Shown here piece after piece: positions 1 to 64,000 of a stretch of DNA of 64,000 nt (positions within the stretch are counted from its first letter, which is position 1; each line of letters starts with the position of its first letter). The notes beneath the pieces are model-generated. The model saw only the letters and a program-made list of their open reading frames with translations. It did not search any database and was not told where the DNA came from. Position numbers and translations under genes: made by a program. This stretch comes from Rhodopseudomonas infernalis (lineage in GTDB: Bacteria; Pseudomonadota; Alphaproteobacteria; Rhizobiales; Xanthobacteraceae). The stretch is from NCBI RefSeq assembly GCF_022271405.1, contig NZ_JAJNAL010000005.1, positions 62,001-126,000 of the forward strand. The letters are read 5' to 3'.

Positions 1-515
1 GCGCCGATCGAGGCGTAAGCGAGGCTGCTGCCCGGCGCCTTCAGCCGCGCGACGAACTCCGCAACGCTGCCGACACCAAGGCTCGACGGCACGACGAGCA
101 CGTTCGGCAGACGCGTCAGCATCGTCACCGGCGTGATGTCGTGGTCCGGATCGTAAGGCAGCTTGGCGAACAGCATCCGGTTGATCACCAGCGGGCCGGG
201 GATCGAGATGCCGAGCGTCGCGCCGTCAGGGGCGGCCTTGGCGACCGTATCGGTGCCGATATTGCCGGCGGCGCCCGGCTTGTTCTCGACCACGAAGCTC
301 GAGCCCGGATGCCGCGCCTGCAGACTGTCGGCGAGCACGCGGCCGACGATATCCGGCGTCGAGCCGGCGCCGAACGGCACGACGATCCGCACCAGCTTCG
401 GCGGCCACGCGGCCGGTTCGGCAGCGGCCGCACTGCTGATCGTGCCTGCGGCGATGCCAAGCAGGGCCAGCAGCGGCGGCAGCACGCGGCGAACGAGGTC
501 TCCCAGCATTTGCAT
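1..515 (-). CDS. Tripartite tricarboxylate transporter (Bug-type) substrate-binding protein, partial
   Basis: Only the N-terminal 171 codons lie in the window; the gene runs off the left edge. Reading back from the ATG at 515 gives a short start, a hydrophobic signal segment (LLALLGIAAG...) ending near an Ala-rich cleavage site, and then the family opening: KLVRIVVPFGAGSTPDIVGR, VVENKPGAAGNIGT, and the PDGATLGI block. This is typical of periplasmic Bug/TctC proteins that capture carboxylates for TctAB-type permeases. The ligand cannot be told from sequence. No permease genes are visible. It is transcribed divergently from the NnrU-like gene. Confidence 0.85.
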   Translation of the reverse strand, partial: MQMLGDLVRRVLPPLLALLGIAAGTISSAAAAEPAAWPPKLVRIVVPFGAGSTPDIVGRVLADSLQARHPGSSFVVENKPGAAGNIGTDTVAKAAPDGATLGISIPGPLVINRMLFAKLPYDPDHDITPVTMLTRLPNVLVVPSSLGVGSVAEFVARLKAPGSSLAYASIG

Positions 516-652
516 CGGTCCTGTAAAGAGTGATACCCGGATTTCGCCCCGCACGGTGCCGTGCTGCGGCAGGTCGCCCGATGGCGCGGACCATAGGGCG
601 AAATGGCCGGCGCGCAACCGCCGCATCCGCCGGCCGAGACAGGAGTGTCGTG

Positions 653-1237
653 ATGGGACTTGCGGTGATGATCCTCGGCCTGGTGCTGTTCATCGGCACT
701 CACGTCGTGACGACGCGGCGCGATCTGCGCGGCAAGCTGATCGGCATCGGCGGCGAGGCGGTCTACAAGATCGGCTATGCGGTGCTGGCGATCGGCGGCC
801 TCGCGCTGATCGCCTATGGCTTCGGCGCCTATCGTGCCCACGGCTGGATCGACGTCTGGTATCCGCCGCGCTGGACCAGACATCTCACCGCACTGCTGAT
901 GCTGCCGATGGCGATCCTGCTGGCTGCGGCCTATTCGCGCGGGCGGATCTACGCGGCGGTCAAGCATCCGATGATCACTGCGGTGAAGCTGTGGGCGCTC
1001 GGCCATCTGATCGCCAACGGCGATCTCGGCTCGATCATCCTGTTCGGCTCGTTGCTCGCCTGGGCGGTGTATGACCGCATCTCGCTGAAGCGGCGCAACG
1101 ACGCCGGCGGTCCGCCGATCCCGGTCGGCGGCGCCCGGAACGACGTCATCGCCATCGTCGCCGGCGTCGTGCTGTATCTGGTTCTCGCCTTCGTCTTCCA
1201 TCCCTACGTCATCGGCGTATCCGTGTTCGGAGCCTAA
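653..1237 (+). CDS. NnrU-family integral membrane protein
   Basis: A protein of 194 residues with about five or six hydrophobic segments. The N-terminal [14 protein letters not shown] segment, the central [21 protein letters not shown] block and the [22 protein letters not shown] segment are characteristic of the NnrU family. NnrU was named from denitrification gene clusters, but its biochemical role is unknown and most homologues are not next to nitrogen-oxide genes. The start at 653 is chosen because AGGAG lies at 641-645; the reading frame is open further upstream. The next gene, panB, begins two bases after the stop, so the two are probably co-transcribed. Confidence 0.85.
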
Positions 1238-1239
1238 GC

Positions 1240-2061
1240 ATGTCTGTTCAATCGACCATCCGGCGCAAGACCGCTCCGGACATCCGCGCGCGCAAGGGCG
1301 GCGATCCGATCGTGATGCTGACCTCGTATCATGCCCACACCGCGTCGCTGGTCGACCGTTATTGCGATGCCATCCTGGTCGGTGACTCGCTCGGCAACGT
1401 CATGCACGGCTTCGAGACCACCGTGCCGGTGACGCTCGACATGATGATCCTGCAGGGCCACGCGGTGATGCGCGGTTCGCAGCATGCGCTGGTCGTGGTC
1501 GACATGCCGTTCGGCTCGTACGAAGCTTCGAAGGAGCAGGCCTTCCATTCGGCCGCCCGCATTCTCAAAGAGACGCATTGCGGCGCGGTGAAGCTCGAGG
1601 GCGGCGTGCGCATGGCCGACACCATCGCGTTCCTCACCCAGCGCGGCATTCCGGTGATGGGCCACATCGGTCTGACGCCGCAGTCGATCAACACGCTGGG
1701 CTCGTTCCGCGCGCAGGGCCGCGAGGAGGGGAGCTGGGAGCCGATCGAAGCCGACGCCAAGGCAGTCGCCGAGGCCGGCGCGTTCTCGGTCGTGGTCGAA
1801 GCGGTCGCCGAACCGCTCGGCCGCAAGATCACCGAGACGATTGCGATCCCGACGATCGGCATCGGCGCGAGCGCCGCCTGCGATGGTCAGGTGCTGGTGC
1901 TCGAGGACATGCTCGGGCTATCGCCGAAGCCGCCGAAATTCGTCAAGCGCTATGGCGAGCTCGGCCCCGGCATCGAAGCGGCGATCAAGGGCTACGCCGA
2001 GGAGGTCCGCTCCCGCGCGTTCCCGGGTCCGGAGCATGTCTATGGGATGAAGAAGACCTGA
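1240..2061 (+). CDS. panB: 3-methyl-2-oxobutanoate hydroxymethyltransferase (ketopantoate synthesis)
   Basis: This cytosolic enzyme transfers the one-carbon unit of 5,10-methylene-tetrahydrofolate to alpha-ketoisovalerate, the first committed step of pantothenate and coenzyme A synthesis. The 273-residue length is normal for PanB. Visible signatures are [16 protein letters not shown], the Mg-binding [12 protein letters not shown] block, [17 protein letters not shown] and [11 protein letters not shown], and the C-terminal [18 protein letters not shown]. The gene follows the NnrU-like gene by two bases. panC is not adjacent. Confidence 0.97.
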
Positions 2062-2299
2062 CGGCGAGGGGACACGAGGGGCCCCCCGGCACCGAGCCGC
2101 TGCCTGAAGTTTGCCGCAAGCTTCGGCACCGACTTGGGGTGGCAGAGCAACGGTTGATGTTTTCAGGACATCCCCTTGATCCGCCTCGCTTTGCCTTGCC
2201 GCCGCCATAACGCTAGAGTATCGCCGCCGCAGCGTCTCTGGGACAGACGCGCGGCGCGCTTTGCGGCAGCGCCGCCCGATCGCGACAGGAAATCCATAA

Positions 2300-2953
2300 G
2301 TGTCTGAATTATTTAATGAAGTCGATGAGGAAGTGCGTCGCGAGCGGCTCAAGCAGCTGTGGGACAAATACTCGCTGTTCATCATCATCGGCGTGATTCT
2401 GATCATCGCCGGCGTCGGCGGTTGGCGCGGCTACCAATATCTCGAAGCCAAAAAGGCCGCCGAAGCCGGTGCTGCCTTCACCGCAGCAGCCGAACTTGCC
2501 GACCAGAACAAGCACGCCGAAGCCGAAGAAGCCTTCAACAAGGTCGCCGCTACGGCGCCCGCCGGTTATCGCAATTTGGCGCGGCTTCGCGCTGCCGCCG
2601 AGGCTGCCGCGCGCGATCCGCAGCAGGCGATCAAGCTGTACGATGCGATCTCGGCCGATCGCAGCGTGCCGGCGCAGGACCGCGATCTCGCCACCCTGCG
2701 TGCCGGCCAGTTGCTGGTCGACACCGCAGCTTACAACGACATCGTGCAGCGCCTCGAACCGATCTCAGGCCCGGGCGCCATCTATCGTCACACCGCGCGT
2801 GAGATGCTGGCGCTATCTGCTTGGCGCGCCAACAATGTTGCGGCGACGCGGCAGTGGATCGAGCAGATCAATCTCGACCCCGAGACGCCTGCGAGCCTGC
2901 GCAACCGCGCCGAAGTCATGCAGGCGCTGCTGCCGCCCGCCGCCAAGAGCTAG
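2300..2953 (+). CDS. YfgM-like tetratricopeptide membrane protein (SecYEG ancillary subunit family)
   Basis: A 217-residue single-pass membrane protein with a charged N-terminal cytosolic segment, one strong membrane helix (LFIIIGVILIIAGVGGWRG, about residues 27-45) and an Ala-rich helical periplasmic region resembling degenerate TPR repeats. E. coli YfgM has the same architecture and associates with the SecYEG translocon and periplasmic chaperones. Gene order supports the call: E. coli has yfgM-bamB-der, and here the same protein is followed by a lipoprotein and der. The start is GTG at 2300, with AGGAAA at 2287-2292. Proposed partners are inferred from the family. Confidence 0.85.
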   Translation: MSELFNEVDEEVRRERLKQLWDKYSLFIIIGVILIIAGVGGWRGYQYLEAKKAAEAGAAFTAAAELADQNKHAEAEEAFNKVAATAPAGYRNLARLRAAAEAAARDPQQAIKLYDAISADRSVPAQDRDLATLRAGQLLVDTAAYNDIVQRLEPISGPGAIYRHTAREMLALSAWRANNVAATRQWIEQINLDPETPASLRNRAEVMQALLPPAAKS

Positions 2954-3007
2954 TTCGAGACCGACCGGCACCATCGCCAACGTTCGAGTTTACGTGAGAC
3001 ATCGCCC

Positions 3008-3538
3008 ATGCGCCGTTCGCACCGCCTGATCTCTCTTGCCGTTCTGCTTGCGCTGTCGAGCGGGCTGGGCGGATGTGGCAGTCTTGGCGGCTGGGATCCG
3101 TCCGACATGTTCGACTTCCTCGACAACAAGAAGAAGCTGGCGGGCGATCGCAAGCCGGTCTTCCCCGAGGGCGTTCCGGGGCTCGAGCAGGGCGTGCCGA
3201 AGGGTTTGTATAAAGGCGCGCAGCAGGATCAGGCGGTGATGGAGCCGGAGCCGCCGGCCGCGCCGCCGCCGGAAGCCAAGCCGAAGCGCAGCAAGTCGCA
3301 GCGCAATTCGGTCGCGTCCCGTCCGGCGCGGCCGGCGCCCGCCGCTGAGCGCGCGCCGGAAGAGGAAGGCAGCACGGCCGCTGCGCCGCCGGCACCGAAG
3401 CCGGCCAAGCAGGCCCGCCGTCGCAGCACCACCGCTCCGCCGGCCGATCAGCCGGCCGCCGCGCCAGCGCCCGCCCAGGAATCCACCGCGCCCTCAGCCT
3501 TCCCCGCACCGCTGCCGAGCGGCACTTTTCAGCGCTGA
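3008..3538 (+). CDS. Pro/Ala-rich lipoprotein in the bamB position
   Basis: A 176-residue protein with a clear lipoprotein signal: basic start, LISLAVLLALSS, and a lipobox ending LGGC with the acylated Cys at residue 23. The mature part has a short conserved-looking stretch (GGWDPSDMFDFLDNKKKLAGDRKPVFPEG in two pieces, residues 27-55) followed by a low-complexity Pro/Ala/Lys region to the end. It lies between the yfgM-like gene and der, where many proteobacteria encode the beta-propeller lipoprotein BamB. It has no propeller repeats and is far too short to be BamB. The function is unknown; a cell-envelope role is inferred from the context. Confidence 0.8.
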   Translation: MRRSHRLISLAVLLALSSGLGGCGSLGGWDPSDMFDFLDNKKKLAGDRKPVFPEGVPGLEQGVPKGLYKGAQQDQAVMEPEPPAAPPPEAKPKRSKSQRNSVASRPARPAPAAERAPEEEGSTAAAPPAPKPAKQARRRSTTAPPADQPAAAPAPAQESTAPSAFPAPLPSGTFQR

Positions 3539-3610
3539 TCCTGATTTCCGGCCTGCTTCCGGCAAGTCGCGACATTGACAGGTCACTGCTTCTCGGCGCA
3601 CGGATCAGCC

Positions 3611-4996
3611 ATGTCGTTCACCATTGCCATTATCGGCCGACCTAATGTCGGCAAATCGACGCTGTTCAATCGTCTGGTCGGGCAAAAGCTCGCGCTGGTC
3701 GACGACACGCCCGGAGTCACGCGCGACCGCCGCGAAGGCCAGGGGCGCCTCGGTGATCTGGAATTCACCATTATCGACACCGCCGGGCTCGACGAGGGCG
3801 CCAAGGGCTCTCTGACTGCGCGGATGCAGCAGCAGACCGAAACCGCGATCGAACTCGCGGACGCGCTGATGTTCGTGTTCGACGCGCGGATGGGCCTGAC
3901 GCCGAACGATCGCGCCTTTGCCGACTTCGCCCGCCGCGCCAACAAGCCGGTGGTGTTGGTCGCCAACAAGAGCGAGGGCAAGCACGGCGAGATCGGCGCG
4001 ATGGAATCCTACGCGCTTGGCCTCGGCGATCCGGTGCAGATCTCCGCCGAGCACGGCGAAGGGCTTAGCGAGCTCTACGACGCGCTGCGCGACCTGATGC
4101 CTGAGCCGGTGGAAGACGACGAGGACGACGACGAAAACCTCGCCGAGCTGACCGACGAGGAAATCGCCCGGCGGCCGATCCGGGTCGCGATCGTCGGCCG
4201 CCCCAATGCCGGCAAGTCGACCTTCATCAACCGTCTGCTCGGCGAAGAGCGGCTGCTGACGAGCCCTGAGGCCGGCACCACGCGCGATTCCATCGCGGTC
4301 GAGGTGACGTGGAAAGGCCGGGACTTCCGGATATTCGACACTGCTGGCCTGCGGCGGCGTTCGCGGATCGAGGAGAAGCTCGAGAAGTTGTCGGTCGCCG
4401 ACGCGCTGCGCGCGGTGCGCTTCGCCGAAGTCGTCGTGCTGATGATGGACTCGCAGAACCGCTTCGAGGAGCAAGACCTGCGCATCGCCGACCTGATCGA
4501 ACGCGAAGGCCGGGCGCTGGTGATCGCGGTCAACAAATGGGACCTGGTCGAGCAGCAGGGCGGGCAGATTTCGCAACTCCGCGCCGATGCCGATCACTGG
4601 CTCCCGCAGATCCGCGGCGTGCCGATCGTCGCCACCTCGGGAATGCTGGGTGAGGGCGTCGACCGGCTGATGCAGGCGATCCAGGACGCTTATGCTGTGT
4701 GGAATACGCGCGTGCCGACCGCGGCGCTGAACCGCTGGTTCGAGCAGGCGGTTGCTCAGAACCCGCCGCCCGCTGTCGCCGGCCGCCGGCTGAAGCTCAA
4801 CTACGCGACCCAGGCCAAGGCACGGCCGCCGAGCTTCGTGGTGTTTTGTTCGCGTGCCGACGCTGTGCCGGAATCCTATCTGCGCTATTTGGTCAACAGC
4901 ATGCGCGGCGTTTTCAAGCTGCCCGGCACGCCGGTGCGGATCACGTTGCGCGAAAAAGCCAATCCGTTCGCCCACAAGCGTAAACGGAAGTCATGA
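3611..4996 (+). CDS. der: Ribosome biogenesis GTPase Der (EngA)
   Basis: Essential double-GTPase that acts in 50S subunit maturation. The 461-residue protein has two tandem G domains: the first P-loop is GRPNVGKS (residues 9-16) with DTPG and NKSEG blocks, and the second is GRPNAGKS (about residue 197) with DTAGLRRR and NKWD. An acidic linker (EDDEDDDEN) joins them, and a KH-like domain ends in basic KRKRKS. The ATG at 3611 is chosen over the upstream TTG because it directly precedes the conserved [15 protein letters not shown] start. The stop codon overlaps the start of the following MFS gene (ATGA). Confidence 0.98.
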
Positions 4997-6255
4997 CCAG
5001 CGGCGACCATCCGCCCGACACGATCGCGGCGGGAGGCGCGCGGCCCGCCGCGGTGGGATTCATCTTCGTCACCATCCTGCTCGACATGCTGAGCATCGGC
5101 ATGATCCTGCCGATCCTGCCGAAGTTGATCGAGAGTTTTGCCGACAACAACGTGGCCGATGCAGCGCGGATCTACGGCCTGTTCGGCACCGCCTGGGCAC
5201 TGATGCAGTTCGTCGCCTCGCCGGTGCTCGGAGGGGTGTCCGATCATTTCGGCCGCCGGCCGGTGATCCTGCTGTCCAATCTCGGCCTCGGACTGGACTA
5301 CGTTCTGATGGCGCTGGCCCCGTCGTTAGGCTGGCTGTTTCTCGGCCGTTTGATATCCGGAATTACGGCGGCGAGTATCTCGACGGCCTTCGCTTATATC
5401 GCCGACGTGACGCCGGCGGAGAAGCGCGCCGCGGTGTTCGGCAAGGTCGGCGCCGCGTTCGGACTCGGCTTCATCATCGGGCCGGCGATGGGTGGGCTGC
5501 TCGGCGGCGTCGATCCGCGGCTGCCGTTCTGGGTCGCCGCCGGGCTTAGCTTGTGCAACGCGCTGTATGGTCTATTCGTGCTGCCGGAGTCGCTGCCGCC
5601 GGAGCGGCGCTCGCCGTTTCGCTGGAAGTCCGCCAATCCAGTCGGCGCGGTGCGGCTGCTCACCTCCAACAGCCGGCTTGCGGCGATGGCGGTGGTGGAA
5701 TTTTGCGCCGAGGTTGCGCATGTCGCGCTGCCGGCAATCTTCGTTTTGTATGCGAGCTATCGCTACGGCTGGAGCGAAACCAAGGTCGGTCTGGCGCTGG
5801 CCTTCGTCGGAGTCTGCACCGCGATCGTGCAGGGCGGGCTGGTCGGCCCCGCAGTGAAACGACTCGGCGAGCGCAATGCCCAGATCATCGGCTATGGCGG
5901 CGGCGCGGCTGGCTTTCTGATCTACGCGCTGGCGCCGACCGGGACGCTGTTCTGGATCGGCATTCCGGTGATGACGCTGTGGGGCATCGCGGGACCGGCG
6001 ACCTCCGGGATGATGACGCGTCTGGTGTCGGTCGATCAGCAGGGTCAGCTGCAGGGCGCGATGACCAGCGTCAAGAGCGTCGCCGAACTGATCGGACCGT
6101 TCCTGTTCACGCTGATCTTCGCCTATTTCATCGGCGGCGACGCCCCCTTTGCCTTGCCAGGCGCGCCGTTCCTGCTCGCCGGCGTGTTGCTGATCGTCTC
6201 GGTGGTAGTTGCGGCGACCACCGGTGACACCACCAAGCAAACGCCCGCCGGTTAG
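4993..6255 (+). CDS. TetA-like major facilitator superfamily exporter
   Basis: A 420-residue protein with twelve hydrophobic segments. The loop 2-3 motif [16 protein letters not shown] and the helix-1 stretch [19 protein letters not shown] are those of the TetA/multidrug drug:H+ antiporter branch of the MFS, which exports small amphiphilic compounds across the inner membrane using the proton gradient. The start codon overlaps the der stop (ATGA), so the gene is translationally coupled to der, an unusual partner. No TetR-type repressor is adjacent. Substrate specificity, including tetracycline, cannot be claimed from sequence. Confidence 0.88.
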
Positions 6256-6293
6256 TTCATTCGAGGCCGCTTACAGCGGCGCCGCCGACTCGC

Positions 6294-9200
6294 TCAGAAC
6301 GGCACCGACGCCCGGCCGCGGAGCGTCCAGATCTGAACGGTGCCGCCCAGGCCGCCGAGTTCGCCGCCGACCGCGACCGCCGCGCCATTGCCGAACCGCG
6401 CCGCGACGCCGCCGGTCAGGCGCGCCGACCAGCCATCCATCAGCGGCACCGACGCCAGCGGTGCGCCGCCTGCTAGGGTGATCGTCTCGGCATTGTCGCC
6501 CAGGAAGTAGTAGTCGGCGAACGCCCCCGCATAGGGCGCGAGCGTCAGCTTGGCGCTGTACAGCCAGGGATAGCTCACCTTGAGACCAGCCGACGCCCGG
6601 CCGGTGAAGAAGTCGCGCTGATCCTGTGGCGAACCGAGCGAGTCGACATAGGCGTTCTGGCGTTCCCACAGGGCATAGAGCTTGGCCGACGGCTCGATGG
6701 CAAAGCCCCACGCCTCGGTGGTGCCGGTGATGCCGCCGGAGATCAGCCAGCGTCGTCCATCGAAGCTGCCGAATGCGGTGCCTGCCGAGCCGTCATAGCC
6801 GATCCCCGAATAGGCTCCGGCCAGATCGAAGCGCAGACCGGCGGCAGACCGCCAGGCAGCGTAGGAACCGATCGTCCAACCGTCGCCCTTGAGCCGGCCA
6901 TTGAGCGTGCCGGACTTGTAGTCGAAGGTTTCGTAGCCCCCGACGATGCCGAACAGCAGGTCCGGCAAAGGCTTGCGCGTCAGCCCGATCAGGGCGTTGA
7001 CCTGGTTGCCCGACAGCACGGACGCCGAGTTGCTGGCATTCCACTGGCCGATGCCGGCGCCCTTCACCTCAGCCCACATCAGCCAGTCTTTCGGCTCGGC
7101 GGCCGATTTCGGCGGCGCTTTGGTGATGCCGGCTCTTCGATCGACCGCCGCGAAAGTGTCGTCGAAGCGCGAACGGCTATGCGTCGACCAACGTGGGTCA
7201 CCGATTCCGAAGGCGGTCACGGCCTGATTGCCGCCTGTCTCACGCGATCCGACCGGACCCCAACGGCTATCCACGACAGGATCCGAGGCTCCAGTTCTGC
7301 CTTGCGAGGGATCGTCGGTGAAATTGAAGCGCAGACCCGTCCCTGACGGTGCGATCAGCTCGCCGCCATCGGCGAAGCCTTCGGAGATCGCAGTGTCGAT
7401 CGCGCCCGAAATCGCCGCGCCCGACGTCTGCGCCACCACCTTGGTGGCCACCACCTGCAGCGCGCGGAGCTTCAGGCTATCTTGCGGCGTACGCACCGCT
7501 TGCAGCAATGGTTGTGAGGTGCTGGCGCCGAAGCTGGTGTTTCCAGCGAAGGACGCGACGATGGTGTGGCTGCCGACAGTCAAGCCGCTGGTCGTCAGTG
7601 TCGCGACGCCGGCTGACAGTGCGACCGAACCGAGCGTGACGCCGCCATCGGTGAAAGTGACGGTCCCGGTCGCAGCTGTGCCGCTCGCTGTCACCGTCGC
7701 GGCGAAACTAACCGCCTGACCGGCGTCGCTCGGATTGCGCGAGGAGGTCAGCGTGGTGGTGGTCGCAGCGATCGTATAGCTGAACAGGCCGGCCCCGGTG
7801 ATGCTGCCGCCGGGCGTCGTCACCGTGACGTCGACCGCGCCTGCCGCATGTGCTGGCGTCATCGCCAAGATCGACGTCGCGCTGACCACGGTCACCGACG
7901 TTGCCGCAGCGCCGCCGAAGGTCACCGCGGTGGCGCCGTTGAAATTGTTGCCGGTGATCGTGACGCGGGTGCCGCCCAGGCCAGGACCGCTGCCAGGAGT
8001 GACCGATGTGATCGTGGGGTTGCTGACGTAACTGTAGAGCCCGGTCGCTGTGGCGCTGCCAGCCGGTGTAGTGACCACGACATCGACGCTGCCGGCGGCA
8101 TGAGCGGGCGTGATCGCGGTGATCGTGGTGGCGTTGACCACGGTGATGCTGGTGGCCGCGGAGCCGCCGAAAGTCACCGCGGTCGCGCCGGTGAGGTGGG
8201 TGCCGGTGAGGGTAACCGTCGTGCCGCCGGAGTGAGGGCCGGAGGTAGGACTGACGGCCGTCACCGTTGGAGGCTCCTGGAGCACCGTGAGGGCGAACGT
8301 TTTCGATGACGTCTGCGCCGTCGGAGTGGTCTGGTCGGTCACGGTGACGGTGAAGGTCGTCGCAGACAACGGCGTGGTCGGGGTGCCGGAAATCTGCCCC
8401 GTGCTGCTCGAGAACGTCAGGCCGGTCGGCAGCGTGCCCCCCGAGAGCGCGAAGCTGAACGTGCCGAAACCTCCGGATGCGGTGACGGGGATGAATGGCG
8501 TAGCTGCGGAGTTCACCGTCAGCGTCGTCGTGGCAACGGCTTGTGTGGTGACGAGTGTCGCGGCATTGACGGTGAGACTGAAGGTCTTCGACGACGTCTG
8601 CGCCGTCGGAGTTGTCTGGTCGGTCACCGTCACGGTGAAGGTCGTCGCGGCCAGCAGCGTTGTCGGAGTGCCGGAGATCTGGCCGGTGCTGGTCGAGAAT
8701 GTCAGGCCGCTTGGCAAGGTGCCACCGGACAGCACGTAGCCCAGCGTGCCAAGGCCTCCGGACGCGGTGACGGGGATGAATGGCGTAGCTGCGGAGTTCA
8801 CCGTCAGCGTCGTCGTGGCAACGGCTTGTGTGGTGACGAGTGTCGCGGCATTGACGGCAAGACTGAAGGTCTTCGACGACGTCTGTGCGGTGGGAGTTGT
8901 CTGGTCGGTCACCGTCACGGTGAAGGTCGTCGCGGCCAGCAGCGTCGTCGGGGTGCCGGAAATCTGACCGGTGCTTGTCGAAAATGTCAGGCCGGTCGGC
9001 AAGCTGCCACCCGACAGCGCGAAGGTCAGCGTGCCGAAGCCGCCGGCTGCGGTGACGGGCGTGAAGGGCGTCACTGCCGAATTCACCTGGACCGTCGTGG
9101 AGGCGACGGCTTGCGTCGTGGTGAGTGGCGCCGTGTCGACCGTTAGGCTGAAGGTCTTGGATGAGGTCTGTGCGGTCGGAGTCGTCTGGTCGGTCACGGT

Positions 9201-10973
9201 GACGGTGAAGGTCGTCGCGGCCAGCAGCGTCGTCGGGGTGCCGCTGATTTGTCCGGTGCTGGTCGAGAACGTCAGGCCCGTCGGCAGCGTGCCGCCGGTG
9301 AGTGCGAAGCTCAACGTCCCGAAGCCGCCGGCTGCGGTAACGGGGGTGAACGGCGTCGCTGCCGAATTTGCCGGAAGCGTCACGGAGGCAACAGCTTGCG
9401 TCGTCGTGAGCGGCGCTGCGTTCACTGTCAGGCTGAATGTCTTGAATGACGTCTGTGCGGTCGGAGTCGTCTGGTCGGTCACGGTGACGGTGAATGTCGT
9501 CGCGGCCAGCAGGCTTGACGGAGTGCCGCTGATTTGTCCGGTGCTGGTCGAGAACGTCAGACCGGTCGGGAGTGTGCCGCCGGATAGCGCGAAAGCCAGC
9601 GTGCCGAACCCGCCGGACGCCGTGACGGGCGTAAACGGGGTGGCGGCGACATTCGCCGTGAGGGTCGTGGAGGCGACGGCTTGGGTTGTCGTCAGCGTCG
9701 CTGCGTCGACTGTCAGGCTGAAGGTCTTGAAAGAACTTTGCGGGGTCGGGGTCGTCTGGTCGGTCACCGTGACGGTGAACGTGGTCGTGGCCAGCAGGCT
9801 TGACGGAGTGCCGCTGATTTGTCCGGTGCTGGTCGAGAACGTCAGGCCGGTCGGGAGTGTGCCGCCGGATAGCGCGAAAGCCAGCGTTCCGAACCCGCCG
9901 GACGCCGTGACGGGTGTAAACGGGGTGGCGGCGACATTCGCCGTGAGGGTCGTGGAGGCGACGGCTTGGGTTGTTGTCAGCGTCGCTGCGTCGACGGTCA
10001 GGCTGAAGGTCTTGAAAGAACTTTGCGGGGTCGGGGTCGTCTGGTCAGTCACCGTGACGGTGAACGTGGTCGTGGCCAGCAGGGTTGACGGAGTGCCGCT
10101 GATTTGTCCGGTGCTGGTCGAGAACGTCAGACCGGTCGGGAGTGTGCCGCCGGACAGCGCGAAAGCCAGCGTTCCGAACCCGCCGGACGCCGTGACGGGT
10201 GTAAACGGGGTGGCGGCGACATTCGCCGTAAGGGTCGTCGCGGCAACGGCTTGCGTCGTCGTCAGCGGGCTTGCCGCAGTGCAGGTGGTTGAGAATTGAA
10301 TCGTCGTATTGGAGTGGGCAGTTATCAGGACTGTGGAGGCGTACAGCGAGCCATTGTTATTGATCTCGTCGACGTCCGACTGGCTGAGCTGTTTTGACCC
10401 ACTTGTGGTTGATGGAAAACCGCCTCCCTGCCCGTCCTTGAAGGTGCTCGGTATGCCAAACCCGCTGCCTCCGGTCGTGAATGTCGTAAAGCCAGCCTCG
10501 ACACCGCTTCCGCTCATGCTGATGCTGTAGTGGATGGTGTCTCCAACTGCGAAATTAGAAGCGCCGGCAGGGTTGTATCCGGAGCCGTCGCCGTCTGCCA
10601 TGCCGTCCACATAGTTGACCGTGAAGTTCAGATTTCCACCGTTTACGGCGTCACAGCCCACCGATGCTGCCCAGCTCAGCGTTGGTAACAGTGATGTAAC
10701 GACGCATGCCGCAGTGGCCAAGACAATCGCGCGGGCTCGGCGCGCGAAGTGCGACGTCGATCTGTCGGCGGTTGCAGAGAGCCTTGTGGGCAGTCGTTCA
10801 CGTCGGATCCGCCTTCGATCGCCATGGCGATCGCCGAATCCCGCATGTTTCAAATTGCTCGGCGTCGACAGTGGTGCTTGCATGCAACGCGAGCGGCCGA
10901 CTGATGGGGGTTTTTCCAAATGCATATCGTCCGCTATTGCTCGGTGCGCAGCTCGCGTCAAAAAGACGATCAC
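6294..10973 (-). CDS. Giant autotransporter with seven Ig-like repeats, two IPT/TIG domains and a C-terminal beta-barrel
   Basis: A type V secreted or surface adhesin-like protein of up to 1559 residues. Order: an extended N-terminus with the hydrophobic signal around residues 78-101 (IVLATAACVVTSLLPTLSWA); a region of about 130 residues with a Cys pair; seven 95-residue He_PIG-like Ig repeats (about 238-902), each holding FTPVTASGGFGTL and LPTGLTFSTSTGQISGTP; two IPT/TIG domains (GPHSGGTTVTLTG and GPGLGGTRVTITG); one Ig-like domain of the Big_3 type; a linker; and an autotransporter beta-barrel from about 7090 to the end, finishing in Phe as outer-membrane proteins do. The frame opens at GTG 10973; ATG codons at 10925 and 10883 are also possible starts. 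It diverges from the tail-collar gene. The ligand is unknown, and adhesion is inferred. Confidence 0.9.
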   Translation of the reverse strand: MIVFLTRAAHRAIADDMHLEKPPSVGRSRCMQAPLSTPSNLKHAGFGDRHGDRRRIRRERLPTRLSATADRSTSHFARRARAIVLATAACVVTSLLPTLSWAASVGCDAVNGGNLNFTVNYVDGMADGDGSGYNPAGASNFAVGDTIHYSISMSGSGVEAGFTTFTTGGSGFGIPSTFKDGQGGGFPSTTSGSKQLSQSDVDEINNNGSLYASTVLITAHSNTTIQFSTTCTAASPLTTTQAVAATTLTANVAATPFTPVTASGGFGTLAFALSGGTLPTGLTFSTSTGQISGTPSTLLATTTFTVTVTDQTTPTPQSSFKTFSLTVDAATLTTTQAVASTTLTANVAATPFTPVTASGGFGTLAFALSGGTLPTGLTFSTSTGQISGTPSSLLATTTFTVTVTDQTTPTPQSSFKTFSLTVDAATLTTTQAVASTTLTANVAATPFTPVTASGGFGTLAFALSGGTLPTGLTFSTSTGQISGTPSSLLAATTFTVTVTDQTTPTAQTSFKTFSLTVNAAPLTTTQAVASVTLPANSAATPFTPVTAAGGFGTLSFALTGGTLPTGLTFSTSTGQISGTPTTLLAATTFTVTVTDQTTPTAQTSSKTFSLTVDTAPLTTTQAVASTTVQVNSAVTPFTPVTAAGGFGTLTFALSGGSLPTGLTFSTSTGQISGTPTTLLAATTFTVTVTDQTTPTAQTSSKTFSLAVNAATLVTTQAVATTTLTVNSAATPFIPVTASGGLGTLGYVLSGGTLPSGLTFSTSTGQISGTPTTLLAATTFTVTVTDQTTPTAQTSSKTFSLTVNAATLVTTQAVATTTLTVNSAATPFIPVTASGGFGTFSFALSGGTLPTGLTFSSSTGQISGTPTTPLSATTFTVTVTDQTTPTAQTSSKTFALTVLQEPPTVTAVSPTSGPHSGGTTVTLTGTHLTGATAVTFGGSAATSITVVNATTITAITPAHAAGSVDVVVTTPAGSATATGLYSYVSNPTITSVTPGSGPGLGGTRVTITGNNFNGATAVTFGGAAATSVTVVSATSILAMTPAHAAGAVDVTVTTPGGSITGAGLFSYTIAATTTTLTSSRNPSDAGQAVSFAATVTASGTAATGTVTFTDGGVTLGSVALSAGVATLTTSGLTVGSHTIVASFAGNTSFGASTSQPLLQAVRTPQDSLKLRALQVVATKVVAQTSGAAISGAIDTAISEGFADGGELIAPSGTGLRFNFTDDPSQGRTGASDPVVDSRWGPVGSRETGGNQAVTAFGIGDPRWSTHSRSRFDDTFAAVDRRAGITKAPPKSAAEPKDWLMWAEVKGAGIGQWNASNSASVLSGNQVNALIGLTRKPLPDLLFGIVGGYETFDYKSGTLNGRLKGDGWTIGSYAAWRSAAGLRFDLAGAYSGIGYDGSAGTAFGSFDGRRWLISGGITGTTEAWGFAIEPSAKLYALWERQNAYVDSLGSPQDQRDFFTGRASAGLKVSYPWLYSAKLTLAPYAGAFADYYFLGDNAETITLAGGAPLASVPLMDGWSARLTGGVAARFGNGAAVAVGGELGGLGGTVQIWTLRGRASVPF
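8268..10262 (-). repeat. Seven in-frame 285-bp tandem repeats coding Ig-like domains
   Basis: An anchor string on the plus strand (gtgct.gtcgag) recurs at 8401, 8686, 8971, 9256, 9541, 9826 and 10111, exactly 285 bp apart each time, so every copy encodes 95 residues with no length drift. Copies near 9541, 9826 and 10111, at the N-terminal side of the protein, are nearly identical over long stretches; those nearer the beta-barrel have diverged. Homogenisation of some copies suggests recent duplication or gene conversion and likely copy-number variation between strains. Confidence 0.95.
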
Positions 10974-11305
10974 AAAAGCAGTGTAGGTCAGTTTGCATTG
11001 ATCACTATCGAGTCGAAAACTCGCATTCGTCCGAGATGAATTTCAATGGGAATCACTAATTGACTCACTTAATAATACGATAAGTTGCATCGGGGTGACA
11101 GGTGGTCATTCTTTCCAAACTACCAATTCGAGTAGGTGCTCGAGAAAGGTATTAGGAGGGGTATTCGGTAGCGGGGTGTTGTCCCGCCTGTGCTGTCCGT
11201 ATTTCTCGACCGCGGTGATGCGACGACTGGACGTCGATTTCGGATTTAACCAGGGGCGGGTGCCCGCTTGCGATCGCCCGCATATTTCAAGCCAGGATGG
11301 ATCAG
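10974..11305. promoter_or_regulatory. AT-richer divergent intergenic region between autotransporter and tail-collar genes
   Basis: About 330 bp with clearly lower GC than its surroundings, lying between two divergent genes, so it must hold both promoters. A TTGACT hexamer at 11060-11065 is followed 15 bp later by TAAGTT (11081-11086), a weak promoter candidate facing the tail-collar gene. TTGAT-N4-ATCGA at 10998-11011 is one base from the FixK/FNR consensus TTGAT-N4-ATCAA, but a single near-match is weak evidence. No convincing gene is seen here. Confidence 0.4.
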
Positions 11306-11944
11306 ATGGCAGATGCATATATTGGTCAGATCATGCAGGTCGCTTTCAATTTCGCGCCCATCGATTGGGCGGTGGCGGCTGGGCAGATGTTCAATGTCTC
11401 ACAAAACCAAGCGTTGTTTTCGCTGATCGGCGGCACCTTCGGTGGCGACGGACGAGCCACGTTCCAGCTTCCAAATCTGCAGTCGCGGGTGATCATCGGC
11501 GCGGGGCAAGGGCCAGGTCTCAGCAACTACGCTTGGGGCGCTCACGCTGGCGTCGAGCGCGTGGCGCTCAACCAGTCCAACCTGCCGGCGCATTCACATA
11601 CGGCGGCCTTCACGCCGACTGGTGGAGGAGGTGGAGGGGGAGCGACGGTGGTCCAGGCATTGAGCGGCGTCCCCGTCGCTTCACTGACGACGGCACCGGC
11701 CGCGGGGTCGATCTTGGCCAACACCGCGCCGATCGGAGGATCGCAGCCGAAGATCTACGCGCCGGCAGGGTCGTCTGGGACGCCCGTGAATCTTGGCGGC
11801 GTGAGTGGTGGGAGTGGAGGAATTACCGGAGGGACCGTTCAGATTGGCAATACGGGTAACAACGTCCCGGTCGAGACGCTACCGCCTTACCTCGCGCTTC
11901 GGACCAACATCTGTCTGACTGGACTCTACCCGATGCAGGATTGA
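11306..11944 (+). CDS. Phage tail-collar domain protein (MdpB / microcystin-dependent-protein family)
   Basis: A 212-residue protein with the N-terminal tail-collar signature: MADAYIGQIMQVAFNFAP, a Trp and an aqueous-looking AAGQMFNVSQNQALFSLIGG, then FGGDGRATFQLPNLQSRV and the LNQSNLPAHSHTA block. After this come glycine-rich stretches (seven Gly near residue 110, and GGVSGGSGGITGG) and a conserved-type ending LPPYLALRTNICLTGLYP. Family members are found on phage tail tips and as stand-alone bacterial genes of unknown role. ATG 11306 is preferred over 11297 because AGGA at 11294-11297 is correctly spaced for it. No other phage gene is nearby, so this is not a prophage. Confidence 0.9.
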   Translation: MADAYIGQIMQVAFNFAPIDWAVAAGQMFNVSQNQALFSLIGGTFGGDGRATFQLPNLQSRVIIGAGQGPGLSNYAWGAHAGVERVALNQSNLPAHSHTAAFTPTGGGGGGGATVVQALSGVPVASLTTAPAAGSILANTAPIGGSQPKIYAPAGSSGTPVNLGGVSGGSGGITGGTVQIGNTGNNVPVETLPPYLALRTNICLTGLYPMQD

Positions 11945-12019
11945 TCCAAGAGGTTGCAACGGGTTCACGACGGACACGCCGTGAACCCGCTGCTGTTGCC
12001 ACGTGTGTTTAAGGCAAGC

Positions 12020-12307
12020 TCAGTTGAAGACGGCCTGATAGCGCCGTCGGCCATTCGTCGGCTGCAACTGCGAAATCAGGATGGTGTAGGGGCCGCCTCG
12101 GCCGCAGTCGAACTCATAGGCGGCGTCGAGCAGATAGACATCTTCCGTCGACTCAAAGAACAGGCTGAACGGCTCGCGTTCAGCGCCGACGAACACTGGC
12201 TTGCGCTGCAGTCTGACGAGGGTCAATTCGACCGGCTCGGGCACGGTCGCGACGCGGACGGCTCGTCCGATCCACGGCTCGAAGTCTTCAGGCTTCATGA
12301 GATACAT
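12020..12307 (-). CDS. DUF6916-like small protein
   Basis: A 95-residue protein (KPEDFEPWIGRAVRV... PFSLFFES... YLLDAAYEF... GPYTILISQLQP... RRYQAVFN). The PFSL block, the Y-x-F/L segment and the terminal YxAVFN are what I recognise from the family Pfam calls DUF6916, whose function is unknown and which often accompanies tail-collar genes. It is convergent with the tail-collar gene and divergent from the GNAT gene. A GAGG ribosome-binding site sits seven bases upstream of the ATG at 12307. The family call is from memory and should be checked by profile search. Confidence 0.75.
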   Translation of the reverse strand: MYLMKPEDFEPWIGRAVRVATVPEPVELTLVRLQRKPVFVGAEREPFSLFFESTEDVYLLDAAYEFDCGRGGPYTILISQLQPTNGRRRYQAVFN

Positions 12308-12468
12308 CGGTCACCTCGATCAATGCGTCCAAGTGAAAAAGCGGAGACGGCGAAATCTCGGAGCCGCTGCCGTCTGCGATGTGCAATCAGTATTCGTTGC
12401 GACAGTTCCTGCCAGACGTCATTGAGGGGCCGCAAAGAGGCCGCGCGGCAATCGGGGTGGGCGCCGCC

Positions 12469-13074
12469 ATGAGCCGTATCGCATCGCAGTTGAGTCTGGC
12501 GGCACCGGGATTGACGGTGCGGCCGATGGTGGCGGCTGACGACGACTTCAGCCGACGTCTGTCGGCGACGTTGCTGCGCGCGGCATTCGTGAATCTCATG
12601 CTGCCGGAGCCGCAGCTCGACGCACTGCTCGCGCTGCAGTTCCAGGCTCAGCAGACTGGTTATCGCCAGTGCTTTCCCCAGGGCGAGTCCTTCGTGATTG
12701 CCGAGGCGGGCCAAGCAGTCGGTCGGGTGATCGTCGCGATCGAGCGGCTGGAAGCGAATTCAGGGGAGGAAGCCGAGCCCAGTGGCTGTCCCTCCGGCAG
12801 CCAGTCACGCGAAGCACTGCGTGTGGTCGATATCGCGCTGCTGCCGGAAGCGCAGTGCCGCGGCATCGGTCGTGAGGTGATGACCGGTCTCGTGATCGCG
12901 GCGCGTTCGCTGAGCTTGCAGGGGCTGACATTGTCGGTCGCGGCATCGAACGATCGCGCGCGAGAGTTCTATGTCCGGCTCGGCTTCGTCGCTCTCGGAG
13001 GCGAGGCCTTTCTGCAGATGATGAAGCCGCTGCCGCAGCACGCGGCCAGGCTGCGGGGCAGCGCATGCGCATGA
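12469..13074 (+). CDS. GNAT-family N-acetyltransferase of the tail-collar locus
   Basis: About 201 residues. The C-terminal half carries the acetyl-CoA binding motif A, LRVVDIALLPEAQCRGIGREVMTGL in parts (the QCRGIG turn for pyrophosphate binding), and a motif B region SVAASNDRAREFYVRLGF typical of GNATs. It probably acetylates a protein or small molecule; the substrate is unknown. The frame is open to an ATG at 12379, but 12469 precedes the first domain-like sequence; neither has a strong ribosome-binding site. It follows the divergent DUF6916 gene and belongs to the collar/DUF6916/GNAT group. A hairpin terminator begins directly after it. Confidence 0.85.
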   Translation: MSRIASQLSLAAPGLTVRPMVAADDDFSRRLSATLLRAAFVNLMLPEPQLDALLALQFQAQQTGYRQCFPQGESFVIAEAGQAVGRVIVAIERLEANSGEEAEPSGCPSGSQSREALRVVDIALLPEAQCRGIGREVMTGLVIAARSLSLQGLTLSVAASNDRAREFYVRLGFVALGGEAFLQMMKPLPQHAARLRGSACA

Positions 13075-13075
13075 A

Positions 13076-13100
13076 AATGGCCGGGACGAGCCCGGCCATT
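13076..13100. terminator. Hairpin terminator between convergent GNAT and binding-protein genes
   Basis: Perfect 10-bp inverted repeat AATGGCCGGG / CCCGGCCATT around a 5-base loop, placed between the ends of two convergent genes (13074 and 13128). It can act in both directions; T tracts are short. Confidence 0.75.
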
Positions 13101-13127
13101 CAGCGCGTCAGCCGCAGAGAGTAGCTG

Positions 13128-14354
13128 TTACTTCTTCACCAGTGGGCACTCGCTCTCGGAGAGCGGTCGGGCCGCATCTTCGGCGGAGATGTCGGCGATC
13201 TTCTTGTAATAGTCCCACGGGCCCTTCGACTCCGCGGGGGTCTTCACTTCGAACAGATAGGCGGGGACCATGCGGCGACCGTCCGCTCGGATGATCGACT
13301 TGCCGAACGGCACGTCGTCCGCCGGGATCTCCTTCATCTTGGCGACGACCTTGGCGCCGTCATGCGGATTGCCGCCCATCGCATCGAGCGTCTTCAGATA
13401 GTGCAGCACAGCGGCATAGACGCCGGCCTGGGTCATCGACGGCTTGGCGTTGTTCTTGGCCTTCTCGGAGAAGCGTTTGGCGAAGGCGCGGGTGTTGTCG
13501 TTGAGATCCCAGTAATAGGACTCGGTGAAGGTCAGTCCCTGCGCGACCTTGAGGCCGAGCGCGTGCACGTCGTTGATGAACAGCAGCAGCGCGGCGAGCT
13601 TCTGTCCGCCCGAGGTGATGCCGAATTCGGCGGCCTGCTTGATCGCATTGGTCGTGTCGCCGCCGGCATTGGCGAGGCCGATGACCTTGGCCTTCGAGGC
13701 CTGCGCCTGCAGCAGGAAGGACGAGAAGTCGGCGTTGTTGATCGGATGCTTGACGCCGCCGAGCACCTGACCGCCATTGGCCTTCACCACCGCGCTGGTG
13801 TCGCGCTCGAGCGCCGCACCGAATGCGTAGTCGGCGGTGAGGAAGAACCAGGTGTTGCCGCCGGCTTTGGTCAGCGCCTGACCGGTGCCGTGCGCCAGCA
13901 TGTAGGTGTCGTAGGCGATCGAGATGGTGTTCGGCGTGCACGCCTTGCCCGTCAGATCGACGCTGCCGCCGCCCGAATTCATCAGGATGATGTTCTTTTC
14001 TTTGACGAGATTGCTGACCGCGAGCGCGACGCCGGAATTGGGCGTGTCGGTGATCATGTCGACCTTGTCGACGTCGATCCACTGCCGCGCGAGGTTGACG
14101 CCGATGTCGGGCTTGTTCTGGTGATCACCTGAGACCAGGTCGATCTTCCAGCCTTTGGCTTCGAGGCCGGAGTCGGCGATTGCCAGCTTGGCGGCCACGA
14201 CCGAATTCGGTCCGCCGATGTCGGCGTACAGGCTCGACATATCGTTGAGGACGCCGATCTTGGCGGTCTTGTCCTGCGCAAGCGCAGGTGAGGCGAACGC
14301 GGCACCCGCCAGCGCAAGCGCGATGGCGCGACGACGTGAGAACACGACTCTCAT
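13128..14354 (-). CDS. ABC transporter periplasmic substrate-binding protein, branched-chain amino acid (Leu/Ile/Val-type) family
   Basis: A 408-residue exported protein. It starts MRVVFSRRRAIALALAGAAF with signal cleavage after SPALA, then the type I periplasmic-binding fold: KIGVLNDMSSLYADIGGPNS, LVSGDHQNKPDIGVNLARQW and WFFLTADYAFGAALERD. These are typical of the many HAAT-family binding proteins that R. palustris-like bacteria use for amides, aromatic acids and other carboxylates, so the ligand need not be an amino acid. ATG 14354 is chosen because GGGGGAA precedes it; the frame is open to 14402. No permease or ATPase gene is adjacent, so it is an orphan receptor here. Confidence 0.92.
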   Translation of the reverse strand: MRVVFSRRRAIALALAGAAFASPALAQDKTAKIGVLNDMSSLYADIGGPNSVVAAKLAIADSGLEAKGWKIDLVSGDHQNKPDIGVNLARQWIDVDKVDMITDTPNSGVALAVSNLVKEKNIILMNSGGGSVDLTGKACTPNTISIAYDTYMLAHGTGQALTKAGGNTWFFLTADYAFGAALERDTSAVVKANGGQVLGGVKHPINNADFSSFLLQAQASKAKVIGLANAGGDTTNAIKQAAEFGITSGGQKLAALLLFINDVHALGLKVAQGLTFTESYYWDLNDNTRAFAKRFSEKAKNNAKPSMTQAGVYAAVLHYLKTLDAMGGNPHDGAKVVAKMKEIPADDVPFGKSIIRADGRRMVPAYLFEVKTPAESKGPWDYYKKIADISAEDAARPLSESECPLVKK

Positions 14355-14435
14355 GATTTCCCCCTTTGAGGATGGCCGATTGTGAGCGGGTGTGATCCCC
14401 ACTTACTGTTAGTCAATCGCGCCGTCCTGCCGAAG

Positions 14436-15179
14436 TCAATCGGCGGTAGGGTCTTTCAGCGTGTCGGAAACGCGGTCGAACAGCATGCCGGTTTCCGACC
14501 AGCTCGGCAGGCAGAGCGCTAGCAACTTCTCTGCTATTTGGTCCGGAGAAGGCAGTGTTTCCGGGTCTTCTCCGGGCATGATAGTGCCGCGCAGCTTAGT
14601 ACGCGTCGGCCCGGGATCGAACAAATTGACCCGGATAGGTGTCGTATTGACCACTTCCTTCGCCCAGACTTGAACTAAAGTATCAAGCGCCGCCTTCGAG
14701 GCCGCGTAGGGGCCGCGATAGGCAGGCGCTCGGCCGTCGCCGTGCGAGGTCAGGAAGACGGCCCGGCCGGCATCGGACGCGCGCAGCAGCGGCTCCATGC
14801 AGCGGATCAATTGGAAGTTGGCGGTCAGGTTGAGGCTGATCACGTCCGACCACGGCTTGACCTCGATATGGCCGAGCGGCGACGACGGGCCCGCGACGCC
14901 GGCGTTGCCGACCAATACGTCGAGCTTGCCGTGGCGCTCATAGATCGAGGCGCCGAGCCGGGCGATGGCTTCGAGATCCTTGAGGTCGAGCGGTACCAAA
15001 GTGACCGGATGGCCGCCCTCGGCGCGGATCGCGTCGTCGAGCTCTTCCAGGCCGCCCTGCGTCTTGGCGACGGCGATGACGTGCGCGCCGGCCCGCGCGA
15101 GAACGCGTGCGGTCGCATAGCCGATGCCGCGCGAGGCGCCGGTGACGAGAGCGATGCGGGATGCGAGAGGTTGAGTCAT
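14436..15179 (-). CDS. Short-chain dehydrogenase/reductase
   Basis: A 247-residue classical SDR. The nucleotide-binding motif TGASRGIG lies near the N-terminus, LVGNAGVAG follows, and the catalytic Ser (LTSHGDG) precedes YAASK. An NAD(P)-dependent oxidoreductase with unknown substrate. The ATG at 15179 is chosen; an in-frame GTG lies nine bases upstream. The purF terminator hairpin lies just upstream, so the gene probably has its own promoter. Confidence 0.93.
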   Translation of the reverse strand: MTQPLASRIALVTGASRGIGYATARVLARAGAHVIAVAKTQGGLEELDDAIRAEGGHPVTLVPLDLKDLEAIARLGASIYERHGKLDVLVGNAGVAGPSSPLGHIEVKPWSDVISLNLTANFQLIRCMEPLLRASDAGRAVFLTSHGDGRAPAYRGPYAASKAALDTLVQVWAKEVVNTTPIRVNLFDPGPTRTKLRGTIMPGEDPETLPSPDQIAEKLLALCLPSWSETGMLFDRVSDTLKDPTAD

Positions 15180-15247
15180 GGCCGGCACTTGAATGTTGAG
15201 CTTTCGGTCGGGACCGCCCCAACCGATACCGTTGTTCTAAAGACGTT

Positions 15248-15272
15248 GAAGCCCGGCACAAGGCCGGGCTTC
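15248..15272 (-). terminator. Terminator hairpin downstream of purF
   Basis: Perfect 10-bp stem GAAGCCCGGC / GCCGGGCTTC with a 5-base loop, 34 bases beyond the purF stop and upstream of the next minus-strand gene. On the minus strand it is followed by AACGTCTTTA, a modest T-rich stretch. Confidence 0.7.
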
Positions 15273-15305
15273 ACGAACTTTAGTAAGATGCAGCCGAGCG
15301 AGCGG

Positions 15306-16844
15306 TTAGCTCGCCTCCGCCAGCAGCGACAATTGTCGCGGCGAGTTCTCGGTCTGGTTCAGGTCGGTCAGCGGCGTCGGATATTCGCCGGTGAAGCAAT
15401 GGTCGGTAAACTTTGGCAGGGCCGGGTCGCGGCCCGGCTCGCCCATCGCGCGGTAGATGCCGTCGACCGACAGGAACGCCAGCGAGTCGGCGCCGATCAG
15501 GTCGCGCATCTGCTCCAGCGAATGCGTCGCTGCAAGCAGGCCGGCGCGGTCCGGGGTGTCGATGCCGTAGTAGTCGGGATGGGTGATCGGCGGCGAGGCG
15601 ATGCGGAAGTGCACCTCGCGGGCACCGGCGTCACGCATCATCTTGACGATCTTCTTGGAGGTCGTGCCGCGCACCAGGCTGTCATCGATCAGCACGATGC
15701 GCTTGCCTTCGATCGCCGCCCGATTGGCGGAGTGCTTCATCCGCACGCCGAGTTCACGGACGCTCTGGGTCGGCTGGATGAAGGTGCGGCCGACATAGTG
15801 GTTGCGGATGATGCCGAGCTCGAACGGCACGCCGCTCTCGCGGCTGTAGCCGATCGCGGCCGGCACGCCGGAATCCGGCACCGGTACCACGACGTCGGCG
15901 TCGACATGGCTTTCTCGCGCCAGCTGGGCGCCAAAGCCCTTGCGCACGTCGTACACCGAACGGCCGCCGACGATCGAATCCGGCCGGGCGAAATAGATGT
16001 ACTCGAAGATGCACGGTCGCGGCGGTTGCGGCGGGAAGGGCTTGTGGGTCTGCACGCCTTGCTCGTCGAACACGATGATCTCACCAGGCTCGACGTCGCG
16101 CACGTACTTCGCGCCGATGATGTCGAGCGCGCAGGTCTCCGACGCCAGGATTGGGCAGCCGTCGAGTTCGCCAAGCACCAGCGGACGGATGCCGAGCGGA
16201 TCGCGCGCGCCGATCAGCTTTTTGTTGGTCAGCGCGACCAGGGAGTAGGCACCTTCGATCGCACGCAGTGCTTCGATGAACCGATCGATGAAGCGGCCGC
16301 GTTTGGATTGCGCGACGAGATGCAGGATGACCTCGGTGTCTGTGGTCGACTGCATGATCGCGCCGCTCTGCACGAGGTCGCGGCGCAGCGTCAGGCCGTT
16401 GGTGAGGTTGCCGTTGTGACCAACCGCGAAGCCGCCGGCGTTGAGTTCGGCAAACAGCGGCTGAACGTTGCGCAGGATGGTCGCGCCCGTGGTCGAGTAA
16501 CGAACGTGACCCACCGCGAGATTGCCCGGCAAACGCGCGATCACATCCGCGCGAGAGAAGGTGTCGCCGACTAGACCGAGGCGGCGTTCTGAATGAAACC
16601 GGCCGTGGTCGTAGGAGACAATGCCGGCGGCTTCCTGGCCGCGATGCTGCAGCGCGTGCAGCCCCAAGGCGGTGATCGCGGCCGCATCCGGATGGCCAAA
16701 AATGCCGAACACGCCGCATTCTTCCCGCAGCGTATCGCCGTCGGTGTCGAATACGTCGTCGTACATCTGACTATCGAGGGTTTGCGGGTCGCGGGCGTCC
16801 GAAGCGGGCGTTGCGGCGTCGTCGGAAGGGCTCTGCGCGTCCAT
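15306..16844 (-). CDS. purF: Amidophosphoribosyltransferase (first step of purine synthesis)
   Basis: Converts PRPP and glutamine to 5-phosphoribosylamine. The 512-residue protein starts with an unconserved 40-residue segment, then EECGVFGIFGH, where Cys43 would be the glutaminase nucleophile exposed by propeptide removal. The glutaminase domain continues with GHVRYSTTG and GHNGNLTN. The PRPP-transferase domain shows VPVPDSGVPAAIGYS and the PRPP loop VLIDDSLVRGTTSKK. ATG 16844 is preceded by GAGAGG at suitable distance; an upstream in-frame TTG is less likely. cvpA lies 24 bases upstream, the usual cvpA-purF pairing. Confidence 0.98.
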   Translation of the reverse strand: MDAQSPSDDAATPASDARDPQTLDSQMYDDVFDTDGDTLREECGVFGIFGHPDAAAITALGLHALQHRGQEAAGIVSYDHGRFHSERRLGLVGDTFSRADVIARLPGNLAVGHVRYSTTGATILRNVQPLFAELNAGGFAVGHNGNLTNGLTLRRDLVQSGAIMQSTTDTEVILHLVAQSKRGRFIDRFIEALRAIEGAYSLVALTNKKLIGARDPLGIRPLVLGELDGCPILASETCALDIIGAKYVRDVEPGEIIVFDEQGVQTHKPFPPQPPRPCIFEYIYFARPDSIVGGRSVYDVRKGFGAQLARESHVDADVVVPVPDSGVPAAIGYSRESGVPFELGIIRNHYVGRTFIQPTQSVRELGVRMKHSANRAAIEGKRIVLIDDSLVRGTTSKKIVKMMRDAGAREVHFRIASPPITHPDYYGIDTPDRAGLLAATHSLEQMRDLIGADSLAFLSVDGIYRAMGEPGRDPALPKFTDHCFTGEYPTPLTDLNQTENSPRQLSLLAEAS

Positions 16845-16868
16845 CGGGCCTCTCAGTTGGGCCAACGC

Positions 16869-17498
16869 TCAACGCGCGGCCGGTTTGCCCTCTATCAGCT
16901 TTTTCAAACTGTCGCGGGCAGGTTTGCTGTAGCCATCACCACTGCCGGGAGCGGCCGAATCATCGGTCTGCTCTTCTTCCGGCTTGTTTTTCTTGAACCT
17001 CTTCAAGATGGTGTTTTCTGGGTCATCCGGCAAGAGTGTCATCAACCAGTCACCAGTTCCTTGCAGAACTGTGCGCGACTTGGCGTTAACCACCCAATCA
17101 GGCCGCTGCTTCTCCGGCACCAGCCAGTTGAAGAAAAGATAGGCCACCACCACAATCAAAAGGCCGCGGGCGAGTCCGAACAGGAACCCGAGAGTGCGGT
17201 CGAGCGCGCCGATCCGCGAATCCAGGATCATGTCCGAGATCCGCACGGTGATGATCGACACGATGATCAGCGTGCCGAGAAACACGCCGGCGATCACCAC
17301 CACCGCGGCGACGGTGTCGTTGGTGAAGTACGTTTTGGCGGTCGGCAGCAGCTTTTGGAAGGCGTAGAGCGTGACCAGCGCCGCAGCGCCCCAGGCGGCG
17401 ATCGAGAGCACTTCGCGCATGAACCCGCGGACCATCGCCAGCAGGCCGGACACCAACATCACCGCGAGGACAACGAAGTCGAGAATCGTGATCGGCAT
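16869..17498 (-). CDS. cvpA: CvpA-family membrane protein
   Basis: A 209-residue inner-membrane protein with four hydrophobic segments (TILDFVVLAVMLVSGLLAMVRG at the start, AAWGAAALVTLYAF, VVVIAGVFLGTLIIVSIIT, and LARGLLIVVVAYLFFNWLV), followed by a hydrophilic tail ending near the purF start. CvpA proteins are named for colicin V production and are linked to envelope homeostasis; the molecular function is unsettled. Placement just upstream of purF is conserved across proteobacteria. The ATG at 17498 starts the conserved PITILDFVV segment. Confidence 0.93.
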   Translation of the reverse strand: MPITILDFVVLAVMLVSGLLAMVRGFMREVLSIAAWGAAALVTLYAFQKLLPTAKTYFTNDTVAAVVVIAGVFLGTLIIVSIITVRISDMILDSRIGALDRTLGFLFGLARGLLIVVVAYLFFNWLVPEKQRPDWVVNAKSRTVLQGTGDWLMTLLPDDPENTILKRFKKNKPEEEQTDDSAAPGSGDGYSKPARDSLKKLIEGKPAAR

Positions 17499-17547
17499 CG
17501 GCCAGTCGGGTCCGCTGGGTGTACAAAACGGCGAATCGGTGCGTGCT

Positions 17548-17562
17548 GTCACGGCACGTGAC
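17548..17562. promoter_or_regulatory. Palindrome upstream of cvpA-purF, possible operator
   Basis: Perfect inverted repeat GTCACG-GCA-CGTGAC centred 57 bp upstream of the cvpA start. The position suits an operator for the cvpA-purF unit, but the sequence matches no regulator I can name with confidence, and a 6+6 palindrome may be chance. Confidence 0.25.
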
Positions 17563-17706
17563 GGTGGTATGGCACGCCGCGCAAGGCGAGAAAACGGTCA
17601 ACGACGTTTCGACACAGCATAGTGTTGCCATGTCGCGGGAGGGGCTGCATCAACGCGTCCTGCGCGCGCGTTGTATAACGGCGCGTTGCGCAAAGGTCAC
17701 CCCGGT

Positions 17707-19161
17707 TCAGCCCTCGTGCTGCCGGAATCGAGCTGGTGTGGCATTTTTCTCCGCCGCCGGCTCACGCTCGCGCGTTGCAGCGCGCGGCGTTCCGCGTGCG
17801 GCGATGTCGGCCACGAGGCTGGTCAGGCCGCCGACGGTCTGCAGGGAGAGCCCGGCATCGGATGGCGGATCGCCCCGTGTCTGCTCGGGGAGGATTGCGC
17901 GGCCGAAGCCGAGCTTGGCGGCTTCCTTCAACCGCGCCGTCGTTTGTGCCACCGGCCGGACCGCGCCGGACAGCGAGATCTCACCGAAATACACTGCGTC
18001 GGTCGGCAGCGGCGAATTGGCCAGCGACGACACCAACGCAGCGGCGGCGGCGACGTCAGCCGCCGGTTCGTTGATGCGCAGGCCGCCGGCGACGTTGAAA
18101 TAGACGTCGTAGCCCGACAGCTTGACGCCGCAATGCGCCTCGAGCACCGCCAGCACCATCGAAAGCCGCGCCGAATCCCAGCCGACCACGGCGCGCCGCG
18201 GTGTGCCGAGCGTGGTCGGCGCGACCAGCGCCTGCAATTCGACCAGCACCGGCCTTGTGCCTTCGATGCCGGCAAACACCGCTGTGCCAGGCGAGCCGAG
18301 ATCGCGCTCGGACAGGAACAGCTCGGACGGGTTGGTGACCTCGCGCAGCCCCAGCCCGGTCATTTCGAACACGCCGATCTCGTCGGTCGGGCCAAAGCGG
18401 TTCTTCACCGCTCGCAGGATGCGGAACTGCTGCGAACCTTCGCCCTCGAACGATAGCACGGCGTCGACCATGTGCTCGACGACACGGGGACCGGCGATCT
18501 GGCCGTCCTTGGTGACGTGGCCGACCAGAATGATCGCGGCGCCGGTCTTCTTGGCGAAGCGGATCAACGCCTGCGCCGAGGCGCGGACCTGGGTCACCGT
18601 GCCGGGCGCGGACTCCACCGTGTCGGTCCACATCGTTTGAATTGAATCGATCACAATCAGCCGCGGCGTCGCGCCTTCGGACAGCGTCGCGATGATGTCT
18701 TCGACTGAGGTTTCTGCGGCGAGCTCGACCGGCGCGGAGGCGAGGCCGAGCCGCTCGGCGCGCAGCCGCACCTGCGCGATCGCCTCTTCGCCCGAGATGT
18801 AAACCGTGCGATGCCCGGCCTTGGCCATCAGGCTGGTCGCCTGCGTCAGCAGCGTCGACTTGCCGATGCCGGGATCGCCGCCGACCAGCAGCACCGAGCC
18901 GCGGACGAAGCCACCGCCGGTGACTCGATCGAGCTCGGCCATGCCGGAGGGCAGACGAGGGGCGTCGTTGCTCTTGCCGGCGAGCGACTCCAGTTTGAAC
19001 GTCCGTCCGCGCCGCTTGGCGCGGATGCTGACCGGCACGGCGTTGTCGCCGGCTTCCTCGACCAGCGTGTTCCACTCGCCGCAGGCCTCGCACTTGCCTT
19101 GCCAGCGATTGAACGCTGCGCCGCAGTTTTGGCACACGAACGAGGGGGAGGCTTTGGCCAT
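17707..19161 (-). CDS. radA: DNA repair protein RadA (Sms)
   Basis: A 484-residue DnaB-like ATPase that promotes branch migration in homologous recombination. In order: an N-terminal C4 zinc finger (CQNCGAAFNRWQGKCEACG); Walker A GGDPGIGKSTLL (about residues 95-106); the RadA-specific KNRFG motif (VKNRFGPTDEIGVFEM); and a C-terminal Lon-like domain with LSGYDVYFNVAGGLRI. Length fits the family. A LexA-type SOS box lies 47 bp upstream (19208-19222), which suggests damage-inducible transcription. Confidence 0.98.
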   Translation of the reverse strand: MAKASPSFVCQNCGAAFNRWQGKCEACGEWNTLVEEAGDNAVPVSIRAKRRGRTFKLESLAGKSNDAPRLPSGMAELDRVTGGGFVRGSVLLVGGDPGIGKSTLLTQATSLMAKAGHRTVYISGEEAIAQVRLRAERLGLASAPVELAAETSVEDIIATLSEGATPRLIVIDSIQTMWTDTVESAPGTVTQVRASAQALIRFAKKTGAAIILVGHVTKDGQIAGPRVVEHMVDAVLSFEGEGSQQFRILRAVKNRFGPTDEIGVFEMTGLGLREVTNPSELFLSERDLGSPGTAVFAGIEGTRPVLVELQALVAPTTLGTPRRAVVGWDSARLSMVLAVLEAHCGVKLSGYDVYFNVAGGLRINEPAADVAAAAALVSSLANSPLPTDAVYFGEISLSGAVRPVAQTTARLKEAAKLGFGRAILPEQTRGDPPSDAGLSLQTVGGLTSLVADIAARGTPRAATREREPAAEKNATPARFRQHEG

Positions 19162-19207
19162 GTTTCGGATTTGCCCGGAGTTGCGAACGTCAGGTCCTGG
19201 TTGAAGT

Positions 19208-19222
19208 GTTCATAGTTTGTTC
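19208..19222. promoter_or_regulatory. Candidate LexA (SOS) box upstream of radA
   Basis: Exact GTTC-N7-GTTC direct repeat (GTTCATAGTTTGTTC), the alphaproteobacterial LexA-binding consensus, 47 bp from the radA ATG and 83 bp from the divergent small membrane-protein gene. The consensus is established for rhizobia and relatives; regulation here is inferred from the match and position. Confidence 0.7.
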
Positions 19223-19304
19223 TTTTCGTCAATGCCGGCGTCGACGCGGCTGAACGAAATTCCAGTACGACACGCCGTGTCGTCCAGCCTGATATAGATG
19301 TCTG

Positions 19305-19559
19305 ATGCGAGACGACGAGCGTAGGGCCTATGAGCGGCGGAAGTGGCGGCAGGTGGCCGGGCACTTCGTCATGGGCGCGCTGTTCGGCGCCGGCTTTGCG
19401 GTGATCCTGCTGATCGGCAATTACTTCGGCCTCGCGAAGGTGATCGACACCAGCGAGGCACCGATGGTGATTCGCATCGTCCTTGTCGTCGGCATCGCCG
19501 GCTCGTTCGCGTTCTGCGCGGCGATCACCGGGTTTTTGTTCTTGGTCCACGAAGACTAA
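19305..19559 (+). CDS. Small two-helix membrane protein of unknown function
   Basis: 84 residues with a basic N-terminus (MRDDERRAYERRKWR) and two hydrophobic segments, GHFVMGALFGAGFAVILLIGN and IRIVLVVGIAGSFAFCAAIT, joined by a loop with an acidic patch. The basic start predicts N-in topology. I do not recognise a family. It diverges from radA and shares its intergenic region, including the SOS-box candidate, and a palindromic repeat element lies immediately after its stop. Confidence 0.65.
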   Translation: MRDDERRAYERRKWRQVAGHFVMGALFGAGFAVILLIGNYFGLAKVIDTSEAPMVIRIVLVVGIAGSFAFCAAITGFLFLVHED

Positions 19560-19564
19560 CGATC

Positions 19565-19645
19565 CGTCATTGCGAGGAGCGCAGCGACGAAACAATCCAG
19601 CCGCAGTGCACTGGTCTGGATTGCTTCGCTACGCTCGCAATGACG
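19565..19645. repeat. Dispersed palindromic repeat element (CGTCATTGCGAG type)
   Basis: Imperfect 81-bp inverted repeat. The left arm begins CGTCATTGCGAGGAGCGCAG and runs to AATCCAG; the right arm begins CTGGATTGCTTCGC and ends CTCGCAATGACG. The arms pair except for a few bases. From memory this is an abundant intergenic palindrome in Bradyrhizobium and Rhodopseudomonas genomes. It lies between convergent genes and could form a long RNA hairpin that terminates or stabilises transcripts. Confidence 0.85.
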
Positions 19646-19666
19646 CTGGGAGCCGAAGCCACGGCC

Positions 19667-20914
19667 TTAGCTCGCCGGTGCCACCGGCGCCGCAGGTGCG
19701 GTCGTCGGCACCGCGGCTGGCTTGGCGTCGCCGCCCTTGTAGATGCGTGCGTAGCGCGGGCCGAGGCTGGTCAGCACTTCGTAGCCGATCGTGCCGAAGT
19801 GGTGGGCGAGTTCGTCGACGGTGATGCCATCGCCGATCAGCGTCGCCATCTGGCCGCGGCGCGCCACGTTGGGCGGAAGGTCGGTGACGTCGACGGCCAT
19901 CAGGTCCATGGAGATGCGGCCGGCGATCGGGCAGCGCTGGCCGGCGATGATCACGTCGGCTCCCCGGGTGCCGTCGTTGGAGCCGGCAGCACGGAAGTAA
20001 CCGTCGGCATAGCCGGCCGACAGCACGGCGATCTTGGTCGGCCGCCGCGCGCTCCAGGTCGCGCCGTAACCGACCGTGTCGCCGCGCTCGACGTTGCGGA
20101 CCTGCACGACCCGCGCCTTCAGATCGACGACCGGCTGCATCGGATTGTCCGCCTCCGGCGTCGGATTGACGCCGTACATCGCGGCTCCGGGCCGGATCAA
20201 GTCGAACTGGAATTGCGACCCGAGAAAGATGCCGGAGGAGGCAGAGAGCGAGGCCGGCACGCCGGCGAATTGGCTGGCGATCTCGCGAAACGCCGAAACC
20301 TGCTTGGCATTGATCGAATGGTTGGGCGACTCCGCCGCGACCAGATGGCTCATCACCAGCGTGATGCCGTGGTCACCGGCGGCGATCCGCGGCACGATGC
20401 CCTGCGCTTCGGTGACGGTGAGGCCGAGCCGGTTCATCCCTGTGTCGATGTGAATGGCGGCGCCGCCATTCCAGCCGGTGCGCCGGCAGTAGACGTCCCA
20501 TTCGGCGAGTTCGTAGAGGTCACCTATCACCGGGCGGCAATTGAGCTTGGCGAATTCATCACCAGTGGTCTGAAAGAAACCGTCGAGGACGTAGATGGTG
20601 GCGTCGGGCGCGACCGCGCGCACCGCGGCGGCTTCGCCGAGCGTGGCGACGAAGAATGTCTTGCAGCCCGCCGCCGCGAGCGCACGGGTGACCGGGCCAG
20701 TGCCGCAGCCATAGGCGTCGCCTTTGACGACCGCCGCGGCCTCGGCGGGCACTGCGGTCTTCTCCAGCTTGCGCCAGTTCGCGATAAGGGCGTCGAGGTC
20801 GATGCTGAGAACGCCGGGCGCGGTCGCAGTGGACGCCGCCAGTGCTGCGGCCTTGGCGGCCTCGGGCGTGAGCAGGCTGGCAACGGTCGCGTTCGGGTCG
20901 GGCAGAATGTTCAT
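19667..20914 (-). CDS. alr: Alanine racemase (biosynthetic copy)
   Basis: Pyridoxal-phosphate enzyme that interconverts L- and D-alanine for peptidoglycan. 415 residues, fold-type III: the PLP lysine lies in VVKGDAYGCG (the usual VVKADAY has Gly for Ala), and the second catalytic base Tyr is in [21 protein letters not shown] and RISMDLMAVDVTDLP are also present. A Pro/Ala-rich tail of about 20 residues is unusual. ATG 20914 is used; an in-frame GTG is nine bases upstream. A second alr homologue lies in the catabolic operon at 56819. The gene follows dnaB, but a strong hairpin separates them. Confidence 0.95.
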   Translation of the reverse strand: MNILPDPNATVASLLTPEAAKAAALAASTATAPGVLSIDLDALIANWRKLEKTAVPAEAAAVVKGDAYGCGTGPVTRALAAAGCKTFFVATLGEAAAVRAVAPDATIYVLDGFFQTTGDEFAKLNCRPVIGDLYELAEWDVYCRRTGWNGGAAIHIDTGMNRLGLTVTEAQGIVPRIAAGDHGITLVMSHLVAAESPNHSINAKQVSAFREIASQFAGVPASLSASSGIFLGSQFQFDLIRPGAAMYGVNPTPEADNPMQPVVDLKARVVQVRNVERGDTVGYGATWSARRPTKIAVLSAGYADGYFRAAGSNDGTRGADVIIAGQRCPIAGRISMDLMAVDVTDLPPNVARRGQMATLIGDGITVDELAHHFGTIGYEVLTSLGPRYARIYKGGDAKPAAVPTTAPAAPVAPAS

Positions 20915-20986
20915 GTCTTGCACTCAAGCGGTCTGGCACGACGTGGACGCGTCCGCGTGGCGGAAACGTACCCATCGAAAATTGTT

Positions 20987-21021
20987 GAGCTCCTGTTCTG
21001 ATCCTATCAGAACAGGAGCTC
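20987..21021 (-). terminator. Perfect 16-bp inverted repeat terminator after dnaB
   Basis: Arms GAGCTCCTGTTCTGAT and ATCAGAACAGGAGCTC pair perfectly around a 3-base loop, 35 bases beyond the dnaB stop. Flanking T-rich stretches occur on both strands (TGTTTT on plus; AACAATTTT on minus). Confidence 0.85.
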
Positions 21022-21056
21022 TGTTTTGTGCCCGAATTGCGAACGGGGGTGTTGCG

Positions 21057-22550
21057 TCAGACGCGATCTGGCAAATGGCTGTCCTCGGCCAAGTCGCTGA
21101 AGCGCGTGAACTGGCCTTCGAACTGCAGGTCCACGGTGCCGGTCGGGCCGTGGCGCTGCTTTGCGATGATGACTTCGGCCTTGCCGTGCACGAGGTCCAT
21201 CTCGGTCGCCCACTTTTCGTGCTCCGGCGTGCCGGGGCGGGGCTCCTTGTTCTGCAGGTAGTATTCTTCGCGGAACACAAAGATCACGACGTCGGCGTCC
21301 TGCTCGATCGAGCCGGATTCACGCAGGTCGGAGAGCTGCGGGCGCTTGTCGTCGCGTGATTCGACCTGACGCGATAGCTGCGACAGCGCGATGACCGGGA
21401 CGTTTAATTCCTTGGCCAGCGCCTTCAGGCTTGTGGTGATCTCGGTGACTTCCTGAACGCGGCTGTCACCCTTCTTGCTGCTGCCCTGCAGCAGCTGGAT
21501 GTAGTCGACCACGATCAGGTCGAGGCCTTTCTGCCGCTTCAGTCGCCGGGCGCGGGCGGTCAACTGCGCGATCGCCAGGCCGCCGGTTTCGTCGACGAAC
21601 AACGGCAGCGATTGCAGTTCGATCGAATAGTCGCGGATCTTGTCGAAGTCGGCATCGCTGATGCCGCCGCGGCGGATCTTGCTCGAGGCGATCTCGGTCT
21701 GTTCGGCGAGAATACGAGTGGCGAGCTGCTCGGCGCTCATTTCGCACGAGAAGAAGCCGACGATGCCGCCATTGACGGTCTTGGTGCTGCCGTCCGGCTG
21801 CACTTCGCCGCGATAGGCTTTGGCGACATTGTAGGCGATGTTGGTGGCGAGTGCGGTCTTGCCCATGCCGGGACGGCCGGCAAGCACGATCAAATCGGAG
21901 TGCTGCAGGCCGCCCATCCGGGTGTCGAGATCACGCAGGCCGGTCGAGATTCCCGACAGTTTGCCGTCGCGCTGGAACGCCTTGGCGGCCATGTCGACGG
22001 CGGTCGTCAGCGCCTGGGAGAATTTCTGAAAGCCGCCGTCGTAGCGGCCGGACTCGGCGAGCTCGTAGAGCCGGCGCTCGGCGTCCTCGATCTGGTTGCG
22101 CGGCGCAAAGTCGACCGGCGCGTCGAAGGCGACGTTGACCATATCGGTGCCGATGCCGATCAGGTCGCGGCGTAGCGATAGTTCGTAGACCGTTCGGCCA
22201 TAATCCTGGGCGTTGATGATGGTGGTGGCTTCGGCCGCCAGCCGCGCCAGATATTGCGCCACCGTGAGCCCGCCGAGATCGAGATCGGCGGACAGGAACG
22301 TCTTGAGCGTGATCGGCGTCGCCACCTTGCCGGCGCGGATGATGCTCGCGGCGGTGTCGAAAATCGTCTGATGGATCGGTTCGAAGAAGTGCTTAGCTTC
22401 GAGGAAGTCCGACACCCGGTAGAAGGCGTCGTTATTCACCAGGATAGCGCCAAGCAGTGCTTGTTCCGCCTCGATATTGTGAGGCGCGGTCCGATAGGCA
22501 GGCGCCGCAACGTCCGGCGCGAGCTTCAGAACGTTCGAATCAGTGGCCAT
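21057..22550 (-). CDS. dnaB: Replicative DNA helicase DnaB
   Basis: Hexameric 5'-3' helicase that drives the replication fork. 497 residues. The N-terminal primase-interacting domain begins APHNIEAEQALLGAIL. The RecA-like domain has Walker A GRPGMGKTAL (about residue 205), FFSCEMSAEQLATR, and Walker B GLDLIVVDYIQLL, followed by SQLSRQVE, the arginine-containing region and AKQRHGPTGT. No intein is inserted. Start ATG 22550 is chosen over an upstream in-frame start at 22643 because the family begins close to there. It is separated from rplI by a cytochrome-like gene and a 1-kb gap. Confidence 0.98.
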   Translation of the reverse strand: MATDSNVLKLAPDVAAPAYRTAPHNIEAEQALLGAILVNNDAFYRVSDFLEAKHFFEPIHQTIFDTAASIIRAGKVATPITLKTFLSADLDLGGLTVAQYLARLAAEATTIINAQDYGRTVYELSLRRDLIGIGTDMVNVAFDAPVDFAPRNQIEDAERRLYELAESGRYDGGFQKFSQALTTAVDMAAKAFQRDGKLSGISTGLRDLDTRMGGLQHSDLIVLAGRPGMGKTALATNIAYNVAKAYRGEVQPDGSTKTVNGGIVGFFSCEMSAEQLATRILAEQTEIASSKIRRGGISDADFDKIRDYSIELQSLPLFVDETGGLAIAQLTARARRLKRQKGLDLIVVDYIQLLQGSSKKGDSRVQEVTEITTSLKALAKELNVPVIALSQLSRQVESRDDKRPQLSDLRESGSIEQDADVVIFVFREEYYLQNKEPRPGTPEHEKWATEMDLVHGKAEVIIAKQRHGPTGTVDLQFEGQFTRFSDLAEDSHLPDRV

Positions 22551-23635
22551 AGCTCTCGATTGTTCTTTCGAATTTGTCGGATGCGGGGCGGGACTAAAGC
22601 GCCAATTCCAGCCGTAGCGAAAGCAGCAATCCGCGTTATGCACCAGCCGAGCCGAGATATGTGGATGACCGCCGGAGCGGCCGGATCTTGGGCTTGACGG
22701 GATGTTTGCCGGTTCTGCCGCCGGCAGCCCGATTGAACCTCAGGGTCGCGGCGACATACCCATCTTGAAGCGATTCGGGAACAACCGCCCGTGCCATACC
22801 TCCAGTCCTCTGAGGTCGACTGGAACGGTTATGGCTGCCTGGGGTTGGTCCCGGAAAAGAACGAGACACGGGAACGGCGATGGCTCAGAACATGCAGCGC
22901 GACGGATCCGACCAGCTATGGCTGGCCAAATTGATCGAGACGTTCGAGAGGACGTCCAGGGCAGGTGCCCATTCTGCTCCAACCAGCCGAGCGCTGCTGC
23001 GGGCTGTTCACGAACATCTCGCGGGCCGCGCGAAATCCAAACGGCGACTGCGGTCGCGAGAATTGACCGAAGCGAGTGGATGCGCCTCCTGGCCGCATCT
23101 GCCTGCGGCAGGGGGGTAAGAGTATCACCTCCGATGCGCGGGCTCATTGTCGATCCGCTGGATCAGCTGGCGTCCGCAGCCTTGCGTTGCTCCGATCGCT
23201 GATAAATCGGGGAGAGGGCATCCCGTTCGACGTCTCGGTCGCGACTTAAATCGCCGACGATTTGCGCTTTTTCCATTCGGCACTTAAGGGGCGGCGATTA
23301 CCTACGTTATGGAAGAGAACTTCGGCCTTCCGGCAGGACACTGAGTTGGTCCCGCTCCACGGCGGGGGCTGCTCGAGGGTTCAGACGTTTCCCTAATTCC
23401 CTCAGCATCGCAAAATGGCGCCGAACATGCTGGCGCTGTACCAGCAAGTCCACAGTTCAGCTCGCGACCGCCGGTCATCGTCGCGAAGCCGCTCAACTCG
23501 TCCATCTCAGCCCGAGCTCCGGGGCATCATCCTGATTGAACGGGGCAGATGCTACATCTCAGCGCTTCCATTCATGAAACAATCGGCTAAAAGGTTCGCG
23601 CCGCGCGGGCGGTTTTCACGACAATGGAGGATCGA
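22551..23635. other. Unexplained intergenic region of about 1.1 kb between dnaB and the cytochrome-like gene
   Basis: The region must hold the divergent promoters for dnaB and the cytochrome-like gene. Short frames on both strands look like chance readings; the only one with protein-like sequence is at 22880-23119 (listed separately, low confidence). I see no tRNA, no strong terminator and no known repeat. The stretch 23200-23640 has lower GC than its flanks, as promoters or an untranslated RNA might. Confidence 0.4.
22880..23119 (+). CDS. Possible small hypothetical protein (doubtful)
   Basis: A 79-codon frame starting MAQNMQRDGSDQLWLAKLIETF in parts, with an amphipathic-looking first 50 residues followed by an arginine-rich and then low-quality tail (GCASWPHLPAAGG). 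No convincing ribosome-binding site and no recognised family. It could be a degraded gene or a chance frame in GC-rich DNA. Confidence 0.25.
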   Translation: MAQNMQRDGSDQLWLAKLIETFERTSRAGAHSAPTSRALLRAVHEHLAGRAKSKRRLRSRELTEASGCASWPHLPAAGG

Positions 23636-24547
23636 ATGTTCAGCCGAGCGCTCACTTCAGCGGCGGTGATGCTCCTGGTCGGCTCCGTTGCGGCGGGGAT
23701 GAGTAGCGCTCGGGCGCAGAATCTCGAGGCGGGCAAGAGTCCCGCACAGATTTTCGCCGGGGGCTGCGCCGCCTGTCACAAGGGCGCACGCGGACTGCTC
23801 AAGACGGTGCCCCCGAGTGCCCTGCCGTCCTTTCTCAGGCAGCACTACACGACGAGCAGCGACATGGCCGCAATGCTCTCGTCCTATCTGATCTCCAATG
23901 GCGCGACCGATACCCGCTACAAGCAGGGCGATCCGCGCGCTGAGCCGGGCCAATCGGAGGGCAGGAGAGGCCGCAGGCAGCGACAGCGCGTCGAAGAGCC
24001 GATGAAGCCGGAGGCGGCCCGCTCGGATGTTGTCGCGCCAGCCGAGGAAGCGCCGCCCCGCCGCAGCAAGCGCCAGCGTCGGCCCGTAGCCCAGCAGCAG
24101 CAGCCGCCGGCTGACGGCGCGGCCGTTGTCGAGCCCGCCGCGCCTGACGCAAGCCCCTCGCCGAAGGAGCGTCGCAAGCGTGGACGCAAGGAGAAGCCTG
24201 TGCAGGCGGCTCCGGCCAACGTCGAACCGGCCAAATCCCCAGCTCCCAGTGACGCTGCCAAGCCTGACGTGCCGAAGACTGAGGCTCCCAACGCCGAGAC
24301 GCCGGCTGCGCAGCCTGAACGGGTCGCGCCGCCGGCCCAGGCGCCTGTCCGAGCCGATCCGGTCCCGGCGGTGACGCCCGCGCCTGCGCCGGTCGAGACC
24401 TCGCGTCCGCCGGAGGCTGGTCCGCAGCCGGCAAAGCCGACCGAAGCGCCGCCGTCGTCCTCATCGTCGGTCGAGCCGTCAATTGTGGTGACGCCGAGCG
24501 CGCCGCCACCCCCGTCCGGAACTGCGGATGTGCCGGTGTCTCGATAG
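23636..24547 (+). CDS. Secreted mono-heme cytochrome c-like protein with long Pro/Ala-rich tail
   Basis: A 303-residue protein with signal peptide (MFSRALTSAAVMLLVGSVAA, cleavage near SARAQ). The mature N-terminus carries one heme-binding motif, CAACH at residues 44-48, in IFAGGCAACHKGARGLLK, with DMAAMLSSYLISNG behind it, as in small class I c-type cytochromes. From about residue 105 on it is a basic then Pro/Ala/Glu-rich low-complexity tail of about 200 residues with no fold I recognise. ATG 23636 is chosen because GGAGG lies at 23626-23630. It sits between dnaB and rplI, convergent with rplI. An electron-transfer or redox role is inferred. Confidence 0.85.
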   Translation: MFSRALTSAAVMLLVGSVAAGMSSARAQNLEAGKSPAQIFAGGCAACHKGARGLLKTVPPSALPSFLRQHYTTSSDMAAMLSSYLISNGATDTRYKQGDPRAEPGQSEGRRGRRQRQRVEEPMKPEAARSDVVAPAEEAPPRRSKRQRRPVAQQQQPPADGAAVVEPAAPDASPSPKERRKRGRKEKPVQAAPANVEPAKSPAPSDAAKPDVPKTEAPNAETPAAQPERVAPPAQAPVRADPVPAVTPAPAPVETSRPPEAGPQPAKPTEAPPSSSSSVEPSIVVTPSAPPPPSGTADVPVSR

Positions 24548-24583
24548 AAGATCTGCTCGCTCTGAAGTTCACTACAGATACAA

Positions 24584-24612
24584 AAAAGCCCGGCGCGAAA
24601 CGCCGGGCTTTT
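24584..24612. terminator. Bidirectional rho-independent terminator between cytochrome-like gene and rplI
   Basis: Perfect 12-bp stem AAAAGCCCGGCG / CGCCGGGCTTTT with a 5-base loop, located between two convergent genes. The A tract and T tract at the stem ends make it intrinsic in both directions. Confidence 0.92.
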
Positions 24613-24652
24613 CGTTTGGCCGTTTGGCCGCCCGAAGGCGGCCAACTGCAGC

Positions 24653-25237
24653 TTACTGCTCAGCCGGTTCTTCTTCCTGATCGGCGTCCGGATCGAAGAA
24701 TTCGCCGGCAGCAGCGATCGCCTCGGCAGCCGCGTCCTGATCTTCCCGGCGAGTCGAGATGTCTTCGCCGCGGTTGATGCGCTCGGCTTCCTCGGCGCTG
24801 CGAGCCACCGTCACCGACACGCCGATTTCGACTTCCGGATGCACCGCGACCTGGATCTCGTGCTTGCCGATCGTCTTGATCGGAGCATCGAGCAGGATCT
24901 GGCTGCGGGTGATCTTGACGCCTTCTGCTTCGAAGCTGGTGACGATGTCGCGCACCGACACCGAGCCGAACAGCTGGCCGCTTTCGGACGCCTGACGGAT
25001 CACCACCACGTTGTGACCGTCGATCTTCTCGGCGACTTTGGCGGCTTCGGCCTTCGCTTCGATGTTGCGAGCCTCGAGGTCGGCCTTCATGTGCTCGTAC
25101 TTGTCACGGTTCGCATTGGTGGCGCGTAGCGCCTTGCCGCGCGGCAGCAGGAAGTTACGGGCGTAACCGTCCTTGACGCGTACCAGCTCGCCCATTTGTC
25201 CGAGCTTTGCGACACGTTCCAGCAGAATGACTTCCAT
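24653..25237 (-). CDS. rplI: 50S ribosomal protein L9
   Basis: A 194-residue L9. The N-terminal 23S-binding domain [32 protein letters not shown] is diagnostic; a long helix and the C-terminal domain ([22 protein letters not shown]) follow. It has an acidic tail of about 40 residues rich in Glu, Asp and Ala, common in Rhizobiales. AGGAGAACAAAC precedes the ATG. It is the last gene of the rpsF-rpsR-DUF2232-rplI cluster. Confidence 0.98.
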
Positions 25238-25271
25238 GTTTGTTCTCCTCGATTGAATGATCAGTTGAAGG

Positions 25272-26216
25272 TTAGGTGGTTGTCGGCGGCGGCATCGAGC
25301 GGCGCTGGAAATAGCGCTGCCGGAGGCCGAAAAAGGCGTCGGCGATGCCGAGCGCGATCAGTGCGACGGCTGGCCACAGAAAGATCAGGACCAGCGCGTA
25401 GGTCGAGCTCAGCAAGAACCCGCGGTGGCGGACGGCCATCGTCAGCGTGTGCAGTGTCGCGGCGCCGCAGAGACCGTAGGCGACGAACAGCGCTGCGCTG
25501 ACAATCTTTCCGATCAGCGAAACCACTCCGCCGACGAAGCTGAGGCCGAGGGCGAGCGACAGCACCGCCAGCGTCATCGCCGGCAGCGTCGTGGACCGCA
25601 GGTCCGGCCACGGACGCGTCAGCCGGCCCGAGGTCGCAGTGATCTTGCCGGCGAGCCACAGGTTGAGGGTGAGCGTCAGCATCGCCACGGTGGCGGCGGC
25701 TGGCGGCGCAACGCTCACCAGCGCATCGATCAAGCGGTCGGCGTCGGCGGAGTTGCGCGGGCTGAGCGCGCGCTGCAGGCCGGTGCGAAGACCGTCATTA
25801 ATGGTGGCGCTATCGGTTCCGAGCGTCAGCAGGGCCGCCATCGTCGTCAGCGCAGCGAAGCCGGCCATCCACGCCGTCAAGCGGCCGACCGGAAACCACT
25901 CCAGCACCTGCGATTCGGCATCGGCCTCCGCGGGACGTGCCAGCAACGCGAGGTGGCCGAGCCAACACGCCGGAACCACGATGGTGACGATGAAGGCGAC
26001 GGCGTAGGGAAAGCTCACAATCGCCGCGAGGCCCACCGCGCCGAGCAGGCCGCCAAGCGCGGCGCCCACCGGACCCCAGCCGAGTGCGGCCACCATCAGC
26101 GGCAGCGGCGCAAGATAGAACAGCAGCAGGGAGATCAGCGCGCCCGAGACGATCGAGACGAACATCAGCGCCGAAGCACAGCCGGCGGCAAGCGCGATCA
26201 GAATGTTGATCATCAT
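25272..26216 (-). CDS. DUF2232 multi-pass membrane protein
   Basis: A 314-residue protein with about eight hydrophobic helices ([20 protein letters not shown] at the start; [43 protein letters not shown] near the end). Alphaproteobacteria carry this DUF2232 protein between rpsR and rplI; its function is unknown, and relation to the Firmicutes YybS family at the same locus is plausible. The ATG pair at 26216/26213 follows a GGAG-containing leader. A terminator-like hairpin lies between rpsR and this gene, so its transcription may be reduced relative to rpsR. Confidence 0.9.
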
Positions 26217-26302
26217 CAGCTGTCCCGCTCCTTTCGAGCGGTTAGAGGCGTTTCGCCCCAACCATCGGCAACCGCACGAGCGGAAGCCTCATGAGAAAAT
26301 CG

Positions 26303-26332
26303 AAGCTCCGCGGCGCGGACGCCGCGGAGCTT
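26303..26332 (-). terminator. Hairpin after rpsR, possible partial terminator
   Basis: Perfect 12-bp stem AAGCTCCGCGGC / GCCGCGGAGCTT around a 6-base loop, seven bases beyond the rpsR stop. On the minus strand it is followed by CGATTTTC. It could set the ratio of ribosomal-protein to downstream transcripts. Confidence 0.75.
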
Positions 26333-26338
26333 TGGTAC

Positions 26339-26578
26339 TTAGCGAATCACGTAGGGCAGCAGACCGAGGAAGCGGGCGCGCTTGATGGCGCGCGCGAGCT
26401 CGCGCTGCTTCTTGGCGGAGACCGCGGTGATGCGGCTCGGCACGATCTTGCCGCGCTCCGAGACGTAACGCATCAACAGCTTGGAATCCTTGTAGTCGAT
26501 CTTCGGCGCATTCGGGCCCGTGAACGGGCAGGTCTTGCGACGGCGGAAGAACGGACGGCGGGCGCCTGCGTCAGCCAT
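26339..26578 (-). CDS. rpsR: 30S ribosomal protein S18
   Basis: A 79-residue S18, normal length, with the family signature [34 protein letters not shown] and [24 protein letters not shown]18 forms a heterodimer with S6 on the 30S platform. The start lies five bases after rpsF, so the two are co-transcribed. Confidence 0.99.
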
Positions 26579-26583
26579 GTTTC

Positions 26584-27060
26584 TTACTCCTCGGTCGCGG
26601 CAGCGGGTTCAGCGTCTTCGCGCGGACGGCGCGGACCGCGATCGCCGCGGAAGCCACCCTCACGATCGCCACGACCTTCACGGTCGCCGCGGAAGCCACC
26701 CTCGCGGGGGCCACGGTCGTCGCGCTCACGGTCGCGATCGGCCTTGCGCATCATCGCCGACGGGCCTTCCTCGTGCTCTTCGACGCGGATGGTCAGGTAG
26801 CGGATGATGTCTTCGTTGATCCGCTGCTGGCGCTCGAGCTCGGCGACCACCGCGGCAGGGCCGTCGATGTTCAGCATCACGAAGTGAGCCTTGCGATTCT
26901 TGTTCATGCGGTAGGTGAGGGAGCGAAGGCCCCAGGCTTCGGTCTTGGTGACCTTGCCGCCGAGCCCTTCGATCACACCGGTGAACTGGGTGGTCAGCTC
27001 TTCTACCTGCTGTGCACTCGCGTCCTGACGCGCGAGGAAAACATGCTCATAAAGAGGCAT
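26584..27060 (-). CDS. rpsF: 30S ribosomal protein S6
   Basis: A 158-residue S6. The core is [53 protein letters not shown] and [21 protein letters not shown]. The C-terminus is extended by about 45 residues of Arg/Gly/Asp-rich repeats ([20 protein letters not shown]), typical of alphaproteobacterial S6. ATG 27060 is preceded by AAAGGA, which can pair with an upstream complement (see the leader feature). Confidence 0.98.
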
Positions 27061-27125
27061 GATGGTCCTTTCCATGTTGGCCCAGAACCGGCGGCAAGCC
27101 CTTCGAACCCTTCGGAAAGGACTCG
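27061..27125 (-). promoter_or_regulatory. rpsF leader with Shine-Dalgarno-sequestering helix, candidate S6:S18 autoregulatory element
   Basis: On the minus strand, GTCCTTTCC (27122 to 27114) is exactly complementary to GGAAAGGAC (27073 to 27065), which contains the rpsF ribosome-binding site. Between them lie CCG-containing segments and a second possible small hairpin (GAAGGGTTCGAAGGG). Known S6:S18-binding leaders in many bacteria also place a CCG bulge next to a helix overlapping the rpsF translation start. The pairing is seen; autoregulation is inferred. Confidence 0.5.
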
Positions 27126-27323
27126 ACTGCGCTCAGAAGGCGGAAGCACGGGACGACGGGCCGACTGGCCCTGCCGCATCAAATTCGCCAGAAAGGTGAA
27201 AATGCTGAGACCGTCCGTTCAGCTCCCGGCCGGGATCTGCGGATGCGCGGGTTATACGGATTTTGGGCGTATTGGCAAGGGTCGCCCGGCGTCGCAAAGC
27301 CTGCGGGCGGGCGTTTTATTCGC

Positions 27324-28586
27324 TCAGGCCGCCGATCCGGTCCGGTTCCGCCACGCCTGACGCGGCAGCGAATCGGGATTCGTAGCGAGCGGGGACGTTT
27401 CACCTGAATAGGGGGAATAGGCTGCCCGGCCATTGCCCCGCCGCTTGGCGTCGTACATCGCATGGTCCGCCGCGCGCAGCAGCGCATCCGCGGACATCCC
27501 GTCGACCGGGAACGTCGCGCTGCCGACGCTGACCCCGATCTGCAACGAGATCGGGCCGCCGAATTCCATCGGCTCGGCGATTCGCTGGGTGATGCGTTCG
27601 CAGATACTGGCCGCCTCGGACGCGCTGGTGTCGGGCAGCAGAATGACGAATTCGTCGCCGCCGGCCCGGAAGATCAGGTCGCGATCCCGCACGCAACTGC
27701 GCAGCCGTTCGGCGACCACCATCAGCACGGAATCCCCGATGGCGTGGCCGAACCGGTCGTTTGCGGCTTTGAAGCCGTCAAGGTCGAGGCAAAGCACCGT
27801 CAACGGTTCGGCGCCTCGGCCGGTGTCGTGTGTCGCCGCCAGCAGCAGCTCCGAGAAACACTGCTGCTGCATGGTCCGGTTGGGAAGGCCGGTGAGTTGG
27901 TCATAGTTCGCCAGCCATTTATTCTCCTGCTCCGACTGAAACAGGTTGAGGAGGACGTAGTAATTTTCGAACAACAGCACCTTCATGCCGAGCATCCAGG
28001 CCGGCAGCAGCAATCCGATCAGGTACATGTTCGCAATGGGTGAGACGATCATCGCTACCGTGTAGGGGATCGCCAGGATGCAGATCACGGTGAAGCCGAA
28101 CCGCGGCGTCCCGGCGTTCCGCGAGGAAATCCCTCCGGCCAGACCTGCAATCACCATTCCAGACAGCAGAATCAACGACCATTTGCCGGTCATCACGCAC
28201 AGCATGCATCCGATCGAAAAACTGACGGCCCATGCCAGACCGAAATACATCGTTAGGCCGTTCGTCAGCCGCCCGGAACTCTGCTCCTTCAGCATGTTCA
28301 ACAGCGCAAGATAGCGCGCGATGCCGAACGCAATTTCGACGGCCACCCAGGCATAAGCCCACGCCGCACCGGTTTGCACGGCCGCGATGATGGTCATGAT
28401 CGTGGTTGCCGCGACCGCCAGCACCAGCGTGCGGTTTTTGGTCTGGCTATGCAGAAGCAGGCGCCGGAAAATCGCGCTCGGCTGCGGTTTCGGACCGGTG
28501 ATAAGCCAACTGATAATCCACGGCGCCACGATCGAATCTTGCGTGCGCATGTCGAGTTGACGATTGGCGTGGTTCATGCGCTGCAT
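27324..28586 (-). CDS. Membrane-anchored diguanylate cyclase (GGDEF)
   Basis: About 420 residues: a short cytosolic N-terminus, six hydrophobic segments (LVLAVAATTIMTIIAAVQTGA to YLIGLLLPAWMLGMKVLLF) as a sensor-like membrane domain, then a GGDEF domain with DQLTGLPNR and the active site RAGGDEFVI, indicating an intact c-di-GMP synthase. No EAL domain. The frame is open to a TTG at 28631; ATG 28586 is listed, though a TTG at 28595 is better placed for the GAGGAG box. Input signal unknown. Confidence 0.92.
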   Translation of the reverse strand: MQRMNHANRQLDMRTQDSIVAPWIISWLITGPKPQPSAIFRRLLLHSQTKNRTLVLAVAATTIMTIIAAVQTGAAWAYAWVAVEIAFGIARYLALLNMLKEQSSGRLTNGLTMYFGLAWAVSFSIGCMLCVMTGKWSLILLSGMVIAGLAGGISSRNAGTPRFGFTVICILAIPYTVAMIVSPIANMYLIGLLLPAWMLGMKVLLFENYYVLLNLFQSEQENKWLANYDQLTGLPNRTMQQQCFSELLLAATHDTGRGAEPLTVLCLDLDGFKAANDRFGHAIGDSVLMVVAERLRSCVRDRDLIFRAGGDEFVILLPDTSASEAASICERITQRIAEPMEFGGPISLQIGVSVGSATFPVDGMSADALLRAADHAMYDAKRRGNGRAAYSPYSGETSPLATNPDSLPRQAWRNRTGSAA

Positions 28587-28737
28587 AAGAGGCAAGGCGC
28601 TCCTCGTTGTCACCAGCAGTCTACCAACCAATTGTTGATACGGTGATTAGCCGCTCGATCGCATGTCGTTAGGCTGAATAAAGCGTTAGTGCCCGGGCCG
28701 CAGTTCCGCGCCCGAGGTCCCTCCGGATGGTCTCGCA

Positions 28738-28746
28738 GGGGGGGGG
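28738..28746 (+). repeat. Run of nine G residues upstream of fabD
   Basis: A homopolymer G9 tract 135 bp before the fabD start, in a non-coding stretch. Such tracts are slippage-prone; placement in a promoter region could alter spacing, though no promoter elements are certain here. Confidence 0.6.
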
Positions 28747-28880
28747 AACATTGCCCGCATCGGCGCTCCAGCCCCTGCGAAAGGGGGAGGATCCGACGGC
28801 ACAGTTTGTGGCCATCTGCTTGACATGGCGGGCCTGGGGGGTGTCTTTCGGCGCGACTTCAGACAGGTTCAGGAACGCAG

Positions 28881-29840
28881 ATGACGGCAGCATTTACATT
28901 CCCCGGGCAGGGTTCCCAGGCGGTCGGCATGGGCAAGGCGCTGGCGGATGCCTTTCCGTCCGCCAAGGCCGTTTTCGACGAGGTCGATGCCGCGCTTGGC
29001 GAAAAGTTGACGGCGATCGTTTGGGACGGTCCGGCCGAGACGCTGCAACTCACGGAGAATGCCCAGCCTGCTTTGATGGCCGTGTCGCTGGCCACCCTTC
29101 GAGTGCTGGAAAGCGAGGCAGGGATTTCCATCGGGCGGGATGCGACCTTCGTGGCCGGTCATTCGCTGGGCGAATACTCGGCTTTGGCCGCCGCCGGCTC
29201 GTTGAGTCTCAGCGACACGGCCCGGCTGCTGCGAACCCGTGGGCGGGCGATGCAAAAGGCCGTGCCGGTCGGCGTCGGCGCGATGGCCGCACTGCTCGGG
29301 CTCGATTACGACGCCGCCGTGGCGGTCGCCAGTGAGGCCGCTCAAGGCCAGGTCTGTCAGGCCGCCAATGATAATGGCGGCGGGCAGGTCGTGGTGTCGG
29401 GGCACAAAGAGGCAGTCGAGCGGGCGGTCGAGATTGCCAAAGGGAAGGGCGCCAAACGCGCCATGCTGCTGCCGGTCTCGGCGCCGTTCCACTGCGCGCT
29501 GATGCAGCCGGCCGCCGAGGCGATGGCCGAAGCGCTGGCAGGCGTTGCCATCAAGGCGCCGGCGGCGCCGCTGGTGGCTAATGTTCTGGCCGCGCCGATC
29601 ACCGACCCCGACGAGATTCGCCGCCGCCTGGTCGAACAGGTCACGGGAACGGTTCGCTGGCGCGAGTCGGTCGGCTACATGGCCGGCCAGGGCGTGACGC
29701 GGTTCCTTGAGATCGGCGCCGGCAAGGTGCTGAGCGGCCTGGTCAAGCGGATCGCCGACGGAGCGACGGGCATCGCCATCGGCGGGCCGAACGACATCGC
29801 GGCCGCCAAGGACGCCATTATGGCCGGACGCCAGGCGTAA
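28881..29840 (+). CDS. fabD: Malonyl-CoA:ACP transacylase
   Basis: Loads malonyl groups onto acyl carrier protein for fatty-acid elongation. 319 residues. It starts with TAAFTFPGQGSQAVGMG; the nucleophile Ser is in GHSLGEYSAL, the catalytic His in APFHCALM, and the conserved NVLAAPI and VTRFLEIGAGKVLSGL blocks follow. It begins the fabD-fabG-acpP-fabF cluster; fabG starts 20 bases after it. Confidence 0.98.
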   Translation: MTAAFTFPGQGSQAVGMGKALADAFPSAKAVFDEVDAALGEKLTAIVWDGPAETLQLTENAQPALMAVSLATLRVLESEAGISIGRDATFVAGHSLGEYSALAAAGSLSLSDTARLLRTRGRAMQKAVPVGVGAMAALLGLDYDAAVAVASEAAQGQVCQAANDNGGGQVVVSGHKEAVERAVEIAKGKGAKRAMLLPVSAPFHCALMQPAAEAMAEALAGVAIKAPAAPLVANVLAAPITDPDEIRRRLVEQVTGTVRWRESVGYMAGQGVTRFLEIGAGKVLSGLVKRIADGATGIAIGGPNDIAAAKDAIMAGRQA

Positions 29841-29859
29841 CCGGCGGAGGAGATAGTAA

Positions 29860-30597
29860 ATGTTCGATTTGACGGGACGAACCGCGCTGGTCACCGGCGC
29901 CACGGGTGGCATTGGCGGCGCGATCGCGCGGGCGCTACACGGCCAGGGTGCGACGGTGGCGATTTCTGGCACCCGGCGCGAGGCGCTCGACACCCTGGCG
30001 ACCGAACTGGGTGAGCGCGTTCACGTGTTGCCATGCAATCTGTCGGACGCAGCCGAGGTGGAAGCGCTGGTGCCCGCGGCTGCGGAGGCAATGGGCCAGC
30101 TCGATATCCTGGTGTGCAACGCCGGTATCACGCGCGACAACCTTTTCGTCCAATTGCGTGACGAGGACTGGGATGATGTGATCCGGGTCAATCTGACGGC
30201 GACCTTCCGCCTGACGCGCGCTGCCACCAAACTGATGATGCGCAAGAAGTTCGGCCGCATCATCGCGATTACCTCGGTGGTCGGCGTCACCGGCAATCCG
30301 GGGCAGGGTAACTACACGGCATCGAAAGCTGGACTGATCGGGATGATCAAGACATTGGGCGCCGAGTACGCCAAGCGCAATGTGACGGCGAACTGCATCG
30401 CACCGGGCTTCATCGCGACGCCGATGACCGACGTGCTCAACGACAAGCAGCGCGAATTGATTCTTGGCAAGGTCCCGGCCGGGCGGCTCGGCACGCCCGA
30501 TGACATCGCCGCTGCGGCGGTTTATCTCAGTTCGAACGAGGCCGGTTACGTCACCGGCCAGACCATCCACGTCAACGGCGGGATGGCCATGATCTAA
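29860..30597 (+). CDS. fabG: 3-oxoacyl-ACP reductase
   Basis: NADPH-dependent reductase of the fatty-acid elongation cycle. 245 residues. TGATGGIG nucleotide-binding motif at residues 11-18, NAGITRDN, catalytic ITSVVG Ser, YTASKAG Tyr/Lys and the C-terminal GYVTGQTIHVNGGMAMI typical of FabG. GGAGGAG precedes the ATG at 29860. Operon context with fabD and acpP supports the biosynthetic assignment over a generic SDR. Confidence 0.98.
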   Translation: MFDLTGRTALVTGATGGIGGAIARALHGQGATVAISGTRREALDTLATELGERVHVLPCNLSDAAEVEALVPAAAEAMGQLDILVCNAGITRDNLFVQLRDEDWDDVIRVNLTATFRLTRAATKLMMRKKFGRIIAITSVVGVTGNPGQGNYTASKAGLIGMIKTLGAEYAKRNVTANCIAPGFIATPMTDVLNDKQRELILGKVPAGRLGTPDDIAAAAVYLSSNEAGYVTGQTIHVNGGMAMI

Positions 30598-30890
30598 TGA
30601 CTGCGACGAACTCCGAGGCAGTGGAAACACGGTGGCGCCGGTGGGGCCATCGTGTGGCCAACGCAGCGGGAATATGCTAACCGGAGCCCCAGCGGATAGG
30701 CAAAGAAGGCCATTGCAGGAAGTCCAAACCCTGTATATTGCCGATGGGGACCTGCCGCTCGGGCGGCTGGGTTGCGACCTCGGGGACGGGGCAAATCAGT
30801 ACACTTCGCGATTGCGGAACTTTAGCGAGTTGACGCACCACGATGGCTCGTATCGTCTGTCGGTCGGGTCGGAACAACGGGGTTTAGAGA

Positions 30891-31130
30891 ATGAGTGAGA
30901 TTGGCGAACGCGTTAAGAAGATCGTGGTGGAGCACCTTGGTGTCGAGCCCGAGAAAGTTGTCGATAGCGCCAGCTTCATCGACGATCTCGGCGCCGACAG
31001 CCTCGATACCGTCGAGCTCGTGATGGCGTTCGAAGAAGAGTTCGGCTGCGAGATCCCCGACGATGCGGCCGAGACGATCCTGACTGTCGGCGATGCAACC
31101 AAGTTCCTCGAGAAGAACGCGAAGAGCTGA
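30891..31130 (+). CDS. acpP: Acyl carrier protein
   Basis: A 79-residue acidic carrier with the phosphopantetheine-accepting Ser in [20 protein letters not shown] (about residue 38). The 293-bp gap after fabG indicates a separate strong promoter for this abundant protein; I see no clear hexamer pair there. fabF follows after 96 bases. Confidence 0.99.
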
Positions 31131-31226
31131 TCTTCTGCGCGGTGACGATGAAGCCGGCGGGTTCGCGCACCAGCGGGCCACCGGCTTCTTGCTTTGGACC
31201 GCGCATTCTGGCCCGGAGTTCAGGAT

Positions 31227-32492
31227 ATGAGACGTGTCGTCGTCACTGGCCTTGGCATAGTTTCGCCGCTCGGCTGTGGGGTCGACGCGACCTGGAGCCG
31301 GATCCTCAATGGCGAAAGCGGCGCTCGCAAGATCGAGGCTTTCGAAGTCTCCGATTTGGCCAGCCAGATCGCCTGCATCATTCCGCGCGGCGACGGTAGC
31401 AACAACACCTTCAATCCCGATCAGTGGATGGAGCCGAAAGACCAGCGCAAGGTCGACGACTTCATCGTGTACGCGATGTGCGCGGCGCGTCAGGCGCTCG
31501 ACGATGCGAACTGGCATCCGTCGACCGAAGAGGAGCGTTGCGTCTCCGGCGTTCTGATCGGCTCCGGCATCGGCGGGCTGCAGGGCATCGCTGAGACCGC
31601 GCTGCTGTTGAAAGAAAAAGGACCGCGACGAATCTCGCCGTTCTTCATCCCGGGCCGACTGATCAATCTCGCGTCAGGCTACGTGTCGATCGAGTTCGGC
31701 CTCAAGGGGCCGAACCATTCGGTCGTCACCGCCTGCTCGACCGGAGCCCATGCGATCGGAGACGCCGCGCGGCTGGTCGCGTTCGGCGATGCCGACGTGA
31801 TGGTGGCCGGCGGCACGGAATCGCCGATCAGCCGTCTGGCGATGGCCGGCTTCGCCGCAGCGCGTGCACTATCCACCGGTTTCAACGACGCGCCGCAGAA
31901 AGCTTCACGGCCCTACGACAAGGATCGTGATGGGTTCGTGATGGGCGAGGGCGCCGGCGTCGTCGTGCTCGAAGAGTACGAGCACGCAAAAGCCCGGGGA
32001 GCGCGGATCTATGCCGAAGTGATCGGCTATGGTTTGTCCGGCGACGCTTACCACATCACGGCGCCGAGCTCTGACGGCGACGGTGCGTTCCGCTGCATGA
32101 GCATGGCGCTGAAGCGCGCCGGCATTTCAGTGGCCGATATCGACTACATCAACGCGCATGGCACTTCGACGCCGCTCGGCGACGAGATCGAACTCGGTGC
32201 GGCGCAGCGCCTGCTCGGCAATGCGGCTTCCCGGGTGTCGATGTCGTCGACCAAGTCGTCGATCGGCCATCTGCTCGGCGCCGCCGGCGCGGTCGAGGCG
32301 ATTTTCTGCGTGCTGGCGATTCGCGACAACGTCGCGCCACCGACCATCAATCTCGACAACCCATCGGTCGAAACCGCGATTGACTTGGTGCCGTGGAAGC
32401 CCCGCCAGCGCGAGATCAACGTCGCGCTGTCGAACTCTTTCGGCTTCGGCGGCACTAACGCATCGTTGATCCTGCAACGCGTCGCCAGCTGA
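31227..32492 (+). CDS. fabF: 3-oxoacyl-ACP synthase II
   Basis: Condensing enzyme that elongates acyl-ACP. 421 residues; the catalytic triad lies in VTACSTGAHA (Cys about 170), NAHGTSTPLGD and SSIGHLLGAAGAVEA. The final NSFGFGGTNASL is a thiolase-fold signature. ATG 31227 begins the conserved RRVVVTGLGIVSPLG; the frame opens slightly upstream. Part of the fab cluster. Confidence 0.98.
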   Translation: MRRVVVTGLGIVSPLGCGVDATWSRILNGESGARKIEAFEVSDLASQIACIIPRGDGSNNTFNPDQWMEPKDQRKVDDFIVYAMCAARQALDDANWHPSTEEERCVSGVLIGSGIGGLQGIAETALLLKEKGPRRISPFFIPGRLINLASGYVSIEFGLKGPNHSVVTACSTGAHAIGDAARLVAFGDADVMVAGGTESPISRLAMAGFAAARALSTGFNDAPQKASRPYDKDRDGFVMGEGAGVVVLEEYEHAKARGARIYAEVIGYGLSGDAYHITAPSSDGDGAFRCMSMALKRAGISVADIDYINAHGTSTPLGDEIELGAAQRLLGNAASRVSMSSTKSSIGHLLGAAGAVEAIFCVLAIRDNVAPPTINLDNPSVETAIDLVPWKPRQREINVALSNSFGFGGTNASLILQRVAS

Positions 32493-32694
32493 CGCATTGC
32501 AGCCGACTTCAACGTTTCGCCGTAATCCCCGCTAAACCCTAAGACATTCTGCGAATTGGGAGTATGATCGCTCGGTCCCTGAAGGGCTGGACTGATTCAA
32601 GTTCGGACCTCTGCACGAATCCCGTGATCTCGAACGCCGACGGTGCGATCTTGCGCGGGACCACCCTTGAGACCACAGGAATCAGGTTGCACCG

Positions 32695-33963
32695 ATGAGT
32701 GAAAGGCCGCCGATCTCGCCGAGAAGCCCGCGCGCGGCGCTCGAACCGGAGCAACTGCCGCCCCCGCCGAAACGCTCGGATCGCGCCCGCAATCCGCTGG
32801 TGATCATCGGCAACGCGATCATCACCCTGGTGCTGGTGGTGATGCTGGGCGCTGGCGGCATCTACGTCTACGGCAAGCAGAAGATCGAAGCGCCTGGGCC
32901 GTTGCAGGAGGACAAGATCGTCAACATCCCGCAGCGAGCCGGCCTTGGCGACATCGCCGAGACGCTGCAGCGCGAGGGCGTGATCGAGAACAATCGCTGG
33001 GTGTTCATCGGCAGCGTGCTGGCGCTGAAGGCGCGGGCCGATCTCAAGCCCGGCGAATACTCGTTCCAGAAGAACGCCAGTCTGCGCAACGTGATCGGCA
33101 CGATCGTCGAGGGCAAGGTGGTTCAACATGCGGTGACGATCCCGGAAGGATTGACCTCCGAGCAGATCGTCGCGCGGTTGTCGGAGAACAATATCTTCAC
33201 GGGCTCGCTGCGCGAGATTCCACGTGAAGGGACGTTGCTTCCGGAGACCTACAAGTTTCCTCGCGGGACGCCGCGCGAGCAGGTGATCAACCGGATGCAG
33301 CAAGCGCAGAAGCGCGTGCTGAACGAAGTCTGGGAGCGTCGCAGTCCCGAGATCCCGGTCAAGACCCCCGAGCAACTGGTGACGCTGGCGTCGATCGTGG
33401 AAAAAGAAACCAGCAAGCCCGACGAGCGCAGCCGCGTGTCGTCGGTGTTCGTCAACCGGCTGCAGAAGAAGATGAAGCTGCAGTCCGACCCGACGATCAT
33501 CTACGGCCTCGTCGGCGGCAAGGGAACGCTGGGTCGTCCGATCAAACGTAGCGAGATCACTCAACCGTCCCCGTACAACACCTATGTGATCGAAGGATTG
33601 CCGCCCGGGCCGATCGCCAATCCTGGTCGCGCATCGCTGGAAGCCGCCGCTAACCCCGCGCGGACGCGCGATCTGTACTTCGTCGCCGACGGCACGGGTG
33701 GCCACGCCTTCAGTGACAGTTACGACGCGCATCTCAAGAATGTCGCCAAGCTGCGCGCGCTGGAGCGGCAGACCCAGAACGATTCCGTCGAGCCACCGGA
33801 AGAGACGGCGCCGGCGGCGACAGCCGCACCGGACGCGAACGCTTCGGCCGCTCCGCCGCCCGCTGCCGCACCGAAGGCTGGAAAGAACGGCGGGCAGAAG
33901 AAGCGGACGCGTAATGCTCCGCAAAATGGCGCTGCGGCTCCCACGGCGACCGATCCGGAGTAG
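32695..33963 (+). CDS. mltG: Endolytic murein transglycosylase MltG
   Basis: Inner-membrane lytic transglycosylase that ends nascent glycan strands. 422 residues: a cytosolic Pro-rich N-terminus, one membrane helix (PLVIIGNAIITLVLVVMLGAGGIYVYG in parts, about residues 37-60), a LysM-like region, and the YceG domain with catalytic Glu in ASIVEKETSKPDE, then VFVNRLQKKMKLQSDPTIIYG and YNTYVIEGLPPGPIANPG. A Pro/Ala/Lys-rich C-terminal tail of about 60 residues is atypical of E. coli MltG. Confidence 0.96.
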   Translation: MSERPPISPRSPRAALEPEQLPPPPKRSDRARNPLVIIGNAIITLVLVVMLGAGGIYVYGKQKIEAPGPLQEDKIVNIPQRAGLGDIAETLQREGVIENNRWVFIGSVLALKARADLKPGEYSFQKNASLRNVIGTIVEGKVVQHAVTIPEGLTSEQIVARLSENNIFTGSLREIPREGTLLPETYKFPRGTPREQVINRMQQAQKRVLNEVWERRSPEIPVKTPEQLVTLASIVEKETSKPDERSRVSSVFVNRLQKKMKLQSDPTIIYGLVGGKGTLGRPIKRSEITQPSPYNTYVIEGLPPGPIANPGRASLEAAANPARTRDLYFVADGTGGHAFSDSYDAHLKNVAKLRALERQTQNDSVEPPEETAPAATAAPDANASAAPPPAAAPKAGKNGGQKKRTRNAPQNGAAAPTATDPE

Positions 33964-34057
33964 CGGCGCGGCTGTTCCCATCGCCCGGTATGATCGGCTA
34001 AGGTCCGCCGCGCGCCTCGCGCGAGTCTCAAACCATTATCTACGGAGTCGGTGACCG

Positions 34058-34945
34058 ATGTCGTTGTCGAGCATGACGGGTTTTGCGCGCAGCCACGGCA
34101 GCAGCGGTCTGTATTCGTTCGAGTGGGAATTGAAATCCGTCAACGCCAAGGGATTCGATTTTCGGCTGCGGATTCCGCAAGGGTGGGACGATATCGAAGC
34201 CGACCTGCGCAAGCGCGCCGCCGAGGCGCTGTCGCGCGGCACCGTCTACGCCAATCTCACTCTGAAGCGTACCGACTCTGGATCGACCATACGGATCAAT
34301 GAGGACGTGTTGACCTCGGTGCTGAAAGTGGCGAGCGACCTCGCTGGCCGCGTCGACGCAGTGGCACCGAGTATCGACGGGCTGATGGCGATCAAAGGCG
34401 TGATCGAAGTATCCGAACCCGAGGTCGACGAGGCCGAGGAAAAGACCGCACGCTCCGCGGTCGTGGAGTCCTTCGCGCAGGCGCTCGGCAGCCTGCTGGA
34501 GATGCGCAAGCGCGAAGGCATTGCGCTCGGCGCTGTGCTGACGCAACGGCTCGACGAGATTGAAGCACTCGCAAGAAAGGCCGAGGCCGCGCCCGGCCGC
34601 AAACCCGAGGCGATCAAGGCTCGGCTTGCCGAGCAGGTCGCGGCGCTGCTCGAAAGCTCCGATCGCTTCGATGCCGACCGGCTGCATCAGGAAGCCATCA
34701 TGTTGGCCACCAAGGCCGACATTCGCGAAGAACTCGATCGCATCGCCTGGCACGTCGCTCAGGCACGCGAGATGCTGAGCAAGGGCGGCGCGGTCGGCCG
34801 CAGGCTCGACTTCCTGTCGCAGGAGTTCAACCGCGAGGTGAACACCTGCTGCTCCAAGTCGAGCGATCTGGAACTCACCAACACGGGGCTTGCGATGAAG
34901 AACGTCGTCGAGCAGTTCCGAGAGCAGGTGCAAAATCTGGAATGA
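34058..34945 (+). CDS. YicC-family endoribonuclease
   Basis: A 295-residue protein with the YicC N-terminal SSMTGFARSHGSSG and WELKSVNAKGFDFRLRIP, and the C-terminal DUF1732-like FDADRLHQEAIMLATKADIREELDR and FLSQEFNREVNTCCSKSSD. E. coli YicC is an RNase that influences small-RNA turnover. The YicC-gmk pairing is conserved in many bacteria; here the gmk start overlaps the yicC stop (ATGA). Confidence 0.95.
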   Translation: MSLSSMTGFARSHGSSGLYSFEWELKSVNAKGFDFRLRIPQGWDDIEADLRKRAAEALSRGTVYANLTLKRTDSGSTIRINEDVLTSVLKVASDLAGRVDAVAPSIDGLMAIKGVIEVSEPEVDEAEEKTARSAVVESFAQALGSLLEMRKREGIALGAVLTQRLDEIEALARKAEAAPGRKPEAIKARLAEQVAALLESSDRFDADRLHQEAIMLATKADIREELDRIAWHVAQAREMLSKGGAVGRRLDFLSQEFNREVNTCCSKSSDLELTNTGLAMKNVVEQFREQVQNLE

Positions 34946-35610
34946 GCATGCAGGATGCCGCCACAGCGAGTTTGAACGGCGTCGAACGGCGCGGATTGAT
35001 GTTCGTGCTGTCGTCGCCGTCAGGCGCCGGCAAGACCACGTTGTCGCGCCAACTCGTCAAGGAAACCGTGGGACTGCAGATGTCGGTCTCGGCGACGACG
35101 CGACCGATGCGGCCGGGCGAAGTCGACGGCCGTGACTACTACTTCGTCGACCGCGCGAAATTCGACGCGATGGTCGCCGCCGGCGAATTCCTCGAATGGG
35201 CCAATGTGTTCGATAATTGCTACGGCACGCCGCGCGCGCCGGTCGACGCGGCGCTCGCTGCGGGGCGGGACGTGCTGTTCGACATCGACTGGCAGGGCAC
35301 GCAGCAGCTGCGCAGTCATGCGCCCAACGACGTCGTCAGCGTGTTCGTACTGCCGCCCTCGGTGCAGGCGCTCGAGCATCGGCTACACACGCGGGCGCAG
35401 GATTCCGATGCGGTCATCCACAGCCGGATGAAGAAGGCCGGCGACGAGATGAGCCACTACGACGCGTACGACTACATCGTCGTCAACGACAATATCGGCG
35501 TCGCCTTTGAGTCGGTGAAGGCGATCCTGCGCGCCGAGCAGCTCAAGCGCGAGCGACAGATCGGGATCGACGCTTTCGTCCGCGACATGCGGCGCGAGCT
35601 GGAGAAGTAA
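34942..35610 (+). CDS. gmk: Guanylate kinase
   Basis: Phosphorylates GMP to GDP. 222 residues: P-loop SSPSGAGKTTLSRQL near residue 25, SATTRPMRPGEVDGRDYYFV (GMP-binding), EFLEWANVFDNCYGTPRAPV and DIDWQGTQQL. Coupled to the yicC gene by ATGA overlap. A hairpin follows the stop. Confidence 0.98.
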   Translation: MSMQDAATASLNGVERRGLMFVLSSPSGAGKTTLSRQLVKETVGLQMSVSATTRPMRPGEVDGRDYYFVDRAKFDAMVAAGEFLEWANVFDNCYGTPRAPVDAALAAGRDVLFDIDWQGTQQLRSHAPNDVVSVFVLPPSVQALEHRLHTRAQDSDAVIHSRMKKAGDEMSHYDAYDYIVVNDNIGVAFESVKAILRAEQLKRERQIGIDAFVRDMRRELEK

Positions 35611-35623
35611 GCACCACGCAAAA

Positions 35624-35646
35624 CGGCCGCGCTGATGGCGCGGCCG
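35624..35646. terminator. Hairpin between gmk and the convergent membrane-protein gene
   Basis: Perfect 9-bp stem CGGCCGCGC / GCGCGGCCG with a 5-base loop, between two convergent genes ending at 35610 and 35670. No strong T tract. Confidence 0.65.
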
Positions 35647-35669
35647 CTGTGTTGTCGCTCAGCCTGTCT

Positions 35670-36683
35670 TCAGGCAGCCGGGCGCTTTTGCGCGCGCGCC
35701 AGCAGTTCCTCGATCTCGTCGCCGTCATCGACCGGAGCCTGATGTTGGCGTGCCGCCTTGATCCACGATGGCGGTTCGACGGGCTGCACCGGTGGCGACG
35801 GCTCGATGTCCTGGGTCGGCTGATCCAACGCCAGATCGGACGCCAGTGCCGGCTTGGCAGCCGCGCTCCAGATGTCCGGACGACCATTGACGTCACGACG
35901 GACCGCCGGTTCGCGCCGACCGAATTTGAAGATGCCGCCGACGATCAATCCCGCGAGCGCCAGAGCGGCCAGCAAGGCGGCGATCAGCGTGGCGGCGGAT
36001 CCGGCCGTCGCAATCGCGACGTTGGCGGGCGTGCCGCCCTTGGCGACGGCGTTCTGTGCCGCCGTGCGCAGCTTGCTGGAAGCATCCGCCGTCGCAGCGG
36101 CCGAAGCGTCGCTGGCGTGCGCGTCGGCCCAGCGTTGATCGACCGGTGAGCCTTGCGGCGTCGCTTGCGGCGAGGCGGCCGATGCATCGGAGGCTGTCGT
36201 CACCGTCGGCAGGGGAGCCGGAAACTGCGAGGCTGACGGTTGGGGCGCCGCTTCGCGCATCGGCGCGGGCTCCGGCGCGCCATGCACTTCCGCACGGGCA
36301 TTGGCGATCGATGGGCGCAGCGGTGCCGCAGCAGCGGGGGCAGGCTTCGGCGTGGCGGTCGGTGCCGCGCTGGTAGCGGCCGAAGCGGCTTCACTGCGTG
36401 CCGCTGTAGGCCCCGCATTGGCGGCCTGATCCTCGTCCGGCGCGGAGTCTGTGGCAGCGGTCGCCGGGCCAGCGGCGTCAGTCTTGGCGCGGACGTACCA
36501 GCACTTGCGCTTGTTGGCGTGGTCGGTTCGGTAAAACCAGTGACTGCCTGCAGGAGCGGCCCCCTGTGGCGCGGTCAGACACTCGCGCGCTTCGGCGGTC
36601 GTGGTGGTCAAGGCGGTGGAAGCGAGACTTGCGGCCAATCCCACGCTGGCGGCGCATAGGATCTTGGCGGTCTGCTGACGCAT
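35670..36683 (-). CDS. Exported Pro/Ala-rich protein with a C-terminal membrane helix, unknown function
   Basis: 337 residues. Signal sequence (AKILCAASVGLAASLASTALTTTTAEA); a small Cys-containing region (RECLTAPQGAAPAGSHWFYR and KRKCWYVRAK) like that of many rhizobial envelope proteins; about 150 residues of Ala/Pro/Ser low complexity; a membrane helix (ATLIAALLAALALAGLIVGGIF) near residue 245; and a short hydrophilic tail ending EIEELLARAQKRPAA. I recognise the Cys region as a recurrent alphaproteobacterial type but know no function. ATG 36683 follows GGGGGA. Confidence 0.75.
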   Translation of the reverse strand: MRQQTAKILCAASVGLAASLASTALTTTTAEARECLTAPQGAAPAGSHWFYRTDHANKRKCWYVRAKTDAAGPATAATDSAPDEDQAANAGPTAARSEAASAATSAAPTATPKPAPAAAAPLRPSIANARAEVHGAPEPAPMREAAPQPSASQFPAPLPTVTTASDASAASPQATPQGSPVDQRWADAHASDASAAATADASSKLRTAAQNAVAKGGTPANVAIATAGSAATLIAALLAALALAGLIVGGIFKFGRREPAVRRDVNGRPDIWSAAAKPALASDLALDQPTQDIEPSPPVQPVEPPSWIKAARQHQAPVDDGDEIEELLARAQKRPAA

Positions 36684-36791
36684 GGCATCCCCCAATTGTG
36701 ATGCGGTAACGGAAACTTATCTTTCCGTGTTGTCCGCAAGAAATGGGGTCGCAATAAGCCGCAAATCCGGTCGGCTTGAGACAAGAATCGG

Positions 36792-36828
36792 GCCCTGCAA
36801 CGCGGCCCATGGAACCGCGATGCAGGGC
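36792..36828 (-). terminator. Hairpin downstream of the alcohol dehydrogenase gene
   Basis: Nearly perfect 14-bp stem: GCCCTGCA-A-CGCGG pairs with CCGCG-A-TGCAGGGC around a 9-base loop, 12 bases past the dehydrogenase stop on the minus strand. Confidence 0.7.
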
Positions 36829-36839
36829 GCTGTTTTCGA

Positions 36840-37898
36840 TTAGTTCGTCAGCATGATGCGGCCGACGACCCTGCCGGCACGGAGCTGATCGATCCAGGTC
36901 TGCGCATCGGTCATCGGCTCTTCCTTCATCGGCGTCGGCTTGATCTTGCCGGCGCGCGCCAACTCCAGCAGTTCCTTGGTCTCTTCGAGCGTGCCGACCA
37001 TGAAGCCTTCGACGGTCATGCGCTTGTAGATCCACTGCACCATCGGCAGGGAGAACTCGCCGCCCATCAGGCCCGAGACCACGATCTTGCCGCCGCGCGC
37101 GACGGTGTTGACGGCGAAGTTCATCGACTTGTCGTTGCCGGCGAAATCGATCACGCCGTCGAAGCCGCCATCGGTCTCCTTGAAGATGCGCTTGGCGACG
37201 TCGGGCTCGGACGGATCGTAGGCCACAGCCGCGCCGTTCTTCAGCGCGGCTTCACGCGCTGCCGGGCTGAGGTCGGCAACCGCGATCGGCTGCTTGAACA
37301 TCGCCTGGGCCAACGACAGGCCCATCATGCCGACGCCGCCGAGGCCGACCAGCAGAAGATTGCGCTGGCGCGGGCGGTCGACCAGGCGCTTCAGCGCGCC
37401 GTAAGCGGTGATGCCGGAGCACATCAGCGTGGCGGCGACATTGGTCGGCAGCGGATCGTAGTCGAGCAGGTACTTGGCGTCCGGTACCAGCACATGGGTT
37501 GCGAAGCCGCCGTCGATGGACACGCCGAGGAAGCGGTTTCTGGCGCAAAGATTTTCGTCGCCGGCGAGGCAGTCGCGGCACTTGCCGCAGCCGATCCAGG
37601 GAAACACCGCCTTCTTGGTGCCGATCAAATCCTTCGGAGCATCGGGCCCGACTTCGGCGACGACGCCGGCGATCTCGTGACCGAGCGTGAACGGCAGCGT
37701 CATGCCGCGCGTGGTGTCGAGCTTCTTGCCGCCGCCGAGATCGGCGTAGCCGTCCTGAATGTGCAGATCGGAGTGACAGAGGCCGCAGCGTTCGATCTTG
37801 ACCAGCACCTCGCGGCCTTGCGGCTTCGGCGTGTCGACGATGGTCTCGCACAGCGGGGCTGCGAATTTCACCAAAGACTGGCGACGCATCTGCGTCAT
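36840..37898 (-). CDS. Zinc-dependent alcohol dehydrogenase (MDR family)
   Basis: A 352-residue medium-chain dehydrogenase. Catalytic zinc ligands: Cys in GLCHSDLH and His in LGHEIAGVV; structural-zinc cysteines in GCGKCRDCLAGDENLC; Rossmann motif LLVGLGGVGMMGLSLAQ. NAD(P)-dependent oxidation of an alcohol is predicted; the substrate is unknown, and aromatic or alicyclic alcohol substrates are possible in this group. It is the last gene before the rsmA cluster and separated from it by 15 bases, so read-through is likely. Confidence 0.93.
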   Translation of the reverse strand: MTQMRRQSLVKFAAPLCETIVDTPKPQGREVLVKIERCGLCHSDLHIQDGYADLGGGKKLDTTRGMTLPFTLGHEIAGVVAEVGPDAPKDLIGTKKAVFPWIGCGKCRDCLAGDENLCARNRFLGVSIDGGFATHVLVPDAKYLLDYDPLPTNVAATLMCSGITAYGALKRLVDRPRQRNLLLVGLGGVGMMGLSLAQAMFKQPIAVADLSPAAREAALKNGAAVAYDPSEPDVAKRIFKETDGGFDGVIDFAGNDKSMNFAVNTVARGGKIVVSGLMGGEFSLPMVQWIYKRMTVEGFMVGTLEETKELLELARAGKIKPTPMKEEPMTDAQTWIDQLRAGRVVGRIMLTN

Positions 37899-37913
37899 GG
37901 CGGCTCTCTCCCT

Positions 37914-38777
37914 TCAGGATGTGTTTTTGTGGTTCCGTATATTGGCCAATTCATTGGCCATGGCAACAAAGCCCGACACCGGGACAGTTTCGGCGCGCCG
38001 CGTCGGATCGACACCGGCCGCGGCAGCGAGCCTTGCCGGGTCGACGCCGAGCGACTTCAGGCTCTGACGCAGCATCTTGCGTCGCTGGCCGAAGGCGGCC
38101 GCGGCGACCTGTTCGAGCATCGCGCGATCGCACGGCGCGGGCGCTTCGCGCGGTTTCAAACGCACCACCGTGGATGTCACTTTCGGCTGCGGCACGAAAG
38201 CCGATGGCGGGATGTCGAACAGCATGTTGGTCTCGCAGCGCCAGTTCGACAGCACCGCGAGGCGTCCGTACGCATCGTCGTTATCGGGCGCGACGATGCG
38301 TTGCGCGACCTCGCGCTGAAACATCAGCACCATCATCTCGTACCAGGGCGGCCACGGCTCGGCGCACAGCCAACCGATCAGCAGCGGCGTCGCGATGTTG
38401 TAGGGCAGGTTGGCGACGATCCGGGCCCGCGTGTCGCCGAGCAGCGGACGCGGGTCGAACTGCATCGCATCGGCGCAGATAATCTCGAGCCGGCCGGGAT
38501 AGTGCGCGGCGATCTCCTCGAGCGCCCCGAGCGCGCGCGCGTCGCGTTCGATCGCGATCACGCGCCCGGCGCCGCACGCAAGCAGCGCTCGCGTCAGTCC
38601 GCCCGGGCCTGGACCGATCTCGATCACCGTGGCGCCGTCGAGCGGGCCAGCGGCGCGCGCGATGCGGGACGTCAGGTTGAGGTCGAGCAGGAAGTTCTGG
38701 CCGAGCGATTTCTTGGCGGCGAGATCGTGCCGCTTGATGACATCGCGCAGTGGCGGCAGATCGTCGATCGCGCTCAT
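37914..38777 (-). CDS. rsmA: 16S rRNA (adenine1518/1519-N6)-dimethyltransferase
   Basis: KsgA: dimethylates two adenines of helix 45 in 16S rRNA. 287 residues with [11 protein letters not shown], the SAM motif [16 protein letters not shown], and the N6-adenine motif [15 protein letters not shown]-terminal [16 protein letters not shown] is typical. The ATG at 38777 overlaps the pdxA stop, which excludes the longer open frame upstream. Order surA-pdxA-rsmA matches E. coli. Confidence 0.97.
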
Positions 38778-39778
38778 CTGCGTGGTGCGTCCGCCATGCG
38801 GGCCGCGAGCTTCAATGCGGCGATCAGGCTCGACGGATTGGCGCGGCCGCTGCCGGCGATATCGAACGCCGTGCCGTGATCGGGCGAAGTGCGGACGAAG
38901 GGCAGGCCGAGCGTGACGTTGACGCCTTCGTCGAACGCGATGGTCTTGATCGGGATCAGCGCCTGATCGTGATACATGCAGATCGCGCAGTCGTAGCGCG
39001 TGCGTGCGGCGGCATGGAACATCGTATCTGCGGGCAGCGGCCCGCGCGCGTCGATGCCGTCGCGGCGCAGGATCTCGACGGCTGGCGCGACAATGGTGCG
39101 ATCCTCCGTGCCGAGTGATCCGTCCTCGCCGGCATGCGGATTGAGGCCGGCGATCGCCAGCCGCGGCGCCGCGATGCCGAGCCGGCTCCGCAGATCGCGC
39201 ACCACGATGCGTGTGGTGGAAACGATCATCTCGGTGGTGAGCTGCGCAATCGCATCGCGCAGCGAGACGTGGATGGTGACCGGCACGACCGCGAGGCTCG
39301 GGCACCACAGCATCATCACCGGCTGCGGCGCTGCGCCATCGCCGCGGGCGAGCTCGGCGAGAAATTCGGTATGGCCGGGATGCGCGAAGCCGGCCTGGTA
39401 CAGCACGCTCTTGGCGATCGGATTGGTCACGACTGCGGCGGCGCGGCCGCTGCGGACGTCATCGACCGCGCATCGGATCGCCGCGATTGCGGCCGGGGCG
39501 CTGGTGGCGTCCGGCTTGCCGGGTGCAGCGGTCGCGGGATGGCCGGTCGGAACGACGGGCAGGGCGTGCGCGAAGGTGGCAACCGCTTGCTCAATCGCGA
39601 CCTCGGCGATCGGAATCTCGAAGCCGAGCGCGCGCGCGCGGTGCGCGATGCAGTCGGCGTCGCCCCGCACATAAAACGGCGGAAGCTGCGCCGCGTCGCG
39701 GCGCAGCCATGCTGCGATGGTGATGTCGGGGCCGATGCCGGCGGGTTCGCCGAGCGACAGCGCGAGAGGTTGGCTCAT
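38774..39778 (-). CDS. pdxA: 4-hydroxythreonine-4-phosphate dehydrogenase
   Basis: NAD-dependent step of pyridoxal-5'-phosphate synthesis. 334 residues: [39 protein letters not shown] in parts, [20 protein letters not shown] and [17 protein letters not shown], which hold the metal-binding histidines. It lies between surA and rsmA and overlaps rsmA by four bases. Confidence 0.97.
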
Positions 39779-39812
39779 GGTGTCCGTCCGCGGCCCGGCG
39801 GCCGCGGTATCG

Positions 39813-40769
39813 TCAACGGCCGGATCGCCCGGCCTCGGTTCCGCGATACTCGATCATCGCGGCATTGCGCACTTCGCGCAAATAATCCTTCGACTTGGCC
39901 TGGAATTTCTCCGCGAACATCTTCTCGCGGATCTCGCGCTTCTTCGGCGTGTCGGCGGTAGTCGGCTTGCGTCCGCACAGCGCCACCATCTCGATGCCCT
40001 GACGGGTCGCCTCGGGCGCGGTCAACTGACCGACCGGCGTCTTGTCCAGAATCTCGCGAAGCGCGGGCGGGAGGTCGGCCGAGGTCTTCACCACCGTGCT
40101 GCGGATTGCCGTGTTGGGCAGTGCCTTGAAGATCCGGTCGGCATCGGCGCAGCTCTGGACGCGGCCGCGCAGCGACTCGGCCTCCTTGCGCCGGGCCTCC
40201 ATTGCGCCGCTGTCCGAACTGCGCGACACGATCAGCACGATCGGACGCATCTGATATTCGAAGCTCTCCGCGGTGCCTTTGTCGTCGCTGCCGCCGGCGG
40301 CAAGCTTGGCCTGGATGTCTCGCTCGCCGACCAGCAGGCTGTCCTTGAATCGGCCGCGGATCAGGCTGGTCCAGACCATATCGGCCTTGATTTTCGACTT
40401 CAGCGTTTCGGGCCGAATACCTTGAGCCGCAAGCATTTTCGTGAGTTGGTCCGACGACATCCGCATCCGCGAGCCCATCGACGCAAACGATGAATCAATG
40501 TCGGAATCGCTCGGCGACACGCCGTATTTTTTGCCCTCGCGGACTTTCACCTTTTCATCGATCAGCTCGTCCAGCACCTGCTGCCGGGAGCGCGTCTGAT
40601 GCGACAGCTTGTCCAGTCTCATGCGTTGTTCGATATCGAAGGTGGTGATCGGCTCGCCGTTGACCATGACGGCAACGCTCTGCGCACGCGCCGCTTCAGA
40701 TCCACCGCACGCTAGCGCTGCACAGAAAAGCGTGGCGCCGACGATTCGAAAAAGAATGTTCTTCGTCAT
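39813..40769 (-). CDS. surA: SurA-like periplasmic chaperone / peptidyl-prolyl isomerase
   Basis: A 318-residue exported protein with signal peptide ending ARAQ. The N-terminal SurA domain starts [21 protein letters not shown], then [21 protein letters not shown]; the C-terminal part resembles a degenerate parvulin domain ([11 protein letters not shown]..., [21 protein letters not shown]...[10 protein letters not shown]). SurA escorts outer-membrane proteins, including LptD, to the BAM complex. It lies between lptD and pdxA as in E. coli. It has one PPIase-like region, not two. Confidence 0.9.
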
Positions 40770-40831
40770 GGGGTGCGCGGGCCTCCCAGCCGATGCGTTG
40801 GTTCGGGGACGGGCGATCAGGGTGCCCGGTG

Positions 40832-43336
40832 CTATTGGCCGATCAGGCCGTTCGACGCCCCGGATACGCTCTGCTGCATCGCGCTCATACCGAGGGTCCG
40901 AAGACCGATCTGCAGCATCACCGAGTGATTGAGCGTCGGTGTGGTTCCGTAGTTGGCGTAGGCGTAACCGGTCACATAGTTCAGCGCGAGGACGAAGCAG
41001 TCGTCCACGTAGCCGGCTCCGACGATATACTGGTTGATGCGGTTGGCCTCAAGATCCCAACGGGCACCGCCCGAAACGACCCAGTTCTGCGCCAATTTAA
41101 TCGAGCCGGTGGTCAGAATACCCTGACGACGCGTCAGGAAGCCGAGTTCCGGCTGAGCCGCGTAGCTGCCGTAGATTGTGCTGACCGACCAGCGATTAAA
41201 CGACGCAGACGCCTCGGCTTCGAACCGATTGACCGCCCCGGTGGCCTCGTCGATCCGCGCGCGGCTGGTGAACTTGTAGGTCGAGTTCGGCGAATACGAC
41301 ACCCGCGCGACGTAGTCGGAGCGGGCGTTGGCGAGCCCGGAATCGAGGCCCGTGTTGGTGATGTCCTTCACCGCAAACGAGTTCATGCCGAACAGCTGGT
41401 AGGACTGGCCGAACAGCACGTTGATCGAGCCGCCGCGGTCGAATTGCGTGGTCGCCTGGATGCCGACATTGGCCCGGCCGCCGCCTTCGACGCGGTCGTA
41501 GCCCGAAAATTTGTCGACGCTGAACAGATTGCTGGTGTCGAACACCATGCTCTGCGCGTCTTCGTTCGGCAGCCGGCCCGCATAGGTTTCGTTCGGGCGG
41601 ATGATGACCTGCGCGATCGGCTCGATCGTCGTGGTACCCCACGGCTGAACGTTGATGAACGGGTAGCGATATTCCATGCCGATCGTCGGCATCACCCGGA
41701 ACGCCTGGGTGTCGCCGGTCGGTAGATAGTTGGACACGCCCGGCTGGTTCGAGATCGAGGAATCGATCGCGTCGGCGCGCAGCGAGGCGAATGGGGTCCA
41801 AATCTGGCCCCAACGATCGGTGAACGAGCGGCGCCATTGTCCTTCGACCGTGGCGCGGGTGTAGGTGCCGGGAATGCCGCGCAGCAGGCAGCTCGACGGC
41901 ATGCGCGCAGCCGGATCGGCCGAGGTGGTCAGGCACAGACCGGTGGTGTTGGCGATCGTGGTGATCGGATCGAACTGTGCGGTCTGCCGGCTCAGGCTGG
42001 TCAGGTTGGTCTTGTAGCTGAACTCGCCGCCGAAGATGTTGTGGTCGAGCGTCTTGTTGTAGTCCAGCACCGGGTGGATGACCGGGATCTGGCCCTGAAT
42101 GTCCGCAGCCGCCCAGCCGAGATAGTGGATCGCGCGCAGGTCGAAATAGGAGCGGTTGCCGACTCCCGTCAGATAGATCTGCGACGTCGCTTCAGTCGTC
42201 TGATTCAGGAAGGTGCCCCAGCTGTCGCGATACTGCGACAGCCGATAGTCCAGAAAGAATGCGCGATCGGACAGCAGCACGCCTTCCCAGCCGAACACCC
42301 ATTTGTCGTTGAGCGCGAATTCGCCCTTGGTATCGACGCCGCCGCGCAGCGAACGGTTGCCTGGCGCCGAGCCGAATGCATCGGGGTCCAACTGATTGAT
42401 GCCGTAAGCGCGGATCTGATAGGCGCCGTTCAGCAACTGCTGACGGAATTCGCCCTGCATCAACACGCCTTGCTTGGTGGTCACGCGCGGCGTCAGTGTC
42501 ACGTCGTAGTCGGGCGCGAGCGCCCAGTAGAACGGGACTTCGAAGCCCATGCCGAAGGTGGTGTTGGTCGAGTAGAACGGCATCAGGAAGCCGGTCTTGC
42601 GCTTCACCGTCGGGTCGGGCGTCGAGAAGAACGGCAGATAGGCCATCGGAACGCCGAAGAATTCGAGCTGGGCGTTCTCGAAGTACAGCATCTTGTCGGT
42701 CTGATCGTGGATGATCCGAGCGCCCTTGACCTGCCATAGCGGGGGCTTCTTCGGATCGTCCTTACAGGGCGCGCAGGCGGTATACACGCCGTTCTGGAAG
42801 ACGTTGTAGTCGCCGCCGGTCCGATCGGCGCGCGACGCGGCGATCCGGGTATCCTCGGCGGTGTCGACGCGCAGCGAATCGACGAACCCATCGCGGTAGT
42901 CGTCGCTCAGGTCGAGCAGGTTGGCGTAGGTGATCTTGCCGGTTGCGTCCGTCATGCGGACGTTGCCTTCGGCGCGCAGACGCTTGGTGTTCTGATCGTA
43001 GACCAGCCGGTCGGCCTCAACGGTGGTGCCGTTGTAGAACATCTGAACGTTGCCGACGGCTGCGACGCGCTTGTTGTTGTAGTCGTAATTGACCTCGGTC
43101 GCCTGCACGAGCATCTGCCCGTTGTTCGCAGACTGCGGCGGGCGGGCACGGGGCGGACGCGGATTGTAGGTGTAGCTTTGCGCTTCGGCGGCCGACATCG
43201 ACGACAGCTCGACTGCTCCGGCGAGTGCCAGAACGGCGAGGGGAATCGCACAGCTTGCCAACAGCGAGCGTTTGCGGCGCAGCAGGGCTCTCCGCAGCTT
43301 GGATGGCTTGTCGTGGAGGGCGGCAAACACAGCCAC
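40832..43336 (-). CDS. lptD: LPS-assembly protein LptD
   Basis: Outer-membrane beta-barrel that inserts lipopolysaccharide. 834 residues: N-terminal signal region (LLASCAIPLAVLALAGAVELSS), an OstA-type jellyroll (MLVQATEVNYDYNNKRVAAVG, VRMTDATGKITYANLLDLSD), and a large barrel with many aromatic strands. The start is taken as GTG 43336, overlapping the lptG TAG in TAGTG, seven bases after AGGAGG. The open frame extends upstream to 43402 inside lptG but lacks such a site. Confidence 0.95.
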   Translation of the reverse strand: MAVFAALHDKPSKLRRALLRRKRSLLASCAIPLAVLALAGAVELSSMSAAEAQSYTYNPRPPRARPPQSANNGQMLVQATEVNYDYNNKRVAAVGNVQMFYNGTTVEADRLVYDQNTKRLRAEGNVRMTDATGKITYANLLDLSDDYRDGFVDSLRVDTAEDTRIAASRADRTGGDYNVFQNGVYTACAPCKDDPKKPPLWQVKGARIIHDQTDKMLYFENAQLEFFGVPMAYLPFFSTPDPTVKRKTGFLMPFYSTNTTFGMGFEVPFYWALAPDYDVTLTPRVTTKQGVLMQGEFRQQLLNGAYQIRAYGINQLDPDAFGSAPGNRSLRGGVDTKGEFALNDKWVFGWEGVLLSDRAFFLDYRLSQYRDSWGTFLNQTTEATSQIYLTGVGNRSYFDLRAIHYLGWAAADIQGQIPVIHPVLDYNKTLDHNIFGGEFSYKTNLTSLSRQTAQFDPITTIANTTGLCLTTSADPAARMPSSCLLRGIPGTYTRATVEGQWRRSFTDRWGQIWTPFASLRADAIDSSISNQPGVSNYLPTGDTQAFRVMPTIGMEYRYPFINVQPWGTTTIEPIAQVIIRPNETYAGRLPNEDAQSMVFDTSNLFSVDKFSGYDRVEGGGRANVGIQATTQFDRGGSINVLFGQSYQLFGMNSFAVKDITNTGLDSGLANARSDYVARVSYSPNSTYKFTSRARIDEATGAVNRFEAEASASFNRWSVSTIYGSYAAQPELGFLTRRQGILTTGSIKLAQNWVVSGGARWDLEANRINQYIVGAGYVDDCFVLALNYVTGYAYANYGTTPTLNHSVMLQIGLRTLGMSAMQQSVSGASNGLIGQ

Positions 43337-44421
43337 TACCCGTCCTCCTGGTAGAGCAAGGCTAGGAATCCAGCGAGACCGCCCACACACACGGGCAACC
43401 ACGCCGCAGCGAGGGGATGCATCAATTCAGCCTTGCTCAAATCTTCGGTCACTTTCGACAGGATATAGAGCAGAAAGCCTGCCCCCACGCCACTCAAAAC
43501 CATCTTTTGCACGCCGCCGAAACGGAAGAATCGCAAGCTCACAGAAGCAGCTAGCATGACCATCGCGGCCAACAAAAACGGCTTTGCCAGAAGCTTATGG
43601 TACTGCAGCCGGTACCCGGCTGTGGCAAATCCGGAGCTCTCCGAGGCTTTGATGTACGCCGGAAGTTGCCAAAATGACACACTTTCGGGGGTGGCAAAAC
43701 TATTGCGGACCTGCGCGAGGGTGAGGGCCGTCGGAAGCCGGAAGGTGTCCTGGATGACGGGAGCGGCGTCCATCGTGTAACGCCGAACGTCTTTCAGCAG
43801 CCAGAAGCCTGGTTCGAGAACGGCTTCGCGGGCCTCGATTCGCTCCTTGAACTGGAAGTCGGGCTCGAACCTGAACACGCTGATTCCGGTCAGCACCGCA
43901 CCCTGCTGCTGGCTGCGTGCGGCGTTGATGATCGACTGGCCTTCCGGGCTGATCTGATTCATCCAGAAGCCACTGGCGTCCTGCAAGCTGCCGGACCCCT
44001 GGCCGAACATCTCGGCCTCCATCTGTTTGGAGCGCTCCTGCATGTAGGCGGACATCGGGTTGAACACCGCGCTGGCGAACACGCCGAGCGCGACGGCGCT
44101 CCACAGCGCCGGCGAAACAAACTGCCAGGCTGACAGCCCGGCGGCCCTGGCAATGACCAACTCGAGTCGCCGCGATAGCGCCAGATAACAGGTCATGGCG
44201 CCGATCAGGATGCAAAACGGCATCAGCCGTTCGAGCAGTTGCGGCACGCGGTAGAACGAGGCCTGCGCAACCGTCAATGCCGACACCGCGAGGCCGCCGG
44301 CACGGCGCAGAAGGTCGATGTAGTCGACGAACACCAGCAGCACGAACAATCCGAAGAACACGCCCAGCGCCGACATGACGAAGCGGGCAGCGAGGTAGCG
44401 TCCAAGCGTGTTCAACACCAT
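43336..44421 (-). CDS. lptG: LPS export ABC transporter permease LptG
   Basis: A 361-residue inner-membrane permease with the LptF/G fold: N-terminal helices (LGRYLAARFVMSALGVFFGLF), the coupling RRLELVIARAAGLSAWQFVSP region, a periplasmic beta-jellyroll in the middle (VFRFEPDFQFKERIEAREAV), and C-terminal helices. With LptF and LptB it extracts LPS from the inner membrane. It starts 10 bases after lptF, and its stop overlaps lptD. Confidence 0.95.
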   Translation of the reverse strand: MVLNTLGRYLAARFVMSALGVFFGLFVLLVFVDYIDLLRRAGGLAVSALTVAQASFYRVPQLLERLMPFCILIGAMTCYLALSRRLELVIARAAGLSAWQFVSPALWSAVALGVFASAVFNPMSAYMQERSKQMEAEMFGQGSGSLQDASGFWMNQISPEGQSIINAARSQQQGAVLTGISVFRFEPDFQFKERIEAREAVLEPGFWLLKDVRRYTMDAAPVIQDTFRLPTALTLAQVRNSFATPESVSFWQLPAYIKASESSGFATAGYRLQYHKLLAKPFLLAAMVMLAASVSLRFFRFGGVQKMVLSGVGAGFLLYILSKVTEDLSKAELMHPLAAAWLPVCVGGLAGFLALLYQEDG

Positions 44422-44431
44422 CGCGCGCACC

Positions 44432-45598
44432 TCAAGCCGGCATCGGACGCCGGAACAGCCGGCGCAGCGACGCATTGAGGGCATTGAGCGCGTCGACGAG
44501 TTGTGACGGCGGCTCGATCACGATGTTGAGGCGGATCAGCCAGACGCTGATCGCGATCGCTACGGCGAGCAGCAGATACTGAAGCCCTGCCACGTACGGC
44601 GTCTGGTTGGCGATTACAGACAGCGCGAATCCGGCAAGCCGGACCATGAACGCGCAAAGGACTGCGCCGACCATCGAGAAATTGCGGCTTTGCCTCGTGG
44701 TCCGGGCCAGACCGAGAAATGCGAAAGTCACGGCTGCAAAAAAGAATGGATAGATCGGTGCCAGCAAGCGGTCGTGCATCTCCGAGCGGAATTGCGTCGG
44801 CAACTGCTTGAGCAGCGGATCATTCGGGTCTGGCCATATCAGCTCCCACAGATAGTGCTCGCGAATCCCGTAGGCCACATCGCGCGTGCGCGAGAACTTC
44901 GACATGTCGAACGCGTAGCGGCTGAACGCAACCAGCGCAGGCTCCTGCTGGGTGCCCTGGAAACGTTCGAGATGGCCATCGTCGAGCACCAGGAACGAAC
45001 CGTCCTTATTCTTCACCACCGTTCCGTGGTCGGCAATGATGCTGATCCGATCGTTCGGATCGCGGCGGTCGTCGATGAACACGCCGACCAGCAGCCCGCC
45101 GGGCTGCCGCTCCCGCACCCGGATCGTCAGATTCTGCTCGAGCTGCGCGAACCTCCCGGGCTGCAGCACGTTGGCGAGCACGTCGGCGGTGATCTCGCTG
45201 TCCCAGCGGGCAATACGGCGCAACCCATCGGGGGCGATGTAGGCTCCGATCAGGATGACGATCGCCGACACCACCATGGTTGCGTAGACGAACGGGCGGA
45301 ACAGCCGCAGCGGCGACAGCCCGGCGGCGTTCATCACGATGATCTCGGAATCGGTGGCGAGGCGGTTCAGCGTGTGCGCGACCGCGATCATCAACGCCAC
45401 CGGGGCAATCACCAGAATCAGCACCGGGACAGCGAGGCCGGTCAGGCCCAGAAACGTCAGGATGGTCTGGCCCTGGCTGGTCATCAGGTCGATGCCGCGC
45501 AATGCCTGGGTAATCCAGATCACGCCGGTGAGGCTGGCCATCACCACCGCAAACGACGTGAGAGTCGTGCGGAAAATATAGCTATCGATGGAGCCCAT
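44432..45598 (-). CDS. lptF: LPS export ABC transporter permease LptF
   Basis: A 388-residue permease: MGSIDSYIFRTTLTSFAVVM start, LATDSEIIVMNAAGLSPLRLFRP coupling region, a periplasmic jellyroll (NLTIRVRERQPGGLLVGVFI, ISIIADHGTVVKNKDGSF), and C-terminal helices (LLAPIYPFFFAAVTFAFLG). Partner of LptG. The ATG at 45598 begins the family-typical N-terminus; a long open frame upstream to 46411 is antisense to pepA and is not coding. First gene of the lptF-lptG-lptD-surA-pdxA-rsmA string. Confidence 0.95.
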   Translation of the reverse strand: MGSIDSYIFRTTLTSFAVVMASLTGVIWITQALRGIDLMTSQGQTILTFLGLTGLAVPVLILVIAPVALMIAVAHTLNRLATDSEIIVMNAAGLSPLRLFRPFVYATMVVSAIVILIGAYIAPDGLRRIARWDSEITADVLANVLQPGRFAQLEQNLTIRVRERQPGGLLVGVFIDDRRDPNDRISIIADHGTVVKNKDGSFLVLDDGHLERFQGTQQEPALVAFSRYAFDMSKFSRTRDVAYGIREHYLWELIWPDPNDPLLKQLPTQFRSEMHDRLLAPIYPFFFAAVTFAFLGLARTTRQSRNFSMVGAVLCAFMVRLAGFALSVIANQTPYVAGLQYLLLAVAIAISVWLIRLNIVIEPPSQLVDALNALNASLRRLFRRPMPA

Positions 45599-46016
45599 CG
45601 GCCGGCGAAATCCCCGTGTGCCCTTGGTTCGGCGCCAAGGACCCGAACGGATCCTCCCCATGGCAGCCGACCTGTCGGGCCGTCCCACCGTCGCATTACC
45701 ATCTATCTGATCTGTCAACAAAATGGCTGGCGAGCGGCGGCTTCTGGACATGGTTAATCTTGCGCAACTGTACCCCGGCGGCCACGTTTTGGCGTACCGA
45801 AGCGGTATTTTATGGCTGGGGCGGCTCGAAGCGTCTTGTCCAGCGGCCTGCGTGAACGCGCCACCTGGACCCCGAATCGGATCATCAAACTGGTGCGGAT
45901 ACGACGGCGTGATGCAGATGTCGGCTTGACTTGACGGCGCTGGGCTCCAAAACAGCGGGCTAGCGTCTGTTTCTGCCGGCTCCCGGCAACCCGCCCGCCC
46001 ACTTGGAGGAATGCCC
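45599..46016. promoter_or_regulatory. Divergent intergenic region between lptF and pepA
   Basis: About 420 bp with no convincing gene on either strand. It must contain promoters for the lpt operon and for pepA. A TTGACTTGACG stretch lies about 90 bp upstream of pepA, but no good -10 partner is evident. lptF and pepA are divergent neighbours in E. coli too. Confidence 0.5.
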
Positions 46017-47519
46017 ATGTCCGACGCCGTCAAGGTCGGCTTCGTCCCGTTTTCGGCTGCCGCCCGCGGCACGCTCGTCGTGTTCTGTGACGAGGCGTTG
46101 AAGTTCGGATCGGTTGCCAGCAAGGCACTCGGCGATGCCGCCGGCACGATCAAGCGAGCCGCTGCCGCAACCCGGTTCAAGGGCAAGTCGGGCTCGGCTC
46201 TGGATCTGCTGGCGCCCGAAGGCCTCAAGGTCGGACGGCTGATCGTGGTCGGCGCAGGCAAGGCGACGGATCTCAAGGAGTTCGACGTGCTCAAGCTGGG
46301 CGGCGCCGTCGCCGGCAAGATCGGCGCGGCCGACACCGCCGTGACGGTGATCGCCGAACTGCCGGGCGGCGCGATGAACGCCGACCAGGCGGCTTCGATC
46401 GCCTCGGGCATCCTGTTGCGCGCCTATAAATTCGACCGCTACAAGACCAAGAAGAAGGACGACGATCAGGGGCCGGTGAATATCGGCCTGTCGCTTGCTG
46501 TGGCGGACGTCGCCGCGACCAAGAAGGCGTACGCATCCGCCGGCGCCGTCGTCGACGGCGTCGTGCTCGCCCGCGAGCTCGTCAACGAGCCGCCGAACGT
46601 GCTGTATCCGGATGAGTTCGCCAAGCGCGCGGCGCAGCTCAAGAAACTCGGCGTCGAAGTGCAGATCCTCGACGTGCCGGCGATGACCCGGTTGAAGATG
46701 GGCGCGCTGCTCGGCGTGTCGCAGGGGTCGGCGCATGACGGTCGTACCGTGATCATGCGCTGGAACGGCGGCAAGAAGGGCGAGCAGCCGATCGCCTTCG
46801 TGGGCAAGGGCGTCTGCTTCGACACCGGCGGCATTTCGATCAAGCCGTCGGCCAGCATGGAAGACATGAAGGGCGACATGGGCGGCGCGGCTTGCGTCGT
46901 CGGCCTGATGCACGCGCTGGCGGCGCGCAAGGCCAAGGTCAATGTCGTCGGCGCGATCGGCCTGGTCGAAAACATGCCGGACGGCAACGCGCAGCGGCCG
47001 GGCGATATCGTCACCTCGATGTCGGGGCAGACCATCGAGATCATCAACACCGACGCCGAAGGCCGCCTCGTGCTTGCCGACGTGCTTTGGTACGTCGCGC
47101 AGAAGCATAAGCCGAAATTCATGGTCGACCTCGCCACGCTGACCGGCGCCATCATGGTGGCGCTCGGCACCGATCACGCCGGGCTGTTCTCCAACAACGA
47201 CGAACTGGCGCAGCGGCTGACCGATGTCGGCCTGTCGACCGGCGAGAAGGTCTGGCGCATGCCGCTCGGGCCGGAATACGACAAGCAGATCGATTCCCAG
47301 TTCGCCGACATGAAGAACACCGGTTCGCGGAACGGCGGCTCGATCACCGCGGCGCAGTTCCTCCAGCGCTTCGTCGACGGCACGCCGTGGGCGCATCTCG
47401 ACATCGCCGGCACCGCGATGGGCGCGCCGAAGACCGACATCAACCGCAGCTGGGGTTCGGGCTACGGCGTGCGGCTGCTCAACGCGCTCGTGGCGGAGTA
47501 CTACGAAGCCAAGAAGTAG
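46017..47519 (+). CDS. pepA: Leucyl aminopeptidase (PepA)
   Basis: Cytosolic dimetal M17 aminopeptidase, about 500 residues. Metal-binding and active-site segments: [27 protein letters not shown] and the signature [14 protein letters not shown]; the C-terminus has [19 protein letters not shown] [18 protein letters not shown] and the THLDIAGT-like [17 protein letters not shown] 46017 rather than 46011 fits the GGAGG at 46005-46009. holC follows by 11 bases, as in many proteobacteria. Confidence 0.97.
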
Positions 47520-47530
47520 TTCGGTATGCG

Positions 47531-47983
47531 ATGACCGAAGTGCTCTTCTATCATTTGCAGGGGCGGACCATCGAGCAGGTGCTGCCGCCTCTGCTCGAGA
47601 AGTCGTTGGCGCGCGGCTGGCGCGTCGTCGTGCAGGCCGGGTCCGAAGAGCGCGCCGACGCGCTCGACGGCCACCTGTGGACCTATCGCGACGATTCGTT
47701 TCTGCCGCACGCCACCTGGCGCGTCGCCGACGCGGCGGAGCAGCCGGTCGTTCTGACCGCAGAAGACAGCAATCCGAACGCCGCGACGGTGCGGTTCCTG
47801 CTCGACAATGCCGCGCTGCCGGTCGACGCTGAGAACTACGAGCGCATGGTGTTGCTGTTCGACGGCGGTGACGATGACGCGGTGGCGATGGCGCGCGAGG
47901 CGTGGAAGCAATGCAAGGCGAGGGGCTTCGATGCGACTTACTGGCAGGCCGACGCCGAGGGCCGCTGGCAGCGGCGGCAATAG
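47531..47983 (+). CDS. holC: DNA polymerase III chi subunit
   Basis: A 150-residue HolC: MTEVLFYHLQGRTIEQVLPPLL, RGWRVVVQAGSEERADALDGHLWTY in parts, FLPHATW and NYERMVLLFDGGDDDAV. Chi links the clamp loader to single-stranded DNA-binding protein. The pepA-holC order is conserved. A short Trp/Arg/Gln end follows the domain. Confidence 0.95.
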   Translation: MTEVLFYHLQGRTIEQVLPPLLEKSLARGWRVVVQAGSEERADALDGHLWTYRDDSFLPHATWRVADAAEQPVVLTAEDSNPNAATVRFLLDNAALPVDAENYERMVLLFDGGDDDAVAMAREAWKQCKARGFDATYWQADAEGRWQRRQ

Positions 47984-48058
47984 CCGGCGGTCGCCATTAA
48001 CGATAGTCTGGCGGTTCGTGACCGAGCGCCGCGGCGGTCACGGTCGTGCCGTAAATCG

Positions 48059-48610
48059 ATGCTTGGACAGATGCTTATGCTGCGGGATGGGACACAATCG
48101 ATCGTGCTAGACAAGCTTTCCTGCCGACCAGTGCTGCTGACGCTGATGCTGGCTGCGCCGCTGCTCTCCGGTTGTTCGAACGCGTCGGACTACTTCTCGC
48201 GTGACGCCGAATGGTTCTCGCGACCGGGCCGCGTGTTCATCAAGAATATCTCGATCGAAACTCCGCCGCTGACGCCGGACAAGCCGGTGACGCCTGAGGA
48301 TATGATCAGCGGGGACGGCACATGTCCCGGCATGGTGCCACCCGGAACCGATCCGGCCGCGGCGGGCGATGCAGCGCCGCGCAGCGGTACGGTGGCGCTC
48401 GGTCACACCGAATGCGACGTCGCTCGCGGCCTGGGCGTGCCGGACAATGTCGGTCTGTCGACCAATCCACGCGGCGACCGTGTCGCGGTGCTGACCTATT
48501 CGAAGGGCCCGCGCGCCGGCATCTACACCTTCACCGCCGGCCGCCTGACCGACATCGAGCGTGCGCCGCAGCCCGCCGCGCAGCCCAAGCCGACGAGGCG
48601 CCGGCATTAA
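48059..48610 (+). CDS. Putative lipoprotein with BamE/SmpA-like C-terminal segment
   Basis: Up to 183 residues. A lipobox LLSGC follows the hydrophobic PVLLTLMLAAP. The C-terminal half (TVALGHTECDVARGLGVPDN, DRVAVLTYSKGPRAGIYTFTAGRLTDIERAP in parts) has the spacing of BamE/SmpA-type domains: a G-x-T-x-x-x-V helix, then a lG-x-P turn, then strand pairs ending in GRL..IE. The start is uncertain: ATG 48059, ATG 48077 or GTG 48104, the last giving a normal signal length. Function unknown; an outer-membrane role is inferred. Confidence 0.7.
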   Translation: MLGQMLMLRDGTQSIVLDKLSCRPVLLTLMLAAPLLSGCSNASDYFSRDAEWFSRPGRVFIKNISIETPPLTPDKPVTPEDMISGDGTCPGMVPPGTDPAAAGDAAPRSGTVALGHTECDVARGLGVPDNVGLSTNPRGDRVAVLTYSKGPRAGIYTFTAGRLTDIERAPQPAAQPKPTRRRH

Positions 48611-48733
48611 CGCGGGCGCGAGCACCCTTGGACCGAGCACATGCCGGAGCTTCGCGCTGTGGGGGCGCCGCGTAGACTTCCGAGGTGGTGAACCAAACCG
48701 CGTGCGATTAATTGATCGTTTGAGAGGTAGAGC

Positions 48734-48895
48734 ATGCTCGCCAGCAAGCGATCGACCCGATTACTTGGAATGGCCCAGGCCTTGAGCTGGCTGCGCTCTG
48801 GCGCGTCAGGCAAGACGCCGCAGGTTCGGCCGCCCAGCCGGCGCAAGGCGCGCCCCGGCGCCACCGCAGCACGCGCACGGGCCCGCCAGGCCTGA
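48734..48895 (+). CDS. Small basic hypothetical protein (53 residues)
   Basis: A short frame with a good ribosome-binding site (GAGAGG at 48722-48727, six bases before ATG). The sequence starts MLASKRSTRLLGMAQALSWL and becomes extremely Arg/Ala/Pro-rich (RRKARPGATAARARARQA). The stop is seven bases before the phosphoesterase start, suggesting translational coupling. No family recognised; it may be a leader peptide or a nucleic-acid-binding microprotein, or simply not expressed. Confidence 0.45.
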   Translation: MLASKRSTRLLGMAQALSWLRSGASGKTPQVRPPSRRKARPGATAARARARQA

Positions 48896-48902
48896 CATCC
48901 GG

Positions 48903-49364
48903 ATGACGGTGGTCGGCATCATCTCGGATACGCACGGTCTGCTGCGCCCCGAGGCGGTGCGACGACTGACGGGGGTCGACGCCATCATCCACGCCGGCGA
49001 CATCGGCGACCCCGCGATTATCGAGACCCTGCGCACGCTTGCCCCCGTGACGGCGATCCGCGGCAATATCGACCGCGGCGACTGGGCGCGCGCCTATCGG
49101 GAGACCGAACGGGTGGAGATCGCCGGCCGGACGCTCTTCGTGCTGCACGATTTCAAGACCCTCGCCATCGATCCGGAGTCGGACGGCGTCGACGTCGTCG
49201 TGTGCGGTCATTCGCATGCGCCAAGGATCGAGACCCAAGGCAGCGTGCTGATCCTCAACCCCGGCAGCGCGGGCCCGCGCCGTTTCAAGCTCCCGGTCAC
49301 CCTTGCGATGCTGGAACTCGCGGATGGGCAGATGCACGCGGAGATTCATGAGTTGTTGAGGTGA
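48903..49364 (+). CDS. YfcE/MJ0936-type metallophosphoesterase
   Basis: A compact 153-residue dimetal phosphodiesterase with all five blocks: ISDTHG, HAGDIGD, IRGNIDRGD, LHD and CGHSHAPRIE, then the NPGSAGPRR end. Members hydrolyse phosphodiester bonds in vitro; the physiological substrate is unknown. It closely follows the 53-residue ORF. Confidence 0.93.
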   Translation: MTVVGIISDTHGLLRPEAVRRLTGVDAIIHAGDIGDPAIIETLRTLAPVTAIRGNIDRGDWARAYRETERVEIAGRTLFVLHDFKTLAIDPESDGVDVVVCGHSHAPRIETQGSVLILNPGSAGPRRFKLPVTLAMLELADGQMHAEIHELLR

Positions 49365-49484
49365 AGCGACCGAACCCTGTGCCTGATGAACGAAAGCTTC
49401 GCGTGGGTTGCGGTCGGCCGAAGAGAATGGTCGGCTGATCGGCGATAGGCTCGAAGGCACGATCCCTCTGGTGCGCGGGCTGTT

Positions 49485-50228
49485 TTATTCAAGGATCGGC
49501 AACGGGCCCTTTGTTCCGATGAGGATCTGATTGCATTCGTCGCGGATTCCGTAGTCCATGTTTTCGAATGTCTGCATAACGAACCACAATCCGGACGCGC
49601 GCGAAAGCAACGCGGCGATGTCATATCCCCAGTCGATGGTGACCAGAGCTCCTTGTCCGTCTATCGGGTTGCCGTGATACTCCGGCGGCAGGATATGCTC
49701 GATCGAACCGTCCTCCGACCGACGAGCTCTCCTCCGGCTGAGGTTGAACCTTCTCACGACAGGAACCGACATGATTGTCGCTCCGCCGTCTCGCAGGGTT
49801 CTCGCAATTTCGGCGATCGCTTTGAAAGGATCCATGATGTGTTCGAAGACATCCTGTGTGACCACCAGATCGAAGGATTTGTCATCGAATGTTTGTCGTT
49901 CCAGATTTTGAACGATGTAGTTCTTACATGGCAACCTGGTATCAACGATCTCGCCAAGCGGGAGGTTGGGGTCGTACTGTGAAGCCGTATAATTTTTGCA
50001 TTCCGACACCAGTCGTCGGCTGACAATGTCCCAGCCGGGTGAACTCTCATGAACACGCAGGTCACGCCAGCCCGGACGGAAGCGATTCAATGCAAACCAC
50101 AGCGCCCTTTGCCGAGGCCCTGATTGGCAATCGCTACAGTGTAAGGATCGGTAAACGTCGGGCGTCTTCATCTGAAAGGTCACTTGCCTTTCGCAGATTG
50201 GGCAGAACCCCGGTGTCTGCGGCTGCAT
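49485..50228 (-). CDS. Class I SAM-dependent methyltransferase with N-terminal zinc ribbon
   Basis: 247 residues. The N-terminus carries two CxxC knuckles, CPICERQ and CSDCQSGPRQRALW, forming a probable zinc ribbon; then a Rossmann methyltransferase core with FDLVVTQDVFEHIMDPFKAI (the motif IV/post-motif region) and GGATIMSVPVV. Such zinc-ribbon methyltransferases often occur in polysaccharide or secondary-metabolite gene groups. Its base composition is clearly less GC-rich than neighbours (many A/T third positions), suggesting horizontal acquisition. GGGAG precedes the ATG at 50228. Substrate unknown. Confidence 0.88.
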   Translation of the reverse strand: MQPQTPGFCPICERQVTFQMKTPDVYRSLHCSDCQSGPRQRALWFALNRFRPGWRDLRVHESSPGWDIVSRRLVSECKNYTASQYDPNLPLGEIVDTRLPCKNYIVQNLERQTFDDKSFDLVVTQDVFEHIMDPFKAIAEIARTLRDGGATIMSVPVVRRFNLSRRRARRSEDGSIEHILPPEYHGNPIDGQGALVTIDWGYDIAALLSRASGLWFVMQTFENMDYGIRDECNQILIGTKGPLPILE

Positions 50229-50420
50229 GAATCTCCCTTTCGCGCCGATCGAAGATGTTGGCCGTTCAGATCTCGGCAGGCGAACATAAGCCGCTGTGAC
50301 TATAGTAAGTTCTTTCGACCAGTCCACCGCCGCAATATTCGCGGCGAGGCTTCCCGGCCTTGACCGCGTCCGCGTGAGCGCCAAAGAAGACTTGGCTGTT
50401 GTGAAGAATGCAGAGGGACG

Positions 50421-50765
50421 ATGCCGCATCTTGTGATTGACTATTCGGCCGATCATCTCGGCCGGGACCGTATCGCGGTTGTGATGGACGAACTCGCCGC
50501 GACCGCCGCGGCGACCGGGGTGATGAACGTGGCCGACATCAAGGTGCGCGCCCGCAGCTTCGACGACTATCTGGTCGCCGGGCGGCGCGACAGCTTCGTC
50601 CATCTCGCCGTCTACCTGCTGGCTGGCCGCACGCCGGAGCAGAAGGAGGAGCTCAGCATCGCGCTGCGCAGAACTCTGGTCGAACACTGCGCCGACATCA
50701 CCAGCATCAGCGTCGACATCCGCGACATGGACCCGATTGCCTACAAGAAGCGGCTGAAAGAGTAG
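50421..50765 (+). CDS. 5-carboxymethyl-2-hydroxymuconate isomerase-like tautomerase
   Basis: A 114-residue protein of the tautomerase superfamily: MPHLVIDYSAD start provides the catalytic N-terminal proline after Met removal, and YLLAGRTPEQKEELSIALRRTL in parts and ISVDIRDMDPIAYKKR match the CHMI (HpaF) family. HpaF acts in homoprotocatechuate catabolism, but no other pathway genes are adjacent, so the true substrate is open. Confidence 0.9.
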   Translation: MPHLVIDYSADHLGRDRIAVVMDELAATAAATGVMNVADIKVRARSFDDYLVAGRRDSFVHLAVYLLAGRTPEQKEELSIALRRTLVEHCADITSISVDIRDMDPIAYKKRLKE

Positions 50766-50839
50766 GCGAGCTGGGGCGACGGAGCGGGCCGACGCAGAAA
50801 GGTCGCGTGGGTCGGGCGCAGTGGGTGCCCGCGTGGAGC

Positions 50840-50871
50840 GATGGGTTTCGCTGCGCTCAACTCATCCTACG
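50840..50871. repeat. Half of a dispersed palindromic repeat (GATGGGTTTCGC...CATCCTACG type)
   Basis: The stretch GATGGGTTTCGCTGCGCTCA continuing to CATCCTACG is one arm of a common Bradyrhizobiaceae intergenic palindrome. The matching arm is degraded or replaced by a GC-rich stretch at 50801-50839. Confidence 0.5.
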
Positions 50872-50877
50872 TTTGGG

Positions 50878-51384
50878 TCACGCGGGGGCTGTCGCGAACG
50901 GCAGCCGTGCGTGCGGTCGCCATGGGCCGCCGAGATATTCCCACACCAGCAGTCCGGAGGCTTCGCCCCGGCGCGCGACGAAGCCGGCGCCGAGCGTGTC
51001 GTACAGCGCGCGCGCCAACTCCGGCGGCACCTTGTTCTGGATGGTGACGTGCGGCTGCCAGCTCTGCGCGTCCTGGCGCGTCAGCGTGCCGTCCAGCGCG
51101 GCGACGATGCGCGTGCGGAGCTGGGCGAGTTCGGGCGCCTCGGCGGCGACGGCGACGCCGCTGCCGAGGAAGCGGACCCGGTCGAATGTCAGCGCGAGCG
51201 GCTGCTGCGGCAACGCGATTGTCCGCAGCCGATCGACCTGCGCGGCGGTCAGCGTGTGAAACAGCGTCAGATGCGCCGGCAGCCAGTTTCGTTCCGCCGG
51301 GAAATGCCGGCGCCGCAAGGCGTCGAGCCAGCCGAAGCTGTCGGCGTCGAGTTCGGCGGTGAGGATGAACGTCGTTGGGTGCAT
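50878..51384 (-). CDS. 2'-5' RNA ligase family protein (2H phosphoesterase)
   Basis: 168 residues with the two H-x-T/S-x motifs of the 2H fold: HLTLFH near residue 38 and HVTIQN near residue 111. This cyclic-phosphodiesterase fold processes RNA or nucleotide 2',3' ends; the substrate is unknown. The gene ends close to the palindromic half element. Confidence 0.9.
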   Translation of the reverse strand: MHPTTFILTAELDADSFGWLDALRRRHFPAERNWLPAHLTLFHTLTAAQVDRLRTIALPQQPLALTFDRVRFLGSGVAVAAEAPELAQLRTRIVAALDGTLTRQDAQSWQPHVTIQNKVPPELARALYDTLGAGFVARRGEASGLLVWEYLGGPWRPHARLPFATAPA

Positions 51385-51430
51385 GGGAATTTGAAGGCGA
51401 TGAGTGCCGGTCGGCCCGCGTGGTGCCGGC

Positions 51431-52090
51431 TCAGTTCGGCAGCAGCGCCATCATCTCCCGCCAGTGATAGATCTGCGGGCTCGGCGCGTCGGTCCGCGCC
51501 GCCGCGACCATTGCCCGCGCGACGTCGCCGCCGTCGATGCCGCGAAAGCGATCGGCGGGGCCGGCCAGCAACGGGTTGAGCAGGCGCGCCAAGCCGATAT
51601 ACAGCTGCTCCAGCGGGCGATGCTCACCGCGCTCGCCCATCAGCATTGATGGGCGGAAGATGTGGGTCTGCGGAAAGCCCAGCGCGATGACGTCGCGTTC
51701 GGTCTCGCCCTTGGTGCGGAGATAGAACGACCGCGACGATGCGTCGGCGCCCACCGCAGTGACCAGGAACGCCGCATGCGCGCCGTTGCGCCGAGCGATG
51801 CGCGTCGCCTCGACCGGATAGTCGTGATCAATCCGGTAGTACGCCGCCTCGTCTGGCGTCTGCTTGCGGGTGGTGCCGAGTGCGACAAACACCTCGTCTG
51901 CCTCGAGCTGCGTGGCCAATGCCGGCAGAGTGCCGAGATCGCCGATCAGTACCGTCAGCTTGGGATCGCTCAGCGCCAGCGGCCGCCGTGTTACTGCGAT
52001 CACCCGCGTGTAGTCGGGGCTGCTGAGCAAGCCGCGCAGCAGCTGCGAGCCGATGAACCCGGTGGCGCCGAAGACGAGCGCGATTGTCAT
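51431..52090 (-). CDS. NAD(P)-binding atypical SDR (NmrA/HSCARG-like)
   Basis: 219 residues. The N-terminal Rossmann motif is VFGATGFIGSQLLRGLL; VTAVGADASSRSFYLRTKGETERDV resembles the oxidoreductase HTATIP2/TIP30-like branch of atypical SDRs that lack the standard YxxxK. Activity and substrate are unknown. ATG 52090 begins the conserved MTIALVFGATG. Confidence 0.88.
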   Translation of the reverse strand: MTIALVFGATGFIGSQLLRGLLSSPDYTRVIAVTRRPLALSDPKLTVLIGDLGTLPALATQLEADEVFVALGTTRKQTPDEAAYYRIDHDYPVEATRIARRNGAHAAFLVTAVGADASSRSFYLRTKGETERDVIALGFPQTHIFRPSMLMGERGEHRPLEQLYIGLARLLNPLLAGPADRFRGIDGGDVARAMVAAARTDAPSPQIYHWREMMALLPN

Positions 52091-52309
52091 GGCAAGGCGT
52101 CGCGGCATGCGGTCATGCCGGGTAGGATCGCATGCGGCACAGGAGAGCGCAACGCTGTCGGTGAGTTAAACGGCGTCACCGGCCGAGCCGCAGGCTCTAT
52201 CTGCTCTTTCCAACCATCGCCGATCGGCAGCATCTGGCGACGCACGAGATGGATTGTCGCTCGAGCTGCGATCGTTTTCGTGACGGGAGACGAGTAGTCG
52301 GTGCCGACG

Positions 52310-53797
52310 CTATCCTTTTGCGTCTCGGCAGGGAGAGGTGGCCATTTCCCTGACGATCTCCTCGGCGAGCTTGCCGAGCTTCCTGATCGCATTCCTGATT
52401 TCCGGCGTCAGCTTTGCGCCAACCGATAAGCGAAAGCAGTGGTCGAAGCGGTTGCTGACAGAAAAGATCGGCCCCGGCGCGATCGAGATCCCCAGCTTGA
52501 GAGCGCGTCGATAGAATTCCATCGCATCGAACGGAGGGGGAATTTCGATCCAAAACAAAAACCCGCCCTCCGGGTTCGTGGCCGTGCTTCCGATCGGGAA
52601 CGTGTCCTTGATCAATTTTCGGACCTGATCACGCTGCCTCAGAAACAAATCCGACAGCCGACTGCAATGTTTCGCGTATCGACGTCCATTCAAATACTCG
52701 ACCAGTGTGTACTGCGACAGGGTCGAGACGGCAGTCGGACGGCGCAACTGAATGTCCTTGACGACGTCGGCGTGTTTGCCGGGAACGCACCATCCGACCC
52801 GCAGGCCTGGTGACAGGATCTTGGAGAAGGAGCCGCAGTAGACCGTATTTCCGTAGAAGTCGAAGCTCGCCAGCGCCTTCACCGGCTTGTTGCGGAAATT
52901 GAGGTCGCTGTAGACGTCGTCTTCGATGACGGGGATTGAGCGCTGGTTCATGGCATCCGTGATCGCCCGCAGCGCGTAGGGCTCCATGCAGCAGCCGAAT
53001 GGATTTTCGAACGTCGGGTTCAGGACGACGGCCTGAACCTTGTTGTCGTCCGCGGCCCTGATCAGTTCATCGACATCGATGCCCGTCGTCGGGTGAGTGG
53101 CGATCTCGATCACGTGTAGACCCGCTTCCTGAATCTCCTGAAGAATGCCGAAGAAGGTCGGAGACTCGACAGCGACGGCATCGCCGGGTCTCGTCAGGGC
53201 CCGAAGCGCGATCGCCATTGCATCCGTTTCTCCCGCGGTAATCAGGACGTCCGTCTCGGAGACCAATAGTCCGCGGCGTTGCAGGAAGGCCGCCACGGCT
53301 CGGCGCAGTTCGGGCACGCCGTGAGGATCGGATGTTTTGTAGATCGACGGGCCATGAACCCTGACAGCCCGCTTCATCGCCTCAGTCAGTTCGGCAGTCG
53401 GCAGCAAGTTCTTGGCAACCTCCGCCGCGCCGAAGGCCAGCAGGTCCGATGTGCGGAACGCTTTGAACAGATCCTGGATGAGGTGGTGAACGTCGACGGG
53501 GTGCGGACCCTGCGACGACTCGGTCGGACGGGGAATGTCCAGCATGGCCGGCTCGAGGCTGCGCTTCTTGGACCCTGCGGGCCGTCTGACAAAAAATCCC
53601 GAGCGTTCGCGGGAATACGCAAGCCCGCGCGCTTCAAGCTCGACCAGCACCCGGACCGCCGTCGATTGCGACGCGCCCTCTGTCGCCATCAACTGGCGGA
53701 CCGACGGGAGCCGATCTCCGTGTCGGTAGATGTCCATCTCGACCGCCCCGATGAGGCGCTCGAGGATTTTCTCATACCGGTAGGATCGATGCTTCAC
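52310..53797 (-). CDS. MocR-type transcriptional regulator (GntR wHTH fused to aminotransferase fold)
   Basis: 495 residues. N-terminal winged helix (about 8-72): GDRLPSVRQLMATEGASQSTAVRVLVELEARG. After a linker, a fold-type I aminotransferase-like domain (110-490) with N260-P261, EDDVYSD (Asp293, Tyr296), the PLP lysine K326 in CGSFSKILSPG and a C-terminal FRLSVGA Arg. MocR regulators bind PLP and an amino acid or amine and control genes next door. It diverges from the BenE-oxidase-RidA-racemase-SHMT operon, so it is its probable regulator; direct repeats lie between them. Confidence 0.95.
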   Translation of the reverse strand: MKHRSYRYEKILERLIGAVEMDIYRHGDRLPSVRQLMATEGASQSTAVRVLVELEARGLAYSRERSGFFVRRPAGSKKRSLEPAMLDIPRPTESSQGPHPVDVHHLIQDLFKAFRTSDLLAFGAAEVAKNLLPTAELTEAMKRAVRVHGPSIYKTSDPHGVPELRRAVAAFLQRRGLLVSETDVLITAGETDAMAIALRALTRPGDAVAVESPTFFGILQEIQEAGLHVIEIATHPTTGIDVDELIRAADDNKVQAVVLNPTFENPFGCCMEPYALRAITDAMNQRSIPVIEDDVYSDLNFRNKPVKALASFDFYGNTVYCGSFSKILSPGLRVGWCVPGKHADVVKDIQLRRPTAVSTLSQYTLVEYLNGRRYAKHCSRLSDLFLRQRDQVRKLIKDTFPIGSTATNPEGGFLFWIEIPPPFDAMEFYRRALKLGISIAPGPIFSVSNRFDHCFRLSVGAKLTPEIRNAIRKLGKLAEEIVREMATSPCRDAKG

Positions 53798-53811
53798 GAC
53801 AAACCGATGTC

Positions 53812-53843
53812 ATCTGTGTTCGAATCTTAGATTGAATCTGTGT
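53812..53843. promoter_or_regulatory. Direct repeats and palindrome in the MocR/BenE divergent region, candidate operator
   Basis: ATCTGTGT occurs at 53812-53819 and again at 53836-53843, 24 bp apart (about 2.3 helical turns), and between them lies the inverted repeat AATCT-T-AGATT (53823-53833). MocR proteins such as GabR and PdxR bind spaced direct repeats in divergent promoters, so this fits the expected architecture. The surrounding 125 bp are AT-richer than the genes. Confidence 0.5.
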
Positions 53844-53923
53844 CTACAAACGACGCGTCACTCACGTCTTACTGGAGGCAACGCGCACGGCGTGAATATG
53901 TATTGTTATCAAAGGATTATAGT

Positions 53924-55117
53924 ATGCGTGACTTTTCGGTCTCGGCCGTTGTCGCCGGACTAATCGCCGTTATCATATCTTATGCCGGGCCGTTGGTCAT
54001 TGTTTTCCAGGCCGCCAATGCGGCGCAATTGCCACCAGAAGTTGTGTCGTCGTGGATCGGTGCGATTTCAATCGGATCGGGCGTCGCCGCGATCGTCATG
54101 AGCCTGATCTATCGGGCGCCGTGCATCACGGCATGGTCGACGCCGGGCGCGGCGCTGCTGGTGCTGGCGCTGCCGTCGATACCCTACGCCCAAGCGATCG
54201 GGGCGTTCGTCTTTGCTGCGGCCGTCTGCACCTTCCTCGGCTTGTCCGGCTTGTTCGATACGGTGGTCTCCCGCATCCCGAAGGGGATTGCCGCAGCGAT
54301 GCTGGCCGGCATCCTGTTTCGCTTCGGGGCGGATATCTTCGGAGCGTTCAGCGCCGATCCCATCGGCGTGGGGCTGATGGTGTCCGTGTATCTCATCGCC
54401 AAGCGTACAATCCCCCGGTACGCGATCACGGCGGTGCTCTGCACAGGCCTGGCGATTGCGTTCGCCGCAGGTGAGATTCACACGGCCGAGCTGTCCCTCG
54501 AGTTTGCGAAGCCGGTCTTCACGGCCCCTGAATTTTCCTGGCAGTCGATCCTCAGTCTCGGCGTGCCGCTCGCGCTGGTGACCTTGACGGGGCAGTTCGT
54601 TCCCGGCATCGCGGTGCTGCGGACGTTCGGCTATAAGACGCCCGCCAATCCGCTGGTCTGGATCACGTCCGCGATCTCGCTGGTGATTGCGCCGTTCGGC
54701 TCGCACGGCATCAACCTCGCTGCGATCACCGCCGCGATCTGTTCCGGTCCCGAAGCGCATCCGGACCCCCGCAAGCGCTACGTCGCGGGCGTCGCACTGG
54801 GCGTATTCTACATCATCGCAGGGATCTTCGGCGCGACGCTGGTCACGATCTTCGCGGCGCTTCCGAAGACGATGATCGCCACACTTGCCGGGCTCGCTTT
54901 GCTCGGAGCCATCGCAAGCGGGCTGACCGCGGCGATGGCCGAGGAGAAGGTGCGGGAAAGCGCCTTGATCACGTTCCTCGTGACCGCATCCGGCACCTCG
55001 TTCCTCGGGCTGGGGTCTGCATTCTGGGGGCTGATCGTCGGGCTGATCGCTTACCTGGTCTGGAGCGTCTGGCTGATCTCGACAACTCGGGCGCAGCTCG
55101 CGCCGGCCAAGGACTAA
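53924..55117 (+). CDS. BenE-family secondary transporter
   Basis: 397 residues with 11-12 hydrophobic segments; APCITAWSTPGAALL and GSHGINLAAITAAICSGPEAHPDP in parts are the BenE/YdcO signatures. BenE is named as a benzoate:H+ symporter, but the family is broad and related to nucleobase permeases. Here it leads an amino-acid catabolic operon, so import of the pathway's substrate is more likely than benzoate. ATG 53924 is chosen because AAAGGA lies suitably upstream; an open frame extends to GTG 53840. The downstream oxidase starts 26 bases after the stop. Confidence 0.88.
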   Translation: MRDFSVSAVVAGLIAVIISYAGPLVIVFQAANAAQLPPEVVSSWIGAISIGSGVAAIVMSLIYRAPCITAWSTPGAALLVLALPSIPYAQAIGAFVFAAAVCTFLGLSGLFDTVVSRIPKGIAAAMLAGILFRFGADIFGAFSADPIGVGLMVSVYLIAKRTIPRYAITAVLCTGLAIAFAAGEIHTAELSLEFAKPVFTAPEFSWQSILSLGVPLALVTLTGQFVPGIAVLRTFGYKTPANPLVWITSAISLVIAPFGSHGINLAAITAAICSGPEAHPDPRKRYVAGVALGVFYIIAGIFGATLVTIFAALPKTMIATLAGLALLGAIASGLTAAMAEEKVRESALITFLVTASGTSFLGLGSAFWGLIVGLIAYLVWSVWLISTTRAQLAPAKD

Positions 55118-55143
55118 TCCCTCGCACAGCCGGAAACGATCCA

Positions 55144-56319
55144 ATGATGTCCGAGAGTTATGACTTCGCTGTGGTCGGCGGCGGGATCTGCGGCGTCGCG
55201 GCAGCCTGCGAACTGGCCGTGTACGGGCGTGTCGTCCTGGTCGAACGCGAACAGCAGCTCGCCTACCACACAACGGGCAGGTCCGCCGCGATCTCGATGG
55301 AAAGCTACGGCAACGCCGTCATCAGAAAGCTGACGACGTGGTCGACGGCCTTCTACAAGGACGCCGACCATGACTTCTTCGAACATCCGGCGTGGAGCAG
55401 CCGCGGCGCGTTGATCCTGTCGGACGCCGCCAACCAGGATCATCTGATCCGCCGGATCGATTCTATCCGGCAATTGGTTTCGACCGTTCAGCAGGTCGAT
55501 GAGCACACCGTGAGGGAGCTCGCTCCCTATCTCGCGCCGGGACGCTGGACAACAGCGCTGTACGAGCCGCACGCATTCGATCTCGACGTGCATGCGATCC
55601 ACTTCGCCTATCTCAAGAGCTTGCGCCGGCGGGGAGGGACCGTTCTCCGCGACCTCGCGTTTACCGGCGCCGTGCGCCAGGGCGCGGGGTGGACGGTCAG
55701 CCTGTCCGACGGCAGTCGGCTCGGCGCCGGTGTGATCGTCAACGCCGCCGGTGCCTGGGCCGACGAAGTCGCACAAAGGTCGGGTATCGATCCGTGCGGG
55801 ATCAAGCCGCTGAGACGGACGGTCGTGCTCGTGGACACGGCGGAGCGTCACCCGCACACGCCCTATATCGGGACCGTGGACGAGAGGATTTTCATCAAGC
55901 CGGAGGCCACCGGCCTGATGGTGTCGCCGTGCGACGAGACGCTTAGTGCGCCATGCGACGCCGCGCCTGACGAATTGGACATCGCAATCGCCATGGACCG
56001 GTTCGAGAGCATGACGACATTCGGGCGATCCACGATCCGCCGGAAATGGGCGGGGCTGCGAACTTTCGTCGCCGATCGCACGCCGATCGTCGGACGCGAG
56101 GGTCAGGACGCCGGCTTTGTCTGGTCTGCGGCGGTCGGAGGCTACGGCATCCAGGCGGCGCCGGCGATCGCAAAGCTCGCTGCGGCCGCTGCGCTTGGCG
56201 TGCCGTTTCCTGAAGACGTCTGCGGCGCGGCCATCCGCCCGTCCGATCTTTCACCGCAGCGGTGCCGAGCGATGGCAGGCGCCGAACACAGTCTCGGCGC
56301 GGTCGCCGAGCTGACCTGA
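55144..56319 (+). CDS. FAD-dependent D-amino-acid oxidase/dehydrogenase-like protein (DAO family)
   Basis: 391 residues, cytosolic, with the dinucleotide motif FAVVGGGICGVAAACELA, the DAO central VIVNAAGAWADEVA, and the C-terminal FVWSAAVGGYGIQAAPAIAKL that seats the flavin. Family members oxidise D-amino acids, glycine, sarcosine or related amines to imines. The operon supplies an alanine racemase and a RidA-family protein, so D-alanine (or another small D-amino acid) is a sensible substrate; this is inference. The imine product would be 2-iminopropionate, which hydrolyses to pyruvate. Confidence 0.9.
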   Translation: MMSESYDFAVVGGGICGVAAACELAVYGRVVLVEREQQLAYHTTGRSAAISMESYGNAVIRKLTTWSTAFYKDADHDFFEHPAWSSRGALILSDAANQDHLIRRIDSIRQLVSTVQQVDEHTVRELAPYLAPGRWTTALYEPHAFDLDVHAIHFAYLKSLRRRGGTVLRDLAFTGAVRQGAGWTVSLSDGSRLGAGVIVNAAGAWADEVAQRSGIDPCGIKPLRRTVVLVDTAERHPHTPYIGTVDERIFIKPEATGLMVSPCDETLSAPCDAAPDELDIAIAMDRFESMTTFGRSTIRRKWAGLRTFVADRTPIVGREGQDAGFVWSAAVGGYGIQAAPAIAKLAAAAALGVPFPEDVCGAAIRPSDLSPQRCRAMAGAEHSLGAVAELT

Positions 56320-56353
56320 TGCCCTGAGCCGATTTCAAAAAGGAGATACTATC

Positions 56354-56794
56354 ATGGATTCCATCACCGCGTCTGATAACAGCCTGTCCTTCGACAAAGA
56401 GATTATCTTCACTGAGAAGGCGCCGCTGCCGCTCGGCACATACTCCCAGGCGATCAGGGTGGGAGAGACCGTCTATCTGTCGGCGCAGACACCCGTGTCG
56501 CCGATCACCGGGCAGGTGGAAGCGGCGGATTTCGACGGGCAGATGCGCCAGACCATGGACAATCTGAAGGCGATGGCGGAAGCCAGCGGCGGAACGCTGC
56601 AGGATGTCGTCAAGGTCACGGTCTTCATCGCCGAGATCGGCGATTTCGCGAAGATGAACGGCATCATGGAGGAGTACTTCCAGAAGCCGTATCCCGCCCG
56701 GACGACCGCGGGCGCGAACGGCCTCGCGCGCGGCACCCTGGTCGCGATCGATGCGATCATGGCGTTGGCGATCAGCACACCGCGTCCGTCCTGA
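56354..56794 (+). CDS. RidA/YjgF-family protein with altered active-site residue
   Basis: 146 residues with a short N-terminal extension. The body follows RidA: APLPLGTYSQAI, VYLSAQTPVSPITGQV, QTMDNLKAMAEASGGTLQDVVKVTVFI in parts and YFQKPYPARTT. Aligned without gaps to E. coli RidA, the substrate-binding Arg105 is kept (PAR), but the Glu120 position (IEIEAIA) is Ala (VAIDAI). RidA hydrolyses enamine/imine intermediates from PLP enzymes and amino-acid oxidases, matching its place after the oxidase; loss of the Glu suggests different specificity. An excellent AGGAG precedes the ATG. Confidence 0.93.
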   Translation: MDSITASDNSLSFDKEIIFTEKAPLPLGTYSQAIRVGETVYLSAQTPVSPITGQVEAADFDGQMRQTMDNLKAMAEASGGTLQDVVKVTVFIAEIGDFAKMNGIMEEYFQKPYPARTTAGANGLARGTLVAIDAIMALAISTPRPS

Positions 56795-56818
56795 CGTCTC
56801 CGGCTGGTGAGCGTCGCC

Positions 56819-57970
56819 ATGCCCGTTGGACACGGCGTGACATTGACGGTCGGGCTGGATGCGCTGGCGGCGAACTATCGCACCTTCCAGTCGGTCGCCT
56901 GCGGGGCCGAGGTTGCGGGGGTCGTCAAGGCGGATGCATACGGGTGCGGTGTGGCTGGCACCGTGCCGACGCTCACCAACATGGGGTGCCGCACGTTCTT
57001 CGTCGCGCATCTCGATGAAGGGATCGCGCTTCGCCAGCATGTCCGTCACGGCGCGATCTACGTTCTCAATGGGTTGCTGCCCGGCACCGAGGCCGTCTAC
57101 AGCACGTATCACCTTCGGCCCGTCATCACGTCGCAACATCAGCTTTATGCGTGGAGCCGCTGCTGTCGCAAGAACGGCTGGAGGGGCGGAGCGGCGCTTC
57201 ATATCGATACCGGGATGAACAGGCTCGGCTTCCGTCTCGAGGAAGTCGCCGGCATTGCCGAGCTCTCGGTATCGGACCTTGCCTGTTTCGATCTGGTCCT
57301 GAGCCATCTTGCGTGCGGCGACGAGCCGGAGAATCCGAGAAACGCAGAGCAGCTGGCGCGCTTCACCTGGGCGCGGCGACTGCTGTCTTGCGTGCCGCGG
57401 GCCTCGCTCGCCGCTTCCGCCGGGTGTTATCTCGGAGTCCAGGCTCACTTCGATCTGGTGCGGCCGGGCATCGGGCTGTTCGGCGGCAATCCGTTCGCGA
57501 CGCGCAGAAATCCGCTCCAACCGGTGCTCAGGGCGTCCGCGCCGCTGCTGCAGGTCAAGCGGCACGCCGCCGGTGACTTCGTGGGTTACGGCTGTGATTG
57601 TCGCCTCGACCGGGACACGCTGATCGGAGCGGTCTCGCTCGGCTACGCGGACGGTCTGCCGCGGTCGGCCTCGTCGGCACCGGTGACGCTTTACTACGGC
57701 GGACTGCCGATCAGGGCCATGGGCCGGATCTCCATGGATATGACCCTCGTCGACCTCACCAGCGTCCGCCACCTGGAGCCGCGTGTCGGGACGCAGGTGG
57801 AGATCTTCGGCTCCAGCCGCGATCTCAATCACTTCGCAGGTTCGATCGGCACGATCGCAAACGAAGTCCTGACCTCGTTGGGCCGGCGGGCTCGCCGCGT
57901 TTACGAGCATCCGCTGTCCTGTCCGATCCATGACAACAATCCGGCCGTGCCGGTCGCGCAAGCGTCTTGA
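56819..57970 (+). CDS. Second alanine racemase homologue, operon-encoded
   Basis: 383 residues, same family as the alr at 19667: PLP lysine in [20 protein letters not shown], catalytic Tyr in [11 protein letters not shown], and [13 protein letters not shown]. It differs from the housekeeping copy by a replaced N-terminus and no C-terminal tail. A second copy inside a catabolic operon parallels dadX, the catabolic alanine racemase. It may also be a broad-specificity racemase. ATG 56819 is chosen; an in-frame GTG is 12 bases upstream. The SHMT start follows 14 bases after the stop. Confidence 0.93.
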
Positions 57971-57984
57971 AGAGGAAGATCAGC

Positions 57985-59262
57985 ATGCAACTCTCACCCA
58001 AGAGCCAGGAGAAGGTCGTCCGGCGTCGTCATTCGCAGGCGATTTTTGCCTTGATCGACGAGGAAGAAAAGCGGCAGGCGAACTGCATCGAACTGATCGC
58101 GTCCGAGAACATCGTCTCGGACGATGTGTTGCGGGCACAGGGCTCGGTACTCACCAACAAGTACGCGGAGGGCTATCCCGGAAGGCGCTATTACGGCGGC
58201 TGCGATGTCGTCGACGAAGTCGAGCGGCTTGCTATCGATCTGGCCAGGCAGCTGTTTCAATGCAGTCATGCCAACGTGCAGCCGCATTCCGGAAGCCAGG
58301 CGAACGCCGCGGTGTTTCTGGCGCTGCTCTCGCCCGGTGATACGATCCTGGCCATGAAGCTGGACGCTGGCGGACACCTGACACATGGCGCCACCGTCAA
58401 CGTTTCGGGGAAATGGTTCAACGTCGTGCATTATGGCGTCGACGACACTAGCCAAAGGATCGACCTCGATGAGGTGCGGCGTCTGGCCAAGCAGCATCGC
58501 CCGAAGCTGATCATCGTTGGCGGGTCGGCCTATCCACGCGTGATCGACTTCGGTTGCTTCCGTAGCATCGCCGATGAAGTCGGCGCCTTCCTGATGGTCG
58601 ACATGGCGCATATCGCCGGCCTCGTGGCGGCCGGCGTTCATGGCTCGCCGCTGCCGCACGCCCATGTGGTGACGTCGACGACGCACAAGACCTTGCGCGG
58701 GCCGCGCGGTGGGTTGCTGCTATCGAACGATGCGCTGGTTGCGAAGAAGCTCGATGCCGCCATCTTCCCCGGCATGCAGGGAGGGCCGTTGATGCATGTC
58801 ATCGCCGCCAAGGCGGTGGCGTTCGACGAAGCGCTCAGCGATGAGTTCCGGCGCTACGGGCAAACGGTCGTCGAAAATGCCAGCGCGTTCGCCGACGCGC
58901 TTCAGGCCGAAGGCCTCGACCTCGTCTCCGGCGGGACCGACAATCATCTGGTGCTCGTCGATCTGCGCTCGCGAGGCGTCACCGGCGCTGACCTTGCCAC
59001 GGCGCTGGAGCGGCTGGGCATTATCAGCAACAAGAACAGTATCCCCAACGATCCGCGTAGTCCCACGGTCACGTCCGGAATCCGGTTCGGCACGCCCGCC
59101 ATGACGACACGCGGCTTCGGGGCGGACGAGTTCCGACAGTTGGCCTCGATCATCGCTCGAACGAGTGACGTCGTGGCTGACGGGCGCCCGTGGGGTGATG
59201 CCGGCTGGGACGACGGCATCAAACACGAGGTGAGGGGACTGATCGCGCGCTGCTCGTCGTAG
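57985..59262 (+). CDS. Serine hydroxymethyltransferase homologue, candidate alpha-methylserine hydroxymethyltransferase
   Basis: 425 residues, PLP fold-type I. Present: [51 protein letters not shown], the PLP lysine K235 in [13 protein letters not shown], and [17 protein letters not shown]. Differences from E. coli GlyA lie close to the cofactor: LAHGGHLTHG is [10 protein letters not shown] here, SGKLYN is SGKWFN, and the TTTTHK run is TSTTHK. SHMTs exchange serine and glycine through tetrahydrofolate; a subgroup splits alpha-methyl-L-serine to D-alanine plus methylene-tetrahydrofolate. The operon's racemase and oxidase fit the latter. ATG 57985 follows AGAGGAAG. The housekeeping glyA is presumably elsewhere. 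Confidence 0.92.
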
Positions 59263-59318
59263 CGCGGAGGGCTCGGCGCGGCGTCCTGGCGGCGCGACGA
59301 GCTGCGGGTTCATGGGCT

Positions 59319-60398
59319 TCAGCGATCGATCATGTGGAAGCCGACCGTGCCGGCATCGGCATCGTACAGATAGTCGAAAGCGTTCAGCGCATGGACGCTG
59401 GTGTTGACGAAGGTCGGGCGCTTGGCGCCGCCGACCATCACGATCCGCTCGGGCGCGGCGGCATTGGCGGTGTCGCCGGCGGCGAAGCCGTAACCCGGCG
59501 GGCGGGCCGCTGCGGCGTCGCCGAAGCGGATCGACAGCCGCGCACCCGGTGCCAGCGTCTCGCCGCCGCGCGCGCCCTCCGTCCGCTCCGCCTCGCGGTC
59601 AGCCGGCAGCGTCAGATACATGACCGAGACGCCCGTATCGATCAGCGCCGTGCCGCAGGCCGGCGTGCCGTCGTCGACCGAGATGCAGGCCGGCAGCGGG
59701 CCCCAGTCGCGGCCATCCGCTGCGCGCTGCAGCTGTACGACGTGATAGTTGCCGCGGGTGTTGGCGGCGGTCAGTCCGACATGGACGCCGGCGCGGGTCA
59801 CCACATAGCCGCGCCGCAGCGGGCCGGGCGCCGCCATGGTGCCCATGCCGGGCAGATTGAGGAACGGGTTCTTGTCCGGGGTGCTCTGGCTCTGATGGTC
59901 ACCCTCGCGCGCGAAGCCGATGCCCATCATGGCGACGTGGCGCGGCGCATCGCTCGGCTCGCAATTGCGCGCATTCGGCACGCAGTCGATCCGCTCGACC
60001 GCCAGCACGGCAATCGGCTTCGTCGTGACGCTCTGATCGTTGCTGCCGCCGATCGTGACGATGGTTTCGACCCAGCGGCCGCGCATGATCCGGCCGGAAC
60101 TCGAATAGGTCAGCGTGCCGGGTCCGATCTGGCGCAAGTTGTCGATGTTCGGAATGCTCGAGGCCGCGACCACGATGCCGGTCGAACCGGTGTCCATCAC
60201 CGCACGCACCGGCTCTCCGCCAAAACTCATCAGCAGCGTCGGCGGCGCGCGACGCGGCTCGCCGGTTTCGCTGTCGTTGAGGTAGCGCAGATAAGTTCCG
60301 CCCTCGCGGGCTTCGGTGCGCTGGGCAAAGCCGGGCTGCGTGACGCATGCCAGCGTGATGGCGATGCCGAATCTGGAGATGGTTTTCGCGACGTCCAT
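59319..60398 (-). CDS. Secreted two-lobed pepsin-like aspartic protease candidate
   Basis: 359 residues with signal peptide (FGIAITLACVTQPGFAQ). Two aspartic-protease motifs in one chain, VMDTGSTGIVV (Asp69) and LIDTGVSVMYL (Asp254), are 185 residues apart, close to the 183 of pepsin. TYSSSGRIMRGRWVETIV in the first lobe resembles the flap region, and MMGIGFAR the GLG turn. Bacterial retropepsin-like proteins have one motif per chain, so this looks like a bilobal A1-type enzyme of the shewasin kind. The substrate is unknown; a periplasmic or extracellular location is predicted. ATG 60398 follows GAGGGAG. Confidence 0.8.
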   Translation of the reverse strand: MDVAKTISRFGIAITLACVTQPGFAQRTEAREGGTYLRYLNDSETGEPRRAPPTLLMSFGGEPVRAVMDTGSTGIVVAASSIPNIDNLRQIGPGTLTYSSSGRIMRGRWVETIVTIGGSNDQSVTTKPIAVLAVERIDCVPNARNCEPSDAPRHVAMMGIGFAREGDHQSQSTPDKNPFLNLPGMGTMAAPGPLRRGYVVTRAGVHVGLTAANTRGNYHVVQLQRAADGRDWGPLPACISVDDGTPACGTALIDTGVSVMYLTLPADREAERTEGARGGETLAPGARLSIRFGDAAAARPPGYGFAAGDTANAAAPERIVMVGGAKRPTFVNTSVHALNAFDYLYDADAGTVGFHMIDR

Positions 60399-60428
60399 CA
60401 GATCAATCACTCCCTCGCTGCAAGGTCG

Positions 60429-60448
60429 CAACTATCATTTGATAGTTG
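60429..60448. promoter_or_regulatory. Perfect palindrome upstream of the aspartic protease gene, operator candidate
   Basis: CAACTATCA-TT-TGATAGTTG, a perfect 9+2+9 inverted repeat, 31 bp upstream of the protease start in a GC-rich context. AT-rich palindromes of this size are typical of dimeric repressor sites; the regulator is not evident nearby. Confidence 0.55.
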
Positions 60449-61086
60449 TGCGGTGGAGGACGAGCTTACAAGTCAGAGCTTTACGAGATCCTCGGCGGCG
60501 ACGTGACAATTCGAACGAATTCACCGTGCGTGTCGTTGCGTGTCGCTTGTCCGATCCAAGTGTCAAAACAGCCACGGCCGATTCATCTCGCGGCTCGATC
60601 GAGCCCGAGCTGTGCACCCGTCGCTTCACAGCGAGGGGCGGGGGCGCGCCGATAGGCGCAAAGGTGGTGAGTTTCGCGATGGCTTTGCGGACCATCGCGC
60701 AACGCCGGCTCGGCGCGCCCACCGCGGCGCTTTGTCGACTTCAGGCCCGTGCTTCCGGGGACAGGCCAGGGTCATGAAACCCCGCTGATCCGGCGGATTT
60801 CGCCGCCTTCACCTGTCCCGCGTCCAGCGAACTATCAAGTCGCAGAGCCTCGTAGTAGGCCCGGACGGGTCCCCGAAGCCTCCCGGACGTGCGGGTGCGA
60901 ACCGCAACGCGCAGGACGCCGCATCCGTTCAGGTTTTGCTGACCAGCGCCAGCTCCACCCGAACCACCGTTCCGAACCGGTTGCCCGGCCCGCCGATCTG
61001 TCCCACTCAACGACGCCTCGCGAAGCGCCCCTCACGGACAGGATGGGTCGGATTATAGTCACAATGGGAATTTTGTCAAGTGTCCC
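60449..61086. other. Intergenic region without a convincing gene between the protease and GGDEF genes
   Basis: About 640 bp. Overlapping open frames exist on both strands, but their sequences are Arg/Pro/Gly-rich and lack family features or good ribosome-binding sites. No tRNA or strong terminator was recognised. It ends at a palindromic repeat. Confidence 0.4.
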
Positions 61087-61179
61087 GTAGGGTGGGCAAA
61101 GCGCAGCGTGCCCACGTGCAGCTTTTCCAAGCCCGCGACAACGCGTGGGCACGTCGCTTCGCGCCTTTGCCCACCCTAC
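61087..61179. repeat. Dispersed palindromic repeat (GTAGGGTGGGCAAAG type), copy 1
   Basis: Inverted repeat of about 93 bp: left arm starts GTAGGGTGGGCAAAGCGCAG and reaches GTGCCCACG; right arm starts CGTGGGCACG and ends CTTTGCCCACCCTAC. The outer 14 bases pair perfectly. From memory this is a common intergenic element of Bradyrhizobiaceae. A related copy lies at 62573. Confidence 0.85.
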
Positions 61180-61317
61180 AAGGACTAAGCTGTGTTCGTG
61201 CGGCGTCAGACGCGCGCTCGACTTGAATCAAATTGCACCGAGTGTGTGGTGGATTTAGACAGCCGATCGGGGCAAAACACGCGGGCTTCAACCTGTGGGG
61301 TCGCGACGTTCGAGATG

Positions 61318-62466
61318 CAGGGTTCGGTTGTCAGAGTCACGCTGTCCCTGATCGGGCCAGGCATCATCGGCGTGTTCGGCTTGGCGTTTCTGGCGGCCTG
61401 GAGCTACGACCGGCGGCGGCCCTATCTCGGCCTTCTGGCCGTCGCGTGTGCGCTGTTCGCGCTCGGTGCCTCCAGTCAGATCCTCTACTGGCCGCGTGAT
61501 ACGGGCTTGAACGCGATGGTGTCGGGGGCTCTCTACAGCTGCGCCGTCATCGCGGCCGTCGAAGGCGTGTTGATCCGGTCGGGCAGGGCGTTCGGACTGT
61601 GGACCGACGTTGTGATCTTCGCCGCATTTTCTCTGGCACTGTATTATTTCTTCTACGTGGATCGCAGTCTGCTCGCGCGCATCTACGTGCAGAATTTCGG
61701 ATACGGACTTCTGCTCTGCGTCGCCGCGCTGAGATTGTCGCAGCTTCGACGCGGCCGGCTGGTGGACCGGATCCTGTTCTGGACGCTGTTTCTGTTCGGA
61801 CTTCATTTCTTTCCCCGCACCGTCTTCACGGTCGGCGTGTCGCCGCTGGCGGGGGGGCCACTCGCCTTCGCCGACTCCGTGTTCTGGCAGACCCTGCAGC
61901 TGTCGCTCGCCGTGCTGGGCGCAGCCTTGGCGATGGCCATTCTGGCCGCGGCGGTGTCCGACATCATGGACGATCTGCGTCGCGAACGCGATCTCGACCA
62001 TCTGACGGGGCTCCTCAACCGCCGCGGCTTTGAAGCCGAGATCGAGGCGCCGATGCGTCACGCTCCCGAAGGGGCGGCGCTGATCCTGTGCGACGTCGAC
62101 CATTTCAAATCGATCAATGACACCTTCGGTCATGATGTCGGCGACGTCGTGCTGAAAGAGATCGGTGCGATCCTGCGCAGAACTGCCCGTAAGGGCGATC
62201 TCGTGGGCCGTCTGGGCGGTGAGGAGTTCGCCGTGTTCCTGCCGGACGCATCGCCATCCGACGCCACCGAGTGCGCCGAGCGCCTTCGGCAGACGATCGC
62301 GAAGGGCCGACTTCCGGGTCTCGGCACCAGGTCTGTGACAGCGAGCTTCGGCGTGGCGACGATCCGCGAAGCCGGCGATTGGGCGTCGCTCTACAAAATG
62401 GCGGACAGCCGGCTGTACCAGGCCAAGGCAGCGGGCCGAGACCGCACGGTCGATCGCGGCGTGTAG
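61318..62466 (+). CDS. Membrane-anchored diguanylate cyclase (GGDEF), second copy
   Basis: 382 residues: six or seven hydrophobic N-terminal segments (PGIIGVFGLAFLAAWSY to LAVLGAALAMAILAAAVSDI), then a GGDEF domain with DHLTGLLNRRGFEAEI, LCDVDHFKSINDTFGHDVGD in parts and the active-site variant LGGEEFAVFLP, a functional form of the motif. It makes c-di-GMP; the input is unknown. The frame opens at 61192, but ATG 61318 precedes the membrane domain. Not similar outside GGDEF to the protein at 27324. Confidence 0.92.
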   Translation, partial: QGSVVRVTLSLIGPGIIGVFGLAFLAAWSYDRRRPYLGLLAVACALFALGASSQILYWPRDTGLNAMVSGALYSCAVIAAVEGVLIRSGRAFGLWTDVVIFAAFSLALYYFFYVDRSLLARIYVQNFGYGLLLCVAALRLSQLRRGRLVDRILFWTLFLFGLHFFPRTVFTVGVSPLAGGPLAFADSVFWQTLQLSLAVLGAALAMAILAAAVSDIMDDLRRERDLDHLTGLLNRRGFEAEIEAPMRHAPEGAALILCDVDHFKSINDTFGHDVGDVVLKEIGAILRRTARKGDLVGRLGGEEFAVFLPDASPSDATECAERLRQTIAKGRLPGLGTRSVTASFGVATIREAGDWASLYKMADSRLYQAKAAGRDRTVDRGV

Positions 62467-62469
62467 TGA

Positions 62470-62550
62470 TGTAGGGCGCAATAGCGAAGCGAAGCATATT
62501 GCGCCACCACATGGTGAGCCTCAGATGACGCCGAGCTCATCCGCCCTACA
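62470..62550. repeat. Palindromic repeat (TGTAGGGCGCAATAG type)
   Basis: Outer arms TGTAGGGCG and CGCCCTACA pair; inside is GCAATAGCGAAGCG...TATTGCGCC, itself a small hairpin. It is right next to another palindromic element at 62573-62662, giving a double repeat between the GGDEF and DOPA-dioxygenase-like genes. Confidence 0.65.
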
Positions 62551-62572
62551 CGTCGGAGCGAGTGATAGTCTC

Positions 62573-62662
62573 GTAGAATGGGCAAAGCGAAGCGTGCCCA
62601 CGCGCGCCGTTTCCGGCCGTCACACCGCGTGGTCACGGCGCTCCGCGCCTTACCCACCCTAC
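62573..62662. repeat. Dispersed palindromic repeat (GTAG..TGGGCAAAG type), copy 2
   Basis: Left arm GTAGAATGGGCAAAGCGAAG to GTGCCCACG; right arm CGCGTGGTCACGGCGCTCCG to TACCCACCCTAC. Same architecture as 61087-61179, with several arm mismatches, so it is an older or decayed copy. Confidence 0.8.
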
Positions 62663-62671
62663 GGCTGCGCC

Positions 62672-63097
62672 CTAGGGCGCCAGATGCGGCGTGGTGTTCA
62701 CCACCGGCGAGGCCTCGGCCGTCGCCGCGGTCGGCAGCTTGTCGTCATGGATCGCCAGGGCGCGTCCGATCCAGAACGGATCGGCCGTATGGTCCCGCCG
62801 CGGGTCGGTCGTATTGGGATGAACCAGAATACTCAGCCCGCCGTGATTGAGCATCAGCCATGGCACCAGGCTTGCGAACACGTCCGTCGCAAACGCGATC
62901 TGGATCATCGCGCCGTCATGCGGGCCGACCCGGACGTCGTGCCAACGGCCGACCTGCACCGCAAACCGCTCGCCGATCCATCGGACGAGCCGTTCAGCTG
63001 CCGGGCGCGTCGCCACCGGGTCGTAATAGATGTGCGCATGATAGCTGGCGATCTCGGCGAGCGGGCGAGGGCCGTCGGGAGCGGAGGAGTCGGTCAT
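62672..63097 (-). CDS. DOPA 4,5-dioxygenase family protein
   Basis: 141 residues. IASYHAHIYYDP at the start, PHDGAMIQIAFATDVFASLVPWLMLNHGGLSILVHPNT in parts, and DHTADPFWIG are the family's metal-binding and core motifs. Fungal and plant homologues open catechol rings in pigment synthesis; the bacterial role is unknown. ATG 63097 starts just before the conserved region; the open frame extends into the neighbouring GNAT gene end. Confidence 0.88.
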   Translation of the reverse strand: MTDSSAPDGPRPLAEIASYHAHIYYDPVATRPAAERLVRWIGERFAVQVGRWHDVRVGPHDGAMIQIAFATDVFASLVPWLMLNHGGLSILVHPNTTDPRRDHTADPFWIGRALAIHDDKLPTAATAEASPVVNTTPHLAP

Positions 63098-63210
63098 CGG
63101 TGGCGTCCTTGGCGGCGTTGCGTTCGGGGAGAGCGGCAGGGTGGCGCAGGAGTGCGGCGAGATCTGGGGCGGCTTTTCAGCAACACGACAGACCGCTACT
63201 ATTGCCCCGC

Positions 63211-63744
63211 TCACACGGGCATCGCCTGCTTCTCGAATTTGAAGAAGCCGCCATCCGGCGAACCGCCGTCACCGTCCGGCTGGTGCGGGTCCGGATGACG
63301 GTCGCTGTAGTATTCGACGATCTTGAAGCCGCATTTGTTGACGTAGAAGTGGATGTTGCGCCGCTCGAAATACGGCGTGTGGGTCTGCCAGACGCGCGTC
63401 TGCGGATACTGCCGCTCGATCGCCCGCCATGCCGCGAGACCAAGACCGCGGCCGTGCGCGCCGACGGCGATGAAGAAGAAGTCGAGTGAATTGCACTGGG
63501 TGACGGGATCGATCGTCACCACCGCGCCGCCGACCCGCGTGCCGCCCGCCACGACGTGATACACCACCGCGCCCGGCGCTGCGAGCGACCGCCGCACGTC
63601 GTCGTCCGACGGGATCGGCCCGTCCGACAGCGCGCCGAACTGCTCGATCACCGCGACAGCGAATGCCTCCTGCAACTGCCGTCCAAACTCCGGCCAGTCG
63701 TGCTCAGCGGCCAATTCGAGTGTCACGCTCTGGTCGTCCACCAT
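63211..63744 (-). CDS. GNAT-family N-acetyltransferase
   Basis: 177 residues. Motif A is [22 protein letters not shown], with the acetyl-CoA loop HGRGLG, and motif B is [25 protein letters not shown] His/Asp/Gly-rich segment ([17 protein letters not shown]) precedes the end. Substrate unknown. It is unlike the GNAT of the tail-collar locus apart from the shared fold. Confidence 0.88.
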
Positions 63745-63938
63745 CCGCTCCTGTCGATGCCATGCCGGCGCCGCTCAATGCGCATTGCAGCCGGGGGCGC
63801 TGCCTTCGGCGGTGATGGTGGCGCCGATAAGGCGCGCGGGGTGCGACAAAGTGGGCGGCGGTTTAGCGCGGACGAGCGAAGCGACATCGGTAGCGAGGCC
63901 AGTCACCACCACTTTAGGCACCGGCCAGGGCTGGTAAG

Positions 63939-64000
63939 GTGACGTTCCCGCATCCGAAGAAAGATCTGCACCCGGAAATCGTCCGATCAGTGGTTCGGCA
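63939..64000 (+). CDS. Possible 5' end of a gene running off the window
   Basis: GTG at 63939 after GGTAAGG opens a frame VTFPHPKKDLHPEIVRSVVR to the window edge. The sequence looks protein-like but is only 20 residues, so the call is a guess. Confidence 0.25.
   Translation, partial: MTFPHPKKDLHPEIVRSVVR

Follow-up and report, generated by a model that had tools for sequence, protein, structure and literature searches.

A MocR-linked operon in Rhodopseudomonas infernalis that probably serves the catabolism of a small neutral D-amino acid

Judged from gene content and sequence, the six-gene locus at positions 52310-59262 of the analysed window (the whole stretch of 64,000 nucleotides from contig NZ_JAJNAL010000005.1) is probably a MocR-controlled catabolic divergon of the dad type. 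Its substrate would be a small neutral D-amino acid, most likely alanine. The locus itself is real, with MocR on the minus strand and five plus-strand genes in the order BenE-DAO-RidA-Alr-SHMT. Gene calls and family matches agree for all six, which confirms the tight operon divergent from MocR that the first-pass annotation had described. The features are listed below, with the stop codon included for the plus-strand genes.

52310..53797, minus strand: MocR/GabR-type regulator, GntR wHTH plus aminotransferase-like domain (PF00392 and PF00155)
53812..53843, plus strand: putative MocR operator, direct repeat ATCTGTGT-N16-ATCTGTGT, conserved in G046, a genome of another genus
53840..55117 as listed, plus strand: BenE-family transporter (TIGR00843, 448 bits against a cut-off of 203; PF03594, 484 bits)
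55144..56319, plus strand: DauA-like D-amino-acid dehydrogenase, DAO (PF01266, 162 bits)
56354..56794, plus strand: RidA-family imine/enamine deaminase (TIGR00004, 130 bits against a cut-off of 106; PF01042)
56807..57970, plus strand: alanine racemase, Alr, with a presumed catabolic role (TIGR00492 alr model, 231 bits against a cut-off of 168)
57967..59262, plus strand: SHMT, second of the genome (PF00464, 541 bits)

Gaps of 26, 34 and 12 bp separate BenE, DAO, RidA and Alr. The SHMT gene may start at TTG 57967, which gives a 4-bp overlap with alr, or at ATG 57985, which leaves a 14-bp gap and is preceded by a purine-rich stretch. The listed BenE start, GTG 53840, falls within the putative operator repeat, and because of the position of the repeat and the alignment with G046 the true start is probably ATG 53924.

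The D-amino-acid reading is supported by the conservation of the DAO-RidA-Alr order together with MocR and BenE in another genus. G046 carries MocR, BenE, DAO, RidA and Alr in the same order (69%, 78%, 63%, 82% and 62% identical, respectively; locus L097), with the MocR divergent from the operon as here and without an SHMT; the sole SHMT match that this genome gives at E<=1e-60 lies on a different contig. The arrangement is not a matter of chance, since five of the six genes keep the same order in another genus despite divergence across most of the DNA between them. SHMT, absent from the G046 version, is an accessory gene.

The order dehydrogenase-Rid-alanine racemase in one operon, kept in G046, is of the dad type. 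According to PMC9714295, the Pseudomonas dad locus (dadA, dadY, dadX) likewise joins a flavin D-amino-acid dehydrogenase, a Rid imine deaminase and an alanine racemase in one operon, and the Rid protein clears the imine made by DadA; in the pathway proposed here an imine would also be released and then hydrolysed. Both the gene order in G046 and the Pseudomonas precedent argue that oxidation of a D-amino acid, removal of the imine, racemisation and control by MocR form one unit, as had been suggested in the first-pass annotation. The operon differs from dad in having a MocR where dad has the AsnC-type DadR, a DauA-like dehydrogenase, a Rid protein that passes the RidA-type TIGR00004 cut-off where DadY is a Rid2 protein, and an additional BenE carrier and SHMT. 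The combination of a DadA-family dehydrogenase with an AsnC/Lrp-type DadR is not found in the operon.

In the proposed pathway MocR would bind the two direct ATCTGTGT boxes between mocR and benE and switch the operon on, probably in response to PLP plus the amino acid that is degraded. The BenE-family carrier may import the substrate or the inducer. Alanine would enter as the D form, or as the L form through the alanine racemase, which by family and precedent would interconvert the two. On the same grounds the DauA-like flavoenzyme would oxidise the D form to 2-iminopropionate, and RidA would hydrolyse the latter to pyruvate and ammonia ahead of damage to PLP enzymes, which is caused by its tautomer 2-aminoacrylate. 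The terminal SHMT, which is canonical, may connect these steps with one-carbon and serine/glycine metabolism, or it may act as a back-up for the housekeeping GlyA; among the known targets of 2-aminoacrylate in Salmonella, GlyA is the most significant. The dad-type reading does not need the SHMT, and so one gene is poorly explained by it.

Alanine racemase and, even more so, SHMT are inactivated by 2-aminoacrylate. Because D-alanine oxidation releases much 2-iminopropionate, the source of 2-aminoacrylate, the operon might be self-protecting, with RidA, a spare Alr and a spare SHMT set against 2-aminoacrylate and a regulator of PLP-binding type that could sense the damage. We regard this as quite unlikely. 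If true, the SHMT would be a back-up GlyA, perhaps resistant to 2-aminoacrylate, and the SHMTs joined to MocR-BenE clusters elsewhere would reflect the same habit.

The ATCTGTGT repeat is likely the operator of MocR. The layout is that of a MocR divergon, with mocR divergent from its putative target and repeated boxes between them. The direct repeat is perfect, with the boxes 24 bp apart start to start, and both boxes and their spacing are identical in G046, where most of the flanking DNA has diverged. A genome-wide scan with up to 2 mismatches found the sole exact repeat of the source genome (G000) at this locus, plus one site with 2 mismatches, and only one site in G046, exact and at its operon; a control with the reversed pattern gave 0 and 1 matches in the two genomes. 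Within the window, this repeat was the single match when up to 3 mismatches were allowed (0.22 expected; at least one match in 17 of 100 shuffles). MocR sites commonly contain direct boxes and a TGT group (PMC5320631).

The best NCBIfam model for the MocR is PdxR, and the locus could accordingly be read as one for vitamin B6/PLP homeostasis, in which a PdxR-like MocR would govern PLP enzymes and a pyridoxine importer of the BenE type. PMC5320631 proposes pyridoxine transport for BenE carriers and describes predicted PdxR regulons that hold a putative BenE pyridoxine transporter, a GlyA-type SHMT and aminotransferases; as in our operon, MocR is divergent from BenE, and RidA occurs in some predicted MocR regulons. 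BenE also adjoins MocR and PLP genes including pyridoxal kinase on plasmids pBYT1-1 and pKAZ5, and the operon SHMT groups with BenE-linked SHMTs of other genomes (support values below). However, the PdxR score of 243 bits is below the cut-off of 320, pdxK, pdxST and yggS are absent from the operon by gene calls and family matches, and the pairing of a PdxR equivalog with B6 synthesis or salvage genes that marks a PdxR regulon is not seen. Nor is there an obvious role for a flavin D-amino-acid dehydrogenase or a racemase in B6 salvage, and D-amino-acid catabolic genes lie between BenE and SHMT, unlike in the regulons described in PMC5320631. The BenE proteins of the operon and of G046 fall outside the 17-row BenE clade (100/100) that holds the MocR-linked ones and group weakly (85/60) with three others, two of which adjoin ben genes. 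The genome already carries another BenE with its own MocR, a member of the 17-row clade, and the operon MocR is only 23-27% identical to the MocRs of other BenE loci. A role in B6 homeostasis is thus considered unlikely.

The DAO points to the substrate class of the proposed divergon. Its best solved relative is the D-arginine dehydrogenase DauA of P. aeruginosa (6p9d/3nyc, E 1.7e-63), with homology over nearly the full length; the next solved protein has an E of 4.6e-11, and two DadA models gave 21.8 bits (cut-off 383) and 24.2 bits (cut-off 494). In an alignment read by hand, the positions of DauA Arg222, Arg305 and Tyr53 are kept, whereas Glu87, which we take to be the guanidinium contact, is replaced by Ala in both the operon DAO and its G046 orthologue, and His48 is replaced by Ile in the operon DAO. 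A small or neutral D-amino acid would therefore fit better than D-Arg, and the substrate range should differ from that of DauA. Against alanine stand the likeness of the DAO to DauA and not DadA, the broad substrate range of DauA enzymes, and the BenE carriers, which are known for benzoate, as the name of TIGR00843 also indicates, and have been proposed for pyridoxine (PMC5320631) but are not known for alanine. To the 38 MocR groups with a function, the 2016 survey (PMC5320631) assigned PLP, GABA/putrescine, taurine and ectoine roles, and to none of them alanine catabolism. RidA carries the motif YPARTT at residue 113, and Alr contains VVKADAYG and SLGYADG.

DauA-type enzymes have a broad D-amino-acid range, which would also suit the use of D-serine (or D-threonine). 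The racemase would then give L-serine, the SHMT would convert it to glycine and methylene-THF, and the DAO would oxidise the remainder, so that the canonical SHMT and all remaining genes are used. We find this improbable, as the racemase passes the alanine racemase cut-off but is far below the cut-offs of the serine racemase models (VanT, 175 against 460 bits; 161 against 900 bits), a D-serine dehydratase is absent from the operon, and the core operon of G046 has no SHMT. The genome has six Ala_racemase_N matches, one more of which is of alanine-racemase strength (window ~20162-20803, minus strand).

The first-pass annotation had placed at the centre of the operon the cleavage of alpha-methylserine, or of a related alpha-substituted serine, by the SHMT homologue to D-alanine and methylene-THF, with the other genes burning the D-amino acid; with alpha-hydroxymethylserine as substrate the product would be D-serine. 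This would give a job to every gene. The SHMT residues argue otherwise. In alpha-methylserine hydroxymethyltransferases (mSHMTs; EC 2.1.2.7), Tyr55 and Tyr65 of SHMT are replaced by Thr60 and His70, according to PMC6411801. In a 123-row alignment the six mSHMT-clade proteins, assigned by similarity, have Thr (five) or Ser (one) at the first position and His at the second, whereas the other 117 rows, the operon SHMT included, all have Tyr/Tyr. Eight columns are fixed in the six mSHMTs, the Tyr65 position among them; in the operon SHMT, seven of these carry the canonical letter, one carries another letter and none carries the mSHMT letter. Its identity to the six mSHMTs is 49.6-52.5%; the protein is closer to 29 same-family SHMTs (median 60.2%) and to seven other canonical ones (54.0-61.6%). 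It looks like an ordinary serine/glycine enzyme, although canonical SHMTs may have weak D-alanine activity (PMC6411801). The genome does have two SHMT genes, as first noted, but the second is not supported as mSHMT-type.

The known mSHMT loci (TRIS clusters, Ensifer, Paracoccus; PMC10848231) resemble the operon in that a second SHMT-fold gene is present, frequently close to genes that handle D-amino acids, and at the mSHMT-clade locus of Mesorhizobium pWSM4875 genes for alanine racemase and RidA lie upstream in that region. They differ in their LysR regulators; among five mSHMT plasmid loci, a LysR-type regulator is present in all five and beside the gene in four, with D-serine ammonia-lyase/dehydratase in four, PurU in three and FolD in two, none of which the operon has. 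With the donor-site residues and the SHMT-less G046 operon, the proposed C-C cleavage is not supported, and alpha-methylserine catabolism is very unlikely; it was dropped as the leading reading on the residues and G046, not on the tree.

The trees place the SHMT poorly. It stands alone with weak support in a 123-row quick tree, with three BenE-linked SHMTs in a 40-row tree (91/94, unstarred) and with four of them after more were added in a 46-row tree (71/89, unstarred). The mSHMTs form a 100/100 clade that excludes it, but forcing it to join them was not rejected (p-AU 0.525 and 0.433 in the 40-row and 46-row sets, respectively), and kinship is compatible with the topology tests. Clustering with housekeeping GlyA, named at the outset as a refutation, was not seen (p-AU 0.121 in the 40-row set and 0.013 in the 46-row set when forced with its own housekeeping GlyA group). 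A single origin of all seven BenE-linked SHMTs was not rejected (p-AU 0.067; 0.076 with the operon SHMT added). An earlier 46-row test (p-AU 5e-67) left out L153, which groups at 100/100 with two of the rows tested, and its rejection is therefore uninformative on this point.

It had been stated that no operon of this make-up was described. This may hold for the full set, but Suvorova and Rodionov had predicted associations of MocR with BenE and GlyA, and of MocR with RidA, in 2016 (PMC5320631); the B6 genes of those regulons are missing here. No description of the dad-type order with MocR and BenE was found in open-access literature on MocR with D-alanine or D-amino acid dehydrogenase. Among the best 80 of 582 SHMT loci in genome contigs, some of them short, none had other operon genes at E<=1e-8. 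G084, G246 and G280 have a DAO 39-43% identical without BenE, Alr or SHMT, with a single weak RidA match in G084 (25% over 81 aa). The DAO had no match in the phage collection, and the DauA-like plasmid loci (3 of 30 matches listed; 363 records) had no annotated BenE, RidA, Alr or SHMT nearby.

The operon shows the dad-type order of jobs beside a MocR and joined to a BenE carrier, and it offers a candidate operator from two genomes and a concrete substrate class for a MocR of unassigned ligand. Another SHMT beside MocR and BenE bears on why MocR regulons collect PLP enzymes. The slot occupied by the operon is empty in another genome of the genus, and among 20 families shown of 50 no convincing direct repeats were seen flanking the inserted block. 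Promoter-like sites numbered 2 (1.3 expected) and terminator-like sites 8 (4.8 expected, sd 2.0).

All six genes proposed in the first-pass annotation were confirmed by family-model matches and gene coordinates, and they lie between two neighbors in the window as follows.

51431-52108, SDR gene, left neighbor of the operon
52310-53797, minus strand, MocR regulator
53840-55117, plus strand, BenE-type transporter
55144-56319, plus strand, DAO-family flavoenzyme (DAO)
56354-56794, plus strand, RidA-family protein
56807-57970, plus strand, alanine racemase (Alr)
57967-59262, plus strand, serine hydroxymethyltransferase homologue (SHMT)
59319-60431, aspartyl-protease-like gene, right neighbor of the operon

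We consider it fairly probable that this D-amino-acid operon is of the dad type, in a variant linked to MocR and BenE, with predicted functions throughout and a canonical SHMT as an accessory. The source genome (5.5 Mb, 87 contigs, 99.9% complete; the window is part of contig C45) encodes two SHMTs and six Ala_racemase_N proteins; one of the six besides Alr is of alanine-racemase strength (PF01168, 180 bits) and is found at about 20162-20803 of the window on the minus strand.

DAO relatives were found in 3 of 119 family genomes at E<=1e-40, namely the source genome, G046 from another genus (63%) and G084 (40%), in 1 of 16 same-genus genomes at E<=1e-60, and in 3 of 397 genomes across the order, where four candidates from each genome were scored and the threshold was E<=1e-85. 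G046 has the identical gene order (MocR 69%, BenE 78%, DAO 63%, RidA 82%, Alr 62%), and SHMT was not found in the 16 kb fetched around it; the one G046 SHMT match at E<=1e-60 is located on a different contig. The DAO genes of G084, G246 and G280 have neighborhoods without BenE, Alr or SHMT, and near that of G084 there is a single weak RidA match (25% over 81 aa). Because of the G046 gene order and these DAO-only relatives, the core unit predicted from gene content is BenE-DAO-RidA-Alr with the divergent MocR, and SHMT is either an extra of the copy studied here or was lost in G046.

The left neighbor is present in 7 of 16 same-genus genomes. In G588 the SDR and aspartyl-protease-like genes are direct neighbors, about 60 bp apart, so G588 has an empty slot where the source genome has the 7 kb block of the operon. 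In G541, G573 and G595 the GGDEF gene follows the SDR gene and the protease gene is missing, and neither the GGDEF nor the protease gene was seen in the short loci of G609 and G527. The G+C content of the block is 0.632 compared to 0.646 for the window and its GC3 is likewise not unusual, so composition gives no sign of recent foreign origin.

Among solved proteins, DauA is the nearest relative of the DAO (E 1.7e-63), and the next different protein follows at E 4.6e-11. In an alignment read by hand, Glu87 of DauA, which we take to be the guanidinium contact, is replaced by Ala and His48 by Ile, while Tyr53, Arg222 and Arg305 are kept. RidA and Alr score above the TIGR00004 and TIGR00492 cut-offs, respectively. 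Rid2 and Rid3 proteins are reported to be active on DauA-made iminoarginine, and a RidA and two Rid1 proteins not notably so (PMC5619798), which makes D-arginine a less likely substrate of the operon. The direct precedent for its dehydrogenase/Rid chemistry is the Pseudomonas dad locus, where DadA is described as releasing imino-alanine that DadY then deaminates, and where dadY mutants are outcompeted on alanine (PMC9714295).

The MocR-BenE intergenic region contains ATCTGTGT twice, 24 bp apart. Both boxes and their spacing are identical in G046, where most of the remaining intergenic DNA aligns poorly. Genome searches allowing up to 2 mismatches placed the exact pattern at one place only in each of the two genomes, with one further site at two mismatches in the source genome; reversing the pattern as a control yielded 0 and 1 matches. 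Within the window there is a single match at <=3 mismatches (0.22 expected; at least one match in 17 of 100 shuffles). MocR motifs are described as often being direct boxes with helical-turn spacing, and a TGT or TGG group is conserved in most of them (PMC5320631), and a Brevibacillus MocR is reported to regulate a D-alanyl-D-alanine ligase gene (PMC5734734). The GTG listed as the BenE start falls within the repeat, so the real start is probably ATG 53924.

It had been proposed that the SHMT may cleave alpha-methylserine. Thr60 and His70 of alpha-methylserine hydroxymethyltransferases (mSHMTs) are reported to correspond to Tyr55 and Tyr65 of SHMT, with Tyr55Thr allowing use of D-Ala and D-Ser and a weak D-alanine side activity being possible in canonical SHMT (PMC6411801). 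Six positive controls were used: the Shinella and Priestia TRIS-cluster SHMTs, named mSHMT by similarity to confirmed ones (PMC10848231), and plasmid relatives from Ensifer, Paracoccus, Ruegeria and Mesorhizobium (64.5-91% identity to the Shinella protein). At the donor site these have Thr (5/6) or Ser (1/6) and His (6/6); the operon SHMT has Tyr and Tyr, as do 116 other rows of 123. At eight diagnostic columns, fixed in the six mSHMTs and different in >=95% of canonical SHMTs (one is the Tyr65 position), it agrees with canonical SHMTs at seven, carries Ala at the remaining one and never shows the mSHMT residue. These residues argue against the alpha-methylserine step, and the trees leave kinship with mSHMTs unrejected (p-AU 0.525 and 0.433 in two tests). 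The protein forms a long branch, on whose placement the phylogeny is nearly silent, and is altered at 5 of 117 near-invariant canonical positions, one being a gap at its end; L153, a BenE-linked locus, is also altered at five, and other canonical rows checked at 0-2. Grouping with its own housekeeping group gave p-AU 0.121 and 0.013, and two trees placed it, in unstarred groupings, with three (91/94) or four (71/89) BenE-linked SHMTs. The nearest locus seen to the operon first imagined is on Mesorhizobium pWSM4875 (1-10665), where an mSHMT-clade gene of the Ser/His variant occurs with D-serine ammonia-lyase and PurU; upstream of it lie an amino acid ABC transporter and genes for alanine racemase and RidA.

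As the operon holds RidA, alanine racemase and SHMT together, it could be self-protecting, with RidA and its own copies of two 2-aminoacrylate victims. Both enzymes are reported to be inactivated by 2-aminoacrylate (PMC4433059, PMC9127364), and in Salmonella GlyA is described as the most significant of its targets (PMC7065518). Aminotransferases and aminolevulinate synthase are reportedly damaged too, and the racemase of the dad precedent serves normal catabolism. That leaves SHMT as the one enzyme in need of this explanation, which draws on gene content and which we regard as improbable.

SHMT is linked to BenE elsewhere. PdxR regulons are reported to include GlyA, ArgD-type aminotransferases, COG325 proteins and a putative BenE pyridoxine transporter, with BenE and GlyA presented as a new link and RidA in five regulogs (Suvorova and Rodionov 2016, PMC5320631); the BenE-SHMT-MocR pattern was already foreseen there. 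In the family search BenE scored above the cut-off in 59 of 391 genomes, and 30 loci were kept. A MocR-like gene is divergent from BenE in 10 of 10 better-scoring loci (51-54% identity), a set that excludes the operon and its G046 copy, and lies within 1.5 kb in 0 of 18 lower-scoring ones. Twelve larger BenE regions contain MocR in seven and SHMT in four (L148, L149, L152, L153); in L148 and L149, visual inspection shows a YggS-type PLP protein after SHMT. In the BenE tree the window and G046 proteins fall outside a 17-row clade (100/100) containing MocR-linked BenE and group weakly with three others (85/60), two of which adjoin ben genes. One origin of BenE-linked SHMTs was not rejected (p-AU 0.067).

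The second BenE of the source genome, on contig C12, is divergent from its own MocR and belongs to the clade with other MocR-linked BenE; SHMT was not found in the 14 kb fetched around it. Past BenE in L148, a same-genus MocR-BenE-SHMT locus, 5-aminolevulinate synthase-like and class III aminotransferase-like genes were seen by eye (about 8662-11108), making its neighborhood one of further PLP enzymes. Among 98 BenE-bearing plasmid records, eight were examined; tblastn found MocR in four, and SHMT is present in three (Shinella oryzae, pBYT1-1, pKAZ5). The long clusters of pBYT1-1 (160960-171349) and pKAZ5 (209802-220948), on plasmids typed as conjugative, encode MocR, BenE, pyridoxal kinase, an ArgD-type aminotransferase, TrpB, TrpA and SHMT, and the pBYT1-1 annotations also include YggS, GNAT and glutamine amidotransferase. 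Both adjoin an MFS-type carrier, annotated in pKAZ5 as a fosmidomycin resistance protein.
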